This document shows positions 1 through 64,000 of a DNA stretch of 64,000 nucleotides, piece after piece; position 1 is the stretch's first letter; each line of letters opens with the position of its first letter. Made by a program: the position numbers and the translations under genes. This DNA is from Phlyctochytrium arcticum. Its lineage: Eukaryota; Chytridiomycota; Chytridiomycetes; Chytridiales; Chytridiaceae. Location: the NCBI GenBank assembly GCA_025602905.1, contig JAHLKI010000006.1, positions 992,001 through 1,056,000 on the forward strand, given 5' to 3'. Below the pieces are notes generated by a model, which worked only from the letters and a program-made list of their open reading frames with translations, had not been told where the DNA came from and searched no databases.

Positions 1-412
1 TTAGCCCGACCGCTGTCGCGCGCGAGAAAGTAGACGGCACCGACACCGAGCATGATGGCGAGAAGAATACCAAGAATTCCAATTCTGGTGGAATGAAGCT
101 ATTGTAAGAAGACCGTACAAACTGCGGGGCATGAGAAACGCTGTCATCTTACCCGATGGCAATGCCGCAAGCTGGTGAATCCGCGTTAAAGAAGCGGCCG
201 CCATTTACGATCTTGTAGTCAGAGGCATACAAGAGACTAAAAGAGCCGTATGTAAGTATGCTTCTTCAGAAATTCCGAGCACCGTTGACTTACCATATTC
301 CTTCTGAGCCAAATTGGGCGTTGGTAGATATTCCACCTGTGAATATTGAGGCAAGAATCAGCAGCACCAAGTAGAGTGCTGCCCAAGCAACAGTTCGTAT
401 GTCGACCAGCAT
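1..412 (-). CDS. partial hypothetical membrane protein (continues past window start)
   Basis: The gene is not recognised. An ATG at 412 opens an exon coding for an N-terminal hydrophobic segment (around WAALYLVLLILASIF), followed by a good GTAAGT donor near 296 and a ...TTTTAG acceptor near 240. A second exon continues in frame through a Cys- and Gly-containing stretch (DYKIVNGGRFFNADSPACG). A further exon near the window edge appears to code for a second membrane segment (GILGILLAIMLGVGAVYFLA), though I could not settle the phase of the last junction. This suggests a small protein with two membrane helices. The 3' end may lie outside the window. Splice assignment and function are uncertain. 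Confidence 0.45.
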
Positions 413-1431
413 AATTGTCGTTTTTTGTCCAGTTGTTGCGAAGGGGGTAGCGTCGCAAGATGAGTCCTGATAAGAGCGGGGAGCAGCGGAGACCAAAGTC
501 GTTTATACTCCTTGCACTCTATTCCGGCAATTTCTAGAGACAGCAAAAGCCACTACGCCTTTTTGCCCAAGTTCTGCAAAAGGAAAAGAAAAAAGAAAGC
601 TCGGTCTAATATGACGGTGCAATGAAACGCCAGGGTGCGGCCGTTCAGTGCTGCGCAGGTTGGCCGCACGCCACAGTATTGCCATGGCAACAGCGGCGGC
701 TATATATGCTCGACAGCACCAGATCTGAAAAACTTTACAACTTACCACGCCAGCTCAGGCATCAAATTCTCTGGCCCAATGCTTTCCTAGGGACGGGCTG
801 GGGTGTTCTGAGCGGCGGAGACCGAATGCATTATAAACAAGGAGTCTGACCCTTTTTGGAAGTCTTGCTCTTTCAACCAGGTGCAACATCCGTGATCTTT
901 CCGGTGTGATACGTGATGCTTGGGGATGGGGAGAAGGTCTATAACAACCCACCAAAATCAATATTTCCAGAGCCGACTCTTGTATAATGAACTACCTCAG
1001 CTTCACAGTCTTCACGGCAGTTATAAGGAATGTTGTCAACGGGCCTTGTAGTCTTTCCCACAACATACCAGTTGACCATTTGGCGTTCTTCGAACGTGGA
1101 TGGCACCGTGCATACAAGCGGCCTCACTGCTTCATACATACGCTTTCACAGTGCCGGTATTATTTGAACACACTGCCGAACATTCAGAGACGAAGTCCAT
1201 CGTATGCCTTGTATGCAGTACACTGTACACCGTATCTAAAGCGTCCGTATGATACATCCCTCCACGTCCAGCATTCTCAAACGGCCACTTCATCACAGTG
1301 TGCTATAAATTTGATCCAGCTATCTGTCATAAGAACCGATCAATCCAAGAGAAGATCTCTAAGCATTGAGCTGTCGTCTCTCAAACTCTGAGTGGGCGAC
1401 GCTAACGTAGATCCCGCGGACGGACGATGAC
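413..1431. other. intergenic region between divergent genes
   Basis: About 1 kb between the minus-strand membrane-protein gene and ARP6 on the plus strand. It must hold both promoters. Open frames here (for example on the plus strand at 987-1391) have no recognisable domains and biased composition, and I see no repeats or RNA gene. Confidence 0.5.
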
Positions 1432-3306
1432 ATGTCAAAGCTCCTCCTTCTTGACAATGGGGCCTTCAATATCAAGGCAGGCATTCCTGGAATACCTTCC
1501 TCGCTAAGGTACAAACCCCCTTGAGTACTGTTCAAACGAGCACGTTGTTAAACCAAAGATTGAATTTCAAAGCCTTTATCGAAACGGTATTGCCAAGAAT
1601 CGCGGAGGTCGGCAGACGTATGTGGGAGATCAAATATTCTCTGCACCAGAAGTCTCTGGGCTGCAGTTTCGGTCGTCTTTCGAGAAGGTAAGAGTTCCTT
1701 TACTAAAGATCTCGAAAATCATAAACAAATCTCTGGATACAGGGCTACCTCAACGACTGGGGATGCCAGCGCGATGTATGGGAAAGGATTCTAAACAATG
1801 AATCGCTGAGTGTAAGTGAAGTGTTCCCTATATCACTACCGCAGAAGGGACGGCTGAACCTCTCAAAAGATAGACCCGAGCGATACGACGTTGACTTTGA
1901 CCGAGCCGTACTTTAATTTCCCAAACATTCGGCGATCATATGATGAGGTTGTTTTTGAAGAATATGGATTTGCTCAATACTTTCGGACGAGTGGTATTAT
2001 CAGTAGCCGCTTTGTCTCGCTGTACAATGAAGATTCTGAGATGTGTCAACAGCGGCAGCTTTGAGCGCCAAGAAGGACACCCTGGAAGGGAAAGACTGCA
2101 CGCTGGTTGTTGATTCCGGACACTCCCATACGCATATCATACCAACCATAGGGGGCGAGCCGGTTTGGGAAGCTGTAAAGAGGTGAGATGACCGCAAGAC
2201 GTAATTCATAATTGTCTTTGATGCTGACGTCCAATTCAGGATTGATGTCGGTGGAAAGCTCCTTACAAACTGCCTTAAAGAAGCTATATCATTCCGGTAC
2301 GCTCCATCTATCTTTGAAGTAGGACTTGGCTAACTGAACGCTGTTTTTAGTCAATGGGATATGATGAATGAGACGATGTTGATCAATGAAATTAAGGAAA
2401 GGTGCTGCTTTGTATCGAGCAACTTCTCCGCCGACTTGAAACGCACAAAGTGAGTATACAATGTTCGTGTCCGTCCTGTACGAGACCAACAAAACCTGAC
2501 CAAACAGAGCATTGGATCCCGCTCTACAGTTAAAATATGTTTTGCCAAACAGCAGTATTTCTTCACCAGCCGGATTTGTCTTGGTAACGTTGTAACATAG
2601 GACCTCACCTCCTCTAAGTGTTCTCAACTGACTATTCATCTAGGCTTCTGAAACGGAAGTCCATCCGGATTGGCAACTACTTGAGTTGAATAATGAACGT
2701 TTTACTGTACCCGAACTTCTTTTCCACCCCTCTGACATTGGTACGTTCGCCCAAGTTTGTGACTTGACGCGGAAATTAAATATCCTGTCCACAGGAATTG
2801 ACCAAGCGGGCTTGGCTGAAGCAATCGTGCAATCAGTGAAAGAGATTGAGATAGGTAAATAGTCGTGGTATTATGTATCAGTAAGGTGACTAAAATTTCT
2901 ACAGAGTGGCAAGGGTTGATGTACAGTAATATTCTGCTAACAGGGGGTTGCATGTCCCTCCCCGGAGTTCGAGAACGATTGTGGGTATAATAACGGCAAC
3001 ATTAGTGATTCTTTTTCACTGACATCTTGATATGAAGAGAAACCGCGTTACGATCGATGGCTCCTTGTGAGACTCCCGTCAGAGTAAAGTTGCCTCAGCG
3101 GTACGTGACTGGCCGAGCGCAGAGTCGAACGGTCCATCTGATGCATGATTGATAGGCCGGCTACTTGTGCATGGGAATATGGGAGTCAATGGATCACCAA
3201 CGCTCCTGAAGACTTCGAGAAAAATTGCGTTACACGCGAGGAGTACATGGAGAACGGTCCGATAGCGTGCGAATATCGATTCCATTCGGGGCGGACGAGG
3301 ATTTGA
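1432..3306 (+). CDS. ARP6: actin-related protein 6 (Arp6)
   Basis: Arp6 is a nuclear actin-fold subunit of the SWR1/SRCAP chromatin remodeller, which deposits H2A.Z. The start ATG at 1432 opens MSKLLLLDNGAFNIKAGIPG, the first phosphate-binding strand of the actin fold. Later exons carry signatures that align with Arp6 rather than actin: TYVGDQIFSAPEVSGL, SSFEKGYLNDWGCQRDVWE, LTEPYFNFPNIRRSYDEVVF, DVGGKLLTNCLKEAIS, the FHPSDIGIDQAGLAEAI block and LLTGG. The C-terminus has the Arp6-type WEYGSQWITNAPEDFEKNCV then TREEY, and stops at 3306. There are many introns of about 50-60 bp. Coding length is about 400 residues, the usual size for the family. The gene converges on a PRELI-family gene with 43 bp between stops. 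Identification is by motif comparison from memory; exon edges are approximate. Confidence 0.9.
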
Positions 3307-3349
3307 ACTGACTGTGGATGTGGATGAAGTATACGGGATGCCGCTTGGT

Positions 3350-3989
3350 TCAATTCTTGACTCCGTGCGCGAGACGATCAACAACGTGAAGTAAACCTTT
3401 GGAGCTTCTGACAGTGTTGTCTTTGAACTTCAGCAACCCAAATCCTTCGATCTTGGACTTTATTGGGGCCCACCCAGTATTTGATATTATTTGCACATCA
3501 ACTCGCACTTCGGTCCAATCATTTCGCTCCGGATGTAGTTGGAACGTCTGCGTCTCTTGGACCAACATCAATTTTGTATGCGAGAGATTCCTAGTAGTGG
3601 TAACCATCGTTCGTGACTTTGGGTCCACAGTTGACTGTTCCAGGATGAAAGCTTCGGGGACATTCAAAAGCTGAACGGCGACGTTAGATACAGGCACGTA
3701 AACTCGCTCAAAACGGGTGACTATACCGATCGTCCCCATTTTGGGATGTACCCAGATTTTAAAAATATCCTCGTTGTCGTCATGGCGCCTTTGTGTAAAA
3801 GTTGAGCATAGTTTCGGATACTTTCCTGAGATGATCACACTTACCGCTGATTGGGTCGACTGTACGATCAATCACATCGGAAGATAGGACATGGGACGCA
3901 AATGGATTTGGGTACTTTTGCCATACCGCCTGTGTGACTGTAGGCCAGTCGTACCGGTAAGCCCACGTTGTTGAGAAGAACTTGACCAT
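3350..3989 (-). CDS. PRELI/MSF1 (Ups) family mitochondrial lipid-transfer protein
   Basis: PRELI/Ups proteins shuttle phosphatidic acid or phosphatidylserine across the mitochondrial intermembrane space in complex with Mdm35/TRIAP1. Exon 1 (3989-3845) begins MVKFFSTTWAYRYDWPTVTQ and continues AVWQKYPNPFASHVLSSDVI, the family's N-terminal signature. Exon 2 (3788-3727) reads MTTTRIFLKSGYIPKWGRS, where the family has its TRLL..G..P.W block. Exon 3 (3670-3350) has the typical STVDPKSRTMVTTTRNLSHT and WTEVRVDVQI segments and ends at a stop at 3350. The two introns have clean GTAAGT...AAAG and GTATAG...TCAG borders and the joins keep frame. The total is about 175 residues, normal for the family. 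The sequence does not say whether it is the Ups1, Ups2 or PRELID3 type. Confidence 0.9.
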
Positions 3990-4206
3990 CCTGCAGATGT
4001 GCCGGCCAGTTGGAACCACAATCTCCACCGTTTCGGTGTCGAGATTTCTATGCAAAACGTTGGAACAAAAAAGTTGAATGGAGCGGAATTGGAAATTGGA
4101 ATTTCAATTTCGAAACTTCCATCCACGTGAATGCAACACGTGACCTGTTGACAGATCGTGTTGGTGATTGAATTGGCTTTCTGACCCTCTATCACACCCA
4201 GCAGAA

Positions 4207-5610
4207 ATGGCTACCGTCGGTATGTGGATGGATAGCTATCACAGCTATGCTCTTGGCGAGGGATCTCATTGGCATCTTTTGAGCAGCAGCAGAAAAACCG
4301 TTGCCTATGCACTACAGCCTGCTTGCAGGTAAAGTTTCATCTCACTACTAGGAAAATGTCAAAGTTTTGATGCAAGTGGATAGGTGCTATTGCTGGAGTC
4401 ACTGAGATCCTGGCTATGTACCCTTTGGATGTTGTCAAGACAAGACAGCAGCTTGCAGTTGGTGGAGGGGCGAGCGGGTCAATCATCGGCACATTCAAAT
4501 CTATGATCAAAGCTGAGGGGTATATGGTGTTTGTTTATACTCGTGCATGTTTGATCTGACATGTGATGCATCTTTAGGTTCCCATCTCTGTATCGAGGTA
4601 GAGCAGCCGTAGACACATCCTTGCTATGTTGGACTGAGTTACTTACCACGACTTGAAGGAATTGCACCTCCTATATTGGTTGAAGCGCCTAAGCGAGCCA
4701 TCAAGTTTGGCGCCAATGATGCGGTGAGTATACGTTTATCATCAGCATAATGGCAGAACGCTAATGTCATAATGATGGTATAGTACCGCACACTTTACAA
4801 GCGCAAGTTCGGTTTCAAGGACAGCCAACCCCTCGCTGTACTGACTGGTGTCAGCGCCGGAGCCACTGAAGCTGTTGTTGTGGTGTCATTCGATTTGATC
4901 AAAATCCGACTTCAGGACAAGAACAATGTAAGTTTGTCTCGTCCTTCGTAGCATGTCATGGATGACTTATGGTATACTTTAGGCCGGCAAATACAAGAAC
5001 ACGTGGGTTTTTGGAATCCTGCAACATGTCTGAAGTCATCTAACATTTTCTTGCTACAGCATGGATTGTGTAGGCAAAATCATGCAAGAGGAGGGAATTC
5101 GAGGTTTCTTTAAGGGATTCGAAGCAACAGTATGGCGACACGCTGTGTGGAACGGCGGCTACTTTGGTGTCATCAGTGCTGTTCGTCAAGCCCTTCCTGA
5201 GCCTGAGACAAAGCAAGGAGTGTTACTGAAGAACTTTGTTTGCGGAAGTATTGGAGGGACAGTCGGCACAATTTTGAACGTAGTGCATTTGATGCAGACT
5301 TATTTTTCGGACCAGGCCTTTTGTTGACGTTTTTTGCATTCTAGACACCTTTCGATGTCGTCAAGACCCGGGTGCAATCCCAAGTTAGCCCTCCTTACAA
5401 GTATGGCTGGGCCATTCCATCCATCATGACCATCGCCCGTGAAGAAGGACGCGCGGCACTGTACAAAGGTATACCCTAGCCAATACTTTGGGTAAAACCG
5501 CGACTCATCAACCGATTATAGGCTTCCTGCCCAAGGTGCTGCGATTGGGCCCAGGTGGAGGAATCTTGCTCGTTGTTTATGACACTGTCACAACGTACAT
5601 GCGCAAGTAA
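4207..5610 (+). CDS. mitochondrial 2-oxodicarboxylate carrier (SLC25A21/Odc1-like)
   Basis: This is an inner-membrane solute carrier, most like the Odc1/Odc2/SLC25A21 group that exchanges 2-oxoadipate and 2-oxoglutarate in lysine metabolism. The three mitochondrial-carrier signatures are visible: MYPLDVVKTRQQ in repeat 1, SFDLIKIRLQDKNNAGKYKN in repeat 2 and TPFDVVKTRVQSQ in repeat 3. Matrix-side EEG.RGFFKGFEA and EEGRAALYKGFLPKVLRLGP motifs follow repeats 2 and 3. The GPGGGILLVVYD stretch near the C-terminus is typical of the oxodicarboxylate group. The start ATG is at 4207 and the stop at 5608-5610. At least seven short introns interrupt it. Substrate assignment is inferred from motif resemblance; the carrier family itself is certain. 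Confidence 0.88.
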
Positions 5611-5783
5611 GTCCTCGTCTTTGCAAATGGAGCAAGTGGGCCGTGTGTTGAACTCTTGCAATGTAGACATCTCCTATAGGGGACCAAATCTAGCATTACA
5701 CGACACGCACATACTGACTGACTCAACAAGTTGTTCTTCATATGATATTTACTTATTCATTATAAAACAAGCACTGCCCGCAC

Positions 5784-6209
5784 TCATGCAAACGGATCGT
5801 CCGATGATGGATTCTCCGACTTTTTCCCGCTTGCGTTCTGAACCTCCGCCAGTTGGCTGGTCAAAGATTTCGGTTTTATGCTGGAAAAAGGTCATGTAAG
5901 CTTTAAATGACAATGATGAGGGGAGGTGGGAGACATACCGGCTGAGAAGATGCCCACGCTTGGCCTCAATCTTTTGGGAAGCAGGTGACTGGATATTGTC
6001 CGTCGGACTCTTCAAATGACTACTTGTGATATTTACTAAGACCCTTCGCCATCTCAAAGCTTGTTCTTTACGCACCTGGGTTGCTGTTGAAACTTGCCAA
6101 GTGGATGCCCAAGAGGAAACTTGCGGAGCTCGGCAGGGGCCTGTGATGTTTGTGCCTGGCCCTCTGCTGCCGAGTCCTGCTTGACCTGACCTTCTTTTGC
6201 TGACAACAT
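5784..6209 (-). CDS. small hypothetical protein, spliced
   Basis: The function is not recognised. The best spliced model starts at ATG 6209 (MLSAKEGQVKQDSAAEGQ), splices at a GTGCGT donor near 6077 to an acceptor near 6020, and splices again at GTATGT near 5940 to a TTTCCAG acceptor near 5883. It ends NPSSDDPFA at a stop at 5784. The joined frame gives about 105 residues, rich in Lys, Ser, Gln and Pro and with no membrane segment. It is preferred over a longer unspliced frame in the same place because both introns have proper borders and the product has even composition. The gene converges on the carrier gene, with about 170 bp between stops. Confidence 0.5.
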
Positions 6210-6454
6210 TTTCCGGCAAACTCGGTGAGAAATTCGTTGCAGTTCTCACCACCAAAGCCCGGGTTGCCAAAATTCTTGTGCCGCGTCCACGCGCGTAGAT
6301 GTCCGTAATTTCGGACAAGCCTGAGAACTTTTTGACGGCGGTTCACCCTCAGCGCATCCAGACCTATATATAGAGATCTCAGAATGGAAAGAAAGTTTCA
6401 AGTGCTTTGGAGAAAGAGGAAGAACTCGGCCAAGGTAGCAAGCACGTTCTGATC

Positions 6455-9400
6455 TGGATGTATTTCGCCGACTACAAGACCTTTCTGTCAACAGCGTGCG
6501 CGTTGGGACTCCGATGGCTTCTTGGTTATTAATAACGCACGAGGAACTTTGTTGGACTCGGACGGCAAATCGTAGGGAAGTTGTTGTGGATAACGCGTGC
6601 TGTAGATCCTCACTGGCCATATTTTTCTCCAGGCTCGGATCACGTACTTACACTGCTCTCCCGGCGTTTGAGAGTGGAGAAAATGGTGTTATTGGGCAAT
6701 TTGACTATGAAGTGAAGTACTAGTCAGATCCCAAAGCATCCGTTGTGCTTACTCTGGAGTGTAGATTGAGGATGTCTTCACCGGGACGATTGCTCAAGCT
6801 GACCAAAACGCCATTGTATCATCTTCTCCTATAGGTCCGCTCAATCTGCACTACAGCCTTCTCCTTTGCTGACCAAAAAGCACAGTCGACAAGATTATCA
6901 AACCCACCGCCCTGATTAAGTTTAAAAAGTTTACTGAAGTCACCAATGTATCAACGTCGGAGAGATTTTCTCCCCGTCATTCGCCATTAGCTGCTGGTTC
7001 CTTTGTGCTTCCGAAGCCACCTCTTGCTGATTCCAGGTTCACAACTTGAAGCCGGCTGCTCGTCAATACGAATACTAACTAAGTAGCTGTGAAGTAACGT
7101 CATTGAAGTGGTCGTCGACCCGTTGTTGGCCCGTATGTTGAAGGGACATCAAAAAATTGGAGTCAAGTTTTTGTACGAAAGGTGCTAGTCTGATACATCT
7201 TTTGTTTATGATTTGACACCGCGCGTAACTGACGATTTTTCAAGCGTGATGGGCTGGAAAGGTAAAAGGAAAGTCAAGGGAAATAACTTACTTCATTCAA
7301 AACGGTTTCTTCCAAACAGAGCCACCCTTTCAAGGTGCCATTCTGGCAGATGAAATGGGACTTGGTATTTCTTCAAACGAGATGTGTCTGGCGGATGTCG
7401 TTGATCATTGAAATGTGCGGCTAGGCAAATCTCTACAAATTATCGTACTAGTATGGACCCTGCTCAAGCAAACCCCGTTGGCAGGAGCTTCCAATATCGC
7501 GAAAAAAGGTGGATAGGAATGCGCGGCAAATTCTTGCGCTAACATTTCCAAAGTGATGGTTGCATGCCCCGCCACCCTTCTAGGCCATTGGAAGGCAGAG
7601 TTCGAGAAATGGTTGGGAAAAACAAGGATTCGAGGTACATTAATCACTCGCCAAGGGATGTGTCTCCTTTATTCAGCGAGCTGCAGTCGTCATAGCAAAC
7701 GAGCGGGAGGACATAACAGACTTTGAACGCGGCCGTGTGCATGACGTGATGCTGATCAGCTATGACCGTGCGCGAACATGCAAAGATCTGCTGCAAGGTC
7801 TATCCGTAAATCTTTTGGTCTGCGATGAAGGTGTGATCGCAAACAGTGGGACAACAGAAGTTTTGCTGACAAATGAGGAAGGGCATCGTTTGAAAAACCC
7901 GAAATCCCAAGCGTACGAAGCTCTGAACATCTTGCAGACGCGCAAGCGCATAATTGTTACTGGCACTCCTATCCAGGTTCCTTTCTCGGATGAAAATGAT
8001 TGATGACGGGGCGAAGGGACTGAACGATCTGGTTAGAACTGTTTGATGGAAGTCCATGCATTGGTGGACTTTGTCAGTCCTGGTATCCTTGGTTCTGCAA
8101 AGACATTCCAGGTACGGGCTAAGCAATCGGAGGGATATCTCTCACAACCGACGTCGATTCTGTAGGATCAATTTGGGGCTCACATTGGTAATCTGCAAGA
8201 ATTGGATCGCTCGGCTCCCGAAACAGAGAAAGGCTCCGAGATCCTTGAGGAGCTAAGGAAACGCATGCAGAGCTTTATGTTGCGGAGGACAGTTGCAGAT
8301 ATCGCTTCAGAGCTCCCAGAAAAGAAAGAATTCACTCTCGTCTGCGAAATGACTGAGACACAATGCACGGAGTACAAGGCAGCACTGGAAGAAGCTGAGC
8401 CCACGAAAAGCCTTGATGCTGCTGAGAGTAGCAAGCCGAATATCTTGCAGTTCTTGGGGAATTTGCGGCAAATTGCCAGTTGCGCCAAAATAACGGAAGA
8501 TGGGCCAAGCAAGCTCGCTGTGTCCGGTAACTTATTCTATTTATACCATCAAAGCGATCTATTCTCATTGCATACAGGAAAAATCATTGTCCTGAGAAAT
8601 CTTGTAGCCAATATCAGAAAGACGACTTCTGAAAAGGTTTGGAATAGTTTGCGTTGCATGTGCGGCGGAGTAGCTTGATGAATTTGCATGGGTTGTTAGG
8701 TTGTATTGGTATCACATTGGACCAACAGTTTGGACCTCATGGAAAAACTCTGCATTCAGCAAAATTGGCCCTTCCTCAGGTTTGACGCAAAACCAAGAGC
8801 ACTGACACGCGTCGATTCTGAGTCCTTCCAGGATTGATGGCCAAACTCCACCCTCTGAGCGGCAGCCCCTTGTAGATCTATTCAATTCGTCACCATCTCA
8901 CTTTATATTTCTCTTGAGCATCAAAGCCGGCGGTACTGGTCTCAATCTTACTGGCGCTTCTCGGATGGTTATTTTTGACTTGGACTGGTAACTTTGCTTT
9001 ACAAACTCGAGGCAAAATACTGACGTTCATTCTAGGAACCCGAGTCATTTCCAACAGGGTAATTGTAGGCTTTCTCGCTGATTGGGTATCACGCTTCAAT
9101 TTTCTCCGTTTAGTGAAAGCTCGAATTTGGCGATTGGGGCAGGAGAGGAAAGTCTTCGTCTACACACTTCTGGCGTAAGTAAGACTTCCCTTCAAAGATG
9201 CTATTTATGAACTTCCATTTTCAGGGCTGGCACGATCGACGAAATGCTGTACAAAACCCAGGCTAGAAAATTAAGGCTGTCCGACGCCGTTCTAGATGAT
9301 GGCTTTATGGAAAGCACAAGTCAGAATGATATTTCCGAGCTCCGTGCGATTCGGAACTTTAAGACATCTATTTTGGCTGCCGCAGGTGCATTCGGTGAAG

Positions 9401-9531
9401 GACATTACGACCTGACCCTCAAGGTTGGAGAGGCGGGGTCGCGCGCGACGCACAAGACATTGATGAGCATGGATAGCCACTTGGGTACAAGCCTGGACAG
9501 AGTCTTGCATATTATCAGTCAATCCTATTAA
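6455..9531 (+). CDS. Rad54B/Rdh54-like SNF2 DNA translocase
   Basis: This is an SF2/SNF2 ATPase of the Rad54 group, which remodels Rad51/Dmc1 filaments and joint molecules in homologous recombination. The N-terminal part has the Rad54B/Rdh54-type block WDSDGFLVINN and LLDSDGK, then LGSRTYTA...FDYEV. The helicase core follows: GHQKIGVKFLYERVMGW, GAILADEMGLG spliced to KSLQIIVLVWTLLKQ (Walker A), DEG spliced to GHRLKNPKSQAYEALN (DEGH box), RIIVTGTPIQ, RRTVADIASELPEKKEF, SIKAGGTGLNLTGASRMVIF and ARIWRLGQERKVFVYTLL (arginine finger motif VI). The C-terminus DEMLYKTQARKLRLSDAVLD is also Rad54-like. There are a dozen or so short introns, and the DEGH motif itself is split by one. The 5' end is uncertain because the first exon may start upstream of about 6455. 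The choice of Rad54B over Rad54 rests on the N-terminal block. Confidence 0.82.
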
Positions 9532-10172
9532 AAGAGACGAACGAGAACCTATTATTTGCACGTTTCATGGCGGAGGCTGCTTCGGGCGCGGTTATTGGGT
9601 GGGATAGCAGCGAACGGAAAAAGTGAAGGAGGGGTCTAGCACTCTTTGATTTGTTATTATTTCATATAAAGAGCATCTTGTTAGATATTTAAAATGCGTT
9701 ATTACAGAGCGAACATTTGTGACGGTGCTAAGCGATTGGTCAGAAGACATACAAATGGCTGTATATCATCTAAACGTTGGAGCCGGGGTCATGCTCTAAT
9801 ACTCCACTTTCGGCGTAGCATTTTTGGGGTTCGCCGTTGACAAATGTCATTTTCTGGATTTCGGAACTGAAAATTCCCGCGGTCCAGCGAATTACTAATT
9901 AGCCTTGCAGATGCAATCAAATTCACTGCTTCGACACTCGTTAGACTCATTATCTCATGCACCTGGACACGTGGTCCTTGTGAGAATCAATACAAGCAAC
10001 ATTGCCGCACTCTATGTTTGCGAATGTAGACGTCTTCGGTGGGTCGTCCCTTGCAAATGCACCCGTGGTGTAGCACTTGCATTGGGCCCTGCAAGGATTG
10101 TGGCGGATCACCTTTATGCGCCGCGAGAGATGTTCCGCATATATTGCAGTTTGTGCGTGGTGCAGATGAGAG
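9532..10172. other. intergenic, no recognised feature
   Basis: This is 3' flank of the Rad54B-like gene. Small open frames occur on both strands but none has a recognisable domain or convincing splice structure. Confidence 0.4.
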
Positions 10173-10544
10173 TCATCCACAGGAATCGAGTTTTGAATCC
10201 ATGACGTCAACCGCCTCAAAATGGGAGTAAAGGTCTTCCTTCCGGTATCTTCTAAACGTGCTATCCCATTGGATCCACTTCTGGTCTTTGGTGATAGGAG
10301 AAGACCTGATAACAATGATCATATTGGGTGATCGTATATGACATATGCACTTGCATGGCGATGATGGAATATCAACTCCGCGAATCACACCGACTTCATT
10401 CGAATCTATTCGTCTCCGTGGATGGTTGACGCTGCCATCCGATACGTAATTGCAAAAACGCTCGGAGTATCTTGCTGGGTTCATGAAAGACTGCATCATT
10501 CGAGAAGTAAATTCCATGCGATGGCATTGACGATATCCGTACAC
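10173..10544 (-). CDS. hypothetical protein, weak support
   Basis: An open frame of 123 codons, with likely ATG starts at 10544 or 10517. It contains a possible 45-bp GT-AG intron (about 10355-10310) that preserves the frame. The product is Arg/Ser-rich with scattered Cys and no family I recognise. It could be the first exons of a longer gene, because a second frame continues downstream to about 9950 with a Cys-rich ending. It could equally be spurious. Confidence 0.3.
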   Translation of the reverse strand: MYGYRQCHRMEFTSRMMQSFMNPARYSERFCNYVSDGSVNHPRRRIDSNEVGVIRGVDIPSSPCKCICHIRSPNMIIVIRSSPITKDQKWIQWDSTFRRYRKEDLYSHFEAVDVMDSKLDSCG

Positions 10545-10620
10545 GAGACATTCAAGCTGAGCTGGACAATGGGTTGCTTGATGACGAATGACACACCGTA
10601 GTATTCAACCGTTCAGAACT

Positions 10621-10929
10621 CTAAGAGTCATATTTTCCTTTACGTGAACTGAAAGTGAAGATGCACGACTGTAAGGCCTCTGCTGTTGCTCGAGACCTAT
10701 CGCTCAGCTCCAAAGTAGAGTTGCGCAAGCGATCCAGAGTAATACGTGTTCTATCTACTGCCGTTTCGCTCGTCGCAAACGATTTACAGCTTTTGGACAG
10801 GATATCGTGAGCGGGCACTAGCGTACGCGTGCAAAGCTGAACAGCGCTGGAAAGGCAGTCTTGTCCAAAGGAATGTAACGTTGGCTTGGCGTGTGATAAG
10901 AGGTTGGCGGATGTACCGGGTGCTGACAT
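10621..10929 (-). CDS. small helical hypothetical protein
   Basis: ATG at 10929 (MSAPGTSANLLSHAKPTLHS) opens a 102-residue frame without introns. Its composition (Ser, Thr, Leu, Arg, Glu) and spacing suggest one long amphipathic helix in the middle and C-terminal part. It is divergent from the PXA-domain gene, with starts only 78 bp apart, so a shared promoter is likely. The size and helical nature recall small trafficking-complex subunits (BLOC-1-like), but no motif supports naming it. Confidence 0.4.
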   Translation of the reverse strand: MSAPGTSANLLSHAKPTLHSFGQDCLSSAVQLCTRTLVPAHDILSKSCKSFATSETAVDRTRITLDRLRNSTLELSDRSRATAEALQSCIFTFSSRKGKYDS

Positions 10930-11007
10930 TGCCGATGAGTGGGCGCTACGAATGATCTCTGTCAAGATTGAATTCTGTGTACGAAACGTTTGGGACGATT
11001 GCGCTGG

Positions 11008-12588
11008 ATGGATGGGACCAGTGGCGGGATGAACGATGCGATAGACTACAGCGAGCAGATATCTTTGCTTGCCGAGAGACTCAAAGCCGAGACATTCACG
11101 TCGCACCCAGAAGTAGACAAGGCCTTGCACGAACTGTTTCTTGTATTCGCCCAACAATTCGTGTTGCAATGGTAAGTGGCAAAAGTGGTTGACGTGCCGA
11201 GAAAACTCCCAAAACCAGATTTTGATATCCTCTCACAAACAGGTACACATCATTAAGCGATGATCAAGAATTCCTGGGTGAATTAATCGGCATACTCAAA
11301 CATGTATGTCGCGTGCTGGAGTATGAGATATTCCCTCGGATCTCGTTCATTCGCCTATTCGCGCAAGATTTACCTCAATTATTGCATACTCATGTGCGGG
11401 ATTACCAACTATGCAAAGAAAAATATGGCACAATTTTTGCTGGAGGCAGGTCAATGGAAGAGCTTTTTCATGGCATCCAACCGCATGTGGCCCTTGAGGA
11501 CGCGGAATCTGAGCTAGCGTACTTGCGGCAAGCAGTTGAAATGATCATGCGAAAACTTCTGCCACCTGAGGAGATGAAGAGCGATCTGTTCAGAATTCTA
11601 CTGAAGGAGACATTGGTGCATGTCGTGTTGGCCCCCATCATGACAAAGATGGCGAAACGGGAAGAAATCCTCGATCTGATCTTGGTAGTGGGTTACTCTT
11701 CCCATATGCACACGTTAGCCAAAGCTAACCATGCAAGTAGGGCTTGTCACCTTCAACGAACGAATTTGGAATGGTCGAAGGTTCGGTTGAGGATAGCCGA
11801 ATAAATGATACCGTTGATGCGAGCACTTCGGCCGTGCAAAGTCAACAATCGTCCAGAAGCAGGCTCAACCAAGCATGGAGCAAGCCGGAATTTGATTTCT
11901 TGACTTCACCAGGCCGTTGGTCCTCACAATCTGTTGCCCAGGGCAGAAAATCACTAATGAAAATATCGCACTCTCTACGCGCCAAGTCTCGCGCCGTCGA
12001 AGATAATGAAGATGTTCACCTGGAAGAAGCATGGTTGGACCTCCTGCTCACAATTTCACCTGCGCCATTGCGGAAGCGGTTCTTGTACATTCAATACCAT
12101 TTCTTTATCAAACCCATACTTCAATTCCTGGGAGGATCCATCGTGAACAGGTAATGTCCCCCATTTTCTGCCAAAGTGCGCGACACTGATCTGAAAATAA
12201 AGGAAAATTGCAAACATTATACATGCCCTAACAGGCCCAAAAAATGTCGCTTTTTTGGTTACACTTTTAGTCGATGTCATATCTCCTGATAAGCCAAAAC
12301 CCGGCGGTGACTTTGATGGTCCAGCAGACATCTTTTCGAAAGAGTTGCAGATTACGCGTGCCATGCCCAGTAAGCATTTTCCAACCAAACCCATAGTCTA
12401 AAACTAACTTTGACCTTACGAATATAGGACATATAAAATGGCTCTTCAGTGAAAACGAGATTGAACATAGTATGATGGAGCTCTTCGACATGCTCGACAA
12501 TCAGTATATTAACAAACACTTGCTGTTTGCCCTTCTTGACCTTGTTCTGTCACACATTATACCCAATGACAAGGCACCCGCTATCTGA
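11008..12588 (+). CDS. PXA-domain protein (sorting-nexin-like, no PX domain)
   Basis: PXA domains occur in SNX13/14/19/25-type endosome and ER-contact proteins. The segment from about residue 35 (EVDKALHELFLVFAQQFVLQ, spliced to WYTSLSDDQEFLGELIGIL) and on through RVLEYEIFPRISFIRLFAQD and LPQLLHTHVRDYQLCK has the PXA pattern of helices ending in L..H...Y. A long Ser-rich linker follows, then a C-terminal helical part (AWLDLLLTISPAPLRKRFLY, FLVTLLVDVISP, HIKWLFSENEIEHSMMELFD). Four introns have good borders, for example GTAAGTGG after a split Trp codon. The protein has about 430 residues. No PX, RGS or transmembrane segment is seen, so it is shorter than animal SNX relatives. An alternative start is the in-frame ATG at 11029. 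Confidence 0.7.
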
Positions 12589-12647
12589 GACTCATGCATC
12601 CTTGTGTGTCTATTCTATACTCCGGTTACACTCCATACCTCCCTATT

Positions 12648-13557
12648 CTATGCAATTGTTAGATCATCACTGACAAAACAGAACAACTCAGGTGAGATTT
12701 CCGTCTTTGTCATCAACTCAATGAAAATACTTAAATACCTGAAGTATAAATGCACGGCCGGCAGCCAGTCTTCCTCATCCATTCCCACTTGCTCAAACTG
12801 ATGGCTTTCCTCTTTGACACCGTTTTCCTCCAACGTCCTCGACATGTCAAGCAATTGTCCCAATCGTTTCCACATGTATCCTTTGGCATGTGAATTGTAC
12901 AACAGGTACCGGTCTTGAATCGCTGATAGTTTTTCCTCGGGTGCTACCTGTCAACGAAGAGGCCAGTTGAGGACCAGGAGCGTTTCCCAATGCACAATGG
13001 AAAGGATGGCTCACCTCCAAACAATGTTCATCTCGCGTCAAAGTGTTGATGATGCGTAATCGACGCGTCTTTTGACTGAGTTTGCCTACGCAGTACGCGT
13101 CGCGATTTTGCCACCAAGGCTTGATGTTGGCGGTCGCGGGATCGGTGAACCATCTTGAATTGGGAAGCGGGGGAAGTACATGGAGGAAAGGTCCTTCTGG
13201 TGTATATGGTGTTTTGCATTCAGTTAGAGGGTTTATGTGGGACTTAAGCTTTTTTGGTATAAACAATACAAATCATGAATAAACAGGTTCAGAAAGGATA
13301 GATGGGACTCTGATTCTGTTGCCTGTACCCACCTCGCCATCAGCACTGTTGAACCAATGAGATATATCCCTTCCCGCATTTTTCAGTATTGGCGCCACAA
13401 GAGGATGGCTTCGATGCGCTTCAACCAGACTGGACAAGTTATAGACATGCCCAAGCCATGATACCCAACAATCATCTGGAGCGTTGTGAGCCTCGACCTC
13501 GCTGGGTGTAAAGTATTTATCCTCGACAGCGGTTTTGGTTCGCCTGTCGTCTCCCAT
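12648..13557 (-). CDS. cytochrome b5 domain-containing protein 1 (CYB5D1-like, ciliary)
   Basis: CYB5D1 is a heme-binding axonemal protein known from flagellated cells. Exon 1 (ATG at 13557) has KYFTPSEVEAHNAPDDCWVS, WLGHVYNLSSLVEAH and NAGRDISHWFNSADGEV, the family's b5-like core. The next exons carry TPYTPEGPFLHVLPPLPNSRW, KPWWQNRDAYCVGKLSQKTR and LRIINTLTRDEHCLEV, then NSHAKGYMWKRLGQLLDMSR and TLEENGVKEE. The last junction (...LYF + SDDLTIA) restores the conserved C-terminal DDLT. All introns are 50-70 bp with GT-AG borders. Total length is about 225 residues, as in other species. Together with the dynein gene at the right edge, it indicates that the organism makes flagella. Confidence 0.88.
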
Positions 13558-14186
13558 AGCTGCTTTTAGGAATTTCAAATTTGCCGTCGCTGGTGAATTT
13601 TACCTTGTAGGAAATTTTGATTACGATGCTGGATCTCCGACCCGCACGTGATAAACAATAGTCTGAGATCCAGAGATTTAGGAACCGAAGATATCCCGGA
13701 AGATATTGCCGAGAGAGAGAGCGGGGTGTAACCGTGTAAGTCAATCAGTGCGGTCAAGAACTTCATCGGAAATGCCCCATCAGTATGCGCGGGGTAATGT
13801 TTGGGCCAAGATCCTAAACATGGCCATACTAATGCGGCCATAACCTAATGACATGCTGATGGCCGTCAAAAGTTGACAGAACTCATCACTAGTATAGATC
13901 ACGGGATGGTCCTAGACATCGGCCTGTCCATTGATGTCAAAGTTGCTCTTGATGATATGCGAAGAGCCTGACGATAAAGCAAGTTACCAATTGTTTATTC
14001 AAAAACGATTTCTGCCGGGGCTCTGAGTGAAGGTGATATCCTTGAAAAGACTAAGGTGCCTGGGATTGGAAAAGGTCCCGAGGAAGGAAGGGTGCTACAT
14101 CCAGCTATAGACGTTCAATCAAACGTATTGTGTAAGGATGTCCCGGGGTGTATACAATGTAATGGTCCGCAGCAGGCTACGCTACT
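13558..14186. other. intergenic, no recognised feature
   Basis: Between two minus-strand genes. It must contain the CYB5D1 promoter. Short open frames here have no domain; no repeat was noticed. Confidence 0.4.
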
Positions 14187-14576
14187 CTAAGCTTTCTCGT
14201 TTTTCGACTTTGATGAAGACTTGGAAGGTTCTGTTTCCCAGCCATTGTGAGGTCGTTCAACCTAGAGAACGTAGGGAGTAAGCATATGTCATAACGGCAG
14301 GAAAAACACCAAAAAGTGACGCACTCCTTCAGCGACCAACTCATAAAACCGTCCTTCCTTGCGCTTCTCCGTAATACCTTCCCAGCCTGGAGGGACATGT
14401 CGGTATTTATCACCGCTTGTTGCAGCTTTTGTGCGCTTCAGGTCACCACCGGCGATGCCGGCTCCACCATGAGGTTCCAGATTATCAGACTGGGACTTGA
14501 TGGCTGAAAGTGCCGGGCGGGCAGTGTGGAGAGATCTTGAGAAGGGGATGCGGGTAATGAGAGACTTTGCAGACAT
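14187..14576 (-). CDS. small mitochondrial hypothetical protein
   Basis: ATG at 14576 starts MSAKSLITRIPFSRSLHTAR, a typical mitochondrial presequence (Arg/Ser-rich, no acidic residue, R-S-L-H cleavage-like site). The mature part includes EPHGGAGIAGGDLKRT and KYRHVPPGWEGITEKR. One intron (GTGCGT...TCTCTAG, about 14325-14257) joins ELVAEG to VERPHNGWETEPS, and the protein ends KSKNEKA at 14187. It is about 108 residues long. I do not recognise the family; a small matrix or respiratory-chain-associated protein is possible. Both the intron and the targeting signal support a real gene. Confidence 0.6.
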
Positions 14577-14824
14577 GTTGAGTCCTTTTGTAAATCGTCA
14601 AGATGTTGAAATTTGACCAAGGAAGCCACGTCTGAATTTGCTGAGAGCTGTGGTTCGCATCCGCGTGCGACTCAGTATTTCTCGACCCGGCACAACCCCA
14701 CAACATGTAAGCTTGTTAAAATGATACTTATTATGTATTGATGCGAAGGAAAAACATTATGGCGGGTGTACGCCTTGAGAAAATTACGGTCAGGAAGTTC
14801 AAGCACATTTGCTATTGGCCCAGA

Positions 14825-15600
14825 TCAAGCACGCTTGCCCTTGGCCTTGATGGTTTGGCCTTGAACAACGGCTACAGCTTTTGTGATTGTTTTTGCGCTG
14901 CTCCACATAATGGCACCCGGGATCACAATCCAAAACGCATTAAGAGTGACAAAGTAGAACCAAAAGTGGAAAGGTGAGGAAGAGCAGTGGGGAGCACCTT
15001 CGTACAGCGTGGTCGCGTAATAGAGAACATCACCGTACAGTTGGCCAGTGGAGACCAGGAAGGTAAGAATAGGCGTCCAAGGAGCATTCACCAAAATGCC
15101 GTATGCCGAGACGAACGACAGAGAACCCCAGAAAACCTATAGATTTGGCATGAGGACCGAAACTCCAAAGTTGACGACAAGAGCTATGAGCTTACCGCAG
15201 TAATAGCCTCCATGATGACTACAAAGACATCCGAAGACATGTATCGAGAGTCGCTGTTGGCATACTCTTTCCACAGCTCTGCCAAAATAAAGCTCTGCCC
15301 GGCAATTTCCTTGTTGTGGTAGGCAAAGTATCCTTCCAGCACACTGTGAATGAAACCACACGAAACAAACCACAAAAAGAGCAGTTTTTTGTTGAAGGAA
15401 AGACGATTGGCCGAAGCAATAGCCCATGATCCGGCCAAAATCACAGCAACCGTACCAAAGAAGTAGGTCAGGATCAGCGACATGGACATGGTTGGCGCGG
15501 TGTAGTGAGGGAGCTTGGTCGAGACGGGAAAGTACGGGTGATGCAACAGAGAGCCTGCAGCAGCAGCAGCAGCGCCCTTGGTGAGGTTAAACTGAGGCAT
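14825..15600 (-). CDS. EBP-family sterol delta8-delta7 isomerase
   Basis: Emopamil-binding-protein family enzyme of the ER membrane, which moves the C8 double bond to C7 during sterol synthesis. ATG at 15600. The N-terminal HHPYFPVSTKLPHYTAP and a first membrane helix are followed by the signature CGFIHSVLEGYFAYHNKEI, with the catalytic-type His and Glu. Then come LAELWKEYANSDSRYMSSD, with the conserved WKEY..~DSRY, and VIMEAITA. After one intron (about 15190-15137) the chain continues VFWGSLSFVSAYGILV, STGQLYGDVLYYATTLYEGA and FWFYFVTLNAFWIVIPGAI. It ends in a Lys-rich tail that could act as an ER-retention signal. It has about 240 residues, normal for EBP. Most fungi use the unrelated ERG2 isomerase, so an EBP gene is notable. 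Confidence 0.9.
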
Positions 15601-16942
15601 TCTTGGTTGTGTAGAGGTCTTTGCGGGAACAAAGATTGTGCAGGTTGTTCACGATCTGCTCACGATCTGCGCTCAAGATCAGCGTACCGTATTCTTTGGC
15701 CTTCCTCTGGCCTTTCCTGAACCGCTGGCATCGCGCCACGAAATACCGTACAAATCAGGCCATCACCAATAAGGTTTCTGGCGACAGATTATGAGACGAT
15801 ATTTTTGATCTTCATTGCCGTAAAGGCGTGCAATTTCCGAGCATCGGTAAGAGAGGCAAGCTATCATGTTATTACTAGCGACCAACTCAGATACTGTGGG
15901 TTTCCCAGATGAAGGTTTCCGAATCGGCAGCAAACGAGACGGGTGTTTAGAGAACTGACGGGGCAGCATGTTCATTTCATTGTGGGAGGCCCAGCCCAAA
16001 CAGACACAAACTGCCATACCTGATCTCCAGAGCATGTCAGAGCCCGCACCCATGGGCCAGTACCGGCACCTGTCGCGACCCAAAGAGGCGAATCCAGCCC
16101 AGATACGAACGAGGGTCTCACATTAAGCGAAATCTACGCTAGGAGAACATTCATATTGCACTTCAAACCGTTGTGACTGATGTCGCTGTCATGAACAGGA
16201 TCCGAGTTCCAGTTGATGAATGAGTCAAGCCTGGGTGGTGGTGAAGAGGATATGGATGTCAAAGACGAAGAAATGCCTGGTAATGTTAAGAACCATTACC
16301 AATCGACTACCAGCCTACCGTAAATATACAGCAGCCCAATCGTCCGGAGCACATCACGACGCTCATTGAGTCAACTGTCTCGCGGATTTGGGTTTCAACC
16401 TCCCACTTCTGGAAATGATCTCGAACCCACGCCAACTGAGCAGTCAGCGTCTACTGCTTCTGGTCCACCTGCTTATACTTCTGCACCTAGCGCCCCTGGC
16501 TCAAGCCCGAGCCCTGGTCTCACGCTGCATATAGCGATAATGATTTCAACTCGGCAGGTTCATCGTATCGCGCTGAAAATGAAAGCCAATCACAATAATC
16601 CCCGCGAAATTCATCCTACAAACTGCCTATCCCGTAGCTACACGCAATCTTCGTGAGGTACGTGTCCGAAAATGCGGAAAAACCAATAAAACACGTGTTT
16701 TCGGGACCACCCCCCGCGACGACCGCTATACCTGAACGCACATGTACAAGCGTATTCGGCATGGTTTAACACATATAAAAAACATCAGGGGGATAACTCA
16801 TCACATGTAGAGAACAGTTACCTTGATGGATGACGCAGCGGCTGACCTACAGGAAGCGGCACTCCCGAACCTTGATAATTTCGAACTGGGCGACGGAGAC
16901 TAAGTCATTGATGGAAATCATTTAGTTACCCAGCAAGTCGCG
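15601..16942. other. intergenic or degenerate sequence upstream of the Fanzor relic
   Basis: Holds the EBP promoter near 15600. Further right there are short coding-looking scraps, for example a plus-strand Ser/Pro/Thr-rich frame at 16366-16656 and an acidic stretch near 16215-16280 (GGGEEDMDVKDEEMPG). These may be 5' remains of the Fanzor locus or of another gene. Nothing can be joined into a continuous protein. Confidence 0.35.
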
Positions 16943-18565
16943 ATGGAACAAAAAAACTTCTGGCAGCCGAGGGTGACTTACCCGTTGATTCTTGACGTTT
17001 TAGACGGGATGTTTGCCGAGTTCATGCTCGAAGCCAAATGGACTCGGGAGGCATTCAAAAACTTTTTTGCGCTGCAAGTGATGATGCAAAGTGGCCTGCT
17101 TATAACCCCAAAATATTTCCGAGAAACCAAGTGACGGCGAAGCAGCGATTGACGAAGCTCATCTCCCCAGCTCCAATCGTTCAGAAACTGAGGATTAATG
17201 GAGTTAAATATCCTCTTCCGGACGTTCTCAGCAAGGTCGTGCAGTTGTGGTTCCTTTAACCACTGCTAGCGAAGATGATCCTTTCAGCCAACCGTGATTA
17301 CACAGACGAACTTTTTGCCGACGGCGTGTGAGGCATGTCTACCGATCAAGTGAAAGCCTACTACGGTTACGCGTGTGTACTGGTTGTCAATTGTTTCCTA
17401 GTTCTAGACGACACCAATTCAGACCTGTATTCTGATCGTGTAGAGTACACTCTCTTCTTCTGACGAAACAGACTCGGGTCTCTATGTCACTGCAACCTGC
17501 GAGGGGGTGCATTGTCAATATCCAAGCAAGACAGACCCATGTTCGGGGTATCAAATTCCATCCATTTCGATGGAAATTGCCATTTCCGAGCCATTGACCC
17601 CGGGCAAACTGACATTATCTCTGGGTATATCCCTAAAATGAACTTCTCAGCGGAGGATGCACATTATTTGTCGCCATCCTTTCTGCCGGATTTTGACCAG
17701 TCGGCCATGGAGCAAGCTGCAGCCGAGGAGCAAAGGAAAGTAAAGGCCAAATTGAGTTCTCAGGCCAATTTTACGATGTCGGGAAAGGAATGGCGGCACC
17801 GTGCGGGGCATCACCAAACGCAACAATGGCGTGCCATATTCCAAAAGGAGGTCAACGACCAAAGTACCATCAGTACGTCAAATGCCGTGTCGCAAATAAC
17901 ATCTTCGAAAACGGTAGTTCCCGCCGTGTACGTTCAACATCTCCGCACCACTTTCCTAAACTATGATCGGAACATGAATGGATTTTTTTTAAATACAGAC
18001 AGGCACAGAAGGCTCTGGGGAGGTGGTAAAGAGGGTGAAAGGGGCAGGTTGTGTTGGTTTGCCGAAAAATCAAGTTGTTGTCGCTTTCGGAGCTGCCAAG
18101 TTTGGCCATTCGGGACGCAAAGAGGGCCTACGTGCTCCAATTGAGAAGTTCAAAAACCATCTGCGCCGGCACGTAACCTTATGTCTGATTGACGAGTTCC
18201 GCACTTCGAAAGTTTGTTCCAACTGGGATCATTACCAAAACGATACAAAGAATGATCCCGACGAAAAAAGTATCGCGTCCGTATTGGAAAGTTCTCTGGA
18301 TGATTCGGAGCCGGAAGAGGATGTAGCCATCGATCTCTTGACAGAGGAAGATTTTGTTGTCACCGATAAGCAAAAAGAATGGTAAGAAGCATGACCATGG
18401 AGTCGTACCCAGTGCATGTAACTGCGCCGTCCGCCATTGCAAAAAATGCTTGACGACGTGGAATCGGGACAATAACGCTGCGCGGAACATTACTTTGCTC
18501 TTTTCGTACGGCCGGGAACACGGCACCGCGATAGATGGGGTGCCTGGCACAATCCCATCAATATT
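16943..18565 (+). pseudogene. degenerate Fanzor (eukaryotic TnpB-like RNA-guided nuclease)
   Basis: Fanzor proteins are eukaryotic relatives of transposon TnpB: RuvC-fold nucleases guided by an omega RNA. Three frames together show the C-terminal half. RuvC-I is FRAIDPGQTDIISG (about 17590). The RuvC-II region is QVVVAFGAAKFGHSGRKEGL followed by LCLIDEFRTSKVCSNW (18075-18225). The zinc ribbon and RuvC-III are CNCAVRHCKKC and WNRDNNAARNI (18420-18495). All three catalytic acids are still present, but the frame changes near 17985 (beside a run of eight T) and again near 18380, and the first ribbon's second Cys is Trp (CSNW). The N-terminal half survives only as fragments at 16943-17260, with stops at about 17330 and 17460. 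I see no clear transposon ends. The family call is strong; the claim that it is dead rests on the frame breaks, some of which could be small introns. Confidence 0.75.
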
Positions 18566-18616
18566 TCACAATGAATGTATAAAGTTAACGCTCCCCTTTT
18601 CACTCCCCATAGCAAT

Positions 18617-19291
18617 ATGTCAGCTGCAGATAGACTCAGAGCATTGAGAGACCTGAAGCAAAGCCAAGAAGTCTATCCCTGTGAAGATTGCAAAGCAAAG
18701 GACGTTGAGATACAATCATTGCGGATCAAGTTGAAGGAAACCGAGCAAAACCTTGACGAGTGTTTATCGTTAGCAGAATCCCTCAGTGTGGTAAGTTCTC
18801 AGCAATCCATCATGTTGTAGGTCACTGACATCATGTTGCTAATTCAGCGGCGAAAATGCGCCTTCACGCGTCCAGAATACACGCGCATGCTACCCACGAT
18901 CCCAGTTGCATCAGCCCCGATTGCATCTCAGGCCATACGGAAACGGACGCCGCTTGATGAGGAGCCCACGCAGACGAGGCCCAACAAAACGATTAAAGAA
19001 ACGCGTCGCCCCCCTACCATTCCAACAAAGATGGGTTTTTTTGTCGATGATGCCACCGGCATCCGCATGGCACAATATCCGACACTCCAAAGTCTAGCGG
19101 AGGCATTTGGAAAAGCGCCATCAAGAATGTCCCAAATCTTCGCCATTGCTGGCAACAATTCTACAAACGTTTGTGAATGCGATCAGTGGACCATCCGACG
19201 CGTCACACCGGAAGAATACCTGGAGCAAGTGGTAGCAAAGCACACACCAACGCCAAGCGTTTCCTTTGATACTTTTGTGACGCACAAATGA
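18617..19291 (+). CDS. hypothetical protein with possible helix-turn-helix
   Basis: ATG at 18617 (MSAADRLRALRDLKQSQEVY) lies 52 bp after the end of the Fanzor relic on the same strand. Exon 1 codes for a C..C pair (PCEDCKAKD) and a coiled-coil-like stretch (VEIQSLRIKLKETEQNLDEC). One intron (GTAAGTTC...AATTCAG, about 18791-18847) leads to exon 2, with a Pro/Thr/Arg-rich linker and a C-terminal part GFFVDDATGIRMAQYPTLQS followed by LAEAFGKAPSRMSQIFAIAG. The latter resembles the small helix-turn-helix modules of homing-endonuclease-associated proteins (NUMOD1-like), where a 'Y.SL..AA..LG....~I' pattern binds DNA. It stops at 19291. It is about 205 residues long and looks intact. It could be a second ORF of the Fanzor-bearing element or an unrelated gene; function is not known. 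Confidence 0.55.
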
Positions 19292-20021
19292 AGAAGTCAC
19301 CTCCATCAGCAAGCGGTTGAAATCCTCTTCAACTTCAGATTCCGACACGCCCACTACTGGATCCAGCTCTAGTAATTTATAAAATCGTAATTGTTGTAAT
19401 TAGAAAATGCTACATCCTGTGAAAGACTAAGCTACTTGGGCGGCAAACTCGGGTTCCCCGAGGATGGGAGTTGGTACGGTACATTGTCGATCGAGAAGGC
19501 GTGAGTGATTTATATACGAATGGCATCCGCGTATTCAACCGAGCGTGATCATTCATCATGGACCACTGGATGGGCCTCGCGATGATCCTCTTCTCAGTGA
19601 TATGTACCCGCGGAAGCGGATATCCTGAGGCTTCTGTTGATGGCGTTGAATGCAATGGTAAGCTTCTCATCCAACCCGGATGATGACCCGGCAGCTGGAG
19701 TGTTGGATGAGCAGGTAGCACCCAATGCAGAGCGCGTAAGGGCGACCAGCGCCCGGACGTTCTTTCGCGACAATGAGAGAGGTCGCCCTGTGATGTTGGA
19801 TCCGGGAACTCATCAAAGATGGTATCACAACAGACCATAATTTGGTTGTTGCTGAGCACGGCACAAAAGTCATGAAGGTGAATAGGCCTGACTCAAACAA
19901 TTCCGCAAGCCCCTCAACCGCACCTATACTTTCTGTCTTTTGAATGATTTGATAGCGCGCTCTATTGACGCATGCATTGCAGCAAATGGCTTCACAGAGA
20001 AAAGAGTCAAGCATTTTTCTT
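19292..20021. other. degenerate coding-like sequence, unassigned
   Basis: Between the HTH gene and TFIIH p62. A plus-strand stretch near 19430-19500 reads like coding sequence (LGGKLGFPEDGSWYGTLSIE) and is followed by a donor-like GTGAGT, but I could not find a continuous continuation. Other frames to about 20000 are short. It could be part of the Fanzor-associated island or a broken gene. Confidence 0.3.
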
Positions 20022-21702
20022 TCAAGTTGCAAATTGCGCACGGCCACTCACCACCACAACTTCTTGTTTTCCTTGCGGATCCTTGGTTCGCGCAGCATCA
20101 AGATCCTGTGCCTTTTGGGCCAGGTCTTGTAATGCATCCACGATTCTAGCGGCCTTGTTGAGGTCCTTGTCCTTGGCAAGCCCCCAATAACTCCTCAGCA
20201 GCTCTACTGCTGCCGCATGCATGGAAATCACATTCTTGTTTAGAGTAACATCCATGTGCCGATTCTTTTGATATTCGCGTTTGCGCTTTTGTGTCAGGCT
20301 GTTGAGATTCTGCAGGACCTGTCCGGCTTTGGTGCGATCAATGGCCAGATCGGCCAGCTGGGGTTGCCAAGATGATACTTTTTGATTGAATGCCGGTATC
20401 AGAACTTCGGGATCGGCTGCGGGGCGGTCCTTCGTAGAGCTCAGATGGGCGTCGGTTCGAGTTTGGGATTGAAAGTAGTTGCCCGAGTCGGTGATGTTCA
20501 AAGGGCGGGATGGTGTCACCGTAGAAACTCTAAGATCGTAGAGATCGGTAGAATCCAAGTATATGGCATCCGCTGTCTGCTCTGACTGCTTCTGCTGGCC
20601 GTCCAAAGGTTTCAGGCTAGACTTGAGGACGCCTTCCGAGACACGATTAAACTGCCGTATCAGTGGTAACGATGATTTGACATTTCCAGCACGCATGGTG
20701 TTATCGGGACGATTCCCCGTTTCGCCGTGATCCTCCGTTTGTGCCGCCAAGTCCAGCAACATGTGCGATCGATCGTATTTGCTGGACTTTGGATGTATAG
20801 CGTAGTCATCATCATCATCATCTTCATATTGCGAGAAGAACTCATCACTTGTCGAGCTGCTCGTACCAGGTTTGCGTTGGTAATACTTGGACTCCAAGTA
20901 TTTCCTCATGAATGCCTCTTTGGTCATTTTTATTGGCACATTGTCCGCATAGGCCTTTCGTACAGGTGGATATTGAGCCAAAATAGAGGCAATAACTTCC
21001 TCGGTAATCTTGAACTTCATATCGGTCCCCTCTCCATCAGTAGGTTTGACTTCAGCAATCGCCCCCAGAGATCCTTTCTTTTGATTCTTTTGCCATTTCT
21101 GGTACGTCATCATATGTCGCCGTGTGGCCCAAAAATCTTCTTCTGACACAAGGTTTGACAGCACCAAGCTTTTGAAAAGTTCTCCAAGTTCCTTGTTCTC
21201 TTGCAGGATCGTCAAGCGAATCTGCCTTTCCTCCCCACTAAGACCATTATTCAGATTCTTGGGACCCCCGCCGATCAGAGACTCCAGCTGCGGAGTGGCC
21301 GATGGTGATTTTGTTCTAGCAGCGGCAGAAGCTCCTCCTCGCTGAGCCAGGGCGTTTGCGAGCGTAGAAATAACATGTTCACGGTCACTTCCGGCAGTGG
21401 CAGAGGTAAAGGTGAAATTGTGATTGACTTCGGGTTGTCCAGGCTCCGGGCATACTGTAACTTTTAGGATCACCTTTTCTGATTTGTTCTGAGCTTGTGC
21501 TATTTGTAACTTGCATAAGATGCCTCTGTCGCGCAATCGACGTTTAAATTCATGACCACTCACAGACAACAGTGCTATACGCGATCCGCAATTCGGGTTG
21601 CGATCCTCCGGCCAAGGTCCAGTCGAGCTCTTGAGGACCCAGAGTAAGTTCTCCTACTCGCTTTTTGTAATAAGCCTGACAGCGAAACCTCGGGCTAGCC
21701 AT
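20022..21702 (-). CDS. TFB1: TFIIH core subunit p62 (Tfb1/GTF2H1)
   Basis: p62/Tfb1 is a TFIIH core subunit used in transcription initiation and nucleotide-excision repair. Exon 1 (ATG 21702) starts MASPRFRCQAYYKKRVGELT and continues as the N-terminal PH-like domain (LGPQELDWTLAGG); a short intron near 21575-21535 leads to KLQIAQAQNKSEKVILKVTV, the rest of that domain. Next come a BSD domain (ERQIRLTILQENKELGELFK, then SLVLSNLVSEEDFWATRR) and a second BSD-like region (RKAYADNVPIKMTKEAFMRK). An Asp run follows (encoded by ATC repeats on the plus strand near 20805), then a helical C-terminus with SLTQKRKREYQKNRHMD and LLRSYWGLAKDKDLNKAARI. The total is about 550 residues, within the family range. 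The PH-BSD-BSD order makes the call firm. Confidence 0.9.
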
Positions 21703-22251
21703 TCTTTGTAGTTCGCTCTACTAATTGAGGTCTGAATTGAGGTTCGCAAAGCTCAAATTCGGGTCGGTCGAGGTGTGTGGCGCAGTCGTAAGCCGTGGTT
21801 GGCGAACAGGTCGGCGAATGGCCCTGAGAACGTTAAAATTTGTAGAACTTGCAGGCTTTCAGTGTGACAATACCGAGATCATTGGTGGAGATCCACAGGA
21901 TGGATAGCGTGCAGAGAACCAATTAAGTTATGTAATTTAACTACTAATGTTTGAAAAAAATGGTTATCGATACCTTTCCAATAAAGCAATGTAATGAAGG
22001 CCTTATGGTGCAAAACGACTCCCGAAAAAGCTGTGGGTAGTTGCGTGAAGGCTTCAACATGCTGTACGTTATCAGAATCTCAAACAATCGCCATCTTGCA
22101 GACGCCAAATACAGAATAGAATCAAGTTTATTATTAAAAACGTGTGACTATAAAACCAAATTGATAACATTAGGGAGACCTCACTCCGGTTCCTCCCCCA
22201 ACACGTAGGATATTGATAAATAATGGGTTGTGATGTAACAGAAGATCATAC
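21703..22251. other. intergenic, no recognised feature
   Basis: AT-rich spacer between the start of TFB1 and the 3' end of the glycine dehydrogenase gene, holding the TFB1 promoter. Nothing else noticed. Confidence 0.5.
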
Positions 22252-25200
22252 TCATTCAGGCTGTTCGTAAGCTTCAATGGGTGGGCAAGAGCAAATCTAT
22301 TGAGGATTTGGTTAGTAAACTATTGCAACTTGTGTGCTGGAAGGTCACCAAGAACTTACCAAGTTTCGGTCGCCGTAGGTGTCGTCTACCCGGCCAACAC
22401 TGGGCCAAAACTTCTTCTGGCGAAGGCCGGGGACGGGGTAGGCGGCTTGCTCTCGGGTATACGGACGGTCCCATGTCGCACCCAACAAATGATCAATAGG
22501 GTGAGGGGCGTGCGTCAATACATTGTTATCCCGGGGCTGTTTTCCTTCTTCGACATCGCGAATTTCTTGACGAATGCTAATCATGGCGTCACAGAAACGG
22601 TCGAGCTCGACCAGGGATTCGGATTCGGTGGGTTCAATCATGAGGGTGTTGGCGACGGGGAAGGACATGGTAGGGCTGTGGAAGCCGTAGTCGTGAAGAC
22701 GCTTGGCAATGTCGATGGCTTGGATGTGGGCCGAGGCGTCAAATGGTCGGCAATCAATAATGAATTCGTGGGCGCACCGGCCATTGTTGTTGACGTAAAG
22801 GATCTCGTAGTGTTTTTCGAGGCGCTTGAGCATGTAATTGGCGTTAAGCAGAGCAACCTTGGTGGCATCACGAACACCCTCATCGCCCATCATCTTCAAG
22901 TATGCCCAGGAAATGGGCAGAATGCTAGCAGATCCCCATGGAGCAGCCGAGACTGGACCAATGGCAAGCTCACCGCTGGTTTTGACGACTGGGTGGCCAG
23001 GCAGGAACGGCGCAAGATGAGATTTGACACCGATAGGACCCATACCGGGACCACCTCCACCGTGGGGAATGCAGAACGTCTTGTGCAAGTTCAAGTGGCA
23101 AACATCTGCGCCCATTTCAGCCGGCTTGCACAGACCAAGTTGGGCATTCAGATTGGCACCGTCCATGTACACCTGGCCACCAAATTCGTGGACAATGTTG
23201 CATGCTTCCAGAATCGTCTCCTCAAAGACACCATACGTGGATGGGTACGTAATCATGGTAGCAGCCAAACGGTCCTTGAACTTTTCGGCCTTGGCCCGCA
23301 AGTCGACCAGATCCAAGTTGCCATTCTCCTCGCACTTAACCGTTACGACCTGGAAACCAGCCATGGCCGCAGACGCGGGGTTGGTGCCGTGAGCTGACAC
23401 AGGGATCAGACAGACATCCCGATTTTGTTGACCCTGTGATTGCAGGTAGGCCTTGATGACGCGCAAACCAGTGTACTCGCCCTGAGCACCACTGTTGGGC
23501 TGAAGCGAGATTTGGTCAAAGCCAGTGACTTCTGTCAAAGCATACTCTAACTCTTGCAACATGATTCGGTATCCGCTAGCCTGATCAAGGGGTACGAAAG
23601 GGTGGATGCTGGAAAATTCTGGCCATGTCACGGGTATCATCTCGGTGGTGGCGTTCAGCTTCATGGTGCATGAACCCAATGGAATCATAGCCTCTGCCAA
23701 TGACAAATCCTTGCTCTGCAGGTGAGAAATGTATCGGAGCATTTCAGTTTCGGAGTGGTGTGTGTTGAATACGGGATGGGTGAGGTAGGATGATGTACGG
23801 GCCAGCTGGGGGGGAAAGTTCACTGCTGGTGTCTCGAGAGTAATGCCAATTTCCTGTGCCAACGAGTCAAGCAGAGGCATGGGAGCAAAGTACTGTTTGC
23901 GAGATGCCGAACGGTAACTTTCCTCAAAAGAAGCGGTAGCAAATACGCGCAACAGATCGTAAAGATCTTCCTTGGAAACGGTCTCGTCCAAGGTGACGGC
24001 GATCTGACGAGCATCAACTTGGCGCACATTAATACCGGCTTCCGCAGCAGCCAAGATGAGCTCTTCAGCATCATACTTGAGTTCGACAGTGACAGTATCA
24101 AAAAAGTGTTCAGTCTTGACGTTGTGGCCAAGCTTCTTGACGCCTTGAACGAAAACGGCAGTAAGGTTGTGAATACGTTGAGCGATTGCCCTGACACCTT
24201 CCGGCCCATGGTAGACAGCATACATGGCCGCCATGTTGGCCAGCAACGCTTGAGCAGTGCAGATGTTACTGGTAGCCTTTTCACGACGAATGTGCTGTTC
24301 ACGAGTCTGCAGTGCCAAACGGTAGGCTGTTTTACCAGTGACATCCTTGGATGCGCCAATCAAACGTCCGGGCATGTTGCGCTTAAGCTCTTCGCGAACG
24401 GCAAAGAACGCAGCGTGTGGGCCACCATAGCCCAGAGGAACTCCGAAACGTTGAGAATTGCCAAAAGCAATGTCTACGCCAAATTCACCGGGTGGCTTCA
24501 AGAGAGCCAAGGCCAACAGATCGGTGGCACAGGTGACCATGGCACCATTCTCTTTGGCCTTTTGCACAAAAGACTCGTAATCCAGCACACGTCCGTCGGT
24601 GGTGGGGTACTGAATCTGTACACCCATGACGTTGCCCTTGTTGGCCGCGAAATCATACTTCTCGTAATCGCCCACTACGACCTGGATCCCGAATCCTTCG
24701 GCACGAGTCTTGACGCAGGCGATGGTCTGAGGATGGCACGCCTGATCGACGAAAAAAATGTTCTTCTTACGCCTGCCTGCCGCAAAGCACATGATCATGG
24801 CTTCAGCAGCGGCCGTACCTTCATCCAAAAGGGAAGCATTGGCAACCGGCAAACCGGTAAAGTCCGAAACCATCGTCTGGAAGTTTAACAATGACTCCAG
24901 GCGACCCTGAGAGATTTCGGGTTGGTAAGGGGTATATTGAGTGTACCATCCTGGGTTTTCCATGATGTTTCGAAGAATGACTTTGGGAGTGATGGTATTT
25001 GTGTAACCCATTCCAATATATGAGCGGAAAACCTTGTTTTTGGAGGCAATGTGCTTTAGGCGTTCCAAGACTTCAGTCTCTGGCACACCGGGACCGAGCT
25101 TGGTGGCATTCTGCAAGCGGATGGACTGGGGGACGGCGGAACTGACCAAATCATCGATGGAAGCTACGCCAATCGCTGAACACATTTTCTGGATTTCGGC

Positions 25201-25455
25201 ATTGTCAGGCCCAATATGGCGACGGGGAAATGTGTCGAGGGGTTCAAAGATGGGTGTACTGGCATTGGTGACTGTTGCAAAGGGAGCGTATCTGGGAGTT
25301 CGAATGCTGCTAGCGCTGATGGCAGGCAATGTGGTGCGACGGGTAGCGGTATTTGTGCGGGTCAGAGTGTGATGATGAGTATGGGATAGGGTGAGTGGAC
25401 GGGAGCGGATTGCTGCAGTCCCGGCCACGCGTTTGATGGCGGCTGATGAAAGCAT
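22252..25455 (-). CDS. GCV2: mitochondrial glycine dehydrogenase (decarboxylating), P-protein
   Basis: The P-protein of the glycine cleavage system uses pyridoxal phosphate to decarboxylate glycine and passes the aminomethyl group to the H-protein lipoate in the mitochondrial matrix. ATG 25455 opens an Arg/Ser/Thr-rich presequence ([20 protein letters not shown]). The mature part starts [20 protein letters not shown]. The N-terminal half has [39 protein letters not shown] and [20 protein letters not shown]; the C-terminal half has [15 protein letters not shown] and the PLP-lysine motif [20 protein letters not shown] (Lys within NLHKTF), then [10 protein letters not shown] and [10 protein letters not shown]. 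The 1036-codon first exon is followed by one intron (about 22344-22299), and a short last exon encodes [14 protein letters not shown], stopping at 22252. The order and length match full P-proteins. Confidence 0.96.
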
Positions 25456-28400
25456 ATTGGATTCGCTTCAATGTAGAATCACTGGTGTTCGGGCGAGTCT
25501 ATAGATTGTTCATGCCGTTAGTCTTGGAAGTTATTTAAAAGGTGCTCTGTCCCAAGATCACCGGAATGTCGCACTTGGCGATTCCGCCGACCACAGGACA
25601 TCACGGACAAGAGAGAGACAGTACCTTTTTTCTGACTTGCGACTGCGAGTCCAATAGGATTTGCAAGTTGTGCTAATGGTCTTGGATAACTGCTCCCGCA
25701 ACGCGCAACAAACAACCTAACGCGTATCGCCTACTATCGACACTCCGCCAAACGGCAAGCCAGGGAGCCCGAGGACAGTTGCTGGCGAGGGAAGCGATGC
25801 GGATGGAGGTGAGAAGAAAAGGGCAGGGGGGGGGGGTGCGTCCTTTTATTCCTTTTCGCCCCAACTTGTGGCTCCGAGTTTGCCCGCAGCTTCTGCCTGT
25901 AAAGGAGCGTAACATCGACTCTTATAGAATTTTGATTCCAGACCGCGACTGCGCAGCTGCAATCCCTGGAACCACGGCTATCACGGCCCACCCATACCCA
26001 CGAGGCCGTCTATCCTGAATTCATAGATTGATAGTACCGGTAGGCAGCGTGGGGCAATGCCTTTGGCGCACTCGAATGTCCCAATGCTGAGGGTTTTACC
26101 GAAGTGTTGTTGACCAAAATGGGGCCCATTTTCCTAATTAAATTAATAACATGACTTTGCCAGCCAAATACAATGACTGTGCCAACACAAATGCTTACCT
26201 CATTCTTTTTACTAATTGCAATTAGAAACGTGACTCAACATGGCTTTGCCAGGCTGTGCCAGCTTTGCCCCTATGTCTTTTCAAAACTCCGCCGCCTCGA
26301 TTTTGGCCAGCCATGGCGCAGCCAAGGCGCGAGAGGGAGAGGGGGTTTTTTGCAAGGATGACTTGCCGGACAAAACCGGGAACCTCACTATTTTCGCGGA
26401 CAGAATCGGCGCGGACCTCATACTACAGCACCCCATATCCTTTCGATACCCACTATAATATATACTGGTTTAGCTCGCCTGATGCCTACTGGACACCATC
26501 CCTTGATTCAAACGCCCGTGTAAGCGCTGCCTTGGCTCATACTGGACGTCCATCGCTTCATTTCAACTCCCCTAGTTAAGAACTCCGATTTTTTTGCTAG
26601 CAAAGGGGGATAGTCTAGCAAAAGGCAGCGTAATATGGCAGCAGAAATTACCGTAGCAGTTGTTGGTATTGACAACAAAAATAAGTAGAGATATAGGCAA
26701 CAAAAAAGTGTCCAGCGTCATCCTGGCCAGGACAGGCGAACACATCCAAGGAAAGGTTACGCAAGAGAGGACAGGTACTGTCGACAAAGGAGAGAGCTAA
26801 ATGTCACAACTAAAAGTCAGTCCTGTAAGATATGGAAGGTAAGCAAGAACATGTCAAGACACGGGAAGAGGTCCAGAGTGATAGATAACGTGGGAAGGTT
26901 GGCAGGCAAGAGTATTTTATGCAGCGTTCAGAGAGCACTATATATACGGTCAAGCAAAAAATTGCCTGGACTTCGCAAAGGTATTCGAATAATGAGCAAC
27001 GGCTTCGAACAAAGCTCGGCCAAGTAAATCTTGACTAATTACAATTTGAAGGTGGGAGCGGGGGTCTCCCCCCGCCCAATGAGTAATGTCTTTGAATAAA
27101 GCTGGACCAAGTAAATCTTGCCAATAAGTAATGACTTTGAACACAGCTGGACCAAGTAAATCTTGACAAGATCTTGAAGGGGGTGCGGGGGTCTCCCCCG
27201 CCCAATATTAATAAAGAATGACTTTCAACAAAGCTGGACCAAGTAACTTTTGACAAGATTCTGGAGGGGGGTGCGGGGGTCTCCCCCGCCCACCAAGTAT
27301 TGACCTCAACAAAGCTGGACCAAGTAAGTTTTAACAAGATCTTGAAGTGGGTGCGGGGGTTTTCCCCGCTCAATAAGTGAGTAACGGCTTTGAGTAAACT
27401 CAATAAGGTAAACATGTCCAATGTCTTACTTGCTCCGAGTATTACGATATCTGAGTACAGTTTGTTCGCTTCACACGGCGTAGGGCCTTCTAGATTTCTC
27501 ACCATCTTACTGAGCCTGTTTCCGCACTTGACCCATTTCCTTCCTAGCAGTATGACAAAGATGGAAAGAACAATGGCAGCTTCTTCGTGTGCAATATGGT
27601 GAGATGGGCAGAAATATCACGATATTTTAAAGATTATAGTTAGGCAGAGGTGGACAGCTAAAATAACAATTTCCGGCATCCTTTTAGATTCATAACGTAG
27701 CTAATAATGCCCGCCAGGTGTGTAATTGAGAGTTCATTGGTTGTACTAAGGCAGCGATGAAAAAAAAAATGGCCAGCAGCTTGTTGGATTTCAAAGGGCG
27801 GCGAGGGGAACCAAATGCATGCTACTTGAACATAAGTCTCTCATATAAATCTGCATCAAGCTACATGTTTGGTTTCAGTACTTGGGTTTGAAAGTCCGTT
27901 CCTACATAGATCATATCACATTTTCTTCGAGTTTTTTTGGTCTCTGAGTGCCCTTCGTCACGTACTTGGCCCCCCAACCCGTACTGACCCCCTCCCCGTA
28001 CTTGCAGGTCGTACTCGTTGTTACTGCGAGTTCATTTCCTGAATCGTTCCCTCTTGCCGGAAACCCTCAGCACTGTTGCTTGCGCGCAGCGCACGCCCAG
28101 GGGAATAACACAGCTGCCGATCTGAATCGCCGGCATCAAATCGAACGCTGGGTATAGGGCATGACTGTGCCATGACCTAGAGTCACAAACATCCACAGTC
28201 ACACACTTGGATTACTGCGCAGGTTAGGGCTCAGCATGCAGATGTTTCCCCCTGGCGAAAACGGCCCGACAACGAGATCCCAATTAAAGGACGACTATAA
28301 GCAATCGCACCAACAGTGACCAACTCCATTACCGTCAACCACAACCGACTGCGAAAAATCGAGCCTTGTCCCCGCCGGGTGTTTGTCGTTGTTTGGAACT

Positions 28401-28972
28401 GCTCTTGCCTCCTGGATCTATACCGCTCGGCGCTACCAGAGAACGCGTGCCTCAAGACTGTCCCTGAGGACCGTACAGTATATGCTGCCCGGCTCCCAAA
28501 AAGGACAAAGACGGATATCTGAGAGTGCTCATTTTTGATCTCCGCAAATAAGGCGGTTATCCCCATCCAAGGAGAACTGCTTCGAGAATACCAGAACTGG
28601 AAACTTCTCACTAGATCTACTGTGAAAAGAGTTTGCACAGAACAGCCAACTCACCCGGTGTTTGTGAAGTTTCCCATCCTTTGTTGCCTTTCCTTCGCTT
28701 CCGGGGTAGGTTCTTACCCATCAGCCTAAACTCGCAAGGTGCAGTTGCTAAACTTAATATCAGGTTAGCGTTCCCCGGGTCGTCGAACCACGCTCGGAAG
28801 ACGTCAACTCACTGCCGCTGCCGCTGGCACCTTGCCTGCCGCGGACGGCAGTGAAGGCCCAAGCGAAACGGCAGCGCACAGTCCACAGTACTCCCGACCA
28901 TCATCCCTCCCCCGTCCTACTCGCCTTTCGAGCTTTACACCCTCTCTCGATTCGACAACCGTCTCAGAGATC
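25456..28972. other. long intergenic region with repeats
   Basis: A 3.5-kb region holding the glycine dehydrogenase promoter (right after 25455) and presumably the 5' part or promoter of the Wee1 gene. It contains a G-run near 25828-25838, an AT-rich middle part and the 27.0-27.4 kb palindromic-core tandem repeats listed separately. Open frames on both strands (for example minus strand 28231-28638) show no domains. I cannot exclude an upstream noncoding or coding exon of the kinase gene. Confidence 0.45.
26990..27410. repeat. tandem repeat of about 80-90 bp with a palindromic GC core
   Basis: Four fuller units and one truncated unit share AAAGCTGGACCAAGTAA, a TTGACAAGATCTTGAAGG-like part and a GC-rich inverted core (GCGGGGGTCTCCCCCGC). 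The cores lie near 27058, 27186, 27275 and 27354. Unit length is about 80-90 bp and similarity falls toward both ends. The function is unknown; each core could form a short hairpin. Confidence 0.75.
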
Positions 28973-31235
28973 ATGGATACCGACATCAGCCATGTCTCCA
29001 ACTCATCACATTCGCCTCGATTGGTTCAACCCCAGGGCCCTTTTCTGATGCAACCTCCAATGACTCCCAATACACCATCTACATGTAATCCCGTGCCTTC
29101 TGCGAATGTATTGACCTCCGCCGCCGACATGGAATTTTCTCACAAGCGCACTCCATCAACACAATCCGAACCAGACATGGCTCTGGACCGTAACGACACC
29201 TTCTTTACCCCACAAGCAAAACTCGTCAAACCCAATCCTGCTGCATTTCACTCAACTGGATTATTATCTCGGAAAAATAGACCACGAATGACTGGACATA
29301 CCATGCCAGAAACACCACTCAAAAAGCAATTTCCGTATCCCCCGTTTCGCGCCGCTGGTACTGGTGGGCTCCTTCAAAAGCAACATCGTTTGCCTGGAAA
29401 TAGCCCCTTTGATCTGAGTTTGGACCATTCAAATTCTACACCCGCGCGAGAACTTTTAGGATCAGTGCGATCAAAGCACAACCGCAGCCCATTTGCGGAA
29501 ACTCCCGTCAAAAATGCAAAGAAAGTTCATTTAGATTCTGGTTTTGGTCACCCATCCCATCTCGTCGACATGACTCCTCAACCACCGGTGCGGTCATTCT
29601 GGCAAGCTATTTCGCAAGAAAGCGATTCTCTCACGCCACAACACCCTTCGATACAGCCTTGGCCTGCTGGAGGTGAAAGTGGTCTACAGAGTCCGGCCTC
29701 CACACGAACGCGTACTCGCAGTCAATCCTCGCCACCTGTCCAAACATCCTCGCTCTTTCAGTCCCGATCAGGACTCTTTTCATCACAAATCAAACGCCGG
29801 CCATCCGCTTCCAGTACCGCCATTGAAGACGTGTTTTCAGCGAGCCCAGGCACCACTTCCAAAGGCTTGTTTGGACATGCTACCAGCAAAACTAATGATG
29901 GCGATATGATGGATTGTGATGATGGAGACCCTGATATTGCACTAGAAATACATCACCGACGCTCGTACTCCAATCTGATTACCGGCTATCCCGTGTTTCT
30001 CACTGTCGGGTATTTACAGCGATTACACGCTCGTGGTGGACGACGTGAGTCTCATCGATTTCTGTTTTTCTGTTCATCAGTTTTCTAATTTGTTTTATGT
30101 CTATAGCTCCATCGCCCGATCAATTTTCCCAAGATGAAGTGCATCCTGATTATTTGGACGCCAATTTCCGCATCATCTCACGGCTGGGTCGCGGTTCTTT
30201 TGCTGATGCCTACAAGGTGCAAAGTAAATTGGATGGCAAGCTGTATGCTGTCAAAAAGACGCGCCAGGCGTTCACTGGGTACAAGGATGGGTATGTCATG
30301 GTATTTGCTTTATTAATGAATAACTCTCTGACGAATGGTGTCTGCTTTTCAAAGACTTTCTAAGTTGGAAGAAGTTGAAATTCTGTGGAATATTGGAAAC
30401 AACGATCATTGCGTGTGTCTCATCAACGCATGGGTTCAACACGGGCATTTACATTTACAGATGGATCTCTGTGAGGGCGGCAGGTATGACTGACTGAGTT
30501 TGATTTGGTCCCAACTTGTTCTAACACCGAACATACAGTCTCCAGGTTTATCTGGAGGAGAAATGCCGTGATGTGACTTTGGACGAGTTGCGCACGTGGC
30601 GGATACTGACAGATGTTGCATTGGTAAGACCCGCCCTCCCCCTCTTGTTTGACCGACCCAATTTGCAAAGCTCACTCTATAACTTATGCTTCAGGGTCTC
30701 AAGCATATACACGATCTACAACTTGTTCATTTGGACATCAAGCCCGGAAATGTATTTATTACCAACGACGGGCGTTTGAAGATTGGCGATTTTGGGGTCG
30801 CATCGCGGTCACCGGTGCCACGAGGTGACGATCGAGAAGGGGATAGGACGTATATTGCACCAGAGATTCTGCGTGATTCCATGTTTGGCAAGCCCGCGGA
30901 TGTCTTTAGGTAACCACTTTGTCAAAACACATTCTGCTCAGAACAAAATCAAACTAACTCGATGATTTTTCTTCAGTTTGGGACTTATTATCCTCGAAGT
31001 AACCGCCAACGTGATTCTCCCCGAAAACGGGCCTTACTGGCACAAACTCCGCGAGGGCGATTTGAGTGAAATCAATTTCGGTGAAACCACGTCGCCCGCC
31101 CTCCTCGATCTTATCCGCAGCATGCTCGATCCAAAACCAACCCGGCGGCCTACCGTCGATGCCATTTTAACCCATCCATACGTCCTGCAACTTCAGTCCA
31201 GCCCGTCTCCTCTTGACGGCTCACTTTTATTATAG
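28973..31235 (+). CDS. Wee1/Swe1-family protein kinase
   Basis: Wee1-family kinases phosphorylate the inhibitory tyrosine of Cdc2/CDK1 and delay mitosis. A long N-terminal region is Ser/Pro-rich with many SP/TP sites typical of CDK feedback. The kinase domain follows over several exons: LGRGSFADAYKV (Gly loop), LYAVKKTR (ATP lysine), LEEVEILWNIGNNDHCVCLI, WVQHGHLHLQMDLCEGG, HLDIKPGNVFITNDGRLKIG then DFGVASR (catalytic Asp and Mg-binding DFG), TYIAPEILRDSMFGKPADVF, and the Wee1-typical ANVILPENGPYWHKLREGDL. It ends at 31235. Introns of about 45-70 bp include one at about 30045-30106. The start given is the first in-frame ATG (MDTDISHVSNSSHSPRLVQP); the frame is open further upstream without an ATG, so a 5' exon is possible. 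The kinase subfamily is well supported, but Wee1 versus Mik1/Myt1 is not fully separable. Confidence 0.85.
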
Positions 31236-31783
31236 CATATTGACCCTCTAATTTGATACTTCTTCTTTCCCTCCCTTTCCCCTCCCACTCCCTCACCCAC
31301 CCATCAAAATATTCTTTGCCCCCTCCTGTTTTTGTTCATCACGCTTTTTTCCGGCTCTATTCCCTTCTTGTACTTTCTTTTTGCCTTGATGACCTGTATT
31401 GACATAAATCACATATACATATATACCCCTCCCCCCATCATTTCGACGCATCATCTGTTGGTTTTCTATTTCGATCACGTCGCGTATTGCTTTGATTGCT
31501 TGAGATGGCACTACCTCCCTTCCAACAGTGTAGCACGCTGATGAGAACTTCCTACTGGAATGCTGGGAGGGTATCTGGTTGATTGTCTTTGACTGTACAA
31601 GCCTAGAGCAACCGCATGTAATACCCATTCTTCGGTTGAACTCCCGGGGCAGTCGTTGGACTAGCCGCGTTCTTTCCCAGGGTTGGGTAATACATTTTTG
31701 AGTCGCACTTTAACACCGAAGCGCAGTATATTCTCAGCCAATGACCGCAAGCTATTTATAGTTTTATGCACTTGGTAAGACTC
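31236..31783. other. 3' flank of Wee1 gene up to the inserted element
   Basis: Pyrimidine-rich, with short low-complexity stretches such as CATATACATATATACCCC near 31410. No gene recognised. It was contiguous with the sequence now at 49201 onward before insertion, if the element model is right. Confidence 0.4.
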
Positions 31784-31788
31784 GGGAG
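31784..31788. repeat. putative target-site duplication, left copy (GGGAG)
   Basis: The five bases immediately before the left hairpin palindrome are GGGAG. The same five bases follow the right hairpin at 49201-49205. The inner flanks of the two hairpins do not match them, which favours one 17.4-kb insertion over two separate hairpin insertions. A 5-bp match can arise by chance. Confidence 0.65.
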
Positions 31789-31869
31789 TCTGACAGTGCG
31801 GTAGTTACTTAAGAACGGGTAGCTGCCGAAGGCAGCTACCCGTTCTTAAGTAACTACCGCACTGTCAGA
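31789..31869. repeat. left terminal palindrome (I-shaped hairpin)
   Basis: A perfect inverted repeat of two 39-base arms around a GAA loop, 81 bp in all. The outer 32 bases of each arm are the shared stem; the inner part is the small GCTGCC-GAA-GGCAGC palindrome. It has the same outer ends as the right palindrome but lacks that one's second internal arm. Confidence 0.95.
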
Positions 31870-31904
31870 GATGGTAGCTCACTAAGACCGTCTCCGTCGA
31901 AATA

Positions 31905-31958
31905 GCTACCCGTTCTTAAGTAACTACGAGGAGCTAACCGTTCTTAAGTAACTACGAG
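31905..31958. repeat. two direct copies of the hairpin-stem motif inside the left end
   Basis: GCTACCCGTTCTTAAGTAAC (31905-) and GCTAACCGTTCTTAAGTAAC (31933-), each followed by TACGAG, repeat the inner part of the terminal stem in the same orientation, 28 bp apart. They look like iterons or protein-binding sites next to the terminus. No matching copies were noticed inside the right end. Confidence 0.85.
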
Positions 31959-32734
31959 AATGCCTTAGGGTCGGTCGTTAGGTACTTACATTCCTGGCAA
32001 GAATCCGCCCTCAATCAGTGAAGAATGCCGCGTGCCCCTCAATGACTGGCGCCCTTATGCTCACTAAACGTCCCAATTTCCGCGCTCTAAAAGTTAACCG
32101 CTCAAGTTTTCAAACTGTTCACTTCCCCGACATCCATCACTGTAACCAACCCGTTGGCTGGACCTGGTTTCTTTGGTTTCTTTTTTTGTTATCGATAAAC
32201 TCACTCCCCACAGCAGCTACTACTGTAAACAAACCCGTCTTCAACGCCGCAACTATCTACTGACCACGCAAAGCCTCCACGGGCAGGCAACCACAACCTT
32301 GCATCTTGTCCAAGTTCCTATCTTTGCAACTTCACGCCCCAGCGCACGGGTTCCATTTTAGGACAAATCAGAGTCGCAGCCACGCTGATGTAATCAGAGC
32401 TCCGGCGTGTTCGTGAAATACGTGTTGGTAAATCTACCTTGACCCTGTTTCATTGCAGACTGTCAATAAAGTTGCGCTTTTACGTCACGAACCTCGAGAT
32501 GTAATAATTCACTTTGGATTGGCTGACGTTTTGAGCCGTTTTGTGTAGCAACGATAACAGTTATGTGCGAATTTCAGATGGCGATTTCTCTTTTAACTCC
32601 CCCCCCTTCCAGGTCCCCCCGTTTCGGTCCCTCGCATTGGACGAGTACGGAGACGCTTAGATACCCTCGGCACACATATTATCTCAGCCTGTCTTCAATA
32701 TTGGAGCGTTTTATCCGGGTCCACTCGAGTTATC
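31959..32734. other. element leader region upstream of the first ORF
   Basis: About 780 bp between the subterminal repeats and the first ORF. It should contain the promoter of the replication gene. Plus-strand frames such as 32018-32263 have no recognisable domain. A pyrimidine-rich stretch (CCCCCCCTTCC near 32600) lies 130 bp before the ATG at 32735. Confidence 0.4.
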
Positions 32735-33780
32735 ATGGCTTCTAGTCCCCCCAATAATCGGCGGCAGGATGGCCGATTCATCGCACCATTCAACGATACA
32801 GAACCGAAAGGAGTCAAGCCTGTCTGCATCATTTGCAAGACCAAGTCCAGTACCCGCTACTGCCATCGAGATCTCGGTCTTCTTGCCCATCTTCGAGCGA
32901 ACAACGTCCCATTTCATTTCAGCACGGATGCCGGCCACAAGAATGCCACGTTTTGCAAAAAATGCTGGAACCAACTTGACCGCAAGTACCCACATCCCTT
33001 GTTTCGAGTAAATCAGAAGGAAAACGATGCCCAGGCAGTCGCAACTAGTACATCGACAACCATCACACACGTCACGCCCATGCCGGTACCGCCAATATCC
33101 GTGATTGCACAACCTGTCATGCCTACACCTGCAACGTTTGAACCCGTTGAGCCTATTTTCGGGGTGCATACACCCGTCACGCCCACGTTTGGCTCGCCCA
33201 CATTCGGCTCGCCCACGATCGCCTCACCTACGCCTACGCGCACAATCAACTTTGGCACTATCACTGTCGACTTGGAGGACAACAGGAACGATTTTGTTGA
33301 GCCGGTCATGTCCGATACCTTGAAGTTTAGGAACGGCGTTCTTGACCTGCTTGACAAGGAGTGTGATCTCAAGATGCCTTTTACATCGGATTTGGACGCG
33401 TTTATTGAGCATTTAGATAGTTGCGACAATTTGGCGACGAAGACAGCGGTCGACTTGGGGCTCTCAGGTACCTAATGCTTGACCACTCATACCAGTGAAA
33501 CTGAAACATTTCTACCAGCTGTTAGCTGGAAGCAAACAGAGTCAGAGAGAAGGAGAAGAATCATAGCTTCCATTACTGTACAGAAGGCCGCATTCCTTCA
33601 TCCCCACATCAATTTCATGAAGGATGTGTTGATATCAACCACATTAGGATTATCCGAGAGCAGTAGAAAGGTGCTCGCGTCTTTTAATTTGAGTTTCAGT
33701 CCGGACGTAGCGATGCAGAAAATGAAGGAAGCGAACGCGAGGGCGTACAAGGAGCTGACCGAACAGATGAGCGGGGTACA
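32735..33780 (+). CDS. element ORF with Cys/His zinc-binding N-terminus (may be the 5' part of the next gene)
   Basis: ATG at 32735 (MASSPPNNRRQDGRFIAPFN). Residues about 30-90 hold a Cys/His cluster: CIICKTKSSTRYCHRDLG, then H...FCKKCWNQLD, suggesting a zinc finger. A Pro/Thr/Ser-rich linker follows, with a short repeat (FGSP.FGSP.IASPTP). After NLATKTAVDLGLS an intron (donor at about 33468, acceptor at about 33518, 51 bp) leads to a helical, Arg-rich segment (WKQTESERRRRIIASITVQK, RKVLASFNLSFSPDVAMQKM) that runs to about 33780. There the coding signal moves to another frame without an obvious intron. DUF6589 proteins often carry such N-terminal helical regions, so this is probably the first part of one long protein with the following ORF. 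The exact function is unknown. Confidence 0.6.
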
Positions 33781-33781
33781 G

Positions 33782-36700
33782 TTGTTCCAGTTGTCAAGAT
33801 GGACGACTTCAACAGAGTTTCAGTTCATGGAACACCTGGTTCGGCGAACTCAGGAAAGTTCAGCACCGTGCAAACTCAAGCTAACTTGGCTGTGAAGTTT
33901 TTTCCGAAGGGGCAATCGTCTTATGATGAGGAGAATGGACACGTACATCGAGCTTTACCTCTACCACTCTTGGAAAAGCCGTATATAGACTTCAGTGACA
34001 TGGGATCTGACAAGGACAAGAAGGCCTTCGTCAACGCGCCTCTCCTAGACAAAGCAATAACTGACATCGTTGAGAAGGAAACCTACGGCGAAAAAATTAT
34101 CAACACAAACCAAGCGAATGCTTTTCGCAGGCCGTATCAATTCGACATGTCAACCAGTGCCGCTGAATTAAAACAGTTTCATGTTTTCGATGCGATGCCG
34201 AACAGAATGAAGACTGCGGAAGATTTACGATCTCTAATGGTTTCCGTCAAGAAGTTTATTGAACACTACAAAGACGGAGCGATTTTCATTACTGGCGACT
34301 TATATGTTTGGCGGAACGTCATGAAGATACTATGGGCGAAAACGCGGGGCCGTCTATCTCCAGACCATGCATATCTCCGAATCGTTCTTTGCCCATGGCC
34401 TGATGGTATGCACATCGCACTGAATGCCCAGCAAGGTAAATCCTTATTATCATCGTCTCAAGGCTACATACTTAATGCATCACAGCGTTATTGCAATGGA
34501 ACTTCAATGTGTTCATGCCTATTTGGAGCTCCGCATTCCCGGATTTTGCCGTTCAACTAGTAAAGCTGCGACCTGTAAGGCGCATGATGTTGCTAACAAT
34601 GATGTTCTTAGCTTGGAAACAGTGCCGTGTCCAAGTGATGGATTGGGCGAAACAGCAGAAAGATCTCCCCGAATTCCAGCGTGTCATAGTGGACTCCCTC
34701 ATCCGGCTGTTCGATGAAGAGTTGCCGCTCGTACTGGATGCTGCAACGGCCATGGCCAGCGGCAACATTGTGCTGTATAAGGAGGTACTGCATAGGTTGT
34801 TGCCACTCTTCATACGATATCGCAAAAGGAACTATGTCACCATCGTTCTCCACATTCTCTCTGCAATCCAGGAGATTGAGATGGGGGGTGATGATAACAT
34901 CACTGCTGCGCTATATAGCAACCTGCCACTAGCAAGTTCTGAGGATCTGGAGGTTTTCCACTCCCTCCTCCGTGCTTGCATCCGGCCATTCGACTCGCAC
35001 GGCCGTGCCGTCTTAAACACACTTTACCTCTCTGCAAACAAAAATTTAAGTTCAAGGTCATTTCTGGCGCAAGTCGCAAAACAAAAAGCTGACGACAGGA
35101 AAAAGCGGACACCATGGACAAAGTTCGCGGGAAAGTTCACACTTCAACCACGACAGCCCGTAGAGACCAAACGTACACAGTACTTTAACTCACATCTCGA
35201 AATCATGGTCGCTACTCTTAAGGACATGTTCCGCAAACTCATTGCCAATTCGCCCAACATCACCATCAAGGGAGAGATGATGTTCTCTCATTCTGCCACC
35301 GCTAGAAAAGTTCGCGGGTATCAGGTCCGCTATATAGTGGCCCCATCCCAGCCATCAACCGCTACAGCAACGGAACCCGCGAAGAAGAAGCGAAAGAAGA
35401 ACACCAAAATTTCGAAACGCGACATACGAGGCAACAAGGAAGGCTGTTTCCTCGCTTTGGTATATCAGACGTTCGAGAAACAATGCCTCACTGCTATTAT
35501 GGACAACTTAAAGTCTCAGAACTTCGAGGCTCATGTTCCCATCTTTGACGGAGCGTTGGTGCTCAAGTCTCCCCAATTGGCTGACATACCTGCTTTGTTG
35601 AAGGACTGCGAAAGCTATGTTCTGGAACGTATCCACCATGAGGTTGTCTTATTGCAAAAGGACTTCTCCATCCCTTCAGAATTTCTCACCCACTGGCATC
35701 TTCAAGTCGTTCCGGCTGCGACTTTGCTGACGAAGCGGAAATTTGAGGAAGGACCCGACGAAGACGATGATGATGAGGAGGAGGGAATTGTAGTTCTTCC
35801 TATTCCTGAGGATGAGGTTATCTCGATCTCGCGAGCCAAGAAACTCTTCAACAATGGCCAGGATCCTAAGTCCCTGCTTCGTTATCTCAACAATTTCTTT
35901 GCAAAAGTGACCGAGCAGGATACAGCTTGGTTCTGCTATCGCGAGAAGCGGAGCGACCCTTGGATCTGGCGTGACAAAGCAACAACTTCAACATGTCTGT
36001 CGCACCTGTCATTTACCTATCAAAAAACGGGAAGATCGGAGAAGACAAAGACAACCCAATTAGAGCTGTTCCGCTTCTGGTACCAAGAACCCAAACTGCT
36101 CACCTTCAAGAAGATAGTGATGAACCCACGGTGTGTCGGTGACCGCAATGGCTATGAACTGAACCTTTTCCGCGGATTCAAGGCAACGAGGCTGGACTCT
36201 TACGACGAGACAATTCTGGCTCCAATCTTTTACCATTTGCGAGAAGTTATAAACGGAGGAGTTGAGGAGCACTGGCGCTACTTGGAAGGGTGGTTGGCAT
36301 CTATGGTTCAAAACCCGGAGGACAAAAATCGCACGGCCATTGTCCTCCACGGATCACAAGGTACCGGCAAAAATATCCTTTTTGAATGGTTCGGTCAGTA
36401 CATCATAGGCAAGGATCACTATCTCTATCTTAATGACCTGGACGATCTCACCGGTAGATTCACTTCACTTCAATCTGCCAAGATCTTTGTATTGGGAGAC
36501 GAAGTTGTCTTTGCTGGTGCACACAAGACGAACAACATTCTGAAATCGAAGATAACTCAGGCCTGGCAGAAGTGCGAGAAAAAGGGATGCGATCCTTTTA
36601 TGATTGAAGACTTTATGAACCTATGTTTCCTAAGTAACAATGTCAATGCTGTCAAGATTGAAGACACCGATCGCCGCTACTTTGTCAAGTGTGTTTGCGA

Positions 36701-37187
36701 CAAGCACCGCAATGACCAGGAGTACTTTGCTCCTTTATGTCAAAGCCTGACGCAAGAAACAGCAGATCACTTCTACACCTATCTGATGAGCTTGGATCTC
36801 AGCAAATTCAACGTTCGCAACATTCCCCATACAGAGGAGAAGGAGGATATGCGAGTTATGGCAATGAACCCGTTAGATCTGTTCGTGGAGGAAATGCTTG
36901 ACGGGGGCATTGTCCACGAGAAAGAAAAATGGGATGAGGAGACAAAGTCCAAAAGTGATGCTGCATACTTCCAACCTGGAGAAACGTATCAAATGACAAT
37001 GGTTGAACTGTTTGAACGCTATGTTGAGTTCTATGGTAGCAGTCATTCAGGGTGCGTTCGACACAGCGGGCTGTTGGCAAAGAAGGCTTTCGGTAAGGTC
37101 ATCCGCCGGAAGCTAGCCATTGAGAATGCAACTCAGAACCGGAATGGAGGAACAAAGATCAAACTTACTGTTGCTCGTCCTACATAG
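33782..37187 (+). CDS. DUF6589-like / superfamily-3 (D5-like) helicase replication protein
   Basis: The reading frame from about 33782 contains KMDDFNRVSVHGTPGSANSG and GAIFITGDLYVWRNVMKILW, then LRIVLCPWPDGMHIALNAQQ. An intron (about 34436-34488, GTAAAT...TCACAG) joins this to LLQWNFNVFMPIWSSAFPDF and VLYKEVLHRLLPLFIRYRKR-NY. This layout resembles fungal DUF6589 proteins. After a basic nuclear-type signal (KKKRKKNTKISKR) and an FDGALV motif, the C-terminal part is a superfamily-3 helicase: Walker A HGSQGTGKNILFEW (36351-36374), motif B KIFVLGDEVVF, motif C NLCFLSNNVNA and the DTDRRYFVK arginine finger. Such helicases drive replication of polinton-like viruses, virophages and other DNA viruses. 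It stops at 37187. No primase or polymerase active site is certain. The helicase call is firm; the DUF6589 call is by pattern and less sure. Confidence 0.8.
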
Positions 37188-37600
37188 CAGTACATTGGTC
37201 CACCAAATGTATTTTAAATGTACACTGAATATTGCGCCTGCTCGTTGGTTTATGTGGTGTTTTTTGTCTCTATTCTGTTATCTTGTACATTTGTACATCA
37301 AATACAGCAAAAAATAGAATTACAAAAGAAGAAAGAACCACTTTTCAAGTTGAGAGCTGAACTCATATATTTGGTGACTTTGGGATGCCCCGACGTTTTT
37401 TCAAATGTACAAATGCACAATGTACAGGTCAGTTACATCCAAAAAGTTACATCCAAAATGTTACATCCAAAAAGTATCCGGTTGACCGCGACATGATGAT
37501 GCCAAACTTTTTTCATTACCGCTGTTACATAGAGAAGGAGAAACACATAGACCCTTTTTAATGGAGCAAGAGCATAGCAGCGAGTGGGAGCGTATATTCA

Positions 37601-37783
37601 ATGCCAAAGCCAAAGCCAAAGGAAAAACCAAAACCGAAGGCAAAGCCAAGAGCAAAAACGTTCGAAGCTGAAAAAGTTCAGCCTCTGTACGAAAGTGATG
37701 CAAGTACTGACGGAGGTTTTGAGTCAGACAATGCCGAGCCCAAAACGTACACGGTTCAATTTAAAGACATATACGGGTATTAA
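37601..37783 (+). CDS. tiny Lys/Pro-rich element protein
   Basis: ATG at 37601 opens a 60-residue frame whose first third is built of KPKPKEKPKPKAKPRAK repeats, followed by an acidic part (YESDASTDGGFESDN) and the ending QFKDIYGY. It lies just before the candidate capsid gene (54 bp apart) on the same strand. The charge pattern suggests a DNA-binding or DNA-packing protein, as small basic proteins of some DNA viruses, but there is no family match I can name. An alternative overlapping frame also runs here, so the call is tentative. Confidence 0.5.
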   Translation: MPKPKPKEKPKPKAKPRAKTFEAEKVQPLYESDASTDGGFESDNAEPKTYTVQFKDIYGY

Positions 37784-37837
37784 CGTTCCCGATACTGATC
37801 TTTTTTTTTCTAAGGATAAGCATTAAACTCTTTGAGG

Positions 37838-39076
37838 ATGGGCGAAATCGAGATCCCTCGTAATTGGTTGGTGAATACCAGAACGTTTGCTCAACCATAT
37901 TCGAACCCACGCGGAGAGGGTATTTCCACCTATGTTCCAATCGGTCAATCGACATACTCGACTAAGAGTGGAAAACTAACCCCGATTATACTAACTCTTG
38001 AGTCTAGCGCGCAGAGCCTATACTTGCAAAATTTGCTGATATCCGCAAATGTGACCGCTCTCAATGCGGGGGTACCCGTGTCTGGGCTAACAAACAGCTA
38101 CTTAGGCCTGGATATCTGCATTCAGAGTTTGGTGATCAAGGCTGGCGGCGAGGTGGTGCAGTCTATCAGTAACTATCCAGCATACGCCGCGCTGATCTAT
38201 AAAAATCTGAACAAAGGGATGAAAAGCATACTCAGTAGTTGCTCTGGCTATGGAAAGACCAATTTGTTTGCGACTACCTCGAGCCGAAAGTATGTAACTC
38301 ACCCGTTGGTAGGTTTTTTCCATCCCATTAACGGTGGACCTATGCACGTTTGGGCGCTTGACGCACAGAGTCTTACAATTGAGCTTACTCTCAATGACCC
38401 GAGTGCTGTGTTCACTGCTGGAACGGTTGACGAGATTCGATTTGACAACATTGTGTGTCAAACGCCATACACGACCCCTCATCCGGAATTTGTTCCCAAA
38501 GTTGTAAGCTCAATCAACAGTGGCAACAGCATATTTTACGATTATATCAGGACAACCCAACTGGAGAATGCCTGCTCTGGAGGGACTAAGAACACCTTTA
38601 ATTTGCATATGAGCGGCGTTCGGTCATTGACTTCATTTCGTAGCTGCTTTGTTGACGACGACGTTATATCGGACCGGACGAAGGATAAGGCTCTAAGCTT
38701 CAGTAGCCAAGGATTGACGGATTGGAGGATAGGTCTTGGGCCTTCGCTATTCATTCCCGCCAGCTATCCGTTCACGCACGGCGCTACCGATCCAACGACG
38801 TTGCTGGTAACTGAACTGAGTAATAACGCGTCTTTTGAAGCGCTTGGCGACATGGACATCTCGTTCGACGATTTTGACCAGCGGCAATTTGCTTTTGGAT
38901 GGAGTTTTCAATCCCGAGATGAAGGTTCAACCGCGAGTTTGAGCTTTACTGGAACGGACTCAGTAATGAAAATCGAGACAACACATAACCCAGCTCCATC
39001 GCAAAAAGTTTGTTGGTTGACTCAGTATAACGAGAACGTCACTCTGGCCATAGGACCGGTCGTTAAAGTCATCTAA
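37838..39076 (+). CDS. candidate major capsid protein (double jelly-roll-like)
   Basis: ATG at 37838 (MGEIEIPRNWLVNTRTFAQP) opens an uninterrupted 412-codon frame with no introns. It is rich in Ser, Thr, Val and Asn with alternating beta-strand-like segments and no membrane helix. The segment LYLQNLLISANVTAL, then DICIQSLVIKAGGEVVQSIS and NYPAYAALIYKNLN, recalls the first jelly roll of double jelly-roll capsid proteins, where an interior strand ends 'G..v......Y......'. The middle has FFHPINGGPMHVWALDAQSL and the last third LGDMDISFDDFDQRQFAFGW. The position between a helicase gene and small structural-looking genes fits a morphogenesis module. The length is at the short end for the family. 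The identification is inference from pattern and context; a structure prediction would settle it. Confidence 0.55.
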   Translation: MGEIEIPRNWLVNTRTFAQPYSNPRGEGISTYVPIGQSTYSTKSGKLTPIILTLESSAQSLYLQNLLISANVTALNAGVPVSGLTNSYLGLDICIQSLVIKAGGEVVQSISNYPAYAALIYKNLNKGMKSILSSCSGYGKTNLFATTSSRKYVTHPLVGFFHPINGGPMHVWALDAQSLTIELTLNDPSAVFTAGTVDEIRFDNIVCQTPYTTPHPEFVPKVVSSINSGNSIFYDYIRTTQLENACSGGTKNTFNLHMSGVRSLTSFRSCFVDDDVISDRTKDKALSFSSQGLTDWRIGLGPSLFIPASYPFTHGATDPTTLLVTELSNNASFEALGDMDISFDDFDQRQFAFGWSFQSRDEGSTASLSFTGTDSVMKIETTHNPAPSQKVCWLTQYNENVTLAIGPVVKVI

Positions 39077-39211
39077 GGCTCCTTGAATCGAATCCCTAAG
39101 GATTGAAGTTGATTGAACAATTGTCATTAATGTATGTATGTATCGTTTATGACAATCGGTGATGTTGATGTTGATGGCCAGTACCGTACGTGGAGTCGGG
39201 GGACGCGCCGC

Positions 39212-39517
39212 CTATGTTCCAGCAGCCTGAGATCGTTGGACCCTATCAATAAAGTCATCAATGTGCCCGTGAGTGTCTCTGACCCGGTTCAAACCCTTTG
39301 AAGCTCCTTCGTTGAACAAGCTCGATTTTGACCGAATTTTCTCGTTGAAGAGTTCCGGTTTGGCTTGGATAGCGTCGTTCACGGTCCCTAAGAATTTCTG
39401 ACCTTTCGTTGCAAGGTTGATTCCGCTTGTTATGAAATTTCTAGCCTGGCGGAAATGCGTTGGTGCATTGGTATAAAGTGACCGGGCTCTGTCTCTGACT
39501 CGGTTAAAGAACGACAT
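39212..39517 (-). CDS. small divergent element protein, possible minor capsid/membrane-active protein
   Basis: ATG at 39517 (MSFFNRVRDRARSLYTNAPT) gives a 101-residue frame that stops at 39212, with no intron. The N-terminus is an amphipathic basic helix, followed by a hydrophobic Gly-containing stretch (FITSGINLATKGQKFLGTV) and then charged helices. This resembles in style the small pVI/pX-like internal proteins of adintoviruses and adenoviruses. It is the only clearly minus-strand gene in the virus-like module. It faces the Pro-rich gene at 39595 across a 77-bp AT-rich gap, probably a shared promoter. Assignment to a minor capsid role is inference. Confidence 0.5.
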   Translation of the reverse strand: MSFFNRVRDRARSLYTNAPTHFRQARNFITSGINLATKGQKFLGTVNDAIQAKPELFNEKIRSKSSLFNEGASKGLNRVRDTHGHIDDFIDRVQRSQAAGT

Positions 39518-39594
39518 TTTCGCCAAAAGACACGTATAGGACGTATAGCGTTGAGAGTAGCTTTGTAGAAAGCAAACAAATAATTTTTTATCGT

Positions 39595-40794
39595 ATGTCA
39601 AAGATACATAGGGATAGTTTTAGAATGACAGCTCCCTACAGAGCGAACGCCTTGGAACGAGACCTGAATCTTCCTCAAGGAACCCCGAATCTGCAACGAA
39701 GACAAACGGGATTCGCTCACGACTATGGTCATCTCGACATCTATGGTCGACCCGACACGGTCTATTCCTGGAACAGAAACATACACAGAAAGGATCTAGC
39801 GACTAGAAAACCCAGAGGTAGCTATGCTGAGGTTACGAGGCTTCCACGCCAACCTTCCATCTCGAAGGGACGATTAGACATAATACGCGCCCCAACCTAT
39901 AGCAAGGCATACAAAGACGGGTTAGAATATATCAAGGCCGAGGAGGATTACAGAGAGAGACAGCGATATTTGGATAAAATTACGCCAACCCGTAGCAATG
40001 GGTTGCTGACCGTGGGAACGAATTTGTCAACAAGTGGGCTGCCAATTCCAAATGCAGACGGATATGTGTTTCACTACCCTGCAGAGGTCACGTCGCAGAC
40101 CGGACTGATGTTCGAGGCTCCTTCACATAACGAGCCCCCCATCATTAACTATACAAATGATCTGGTCAGACCCAGAAATCCAGTTATTCTGACTAAAGAA
40201 ACACACCTCACCGTAGATGCCGAAACGGGTGCTCCCCGTTTAAGCGAAGCTACCGGTAGTGCATCAGCTCCACCCATAGTGGTTCCAGAGCGTCAACCTA
40301 TACCTATGCCAAAGATCTTTACAGGAACAGTGACCGTTCCCAATGACTCGCCGAAGGAGGAACTGGAACCACCTAACCCCATCTTGCCAGGCTCTTTCCC
40401 ACTAGTCAGGTCAGAACCAGTTCAACCACCTGTCACCATTACCGACAATACTGAGGTTAAATCTGTGATACAAGAACAAGAAAAGGCTGCTTTAGACATA
40501 GTTCTGGCGAACGCTCCTCAACCGGCCACTTCTCCTTTCATTTTTATGGGTAAAGCTCGTATAGAACAAACTCCTTCAGTCCTAGGCAAACGAAAAAAGC
40601 AAAAACAAGAGGAAGACACCCCAGCTAAGAAAAGACGCATTGCACCTCCAAGTAAGGGAAAGCGAAAGGCAGACGACCAGCTTGAGCGGCCCATCATCAA
40701 GACTCGACGCATCGAGGAAAATGTTGAAGATGTCAAACTGACTCCATATGTCGAACCGACGTGTCTTCCAAGTTCCAGCACAGATATTAATTGA
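39595..40794 (+). CDS. Pro-rich element protein with C-terminal basic nuclear signals
   Basis: ATG at 39595 (a second in-frame ATG at 39625 starts MTAPYRANALERDLNLPQGT) opens a 399-codon frame without introns. The N-terminal third is Arg/Tyr-rich (FAHDYGHLDIYGRPDTVYSW). The middle is Pro/Thr/Val-rich and probably unstructured. The C-terminus has clustered basic signals: LGKRKKQKQEED, AKKRRIAPPSKGKRKAD and IKTRRIEEN. This architecture fits a virion core or scaffold protein, or a minor capsid protein, delivered to the nucleus, but no family is recognised. It lies in the virus-like module downstream of the candidate capsid gene. A basic segment in the -1 frame continues after the stop (see separate entry). 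Confidence 0.6.
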   Translation: MSKIHRDSFRMTAPYRANALERDLNLPQGTPNLQRRQTGFAHDYGHLDIYGRPDTVYSWNRNIHRKDLATRKPRGSYAEVTRLPRQPSISKGRLDIIRAPTYSKAYKDGLEYIKAEEDYRERQRYLDKITPTRSNGLLTVGTNLSTSGLPIPNADGYVFHYPAEVTSQTGLMFEAPSHNEPPIINYTNDLVRPRNPVILTKETHLTVDAETGAPRLSEATGSASAPPIVVPERQPIPMPKIFTGTVTVPNDSPKEELEPPNPILPGSFPLVRSEPVQPPVTITDNTEVKSVIQEQEKAALDIVLANAPQPATSPFIFMGKARIEQTPSVLGKRKKQKQEEDTPAKKRRIAPPSKGKRKADDQLERPIIKTRRIEENVEDVKLTPYVEPTCLPSSSTDIN

Positions 40795-40944
40795 AAGGAT
40801 ATGTAATTAAAAGTTGGACGGTGCGATCAGCGTCTGCCGGTTCGAAAGAGTTGGCAAAGGAAGTGAAAAAGAAACTGCTGAAAAAAATCTCTGCACTGAG
40901 TATGCAGCGAAACATTGTATTCAAATTTCGCAACAATTAATTCT
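40791..40944 (+). other. short coding-like basic segment in the -1 frame after the Pro-rich ORF
   Basis: Directly overlapping the stop at 40792-40794, the -1 frame reads about 50 codons: GYVIKSWTVRSASAGSKELA and KEVKKKLLKKISALSMQRNI, then VFKFRNN and a stop. It has no good ATG of its own except a late one. The composition looks like real protein, not random. It may be a C-terminal extension lost by a frameshift, a product of ribosomal frameshifting, or an exon. Confidence 0.4.
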
Positions 40945-41139
40945 ACTGCAAATATTTGTGCCCTCGCACGAAACACCGTAATTGGTCAGCGATAACGGCA
41001 CACCAATCCTTGAGGCTAATCTCGTTTCAAAGCCGTTTTCTTGAAGTGAATGTGGCCCGCAATACCTCGAACGAAAGAGAGAAAAGTATTAGAGAGAGTC
41101 TTGCCACTAAAATTTGAAAGCACAGGGCCATACGGACAC

Positions 41140-41660
41140 ACCGCTCCTTTAAGTGCTTCCTACCGAGAGCCTCTACCCCACAAAACCAGCGATTTGGCAC
41201 CCAGTATTTTCAGTTGATTGGATACGGTAGCTTCGATATTGCGAAACCAGCGATTTGACACCCACATCAAGTGACTGAGCACGGCAGTTCGGGACCCAGC
41301 AGCGTCGCCATTACAAGGCTAGCGTCGGGCTAATGGTGGAGACGCCGTATAGGATGCCCAAAAGTAAGCGACTTATCCTTCCCAAGCAGGTATGCGAACA
41401 TCGGATTTCTACCAGATGGTGCGGGTGGCCTCTCAAAGTACTTCCTACCGAGTGTCTCTACCCCACAAAACCAGCGATTTGACACCCAGTATTTTCAGTT
41501 GATTGAATACGGCAGCTTCGATGTTACAAAGCCATCGATCTGTCACCCACATCGACTGACTGAGCACGGCAGTTTGGGACCCAGCAGCTACGTCTCTAGA
41601 CGATAGCTTGAGTGATGGTAAAGCCACCGTATAGGATGCCCATAAGAAGCCATTTTTTCA
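41140..41660. repeat. direct repeat of about 210 bp, two copies
   Basis: Copies near 41150-41365 and 41436-41650 share the start GTGCTTCCTACCGAG.G..TC-like, CCCCACAAAACCAGCGATTT, CCCAGTATTTTCAGTTGATT, ACTGAGCACGGCAGTT and CCGTATAGGATGCCCA, with scattered mismatches. No coding role is seen. They lie just right of the virus-like gene module. Confidence 0.8.
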
Positions 41661-42559
41661 TCTGAAGACGCGAGACGCCGAACACCAATCCGGTCGAACC
41701 GCGTTCTTATACCGGCCCAGGAAAGCCACATCGCAACTTCAAGCAATGCGATGCTCACCTTCGCGTTCCTGTCCCCGCAATGACCGATCGGCGGGAGAGT
41801 TTCTGCTGTCAGGCAGTGCCGATTACACACTTGTTCGGTTCATACTCGTTCAGAATTTGCAAGGCCCGGCGGCGTCTAAAGAAGTCAAAACTTTAGTACA
41901 CGTTTGAAAAAGAACGACATTTGAATGGTTCGCCAACGAACTAGTGACCTTTCAAAGAAACCTTACAACAACCAGATCGGTGAGACATCTTCCTTATCCC
42001 AGTCCGACAAATCGCGTCTCGCCGTCTCCAAAGGCACAATTTATTAACTTGATTTATAATCGGATTTATAACTGACTATGCCACCGGAGGCTCCATTCCC
42101 GTCACGCGCAAGATTTGAATGTGAGCTAGCTTCGACGACGATTTTGAAGCAGATCGTGAAAACTCTGCTCAATCCAACAATTCTCCGAGTCATGATCCAC
42201 CCAGCAAAAGTTTGTTGCGGAGCCTTTTGTGCTTAACACTCCCGGACCCGGCGGTCATTCCCAGAAGCACTTCGACACGCCGCTGGCAAGTAGCTACATT
42301 GACTTCCTTACTGGCGCAATCTTCAGGTGGAAAGCTTGTGGTGAAGCTCGGCGATCGTTTCCTCTTCGAACAATTACTTATAACGACTCAAGTCAAAATC
42401 TTGATAAACAGATGAGCGGCACTGCTTGCGGACTATGAGCATGAGTTGAGCCAGTCACTTCGGGCTATCGAATGACTCTCATTTCTCATCTTTTTACCCA
42501 AGTCCCCAAAACCAGCCCCAAAACCGACCTGCAATCCTGCATATATCTAAAATATATAT

Positions 42560-43345
42560 AGGTGTGGGGCTGAGCGCTTGCTCTATCCAGAACTTCCGGG
42601 GACGACAAATGCGGCGATGGATGGCCTGTAAAAAGGGAAATAGATCAGTTGAGGAAAATGGCATGAACATCCAATCTGATTTAACATACCAACATAATCC
42701 CAGCCATCGAGAGTGCTGGGTGACACAGAACGACTGGGGTCGCTTGCTCTACCCGAACGTTTGAAGTACTGATGGTTGCGCCCCGTCCAGCAACGGATAT
42801 ACTGAAGTGAAACAATAGATCAGTTGAGGTCGACATGGACATCCAATCTGACGTAACATACCAACATAATCCCGGCCATCGAGAGTGCTGGATGACAGAG
42901 ACCGACTTTCCTAAGAGAACGACTGGGGTCGCTTGCACTACCTGAATGTTATTGGTATCAGCAAATGTAGCGACAAATGGCCTGTAGAAAACAAAATAGA
43001 TCAGTTGAAGGTCGACGACCACAATCAGCAGCGGGACAGAGAGAGGAATCGCTTGCTCTGCCCAAAACTTTCGAGTGCCGACAGATGCGGCGACGGATGG
43101 CCTAGAAAGAATGAAATAGATTAGTTGAGAACGACGACATCGACATCCATTCTGATATATATAAACATACCAATATAATCAAGGCCATCGAGAGTGTTGG
43201 GCTGTCTCCTGGTGCCATACTGGACCATTATCGTCCGTCAAAGGGGAAAACGACTGAGGTAGCTTGCTCTGTAGAAAATGAAATAGATCAGTTCAGAACA
43301 ACATGGATATCCAAAATGATGCATAAACATACCCATGTATTTCGG
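42560..43345. repeat. degenerate tandem repeats, about 150-190 bp units
   Basis: Four to five diverged units carry TAGATCAGTTGAGG, ACATCCAATCTGA, ACATACCAACATAATCCC, GCCATCGAGAGTGCTGG and AACGACTGGGGTCGCTTGC in the same order (starts near 42641, 42816, 43009, 43118 and 43285). No ORF crosses them. This looks like noncoding satellite-type sequence within the element. Confidence 0.75.
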
Positions 43346-43826
43346 TGACACCTCCCAGTTGAGGGTATCCTACCCTCAATCCTCAAGCCGCTTTAACAAG
43401 GTTTTTTTTTGGGAAGGAGGGAGTTCGCGGTATGCGCGAAATTATGAGCGAGGAAGAACGGAATTGTGGAGAGATGCAGAGCGTAAAGCCTCGCGTGGGA
43501 ACGCGTGGCGCAACTCTTCATCTGTTGTCGCCTGGACCTCCGCATCCGGTGGCTGTGCAGATGGAGTCTCTGATCGTTTCTAAGATCGTTTCGAACTTTC
43601 GAGTGTCGGAGTTTGAGGGGGCTCAGACTTTTTGAAGGGGGCAGCCCTGGGGGCTGGCGGCTGCCGTTGATTGGAAGATCGGCGTAGTGATCTATCTCCG
43701 ATCTGACCATCCATGGCGCGCTTGCGCGAAGCATAAAAGGGGGGACGATCTCCGATGACCTCCATCACAAGTTCACAACCCCACAACCAACTCCAACCCA
43801 ACATCGCACCACCAAAAACCAAAAAG

Positions 43827-44544
43827 ATGCCCGTCACACACATCCTATTCGACTGCGACAACACCCTAGTCCTCTCCGAACACCACGCCTTCACAGCCTG
43901 CACATCCCTCATAAACGAAATCCTCTCTTCCCGACACATCCCAAAGAACTACACTCCTTCAACCCTTATCCAAGAATTCGTCGGCATGAATTTCCGGGGG
44001 ATGGTCGTCAAATTATCCCAAACATACTCTTTCTCGATATCTGACGCCGAATTGGATTTGTTGGTCAAAGAAGAGGAGGATCGAGTAATTTCTGTTTTGG
44101 AGAAGGAGTGTGAGGCTTGTGAGGGTGTTGATGATGTATTGAAGAGGTTATTTGATGGGAAGAAATATGGATTGGCATGTCTCTTCGTCGGCTGAACGAC
44201 GAGTACGTGCATCAATGAAAAAAGTGGACCAACTCAAGTATTTCCCGGATACGCATATATTCAGTGCGGCAACTTCTCTCCCAGTCCCGACCTCAAAACC
44301 TGATCCGGCCGTTTACATGTTTGCGTGTGAGACTGTAGGTAAATCGCCTGCTGAATGTGTTGCGGTCGAAGATTCTAGGAGTGGGACATTGTCGGCTGTT
44401 CGTGCGGGTATTACTGTTGTAGGATATGTGGGGTCGTATGAAGCTGACCGACAAAAGGAAATGACGGATGTACTTTTAGAGGCGGGGTGTAAGGTTGTCA
44501 TGACCCGTTGGAGTCAATTTGAAGATATACTGGCTTCCCTGTAG
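43827..44544 (+). pseudogene. HAD-superfamily hydrolase, one frameshift
   Basis: The frame from ATG 43827 begins MPVTHILFDCDNTLVLSEHH, with the HAD motif I DxDxT/V nucleophile. It runs through a helical cap to KKYGLA and then hits a stop near 44194. One base out of frame, the next part continues SSSAERRVRASMKKV (motif II Ser), SKPDPAVYMFACETVGKSP (motif III Lys) and CVAVEDSRSGTLSAVRAGI (motif IV acids), ending DILASL at 44544. A single lost base near 44176 explains the break; no intron borders fit. The enzyme type is a phosphoglycolate/beta-phosphoglucomutase-like sugar phosphatase. A TATA-like CATAAAAGG lies near 43730. An in-frame ATG at 43755 is less likely because it is so close to that box. 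It could also be a sequencing error in a live gene. Confidence 0.75.
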
Positions 44545-44642
44545 TTTTTCATTTCGTATTTATGAATCGATACCTTCTCCTGTACATACTCTAATCTTGT
44601 TGATGATGAATGATACTCTATCCCAATGCAATGCTACCTACA

Positions 44643-45045
44643 TTCACTACCCTACCAAAGATCAAACCACTCCCACCCCTTCGTGCACATCGCAAACCCA
44701 ACTCCAGTCTCATCCCCCTCACACCCCACCAACCCCCGTTTCTTCCACGCCTCCACAACCTTTTTACATTCCGTCTCTTTTCCCTGCCACGATAAACTCT
44801 TGGCCAGTTTTCCGAGTAAGGTGCCCAACATAACCGGATCTTGGTCATCCGTACGAGATTTGATTCGGGATTGGAGGAAGGGTTATAGCGTGGGAAACTC
44901 TTTGTATATTCTCTACTAATCAAATACTACCCTACCAAAGATCAAACCACTCCCACCCCCTCGTGCACTCCGCAAACCCAACACCCGTCTCATCCCCCTC
45001 ACAGCCCACCAGTCCTCTTTTCTTCCACGCCTCCACAACCTTTTT
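44643..45045. repeat. duplicated C-terminal exon fragment (two copies of about 115 bp)
   Basis: Segments 44648-44770 and 44931-45045 are near-identical direct copies. On the minus strand both code for CKKVVEAWKKRGLVGCEGDE, TGVGF and a WEWFDLW ending followed by a stop. The left copy extends upstream in frame (DPVMLGTLLGKLAKSLSWQG). The parent protein is not recognised. The right copy is joined to the end of the REase-like pseudogene. This shows local duplication and gene-fragment shuffling in the element's right half. Confidence 0.7.
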
Positions 45046-45050
45046 ACATA

Positions 45051-46783
45051 CTATGATAATCTCACCATCCGGCGTTTCCCAACTTTGGCGGGAGTGATGG
45101 GTGCTCGCGATGAGCGGGACTTTAATTGTTCCTTGCTGACCAAGGGTAGTCGAGATAGCACATTGTTTGGGCAGGGCCCTTCGTCCCGCGCGAGAATTCT
45201 TTGGATATTCTCGCATGCTGGCAGAATCCGTTCTCGAAGGTATTCTCCATATTGGAGCATACCTCGAACTCCCTTTGCATCTGGGCCTATGGTGAACTTT
45301 TGTTCCCCGTACTTGACATACCACCACTGACCGGCGATGTCGACAACTTTGATGACGTAGAACTTTGCCGTCCATTTTGATACGAGCCCATAAAAAACCT
45401 CAACTTTCCCGACTTGTTCGTGGGTAAGATTTCGGGCTGCAATCAGACTATGGAGCTGTTAGATGGCTTCTCCGGGAGCTTTGATGAGATCCTTATGGAT
45501 CCGACCCTTTAGGCCCAGTTCGACCTTCTCAACTTCCATCACGCAGGCACCGATGTCGTTGACATCATGCGCAACGTAAATGGTCACATCGGATTTGGTT
45601 TTGTTGTCCGCGTCCCCCTCGGACTGAAATGTGTGTGCGAACTCTAGTGAGACGCCCACTCCCGTGTCCCCAACCGCAGGCAATGCAGCACGAGTGGCCG
45701 CAGCCCACACCGACCTGACGTCCTCTTCATCAACCTCTGATGCCCCCATCGGGATCTTCAAAGACGTCTCTATTAGCGTGATGACGGAAGCATCGGTCAT
45801 CAAGGTTTTTGAGGGGGGAGTTCTCATTCCCAATTTGAACCAGAATGAGTCAAATTTTCTTAAAAGGCCTTCCGATTTTAGCGAGTCCAATATCTTCATA
45901 GTCCCCCGGCTGTGCTGAAAAACGGCAGAGAGAATTGATTCGTTGTACGTGGCACCCCGCTTGACCCAAGAGTTGGAGGGGACATCTGTGATTTGTGCAA
46001 GAACAGCACTGTCCAGGGCGCCACAATCCCGCAGAAGTCGCAAAAGATGTCTGCCCTGCTGCTTTAAGCGTACGTCCCCTTGGTTGGTGTACGCAATTAA
46101 GGTGGTAACATAATTTTCAACAGCATGAGATCCTCGAGCCCATAGAATCGCGCTCGCCGGGGTGTACAGTTTCTCCTCTCGGAGGTCGATAACCTCTTCC
46201 GTAATACTCTCCACACTGGCTCTTTCCGGTAACCGCTGCCGCTTTGGTTGAGCAGCAACTGGAAGGCTGTCCTCGACATTACTAGATTGACGCTTTCTGG
46301 GCAAGAGATTCTCGTCCTCCAAGTGCAGCTCCACCTGCCCCAAAGCTCTTCCTATGCCTTTGGCTTCGATGGTGCTCTAGAGATAAAGAAACCAATAAAT
46401 GCGTCATGATTTGTCAATGGCGATACAAGCGGGTTTACCTTTGTAAAGTGGTTGTGAAGCTCTAGATACGACGGGAATCCGGCTTGAGCCTCGACCTCAA
46501 GGCGTTTCGCCTCGTCCCTAATGAACCGCTCCAAATCGCTCTTTGCATGCAGCCTTCGGTTCCAAATTTGATGCAGGTATGTCTTGATCGCAGCACAAAA
46601 GTTTTTTTTTACGGAGAATCGCCATTTTTTGGCCAGCACAACTGGGTCAAACCCGGTCCCGACATTTTCAGCGGTTTGCGAGATTCTTGCAGCAAACGGT
46701 ACGTTTGGTTTTGCACATCTAGTACTTGCTGATCCTGCATGAAGATGACAATCATGAGTGGAGTGCTTGGTTGGTGGCGGCAT
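45051..46783 (-). pseudogene. PD-(D/E)XK nuclease-like protein, interrupted by an in-frame stop
   Basis: Exon 1 (46783 to about 46441) has an Arg/Lys-rich helical part (KKWRFSVKKNFCAAIKTYLH). One intron (GTAAAC...CTCTAG) leads to a second exon running from about 46379 to a TAA at 45459-45461. Beyond the stop the same frame stays open to 45051 and is clearly coding (LHSLIAARNLTHEQVGKVEV, YVIKVVDIAGQWWYVKYGEQ). The segment SDVTIYVAHDVNDIGACVME-VEKVE followed by GEAI(stop)QLHSL and FYGLVSKWTAKFYVI has the D...E.E/K...Q layout of REase-like domains that occur in fungal host- and transposon-linked proteins. The whole is about 560 codons. A nonsense mutation in an otherwise intact frame suggests recent loss. 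Family assignment is by pattern only. Confidence 0.55.
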
Positions 46784-47148
46784 AAATAGATAAACCAGGA
46801 TCTATTGATGCAAACCGGCGAGACTCTCATCGCTTGAGTCCGGCCGGAAAGAACAGCTCGAAGGGCGTTGCTTACATGTTTCGCTCATTATTTTACTTCA
46901 CCACAGGTGCCGACGATCTCCGGACGATTTACTTACGACGCGTCCGCGACGTGACGCCGTGTCAAGATTCTGGATCCGGACGACTCCGGGACGACGGACT
47001 CGAGTCATATGACCTGAGTCACACGTAGCCCACGTAGCACATTCGATCCCCTTCCATATTTAGCCTAGTTCGGTATATAGACTTTCTGTGAGTTTGAAGT
47101 TTCCCATTGTTTCGATAGACGTACCCCCTGCGGGGGATTTCCTGTAGT

Positions 47149-47157
47149 ATAAAAGAG
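47149..47157 (+). promoter_or_regulatory. possible TATA box before the CoA-transferase fragment
   Basis: GTATAAAAGAGGG near 47147, about 95 bp before the first coding-like bases of the CoA-transferase fragment. Just upstream, CCCCCTGCGGGGG (about 47125) is a short inverted repeat. Whether it is used is unknown. Confidence 0.35.
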
Positions 47158-47242
47158 GGAGAGGCGAGAAACGAACAAGAAAGTAGTTTATCCTACAATT
47201 CTCACACGCCGACGTCGCTCGGCGTGGCGCAGCTGGGATCAT

Positions 47243-47801
47243 ATGTGTACTAAGAAGTTTCAGGCCTTCTCTACTAAGGACAGCTATATTGTTGTGGGTG
47301 CCGGAAACGACAGACAATTTCAGAAGCTATGTTCGCGGTTGGAGATGGACCATCTTGTCCAAGATCCCAAATTTGCTACTAACGCTTCCCGTGTGCAAAA
47401 TAGATCGGAATTGGTTTGTCCAGCGCTAAAGTGCACGCTATTCCGCACTCACTTGACCTCTTTTGTAGATTAAGATCCTCTCCGATCGATTTAAATGCAA
47501 TCCAACCGCAGACTGGCTGTCCAAGTTCGAAGGCATAGGCATCCCTTAAGCACCAGTTAACAACATCAAACAAACCTTTGATCATCCGCAAGTCCAATAC
47601 CCTGATATGATACAAGAGGTTGATCATCCTCGCTCGGGTAAAGTAAAATTGGTTGGCATTCCAGTCAAATTTTCCCAGTGTCAACCCAGCATCCGGCATG
47701 CTCCACCCACCCATGGCCAGCACACAACGGATGTGTTGAAGACCCTCTTAGGCTACTCGGAAAGCAAAATTGACAAACTCAAACTTGGAGGAGCCATCTA
47801 G
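47243..47801 (+). pseudogene. truncated CoA-transferase family III (SUGCT/formyl-CoA transferase-like)
   Basis: Family III CoA-transferases move CoA between carboxylic acids; the mitochondrial SUGCT group acts on glutarate or succinate. The fragment starts in the middle of the domain: FQAFSTKDSYIVVGAGNDRQ, FQKLCSRLEMDHLVQDPKFA and NASRVQNRSEL. An intron (about 47416-47470, GTTTGT...TTGTAG) leads to IKILSDRFKCNPTADWL and FEGIGIP, then a TAA at 47547 where the family has a Cys or similar before APVNNI. The frame continues to the natural end VDHPRSGKVKLVGIPVKFSQ and LLGYSESKIDKLK at 47801. The N-terminal half, which holds the catalytic Asp, is missing. It is therefore a 5'-truncated, stop-containing copy. 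Confidence 0.75.
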
Positions 47802-48009
47802 CATCTAGAAGTGACTAAGAAATTAGATCCGTTGATTCGAGTGGAGTTTGGGTGACAAAATTGTTAGAGAAGTCACCTCGTATATCGGCCATGTATTCAT
47901 ACAGCAGGAGCGGTGAAATGAAAGCAGCGTTACCAACACTACGACTATGATTTCAAGGCTAAGCTACCCTATGACTACGCTATCTTAAACTGACTCCAGC
48001 GGCGCTGGG

Positions 48010-49077
48010 CTAACGACACATTTTGTCATACATGTCTGCAAACTCAGAGTCTTTGTCGGCACGCGGTAAATGTGCCCAAAGCAGAGCACGGGCGCCTAAG
48101 TTGGATCAAGTCATTGGTTTGCAATGTCATTATATATGGCGGCAATTATCAAACCTGCAGCATCCAGCCGGTCGGCGTAGGCAACCTCCGAAATATGGAA
48201 CATCCAAAAGTGGCCATTGTTGCAGGCTTCCATGCAAGGCTCGCAGGGTTGCGTTACATGGTATCCTATCACATTTCCACTGGAAGAGAGCAGTTTAGAT
48301 ACCGATTATCCTCGTGATCAAAGTGTTTTACCATCCCAAACATGCAACATCTCGTATCCGGCAATAGCAGTTGCGGGTTTGGTAGTCATCGTTGACTAGT
48401 TGCACCCCTGTACCGACCATCAGCTCCCGGATGCAACTGACCACAATACCATTCTCACCATGTGGTGGTACGTCGGTGGAGAAGAGTTCGATCTGCATCA
48501 CAATTTAGCTATGAACCGCGTTTTTTTTGCGCAGTCTTACGTTCATGTCCGCCAAAAGAATGGCCTTCATACCACGTCGACAAACGGTCGCGAAACAATG
48601 TCTGCAGGTCAGCTCACACACAACCTTACTACGAAACTGTGGACGAATTGCGTCGCTTGCAACATCAGTACTCTGACGCGTCCAGTTTAGTCGGGAATTT
48701 GAACGTCCAGTTCCTTCTACCTCTCCTGTATTTGCAGTTGCCCTTCGCATGGACAGCCGGGAACCTGTCACCTGATACAGATTGCTACTAGATGTGCTGC
48801 TGGATGTAGAGCCGGGTCGAGACTGAGTAGTGTAATTAGATGGCATCGGGGGCCCTGAACCCGTTGTGATTCGAAGATGGCTTTGATGCTGTACGCCCTG
48901 CGCATCAAAGGCTGCTCCTTCCGAGGTAGATCCAGAGGTAACTTGGCCCGGATTCATGCCACTAGTTGCTACGTACACGTAGCCGTTGTAGGTGGTATGG
49001 GCTGGGAAGTAGGGATATGACGCCTGAGTGTGTGATGGTGCTGTTCCATATGCCTGGTAAGCGAACCGCGGACCCAT
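48010..49077 (-). CDS. FAM72-family zinc-binding protein, apparently intact
   Basis: FAM72 is a small conserved eukaryotic family with paired CxxC motifs; in animals it influences UNG2 and cell-cycle control. Exon 1 (49077-48541) has a Ser/Thr/Gly-rich extension and then FRSKVVCELTCRHCFATVCR and RGMKAILLADMN. Exon 2 (48492-48459) adds IELFSTDVPPH. Exon 3 (48407-48332) adds VQLVNDDYQTRNCYCRIRDV and ACLGC. Exon 4 (48279 onward) adds GNVIGYHVTQPCEPCMEACN and NGHFWMFHISEVAYADRLDA. The last exon gives ARALLWAHLPRADKDSEFAD and stops at 48010. All four introns keep frame; the last donor (GTTTGA) is weak. Every family landmark is present, including the second C..C pair and NNGHFWMFH. The start lies only about 25 bp from the right hairpin, so it sits inside the element boundaries. 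Confidence 0.85.
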
Positions 49078-49102
49078 CGTGGAGGTGTATCGGGATATGC
49101 TG

Positions 49103-49200
49103 TCTGACAGTGCGGTAGTTACTTAAGAACGGGTAGCTGCCGAAGGCAGCATTCTTGACAAGAATGCGACCCGTTCTTAAGTAACTACCGCACTGTCAGA
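49103..49200. repeat. right terminal palindrome (T-shaped hairpin)
   Basis: Two 32-base arms, identical in sequence to the left terminal stem, enclose two small palindromes: GCTGCC-GAA-GGCAGC and GCATTCTTG-A-CAAGAATGC, which share a GC. The predicted fold is a long stem with two short side arms, as in AAV-type inverted terminal repeats. Compared with the left end, a single T is replaced by 18 bases that form the second arm. Confidence 0.95.
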
Positions 49201-49205
49201 GGGAG
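49201..49205. repeat. putative target-site duplication, right copy (GGGAG)
   Basis: Immediately follows the last base of the right palindrome and equals the five bases just before the left palindrome (31784-31788). Confidence 0.65.
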
Positions 49206-49330
49206 TCGTTCAGATTTTTCTACTTTCTGACACCTCAACCACAACCCCGCTTGATTCTTCCACGTCTTGTCTGTGCCGCTGCCGAAGATGACCTTAGTTC
49301 CTTGCGTCTGAAATAAAGGATACCCCTTAG

Positions 49331-49842
49331 ATGTCAAAAAAAGTTGGTATTCGCCACGAGCTGCAAGAGCGGAACATACCCCGTAAGCGATCCTCATGCT
49401 CTTGAAAGTTTACTCCGAGAAGGTGATGTCTCATCAAACACAGCGAAGGGCTTTTCCCATGAAATAGACCTGATCGAACCCAGTCCGGAAGCGAAGCCTG
49501 AGCGACGCGTATGTGTCAGTAGCTATCGAGGGTCCAAAAAAAGGTACGTACCGGGAGATAACTTTCCCATCAAGATTACAGGCTCCAGTGTATCGTCAGC
49601 TGCAGGGGAAGCGTCGGTCTGTCTCGATGCTGGGAGATGCAGTCAGTCCATATCTATGGGAGAAAACAAATGTAAATCACCTTTGCCCACGCCCGAGTAT
49701 CAGAGCATATTCTTCCATATCAGAAAAGTACGTCGGCGGGATGGACCGACGTCTTTTGCATGTTCCAGGACCAAGCGCGTATCCTGTTATTCCTGATGAT
49801 GTGAAATTCGCTGCGCCAAGGTACCGATATCTGCTGTAAATC
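49331..49842 (+). CDS. hypothetical protein, spliced, uncertain
   Basis: The coding-like plus-strand frame reads YPVSDPHALESLLREGDVSS, GFSHEIDLIEPSPEAKPERR and VCVSSYRGSKK. At a GTACGT donor near 49543 an intron of about 38 bp (to ...TTACAG) leads to APVYRQLQGKRRSVSMLGDA and then perhaps further small exons to a stop near 49838. An ATG at 49331 (MSKKVGIRHELQERNIP) is a possible start in another phase. The opposite strand also has a coding-like exon at 49205-49305 (KVIFGSGTDKTWKNQAGLWL), so the gene structure is unresolved. The insertion at 49200 may have separated it from its upstream part. No family is recognised. Confidence 0.35.
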
Positions 49843-50164
49843 GCGCGAGATTCGAGTGTTCAGTACCTTTAAAGGACGGCACCGATGCATCGAAGTCTCA
49901 CCGAACGGTGTTCAGGATGCTCCATAAATCGTCCTCCTCGAGTCTCGAATGTTCCGTCTCCATTGTCTTTGTTGCCGCAAAATCCTGCCGATTCCCTTGC
50001 AAAGCCCGCAAAACTCGCGTGTTATATCCTCACCGGGTTCTCTAATGCAATAAAATTTATAGTCATGTCTGAGAGCATGATCTTTCCTTTCTCACCGGTG
50101 CGCTCGATGCTCCAAAAGCAAATACCGATGTCCGCGCACGCGAGTACTCTCTTTTCCGGGTGGT

Positions 50165-51610
50165 CCGTTCTCCAAACTGTCCGCGTACTCCAATCTTCAT
50201 GATTCCACGTCCTTGACCTGCTGTCGCCCGCGTACTCCAATCTTCTTTTTTCAATGTCCTTGATCTGCTGTCGCCTGCGTACTCCAATCTTCTATCTTCC
50301 ACGTCCTTGACCTGCTGTCGCCCGCGTAATCCAATATTCTTTCTTCATCGTCCTTGACCTGCTGTCGTCCGCGTACTCCAATATTCTTCCTTCATTCTCC
50401 TTGACCTGCTGTTGCCCGCGTAATGGAATCTTCTTTCTTCATTGTCCTTGACCTGCTGTCGCCCGCGTACTCCAATCTTCTTTCTTCAATGTTCTTGACC
50501 TCTTGTCGCTCGCGTACTCCAATCTTCTTTCTTCAATGTCTTTGACCTGCTGTCGCCCGCGTACTCCAATCTTCTGTCTTCAATGTTCTTGACCTGCTGT
50601 TGCCCGCGTACTCCAATCTTCTTTCTTCATCGTCCTTGACCTGCTGTCGCCCGCGTACTCCAATCTTCTTTCTTCAATGTTCTTGACCTGCTGTTGCCCG
50701 CGTACTCCAATCTTCTTTCTTCAATGTTCTTGACCTGCTGTCGCCCGCGTACTCCACTCTTCTTTCTTCATTGTTCTTGAACCCTGTACTCCACTCTTCT
50801 TTCTTCAATGTTCTTGACCTGCTGTTGCCCGCGTACTCCACTCTTCTTTCTTCAACGTTCTTGACCTGCTGTTGCCTGCTTACTCCAATCTTCTTTCTTC
50901 AATGTTCTTGACCTCTTGTCGCCCGCGTACTCCAATCTTCTTTCTTCAATGTCCTTGACCTGCTGTCGCCCGCGTACTCCAATCTTCTTTTTTCATTGTC
51001 CTTGACCTGCTGTCGCCCGCGTACTCCAATCTTCTTTCTTCATTGTCCTTGACCTGCTGTCGCCCGCGTACTCCAATCTTCTTTCTTCAATGTTCTTGAC
51101 CTCTTGTCGCTCGCGTACTCCAATCTTCTTTCTTCAATGTCTTTGACCTGCTGTCGCCCGCGTACTCCAATCTTCTGTCTTCAATGTTCTTGACCTGCTG
51201 TTGCCCGCGTACTCCAATCTTCTTTCTTCATCGTCCTTGACCTGCTGTCGCCCGCGTACTCCAATCTTCTTTCTTCAATGTCCTTGACCTGCTGTCGCCT
51301 GCGTACTCCAATCTTCTATCTTCCACGTCCTTGACCTGCTGTCGCCCGCGTACTCCAATCTTCTATCTTCCACGTCCTTGACCTGCTGTCGCCCGCGTAC
51401 TCCAATCTTCTTTCTTCAATGTCCTTGACCTGCTGTCGCCCGCGTACTCCAATCTTCTTTCTTCAAAGTCCTTGACCTAATGTTGCCCGCGTACTCCAAT
51501 CTTCTTTCTTCCATTTCCATGACCTGCTGTCGCCCGCGTCCTCCAATCGTCTTTCTCCCACGTCCTTGACCTGCTGTTGCCCGCGGAACTTGAATGTTCT
51601 TTCTACCAAG
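50165..51610. repeat. 47-bp minisatellite, about 30 tandem copies
   Basis: The unit is about 47 bp with the core CCTTGACCTGCTGTCGCCCG followed by CGTACTCCAATCTTCTTTCT and TCAATGT. Copies differ by a few substitutions, and blocks of several units are repeated as higher-order copies. One unit near 50775-50795 is shortened. Because 47 is not a multiple of three, no long frame can cross it, so it is not a coding repeat array. It lies about 1 kb right of the element. Confidence 0.92.
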
Positions 51611-52440
51611 GGTTCCCATGATGGTTCATAACTCGTCGTCCTCGAGTCTCCAATTTTCGTTCTTCAATGCTTTCGGTGCCGCAAACTTCTGCCGATGCCC
51701 CTGCGATGCCCGCGAAACTCGAGTTGTCTTTCCTCACCGGTTTCCCTAAGGCAATACAAGTCACAGCGATGTCTGCGAGCTTGATTGTTCTTTTCTCACC
51801 GGTGTGCTCGGCGCTCCCAATGTTATACCGATATCTGCGCACGCGAATGACCTTTTCCCCAAGTGCTTCGTTCTCCACAATTTCCGCGTACTCGTATGTT
51901 CTTTCTACAAATGGCGTCGACTATGCTCCATAAATCGTCCTCTTCGAGACTCGCGTGTTCTTTCGTCAATGTCTTTGGTGCCGCAAAGTCCCGCCGATGC
52001 CCGCGTATTCGAATGTTATTTCTCCAAAGGGTGACCACGTCGCTCCATAAGTCGTAATCTTCCAGACTCGAATGGTTTTTCTTCAATGTCTTTGATTCTG
52101 CAAAATCCTGCTGATCCCCCTACGCTGCCCGCGAATCTCGAGTGTTTTTTTCCTCACCGATTTCTCTAGCGCAAAAAAAGTCATAGACATGTCTGCGAGC
52201 ATGATTGTTTTTTTCTCACCGGTATGCTTGATGTTCGAAAAGTCATACCGATGTCCGCGTCCATGATGCCCCTTAACTCGCACTCCTCGAGACTCAAAAC
52301 CTCTTTCTACCATGTCGATGGTGCGCGCCCAAAAGTCCTGCTGTTGCCCGCGTACTGGAATGCTTTTTTCTGTAAACGGTGTCCACAATGCATGGAAAGT
52401 CTACTCTGCGAGCCGCGAATGTTCTATATAAGGGCTAGTG
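51611..52440. repeat. older degenerate repeats flanking the minisatellite
   Basis: Segments at about 49960-50115, 51660-51830 and 52085-52240 are diverged copies of one another. They share TTTGGTGCCGCAAA-like, TCCTGCCGAT, GCGAAACTCGAGT, CTCACCGG.TT.CT and GTCTGCGAGC.TGAT.GTT-like blocks with matching order. Further partial copies lie near 51960-52080. They flank the 47-bp array on both sides. No gene is recognised. Confidence 0.65.
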
Positions 52441-53586
52441 TCAGTATCCGTAGAGAGGTGGAGCGGTGCAATTGCCAAACTTACTTTCATCCGCATGACT
52501 GATGTCTCGATTACTATTGAAACCGAATGAAGGTGTCTCTTGATAAAATTCCGCTACTTTTGTTGCGTAGAGAATGCTCGTCATTCACGGCCGAAGTCAA
52601 CATCGTCCGCAAGGGTCTAGTATAGTAAGGGAGCAACCGCATGGGAAAATTCGTGAATCTCGCGCAGAGAGTGAAGCATGAGTGCGAGCGAGAAACTCCT
52701 TATGGTCGACACTAGGTTGATCAACACGCCATGCTCCAAAACAATTGCGCAGAACGTATCCCATCACTCATTGGCAGAGCGTATCCCCAAACGAGCTGCA
52801 ATTGTCTGAAGCATTTTCGCAACTGCCCGAACAGCGCTAGACATGAGACCCAACCACCTAACCAGAGTAAGCGCAGAACGTATCCCATCACTACCTGGCA
52901 GAACGTATCCCCAGGTCGGCTGCTTACTTCGAGCGGTTGTTCGCGACAGTGGCAGAAGTTGTGCATAACATACCTGCTGGTTCTGGCCGAGTATGGGCTG
53001 TCCGAGCCGGAGAGCGAAAATCCAGCTAGTATTTTGTTGCGTGGGAAACATTGTTGATGTTGCTTGGCATCGTTGGTGTCATAAAAGTATGTCGGGTGCG
53101 CGGGGTTCTAGGAGTTCAAGGGAGCGTTGTTGTCGTTAGAAAATTGACATAGAGTATTTACCGCATGTCGTTACGTTAAGGCTCTGAAAATTCGCGTGGT
53201 TGCGGGATATGGAAGCTTGTCCCGGGATGAGCTGCTGCTGATACGGCAGGTGAAAGCGTCCTGTGAATGCGAGGCGGCAAACGTCAGTATATGCAGTAAA
53301 CGATTAGAACCGTGCTCTTACCTACTTGCAAAAAATGCGCCGAGGCCGATTGAAAGCAGTCAACCACAAGTCACTGTCTTAGAGTCCCGCCCGCGATTTG
53401 ATCCCTATACAAAGTTTGGTGAGAAAATATCGAGACAAAAGCGAACATGGTGAAAGATACCGACGTTTGGCAAGGTGCGGATGAGATCGGTTCTTGAGCG
53501 CGAGTTGTGGGGCCGTTGCAGATAGGAACCCAGGCGTACGGGGGAAAAAGGCACGAAGGAAGGAGGGGAGCGGGTACGGGGGCAGT
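52441..53586. other. no recognised gene; one short duplication
   Basis: Contains two copies of CGCAGAACGTATCCCATCAC and nearby GTATCCCCA (near 52749 and 52872), a diverged local duplication of about 45 bp. A plus-strand open frame at 53196-53453 has no recognisable domain. Nothing else was noticed. Confidence 0.4.
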
Positions 53587-54444
53587 TTATAAATACCAGT
53601 AGGCGCCCCGCGGCGATGTGTTTAGGATACCCTGTCGTCTGCCCTCAAAAAGTGCCGTAATCTCCGCACGCGTCGCGTCAACAATTGCAGAGCTTCTAGA
53701 TGCGACGCGTCGATTGCTATAGACTGGTAGAATTCCAAGGTCGCCATATAAGTTCCGTTGGATTGACTGAAAAAGGCCGTTGCGAGGGTAAAGTCGTACC
53801 CTTCTAGTAGCCAAGACCATGGCCTGACCGTCGTGTTTCCCCAGGCTGAAAACGGTCGTCGATGCGGACCTGGTATACCCTGCGGACGATAGTTGTGGAA
53901 GTTGCGCAAAGGTGCATTTCTGTTCTGGTTGAGCCTGTGGTTGAGCGCGAAGACTTTCTACCCCTGGCGCAGGCAGCTTGGGCGATGGAGTAAGCTCCGA
54001 CGACGCGGCTGCCCGGCCAACGCGAAGTGACACTTTTGGCGGCTGGGGTTAATGAGCATTAGAGGACTGTCGAAAGGATTATCTGGTGCTGGTGGGTGCT
54101 GGATCTGGATCAAGGAGGATGGGTGTTGGTGCGGGGGGCTGTGGTGAGCTCGGAGCTGTACTGGGCCCGGCGGTGGTTGATATCCAAAGTGACCTCGCAA
54201 GCTCTTTCTCGTCCTTTAGAACTATCATAGACAATGGTGAGAGTCTCTCGTCAAAGAGCCAATATTGAGGGAAGATATCTGAATGGATCCCGAATTGAAT
54301 GGTAGCTAAGACGGGTGGAGCTGTGTTTGCCTTTATGTCAAAGTGCGCCAGTATCGACGACCTGTCGAGGTCAACGATGAGAAACGTATCGCCACGCTCA
54401 AGCATAGCACGGCCCTGGTCTGCCGTACTAGAAGCGGTTATCAT
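53587..54444 (-). CDS. hypothetical protein, two exons
   Basis: ATG at 54444 (MITASSTADQGRAMLERGDT) opens a good coding frame: FLIVDLDRSSILAHFDIKAN, VLATIQFGIHSDIFPQYWLF and SPLSMIVLKDEKELARSLWI, followed by a Pro/Thr/Ala-rich linker. A junction near 54080-54030 (acceptor CCCCAG) leads to a second frame, SLRVGRAAASSELTPSPKLP, which continues to RNLYGDLGILPVYSNRRVAS and ends at 53587. The first exon looks like a compact alpha/beta domain; the second is mostly low complexity. It is about 270 residues in all. I do not recognise a family. The exact donor site is uncertain. Confidence 0.5.
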
Positions 54445-54953
54445 GCTGGAAGACGCAAGTAGTGGGAAAGAAGCTCAACTTGAACCAAGTCATGGGCTTC
54501 TTACAGGCCAAATAAGGACTTGTTACGAGCGAAACGTTTACGGCGATCCAAAAATCTACTAGCCCCCACCTTTGCAGCAGACGCAGACATCAAGGGAACC
54601 AAAGAACAGAGTAAATAACCCCGATCCTCAACTTAATGGCATTTGGGCAATATTGCGCACGATATCAGAGGTACGTTTCCAATTTTTTCACGCTTCATGC
54701 TGTTCACAAGTCGAACAAGTCTCTCCTGGAGCGCAAAGGATTAAAGTCAGTCAAACGTTTGATGACTGACAGCGCTCCCGTCAAAATGTTTGGATGACAA
54801 CCCTGATTGTCACATTTGGAGCGAACTCAAGTTCGATATCGTATGGCCCGTAGATGTTGAACGGTGTAGAGTAGCAATATAGACTTGTTTGACAGTAAGT
54901 TAAAAGGTATATTACAGCAAGAATGAAAAAGTTCTAAAACAGCCAATGCTACT

Positions 54954-55700
54954 CATTCGGCCGGGGCGCGCCCGATATGTGTTGCTTCAGGCCATGCATA
55001 CCGGATGCCCTTCTGATACTTGCGCTTCAGATTCGCCTTGATCTGAGAGCTGGAACTTCTGCTGCGGGTAGTAAGCAGTAATCAGGGACATCATATTTGG
55101 TCAAGGCTGGGTCATTCTGGACCAGGAATGCCTTTGGGGCCGCAAACACTCGTAGAGGACGGCGAGCATTCTGTACATACGTCGTTCCTTGTTGGTGGAG
55201 GGCGGTAGTGTTTGCCAACGGGTTTGGCAAAGGTTGCAACTGGTAGGATGATCTCTATAAGTAAAATCATTTTCCCATTGACTGATCGCAAAAGGGTTGG
55301 AGAGCTCTGGGTCGTCCAACATTGGCTGATATATCCCAGTTCTTACGCGACCCTTAGCATCGAGTAGAGACTCCAGACGGGGAACTCGCTGTATAAAGTG
55401 TGAGTCTAAAGAGCAGCGAGAACATACCACAATCAGATGGCCAAGCACGCTAGGGTAGCATGGGCGGGCAGGTTATGAGACCAGGGCAAGACGTTTGACG
55501 AAGGCAGTCACACGCTCTGCTGGTACCTAAATCGAAGGTTCATTAGACACAAGAACGTGAGAAACTCGTCATTAGGGACTATCCGCTGGAAGATTCTTTT
55601 TGAAAATGTCCTCATCATCTTTGATGTCATTCATTCCATAGTCATAATCGAATAGCCGTGCAGACTCAAGAAGGAGGAGAGCTACCTGTCGGTTCAATAT
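54954..55700 (-). pseudogene. NOC3-like C-terminal fragment, frame-broken
   Basis: NOC3 is a nucleolar protein for 60S ribosome maturation and replication licensing. Scattered frames show its C-terminal block: VPAERVTAFVKRLALVS, then in another frame NLPAHATLACLAI, then VPRLESLLDAKGRVRTGIYQ and PMLDDPELSNPFAISQWEND. The last matches the NOC3 pattern 'P.L..LLD.E....G.Y.PELDDPE..N....~LWEL'. Two frame changes within 60 bases near 55480-55440, and a diverged WEL...HYHP region, indicate decay. The tail (55239-54954) is coding-like but also frame-broken. Some breaks could be unusual introns, so a live gene is not excluded. The N-terminal part of NOC3 is not in the window. Confidence 0.55.
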
Positions 55701-56357
55701 AAAGCAGCAGCTCAAAGCCTTGTAACGCCAGCTCAATCTCGCTTCCGAATCGTAGCTTTGTCAACAATGGAGCAACGTCCTTCTTTGCTTTGACACCCGC
55801 TGACACAACAGAAGGTCTGGATTCATCGGCCATCGCATGCTTTGAGCGTACATGGAGGTGCAATTGTCCTTGAGGCCCGAATTGAGAGGCTGGATGTCGG
55901 TGCATTCTTGAGGATCAAAGTACGTCGAATGGACAGACCAAAATGTTTTCCGTATGCCGCTCGATTTAGATGTTATGTTTTTTGCTCTTGGGCTTTTCAT
56001 TTGTCAATCAGCGAGAGCGAAAGTTCCCCAGAAAATTCGGTAGCAACTGAGTGGGGTGTTGATCTGCAAGCAAGTTTTCTCTGGCGCTTGAAGGTTGAGC
56101 ATGTATGGCCAAGACATGGACATCTCTAAATCCAGGATACCGATGTTGAAAATGAATGCGACGTTTGTCGTTGGAGATGGGGACATCTTGTGCCAAGAGT
56201 CGGAGTTCATTCGCGTCGCACGGTCAAGATCAGCATCAATCAAGCACCTGACCACAGCACACGAGGCGTGGCTGGGGTTGAATCAACCGGGCTCCGACAA
56301 CATTGGCCAAAACGGCGAAACAACGGCAAAATCTCCTTGGGAAAACAGCAAATCGCC
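55701..56357. other. coding-like fragments without a clear gene
   Basis: Minus-strand fragments (MADESRPSVVSAGVKAKKDV at about 55830, AQDVPISNDKRRIHFQHRYP at about 56180) look partly coding and may be exons of a gene divergent from the malonyl transacylase gene or further remains of the NOC3-like fragment. I could not assemble them. This region must also hold the promoter of the gene to the right. Confidence 0.35.
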
Positions 56358-58142
56358 ATGCATTCAAGACAGCTGTCGCATACAAAGAGACTCGTAGGCA
56401 ATGCTTGCTTGCGCCAAATAACCCGGGGACTGGTTCGTGCGAGACCACGCGTGATTGCCTGGCTCTTTGACTGACGACAAGCTGCCAGGTTACCGCCCGG
56501 CTTTCCCATAGAACCGCCGTGATGTTCCCAGGTCAAGGTGCCCAGGTACGTCCAAAAATGCCGATAATCACTAGCACTTATGAACTGCTTTCTGACTATG
56601 ATGGATGTAGCATGTAGGTACTGTTCACCCACTTCTTACCACGTCTGTTGCAAAGTTTCGACATCCTCATGATTGGCCTAGGAATGGGAGAGGACATCTA
56701 TGAAAAGTATGCGGCGGCCCGAGAAGTGATTGACGCCTCAGACAAGGCCATCAAGGGTGGCCTGAAGAAGCTGATGTTTGAGGGACCCCAGGTACGTTCC
56801 CAGCCACCATTGAGAGAATACTGGCCGAGACTAATGAATGATGACGATCTGGCAGCATGATTTGACAAGTACGGAGAATGCTCAACCTGGTATGCACATA
56901 TTCCCGCGTGCAAACAACTACGTCTGACTGAGATATGGAAAAGCCATTCTGTGCCACTCCGCAGCACTGTTGCGAGTTTTGGAGGTCAGTTGCTGTTGAA
57001 GCCTATTCAGGAAGGTTGACCTATAACTCTTTGATGATACAAAAGAAAGAGCATGGCTTCAACATCCGTGACTACACTTTTGCAATGGGTCATAGTCTGG
57101 GCGAATAGTAAGTCTGATGCTCAAAAGAGGGTTGTGAATGTGAGTCCTGATGACACTTCTCTTCCAGCACCGCCCTAGTAGCCACTGGTGCACTATCGTA
57201 AGTCGTTCAAAGTAAGGGGTGACGCATACTCCATTTTTCTGACGAATTTCTCCATAGATTGGAAGATGCCATCCAGCTTGTGGTACGCAAAGTTTGGCAC
57301 TTGGTTGAAATGCGCATGGCGGTAACCCGTTACCTTTAGCGTCTGCGGGGAGAATCCATGCACCGAAGCGTCGAAACAGAGAATACGTCAATGAAGGCGT
57401 TGGTCATCAACGGAGACCACCTGGAAGACATTGAGCAAATCATGTCCAAGATAAAACGGTCACTCCCAGATGGAGAAGTCGCGCAGATTTCCAACATCAA
57501 TAGGTTCGACTTCTGCAATGCTTTAAGACCATATCCATTTCTCACATACTGTTCCTTCAGCCGTGGACAAGTTGTGCTAAGCGGAACGGCCAAAGGTGTG
57601 GATTACGCATGCTCCATAATACAAATGAAGGGATATGCGGGGCGGGCCCTCAACTTGCCGGTATCTGCACCATTCCACTGCAGTCTGATGCAACCGGCAG
57701 CCGATGAAATGAAGTCTGCTCTCGAGGCGACAAAATTTCATGATCCAAAGATTGAAGTCATTTCCAATGTGACCGGACAGCCTGTGAGTCTCCTAATCAT
57801 ACCACTACAGCACACTTTATTAACACGTGTATTTCAAGTTTGAAAGCCACAAAGACATTGCGAGCCTACTATACCAACAAATTACTAAAACTGTTCAGTG
57901 GCAGCGAAGTATCCGGTTTGCCAAGGACGAGGATGTCCACGACTGGATCGTTATCGGCCCGTCTCGCGTTCTCGCCAATTTACTCAAGAAGGAATGTCCC
58001 ACGGATACCATCACGTATGTCCTTTCCTCTCTTTTCCCATCACAGTTAGCTGATTGATCTCGATTTTTGCAGCGCCATTAGCACCGCCGAGGACATAGAG
58101 AAATTTGGCCCAAAGCTTCAGGACATGGTTAAGCAAAGATGA
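56358..58142 (+). CDS. MCT1: mitochondrial malonyl-CoA:ACP transacylase (Mct1/MCAT, FabD-like)
   Basis: This enzyme loads malonyl groups onto mitochondrial acyl carrier protein for type II fatty-acid and lipoic-acid synthesis. A likely first exon at 56358 (MHSRQLSHTKRLVGNACLRQ) has presequence character, but its splice phase to the next exon is not settled; otherwise the first sure ATG is at 56522 (MFPGQGAQ, the conserved N-terminal motif). Later exons give GMGEDIYEKYAAAREVIDAS, YTFAMGHSLGEYTALVATGA (nucleophile Ser in GHSLG), LRGESMHRSVET, LPVSAPFHCSLMQPAADEMK (catalytic His), VISNVTGQP and WIVIGPSRVLANLLKKECP. It ends at 58142. The core has about 340 residues, normal for the family, with about eight short introns. 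Confidence 0.9.
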
Positions 58143-58390
58143 AGGACGGACATGTTACCCTGCACTCATGTATATAAAACGTCATCCTTTTACTCTCATA
58201 CCTTAAACTTAATCCAACCATTTACACTGCTTGTCAAAGGCCCACAACGTGGCGGCGTGGGAAATTGTAATCCATGTCACATTGACTCGATGGGGCACGT
58301 GATTGCTGTTTACTTCTTTTTGCTTCTGTCGGCAAGATTGGTGAATAGACCTTTAGGAATTGTTCACTCGTGAAAGACGCAAAACAAAAG

Positions 58391-59633
58391 ATGAGTTTTT
58401 TGAAGAGCTCTGTTTGGGGTAAGTCTGCGTTTCGCAAGCTTTGCTGACCTTCCGAGTATTTTGGGCTAACTATCTGAATTAGGCCTGACCGTTGAGGCTG
58501 GCAAGGAGTATTCCCAAGAGGTTGAATCTACCTTTTGCATCACTTCTGCGGCTCTGACTGCTGCCCTCCCCAACAACGGAAGTCGTTCATCCCTGATCCT
58601 CAAGCTGGGAAACAAGGAGTTTACGCTATGCTCGCTTACTCCTGGCAAGACGGAGCAGCAACCATTGGACCTTCAGTTTATGGAGGGGGACGAAATTACC
58701 TTCCGCGTCAAAGGAAACTGCAGTATTGACTTGACTGGAAACTATCTCGTTTTTTACGCTGAGGGTGATGAGGATGATGAGGACGAGAGTGACTCTGAAG
58801 CTGATGAACTTGCGGCCATGATGGAAGGTTCTGATGACAGCGAGGGTGAGGAGTGGGAGGATGCGAGCAACGATGAGGATGATATGGAGAGTGAGGAACT
58901 TGACATTACGGCCCTTTTGAACGGCAAAGCCAAACGCAAGTTGCCCACCATCCCTGCTGCCAGCGAGAACTCCAAGAAGGCCAAGATCATCGAGATTGAG
59001 GAGGCCGTGTCTGCCAAAGCCAACGTCAAGAAGACTGAAGAGCCAAAGCCAAAGAAGTCCGACGAAGGCAAACCCAAGCAAGCCGAGAAGAAGAAGGAAG
59101 AAGCCCCTGCCAAGACAGAGAAGGCCGCCAAGCCTACCAAGGCCGAATTGAAGAAGGAGAAGGAGGCCAAGGCCAAGGCTGCTGCTGAGACCCCTGTTTC
59201 TGCCAAGGCTGCCGCCAAGGCCGTTCCCACCAAGGAGTCCCCTGCCAAGACCCCCGCCAAAACCGAGAAGGCTGAAACTCCCGCTTCCAACCGCAAGACT
59301 CTTGCTGGCGGTCTTATCGTTGAAGATGTCACTGCCGGTACCGGTACCAAGGCAAAGCCTGGCAAGAAGGTCAGCGTCCGATACATCGGTCGTTTGACCA
59401 ACGGTAAGGTGTTTGACAGCAACACCAAGGGCTCCCCCTTCAACTTCCGTCTTGGTGGCGGTGAGGTCATTCGTGGCTGGGACCAGGGAATTGCAGGCAT
59501 GTCTGTTGGTGGAAGCCGTAAGCTGACGATACCGCCCTCCCTCGCGTACGGACCCCGCGGAGCCCCCCCAGACATTCCCCCCAACGCTACCCTCGAATTC
59601 GAGGTTAAGCTTTTGGAAGTCCGCAACAAGTAG
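58391..59633 (+). CDS. nucleolar FKBP-type peptidyl-prolyl isomerase (Fpr3/Fpr4-like)
   Basis: ATG at 58391 (MSFLKSSVWG); one intron (58420-58483) then LTVEAGKEYSQEVESTF. Residues about 1-105 form the nucleoplasmin-like N-terminal domain of nucleolar FKBPs. An acidic stretch follows (GDEDDEDESDSEADE and similar), then a long Lys/Ala/Glu/Pro region with many AK and PAKT repeats. The C-terminal 110 residues are an FKBP domain: GLIVEDVTAGTGTKAKPGKK, VSVRYIGRLTNGKVFDSN, GEVIRGWDQGIAGMSVGGSR and SLAYGPRGAPPDIPPNATLE. The active-site Tyr, Phe, Asp, Val-Ile, Trp and Tyr residues are present. In yeast such proteins act as histone chaperones and proline isomerases in the nucleolus. It stops at 59633. 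The domain order is diagnostic. Confidence 0.93.
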
Positions 59634-59885
59634 ATCATTCATCCACCCTAAAATAATTTATTTCGCGCTACGCTATCGTGTGCGCTAGTCCTACCACTTC
59701 ATTCTTTGTCTATCTTGAGATTGTTCACACATGACATTGTTGTTCCATATAGGGACTGAATTGTACAATGAAAAGCTGCAGTTTTTTGTCGCTGTGTATG
59801 CACGCGATAGTGTTTTGAGCAATCTACCTACAAATAAATACAAAATTGTGGAATTTTTGGCCATTTAGGTACAATCGTCGACCAT

Positions 59886-62800
59886 CTACAAAGTTGATGC
59901 AAGTGCCGCCGTTCCGCGTTTGATGAAGAAGTCAGGCTCGTGTTGTCCTGTTTTGAGTTCGAGCGCGATAATAAAAGATGGGCGCTCTCTGAATAACAAA
60001 ATGCAATCAGTAAATTGTGCGAAGCGTAAATGGGATGCTAGAATTATCCTACCTTGTGCCTGAACGGATGGGGTAGTAATACAGTGGACAGGTGTATAAT
60101 CCTTTGACAGATTTCTTTTTGCTGTCGACTGGTTTGAAGTGGATAGGTGGCAGGGGTGTCAGAAGTTCCATAGGTCGCGGCTCGCTCAGGCAATTTGCTT
60201 TCCGATCCCAACTGGAGATAGGGAAGGTTTAGTCAACTTGCGACAGCGATGTGATGCGGAGGAATCATTTACCTAGCGCCCTCTAGATAGAGATTTTTAA
60301 TGTAAACGCCTTCTTTGGGTGCTTGTTGGATATGGTTGTCATCTTCGAGTTGAAGGACCGTAAATTCCCACGTGAGGGAGTCGATGCTAATATTGTTGCG
60401 TCGCGCGGATTTTTGCAGAACAGCAGTCAGGAAGCCAGTGGGGAATGTAAAAGCACCCAGCCAGAACATTTTCATTTCCGATCTAGGGTAGAGGAGTTAT
60501 TAGGCCCTGAAGAATGTTGATCACCATGTTGGTGGAGATAAACGTACCCTTTAGCCCAATCCGCAAAGAACTCGACGCGTTGCAACAAATCTCGGGTCCA
60601 TGACGCCAACGGTTTCAAGGATCCATAGGCCTTACCCCATGAGGGCGGTACTCGACCCTCGAACACGTAATTGAAGATCTCTTCAAGTTCTGGTGACATG
60701 ACCACAATTCCCTTGATTCCATTCTGGAGTTCTGAAAGTGATTTCCGGATTCTGGTCAACAATTCGTTGTATCGTTGGATTTCTTGTAACAGAACTACAT
60801 TGGTGGGCGAGATGTCGTGCTGCAGGGCTTTGAAGGTGCCCTCATAGTCGAGATCCGCGGGTAGTTTCCGGAGAATGTCAGAGGCTATACTATAGACCTT
60901 TTCTTCACGACTCGATCCACCAGCAGCTGAGACTTGAGGTTGGAGTGATAAGAGGCTCTGCAACATGTCGGCAGATTCTTTGATCTGACTGGCAATATCG
61001 GCGTTGGGATGCTGGCCAAACACCTCAGGTCGATCAAAGGATGGGAGGGCGGCAACGTAGTCTCGCACGGATTGAAGATCAACTGCTTCGGGTATATGAT
61101 AATGAGCAGCACTTGAGATCTTGTACAACGGAACGGTCAATGCCTCCTCGCAGAACAGGGTATTAATGTAACTGCGCAGCACGCGTCGATCCCAATCATC
61201 CGTGATTCGGCCACCGTAATTGGCTTCGGCAATAAGATATCTGAGTGCATCCCAGGGTGTCTCTTGGTATTCATCAAGTAAGACCACCATCAAATTCTCA
61301 CAAATGTCAAAATCTGAGTCATTGAAGTCGGCGCTCACGTTCCATCCCAGCGTCAAAAACTTTTTCCGCTCCAGCAGCACACTATGGAAGAAGCACAACG
61401 AGAACAGAAGCTTCTTGTACGTTTCGCCTTTGGTGCACTTATTGTAGTTTTCTTCCGTGAACCCAGCGTATAGTCGGACCAGATTGGCTTTGAGACCTTT
61501 GGGCGGCTCTGTCGTCATTTTGATTCCACTTTGCAGAATAGAGATGGGGAATTGGGGGTGCGGACTACTTGACAGCCAAAGTCGGAAATCTTGATGTGGA
61601 TGCTCGGTTGCTAAACCTTCAACAATCTTATCGAGTGTCGGCATCCAACTGATGGAAAGATGACAATTGGCCAAGAATACCCAGTGGCCGTCTCGCATGC
61701 CGTCTTGAATAAGCCGGGTGGCTTTCGCTGCTTGTCCTTGACCCAGTGACAGATAATTGAATCGACCAGCTATTCCCTTCTTTTGAGCCAGTGCTATCAG
61801 ATTGACTGTCGGGTCAACTCCCGCCGACAGTACAAAAATTAGTGGGGTACGAGGTGAAGAATCCGAAAGAATATCGGCAACATCCAAGTTCGGTGGTTCA
61901 ATAAACTTCTGGCCTAAATTGGCCACCACGAATTTGGTTGCGCAAAAGATGACCCGATCCGGTCGTAAGGACCTTACTACAAGAATTCGCTCGAGATCAT
62001 TGATTTTGTTTTCCCAGTCACCAGGAAGTGCCAGCTCTTCGGGGTCGCTGCTCATGATCCAGGCTTTCCACTCGCGCTCAGACTGCTCTATGGAGCTTAC
62101 CAAGCCAGAAAAGACTGGTAATGTATCCAATTCTGTGATATTGTCCCAAGCCGCCTCAGTAATCCTAATTGTAAATATTAGAGATCAACCGTAGCATCAA
62201 ATCAAACAGTGGACTTTGTATCGTACCATTCAGAGAACGGATTGGGCAGCTGCTTATCACGATCCAATACTTGACCTCCGCGCAAAAAGAAATCATACTC
62301 TTCTTTGACTAACTTTCCAGCCGCTTCCATAATCTTCACCGTCATTTGGAACGCAAATAACAGTTTGTGCGATTCAAACAGCCCACGACATGTGTTCTTG
62401 TAAACTGCATAAGTATGGAAGTCGTTCAGATTGGCCGTCCGTTCTGCAAGATCTTCCGATTTCTTGCTCTTGCTGATGGAACGGTCAAATAGCTCAGTAT
62501 ACGCGTCCAAAGAAAATTGGTACATAGGATCCACAGTCGCCAGGTCATTTAGCACAAAGTAAAGAATTGACGCGCGCTGCGCACAAGACCGATACCCTTC
62601 ACGCGCCGCGTCAATCCGCTTCTCTGTCTGCTCGCTTACGACCAACTGCTGAGTGACCTGTTCAGCAATGGATTTCGAGGATTGCAAGGTAAGAACCAGC
62701 TTTTCGTCGTCGAGCAGAGAACCTTGCGCAGTACTCAGCAAGTGCAAAATCTCATCCTCCAGATCTGCCAATTTCTTCTTGGCCGCGGCAACGTTTACGA

Positions 62801-64000
62801 CCAGCGTGTTCTTCTGCTCTTCCAGCTCAGGCTTTTCACGTCTAACGACAGTTCCAAGCAACTGATCTTCCAATCCTTTTTCTTTTACGGCAAAATTGAC
62901 GATTGTAGCTTTCGAAAAGACTTCAGGGCTATAATGTGGGTTGGCCAGCTTTGTCGTAATATAAAAGCGGAAGTCTGGGTTATATTCAACTTCCTTGTCT
63001 CCCAAGCGAATAGTTAGCTGACCACCCTTTTTGCTGAGGGACTTGTTCAAGATGGGATCCAGAGACGGATCTAGGAAATCTGTCACCCCCTGCAAAATTA
63101 CTGGCTTGCCGTATTGAATAGCCGACTCCAACGTTCGCATGTAATTGGCTTGCTTGAGGTCAATGATCTTGAGTTCATGCTTAGCCTCCATACTCTTAAT
63201 CCACTTATTGGCCTGTCCTTGCGGGTCTATCATGATAGGCCATCGGCGTCCGCGCGTCACAATAATACCGTTTTCGGAGGAGAATGCATCACTCGGCAGT
63301 CCTTGGATATTCCATTCGCGAATGTCCGTGGCTTTACCAATAAAAGTATCAAAGGAGAAGCCAGCGGTAAACGGTATCTCCAATGCTTTCATTTGCGCTA
63401 GCCATACATTGGTAACAAGGTGCTGACGGTAATTGCTAGGGAATGGTCCCGCGTACGAGAGGAAGGCGGACGCCAAAAGACAGTCTCCTGGCAAGAAAGC
63501 CATTGCCTCTTCGTAGTTTTTAATACTTTTTTCCCATCGACCTCGTTCACCCGCCAAACCAGAAACAAGTTGCTCTGCACGCAGCAACTTCAACTCAGTT
63601 TGCTCAGAATCTTGACGTAGCTTTTCTTTAAGGCCTACTTTGTCGTCATATTGAGTTTTCAGTTCAATGAGCTTATCCTGAATCTCCTGAAGCTTCGCTT
63701 TAGCTTCTCGCATAGACTTTTGCTTCTTCTCCAAAGTTTCCTGGGCCACACGTAACTTTTCTCGCTTGGGGGCCACCTGTCGGAAGATAGTACCGTAACT
63801 TTCCATTGCGCGCACCCACATACAGAGTGACTTGGCTGCACCGGACACACGTCCAACCACATCAGGCTGGAAAGAGTCATCACTACAAATCTGAGTGGTG
63901 CGTTTAAGAATCTTGTCCGAAATGTTATCCTTGTCAAAGTTAATGAGCTGTTTAATGAAGTATGGATTTCCGAGTTGTCGTTTTGCTTCGTCCCAGGTTG
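59886..64000 (-). CDS. axonemal dynein heavy chain, C-terminal part (DNAH2-like), partial
   Basis: A motor subunit of the ciliary/flagellar inner arm; the gene continues past the right edge. From the N-terminal side: coiled-coil stalk (KLRVAQETLEKKQKSMREAK, LAGERGRWEKSIKNYEEAMA), AAA5 (LPGDCLLASAFLSYAGPFPS, RRWPIMIDPQGQANKWIKSM, GKPVILQGVTDFLDPSLDPI, DFRFYITTKLANPHYSPEVF), linker to AAA6 (TPLIFVLSAGVDPTVNLIAL, DGHWVFLANCHLSISWMPTL, RLWLSSSPHPQFPISILQSG) and the C-terminal domain (RYLIAEANYGGRITDDWDRR, PPSWGKAYGSLKPLASWTRD, FWLGAFTFPTGFLTAVLQKS). It ends YTCPLYYYPIRSGTRERPSF and ends near 59886 with DFFIKRGTAALAS. The 'CP.YYYP.R.G...R.SF' ending with 'KRGTA' is the DNAH2 (inner arm f, 1-beta) type rather than the STTGHSTN or YKT types. 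Few introns. Family certain; subtype by ending. Confidence 0.9.

Follow-up and report, generated by a model that had tools for sequence, protein, structure and literature searches.

A decayed polinton-like virus copy with palindromic, probably telomeric hairpin ends in the chytrid Phlyctochytrium arcticum

A 64,000-bp stretch of the Phlyctochytrium arcticum genome (the window) contains a hairpin-bounded unit of 17,412 bp (positions 31789-49200), with the 5-bp duplication GGGAG directly outside both palindromes (Table 1). The unit is probably a chytrid polinton-like virus copy, decayed and composite, that ends in palindromic hairpin telomeres. At the level of sequence, the same hairpin-type ends on related elements elsewhere in the genome suggest that the viral DNA is linear and folds back at its tips. 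The preliminary description had proposed a virus-derived, polinton-like integrated element with palindromic hairpin-type ends, and this is supported by the recurrence of hairpins, again with matching 5-bp duplications, elsewhere in the genome. The copy in the window is defective and composite: the N-terminus of its helicase is replaced, its right part includes host-like pieces, one gene bears a stop, and no integrase was found in it.

Table 1. Features of the hairpin-bounded unit, in window positions
Feature	Positions	Strand	Remarks
Target-site duplication GGGAG, left copy	31784..31788	.	
Left terminal palindrome	31789..31869	.	Straight hairpin, 39-bp arms, GAA loop
Extra 24-bp half-stem copies, two	31904..31955	+	Inside left end
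Subterminal sequence	31978..32183	+	Common to hairpin-bounded relatives (C30, C44, others)
Truncated high-copy repeat	33016..35417	+	99.3-99.8% identity to 8 copies compared; left edge provisional; joins helicase gene at 35417
SF3 primase-helicase (D5-like, PF19263), viral	35409..37187	+	N-terminally truncated; residues 207-798 of C44 relative
Major capsid protein	37838..39076	+	Intact 412-aa ORF; double jelly roll by predicted structure
Small viral ORF	39212..39517	-	Homologous stretch in two C4 relatives (tblastx to L045, L046)
399-aa viral ORF	39595..40794	+	Homologous stretches in two C4 relatives
HAD-type hydrolase, host-like	43755..44544	+	70% to C33:204548-205275
Accessory gene	45051..46376	-	In-frame stop at 45459-45461
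CoA-transferase III fragment, host-like	47153..47473	+	
Gene with partial Yippee-type zinc-finger match (PF14976)	48505..49077	-	
Right terminal palindrome	49103..49200	.	Outer stem as left; T-shaped, two internal hairpins
Target-site duplication GGGAG, right copy	49201..49205	.	
C labels are contigs of the P. arcticum genome.

The two palindromes with a common stem, the GGGAG directly outside each and the non-matching inner flanks had all been noted in the preliminary description, and all three observations hold. The left palindrome has perfect 39-bp arms around a 3-nt loop (predicted folding z -18.8 against shuffles). The right one has 35-bp arms at 97% (z -14.9) and folds as a perfect 32-bp outer stem around two small hairpins, which arise from the 34 nt enclosed. 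Inward of both palindromes, the left and right flanks do not correspond in sequence. With both palindromes excised, the longest perfect arm in the rest of the window is 11 bp (loop ≤30 nt), and in five of five first-order random sequences it is 9-11 bp. Against these values the 39-bp left arms reject chance as the origin of the hairpins; on the same measure the right palindrome scores no more than 9, since 34 nt lie inside its perfect stem.

The hairpins belong to one family present at 24 or more sites in the genome, a count that leaves out two half-sites. Counts from the genome searches are lower bounds, as one search scored 51 of 201 candidates and the search for rve integrases 150 of 222. 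Four other hairpin-bounded units have perfect 5-bp duplications, three of them with a helicase gene and one with capsid and integrase genes. Among the candidate pairs of the 47-bp type, the outer 5-mers agree in four of six (C13, C24, C44, C6), whereas only two agree among 286 cross-contig pairs, and these two stem from duplicated ends; a seventh same-contig pair (C24:328000 with 352707) is left out because it spans two units. Hence the hairpins are not unlinked short repeats. That they are independent repeats merely flanking viral and host DNA here is very improbable: a solo hairpin is inserted at C2:1044842 and host-like or repeat sequence adjoins some hairpins (C26, the right end in the window), as such repeats would have it, but at five units, the one in the window included, hairpins separated by 17-37 kb have identical 5-mers on their outer sides, and 12 of the 24 hairpins adjoin the same viral subterminal sequence. 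The preliminary description had named hairpins without the internal genes as evidence against an element; solo hairpins do exist, which bears it out in small part, yet the shared subterminal sequence at half of the sites speaks the other way.

Reconstruction of insertion sites covered the C6 unit, the C2 solo hairpin, C13, C44, C24 and the window, and gave readable outcomes for the first three. The solo hairpin, which is T-shaped, carries the duplication TGACT, and its removal with one TGACT yields a 312-aa open frame that aligns to an uninterrupted C30 relative, gapless at the joint. Likewise, removal of the 36.6-kb C6 unit and one TTCCC leaves a frame of 234 aa, in which a match to NDC10_II (9e-31) extends across the joint. 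At C13, the 5-base joint does not give the longest frame.

A rather unlikely alternative is an ordinary integrase-type element whose palindromic short terminal repeats are integrase binding sites, kept symmetric by selection or gene conversion, with no hairpin-ended molecule at any stage. Nothing beyond the 5-bp duplications and the linkage to rve integrase genes would be needed to explain integration, and published polinton-like viruses, which have terminal repeats and short duplications, integrate by this route (PMC12220804). However, the palindromes of the family measure 47, 67 and 81 bp and differ in their cores, and T-shaped variants occur. The commonest type is a perfect palindrome in 17 of 18 copies, A, T or G occupies the centre, and stem positions 2, 4, 13 and 16 differ between types on both arms, which amounts to few independent changes. 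Symmetry over the whole palindrome with different cores, changes on both arms and T-shapes would exceed what a dimeric binding site needs. Several observations count against the hairpin-telomere reading: the C15 and C22 pairs of the 47-bp type have no duplication, nor do the candidate pairs with a hybrid or half hairpin (C24:351184/352707 and C7:617811/618069); in the register applied, the outer arms of the hybrid hairpins (C24:351184, C30) do not pair; and stem positions 2 and 4 are mispaired in the C2 solo hairpin. Over the parts compared, the C24 unit is symmetric, but the roughly 100 bp at its centre are no hairpin palindrome, so that this unit is no textbook rolling-hairpin product.

The proposed capsid gene is borne out by predicted structure, according to which its product is a double-jelly-roll protein (pTM 0.71, mean pLDDT 68.6; structure matches to PBCV-1 Vp54 at 1.5e-14 and Sputnik at 7.2e-11). 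The protein shares 54% identity with the hexon of 'Powellomyces chytrid fungus MELD virus 5' and 55% with a Spizellomyces punctatus protein. By sequence, the capsid gene belongs to the known Spizellomyces/Powellomyces polinton-like virus group, so that the lineage is not new. The suggestion that no described group in fungi corresponds to the element is thus not supported as it stands, given these relatives and the S. punctatus group already described (PMC7805220). The members of that group and the Powellomyces MELD viruses are likewise integrated in chytrid hosts. The S. punctatus group has terminal inverted repeats, and three elements have 5-7 bp duplications; the word 'hairpin' is absent from the available part of the account (PMC7805220). 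Hairpin ends are not described for this lineage in the literature searched, the MELD virus account of Starrett et al. 2021 lying outside it. Exact matching of the 18-base core from the 47-bp palindrome against IMG/VR gives 0 matches, and the capsid alignment has 39 pattern matches there, none a confirmed relative.

The other genes reveal the composite state of the copy. The ORF at 34515-37187, which contains the helicase, is chimeric: the initial ~300 codons derive from the repeat and occur elsewhere at up to 100% identity, and positions 35409-37184 match the 798-aa C44 relative. The helicase gene of the preliminary description is therefore viral in the latter part and not over the whole ORF. 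This part matches PF19263 and is predicted to fold like NrS-1 and D5/AsfvPrimPol. The N-terminal polymerase domain region is absent from the copy in the window, and the model of the helicase N-terminus (AlphaFold, pTM 0.37) is too weak for naming a polymerase type. Further traits of polinton-like viruses are a penton or minor capsid protein and a packaging ATPase; beside the capsid gene, the two conserved ORFs have no Pfam match above cut-off, and the 399-aa one is possibly structural. The right half is largely host-like or common to another element. The HAD-type hydrolase was probably captured, the accessory gene is related to a gene of the 36.6-kb C6 unit that lies directly inward of the hairpins, and positions 47262-49101 are 75% like C31:189109-190927, with the similarity ending at the right hairpin. 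Profiles of NCBIfam gave no useful match, and PF04848 gave 0 matches, its control being likewise silent. The chimeric ORF and the host-like or shared right half reject one undisturbed 17-kb viral genome.

Integrases are linked to many of the capsid genes. An rve match lies within 6.5 kb of 24 of the 30 full-length capsid matches, where about 1.9 would be expected (150 of 222 rve candidates scored); in two of the 24 (C40:29656, C19:519890) the only rve match falls in a frame longer than 1,000 aa, possibly that of a retrotransposon. Inside the hairpin-bounded C6 unit (C6:97321-133912), an rve match occurs together with the capsid gene. Among the same 150 candidates, none falls inside the window, C44, C24 or C13 units. 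Integrase-bearing sibling lineages occur on C4, C17 and C23. Telomere resolution of the phage N15 or phaeovirus kind, in which the palindrome is a resolvase site that is cut and resealed into hairpins, is quite improbable. Such enzymes do use a palindromic site with a single centre, at the end of linear DNA, and one published eukaryotic giant virus (PMC13236599) has both a gene for a telomere resolvase and a palindromic site of linearization. Here, instead, integration is accompanied by 5-bp duplications, the resolvase profile PF16684 has 0 matches in the genome (its control was positive in one of 14 genomes), and all five tyrosine-recombinase matches (PF00589) lie outside the units, so that neither profile identifies a hairpin-opening or resolving enzyme.

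Comparison with known systems would place the unit among polinton-like viruses, with palindromic ends. It shares with them the short target-site duplication (about 5-6 bp; here GGGAG and those of four relatives), and, by predicted structure, the double-jelly-roll major capsid protein. Their replication helicase is SF3/D5-like and often fused to TVpol; here the helicase part is recognized by PF19263. Their terminal inverted repeats reach hundreds of bp or more and have no counterpart in the unit in the window, though the C44 relative has inverted arms of ~3.8 kb. The unit also has no match to their integrase (rve, 150 of 222 candidates scored, or tyrosine recombinase). Polintons/Mavericks are similar in the double-jelly-roll capsid, the rve integrase (here in relatives) and short target duplications; the units here instead have 5-bp duplications, palindromic ends and no Pfam match to protein-primed PolB in the ORFs scanned. 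In parvoviruses, AAV-type ends are T-shaped terminal palindromes with two small internal arms, a shape recovered here by sequence and predicted folding. Parvoviruses differ in having a single-jelly-roll capsid and an HUH-endonuclease Rep; the units here span 17-37 kb, and the ORFs scanned give no Pfam match to parvoviral Rep or capsid. The 'parvovirus-style ends' of the preliminary description are thus apt for the shape of the ends and not for the genes.

Under the hairpin-telomere reading, the replicating DNA would be linear with folded-back ends. Each end would be one duplex copied through the fold, so that both arms would stay identical. An enzyme would open the hairpin, followed by fill-in to the full palindrome, and a retroviral-type integrase would join both ends to a 5-bp staggered cut, acting in cis where a relative is complete and in trans on the copy in the window. 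Recombination between two end palindromes could leave a single hairpin, and aberrant ends may cap truncated or host-derived DNA. There is about an even chance that chytrid polinton-like viruses include a double-jelly-roll group with hairpin telomeres, in straight and T-shaped forms, with recombination at the centre and retroviral-type integration, as a third end-replication strategy beside protein-primed ends and long terminal repeats.

The mode of tip copying in linear DNA viruses divides major virus lineages. The question can be tested in cultures of P. arcticum, which has numerous copies and one or more solo hairpins. If true, a double-jelly-roll virus with parvovirus-shaped hairpins would unite two terminal strategies so far regarded as distinct, and would bear on the exchange of parts among polintons, bidnaviruses and parvoviruses.

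The window unit, an integrated virus-like element of the polinton-like virus type on contig C6 of the 31.5-Mb genome searched, has a palindrome at each terminus (31789 to 49200), and GGGAG lies immediately outside both. The window itself spans C6:992001-1056000. The left end is a straight hairpin of 81 nt with 39-bp arms. The right end has the same outer stem plus two small internal hairpins, and is predicted to fold into a T shape. A 47-bp tandem repeat array with a strong base-composition skew begins just to the right of the unit (50087-50994, in a search that reached 51000).

Queried with the window ends, the stem, and the related 47-bp palindrome from the C44 and C24 units, the genome yields 24 sites of this hairpin family (see table), a total that leaves out the half-sites C7:617811 and C2:210366. 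An anchored search for ACAGTGCGS...SCGCACTGT with a gap of 20-50 bases finds 19 places per strand, and the reversed control finds none. Among the copies of the 47-bp type, 17 of 18 are perfect palindromes, the remaining one having an arm mismatch. When the hairpin types are compared, stem positions 2, 4, 13, and 16 differ on both arms, which is what copying through the fold predicts, the independent changes being few. DNA hairpins closed by loops like the CGAAG centre would be unusually stable. One shared viral subterminal sequence adjoins 10 of the 18 copies of the 47-bp type, as well as the hairpins at C30 and C2:1195095. Hairpins capping other DNA recur, as at the right end of the window unit, on C26 (where the hairpin adjoins repeat sequence), and at C1:2931 (where the hairpin with its subterminal sequence is adjacent to a capsid gene's start).

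Hairpin types in the genome and units with identical outer 5-mers
Feature	Location	Number	Outer 5-mer
47-bp type hairpin		18 copies	
Window hairpins		2 sites	
67-bp type hairpin	C2:1195095		
T-shaped hairpin outside window	C2:1044842		
Hybrid hairpins	C24:351184 and C30	2	
C6 unit	C6:97321-133912		TTCCC
C13 unit	C13		TGGTT
C24 unit	C24		AACCG
C44 unit	C44		GAGGA

The hairpins bound mobile units. Six candidate pairs of 47-bp hairpins share a contig; four of them are flanked by identical outer 5-mers, and the C15 and C22 pairs are not. A seventh same-contig pair, spanning two units, was excluded from this count. Across contigs, outer 5-mers are identical in 2 of 286 pairs, both because unit ends have been duplicated: C15:723430 is a repeat of the C6 left end and C85 of the C44 right end. 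These duplications include the outside flank (C15:723430 with C6:97321; C85:15214 with C44:67161). Outer 5-mers also differ in two further pairs in which one member is a hybrid or a half-site (C24:351184 with 352707 and C7:617811 with 618069), so that over all candidate pairs, window included, five of nine have identical ones.

Among six loci (C6, C2, C13, C44, C24, and the window), results at C6, C2, and C13 come from dropping the unit or hairpin together with some bases and reading the open frame across the joint. Removal of the C6 unit with one TTCCC yields a frame of 234 aa in which an NDC10_II match spans the joint; this long frame arises with 2, 5, or 8 bases dropped. Removal of the solo hairpin C2:1044842 with one TGACT yields a 312-aa frame, gapless at the joint against an uninterrupted C30 relative, and here the long frame arises with 5 or 8 bases dropped. 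At C13, the 5-base joint does not give the longest frame.

Two units have an inverted structure. Over the parts fetched, the C24 unit has its axis of symmetry at C24:315807; its two helicases point outward, and its centre, about 100 bp long, does not form a hairpin. The C44 unit has inverted arms of about 3.8 kb (98.7% identity over 3,432 columns). Both structures are compatible with a linear molecule folding back during replication, although the centre of the C24 unit speaks against dimers having formed simply from hairpin to hairpin. Further copies of the capsid or helicase gene form inverted pairs 16-21 kb apart (C4 889534/909451, C1 1325439/1341274, C40 8384/29656, and C30 313907/330542), which are perhaps further inverted dimers. 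Both C44 arms carry a response-regulator-like gene with a Pfam match just below the cut-off (L043:7559-7930 and L078:3914-4285, on stretches fetched around the unit), and the C24 unit carries a host-like passenger, a DnaJ-type gene (L047:773-1573).

Its predicted structure identifies the 412-aa ORF at 37838-39076 as a double-jelly-roll major capsid protein. Identity to the Powellomyces chytrid fungus MELD virus 5 hexon is 54% and to a Spizellomyces protein 55%, and the ORF has 58 matches in the genome, self and fragments counted. The window helicase is SF3/D5-like and retains only the part matching residues 207-798 of its C44 relative; a shortened copy of a young repeat is fused to it at 35417. 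The C44 helicase shares 100% identity with a named P. arcticum protein. This high-copy repeat (33016-35417) has further copies on C5, C7, C14, C33, C6, C4, and C3, with >99% identity among the eight copies compared; most of the best copies have a 453-aa open frame with a subthreshold DUF6589 match (E 0.046), and it is apparently a young mobile element. The right half of the unit is a patchwork. Two of its stretches, 43823-44545 and 44652-44825, are similar to a HAD-hydrolase locus on C33; two more, 45070-45856 and 46291-46378, are similar to the region immediately inside both C6-unit hairpins; and 47262-49101 resembles C31:189109-190927, the similarity ending at the hairpin. The accessory gene 45051-46376 has an in-frame stop. 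Imperfect direct repeats occur at 41151-41588 (~150 nt), 42606-43319 (35-74 nt), and 44646-45049 (124 nt).

With 150 of 222 candidates for the retroviral-type integrase domain (rve) scored, a match lies at most 6.5 kb from at least 24 of the 30 full-length capsid matches, about 1.9 being expected; for two of the 24 (C40:29656 and C19:519890) the sole rve match is in a frame >1,000 aa. The C6 hairpin unit contains both an rve match and a capsid gene, the latter 30% identical to that of the window. None of the scored candidates lies in the window, C44, C24, or C13 units.

Polinton-like viruses are described, in the portions available, as having terminal inverted repeats and duplications of ~4-7 bp (PMC7805220, PMC12220804). 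The word "hairpin" is absent from the available portions of PMC7805220, PMC10120064, PMC4642659, PMC12220804, and PMC11071296, and occurs once in that of PMC11071308, where it belongs to the title of a cited work about a Neurospora plasmid. Among the titles and abstracts searched, which covered only a minority of subscription papers, none deals with hairpin ends in this group. The units, their duplications, the hairpin symmetry, the capsid and helicase genes, the linked integrase, and the solo and hybrid hairpins are established here. The element would replicate with hairpin ends, and a hairpin would be opened and then filled in ahead of integration. The integrase for the window copy may be provided in trans, and recombination between the end palindromes would lead to loss of the interior.
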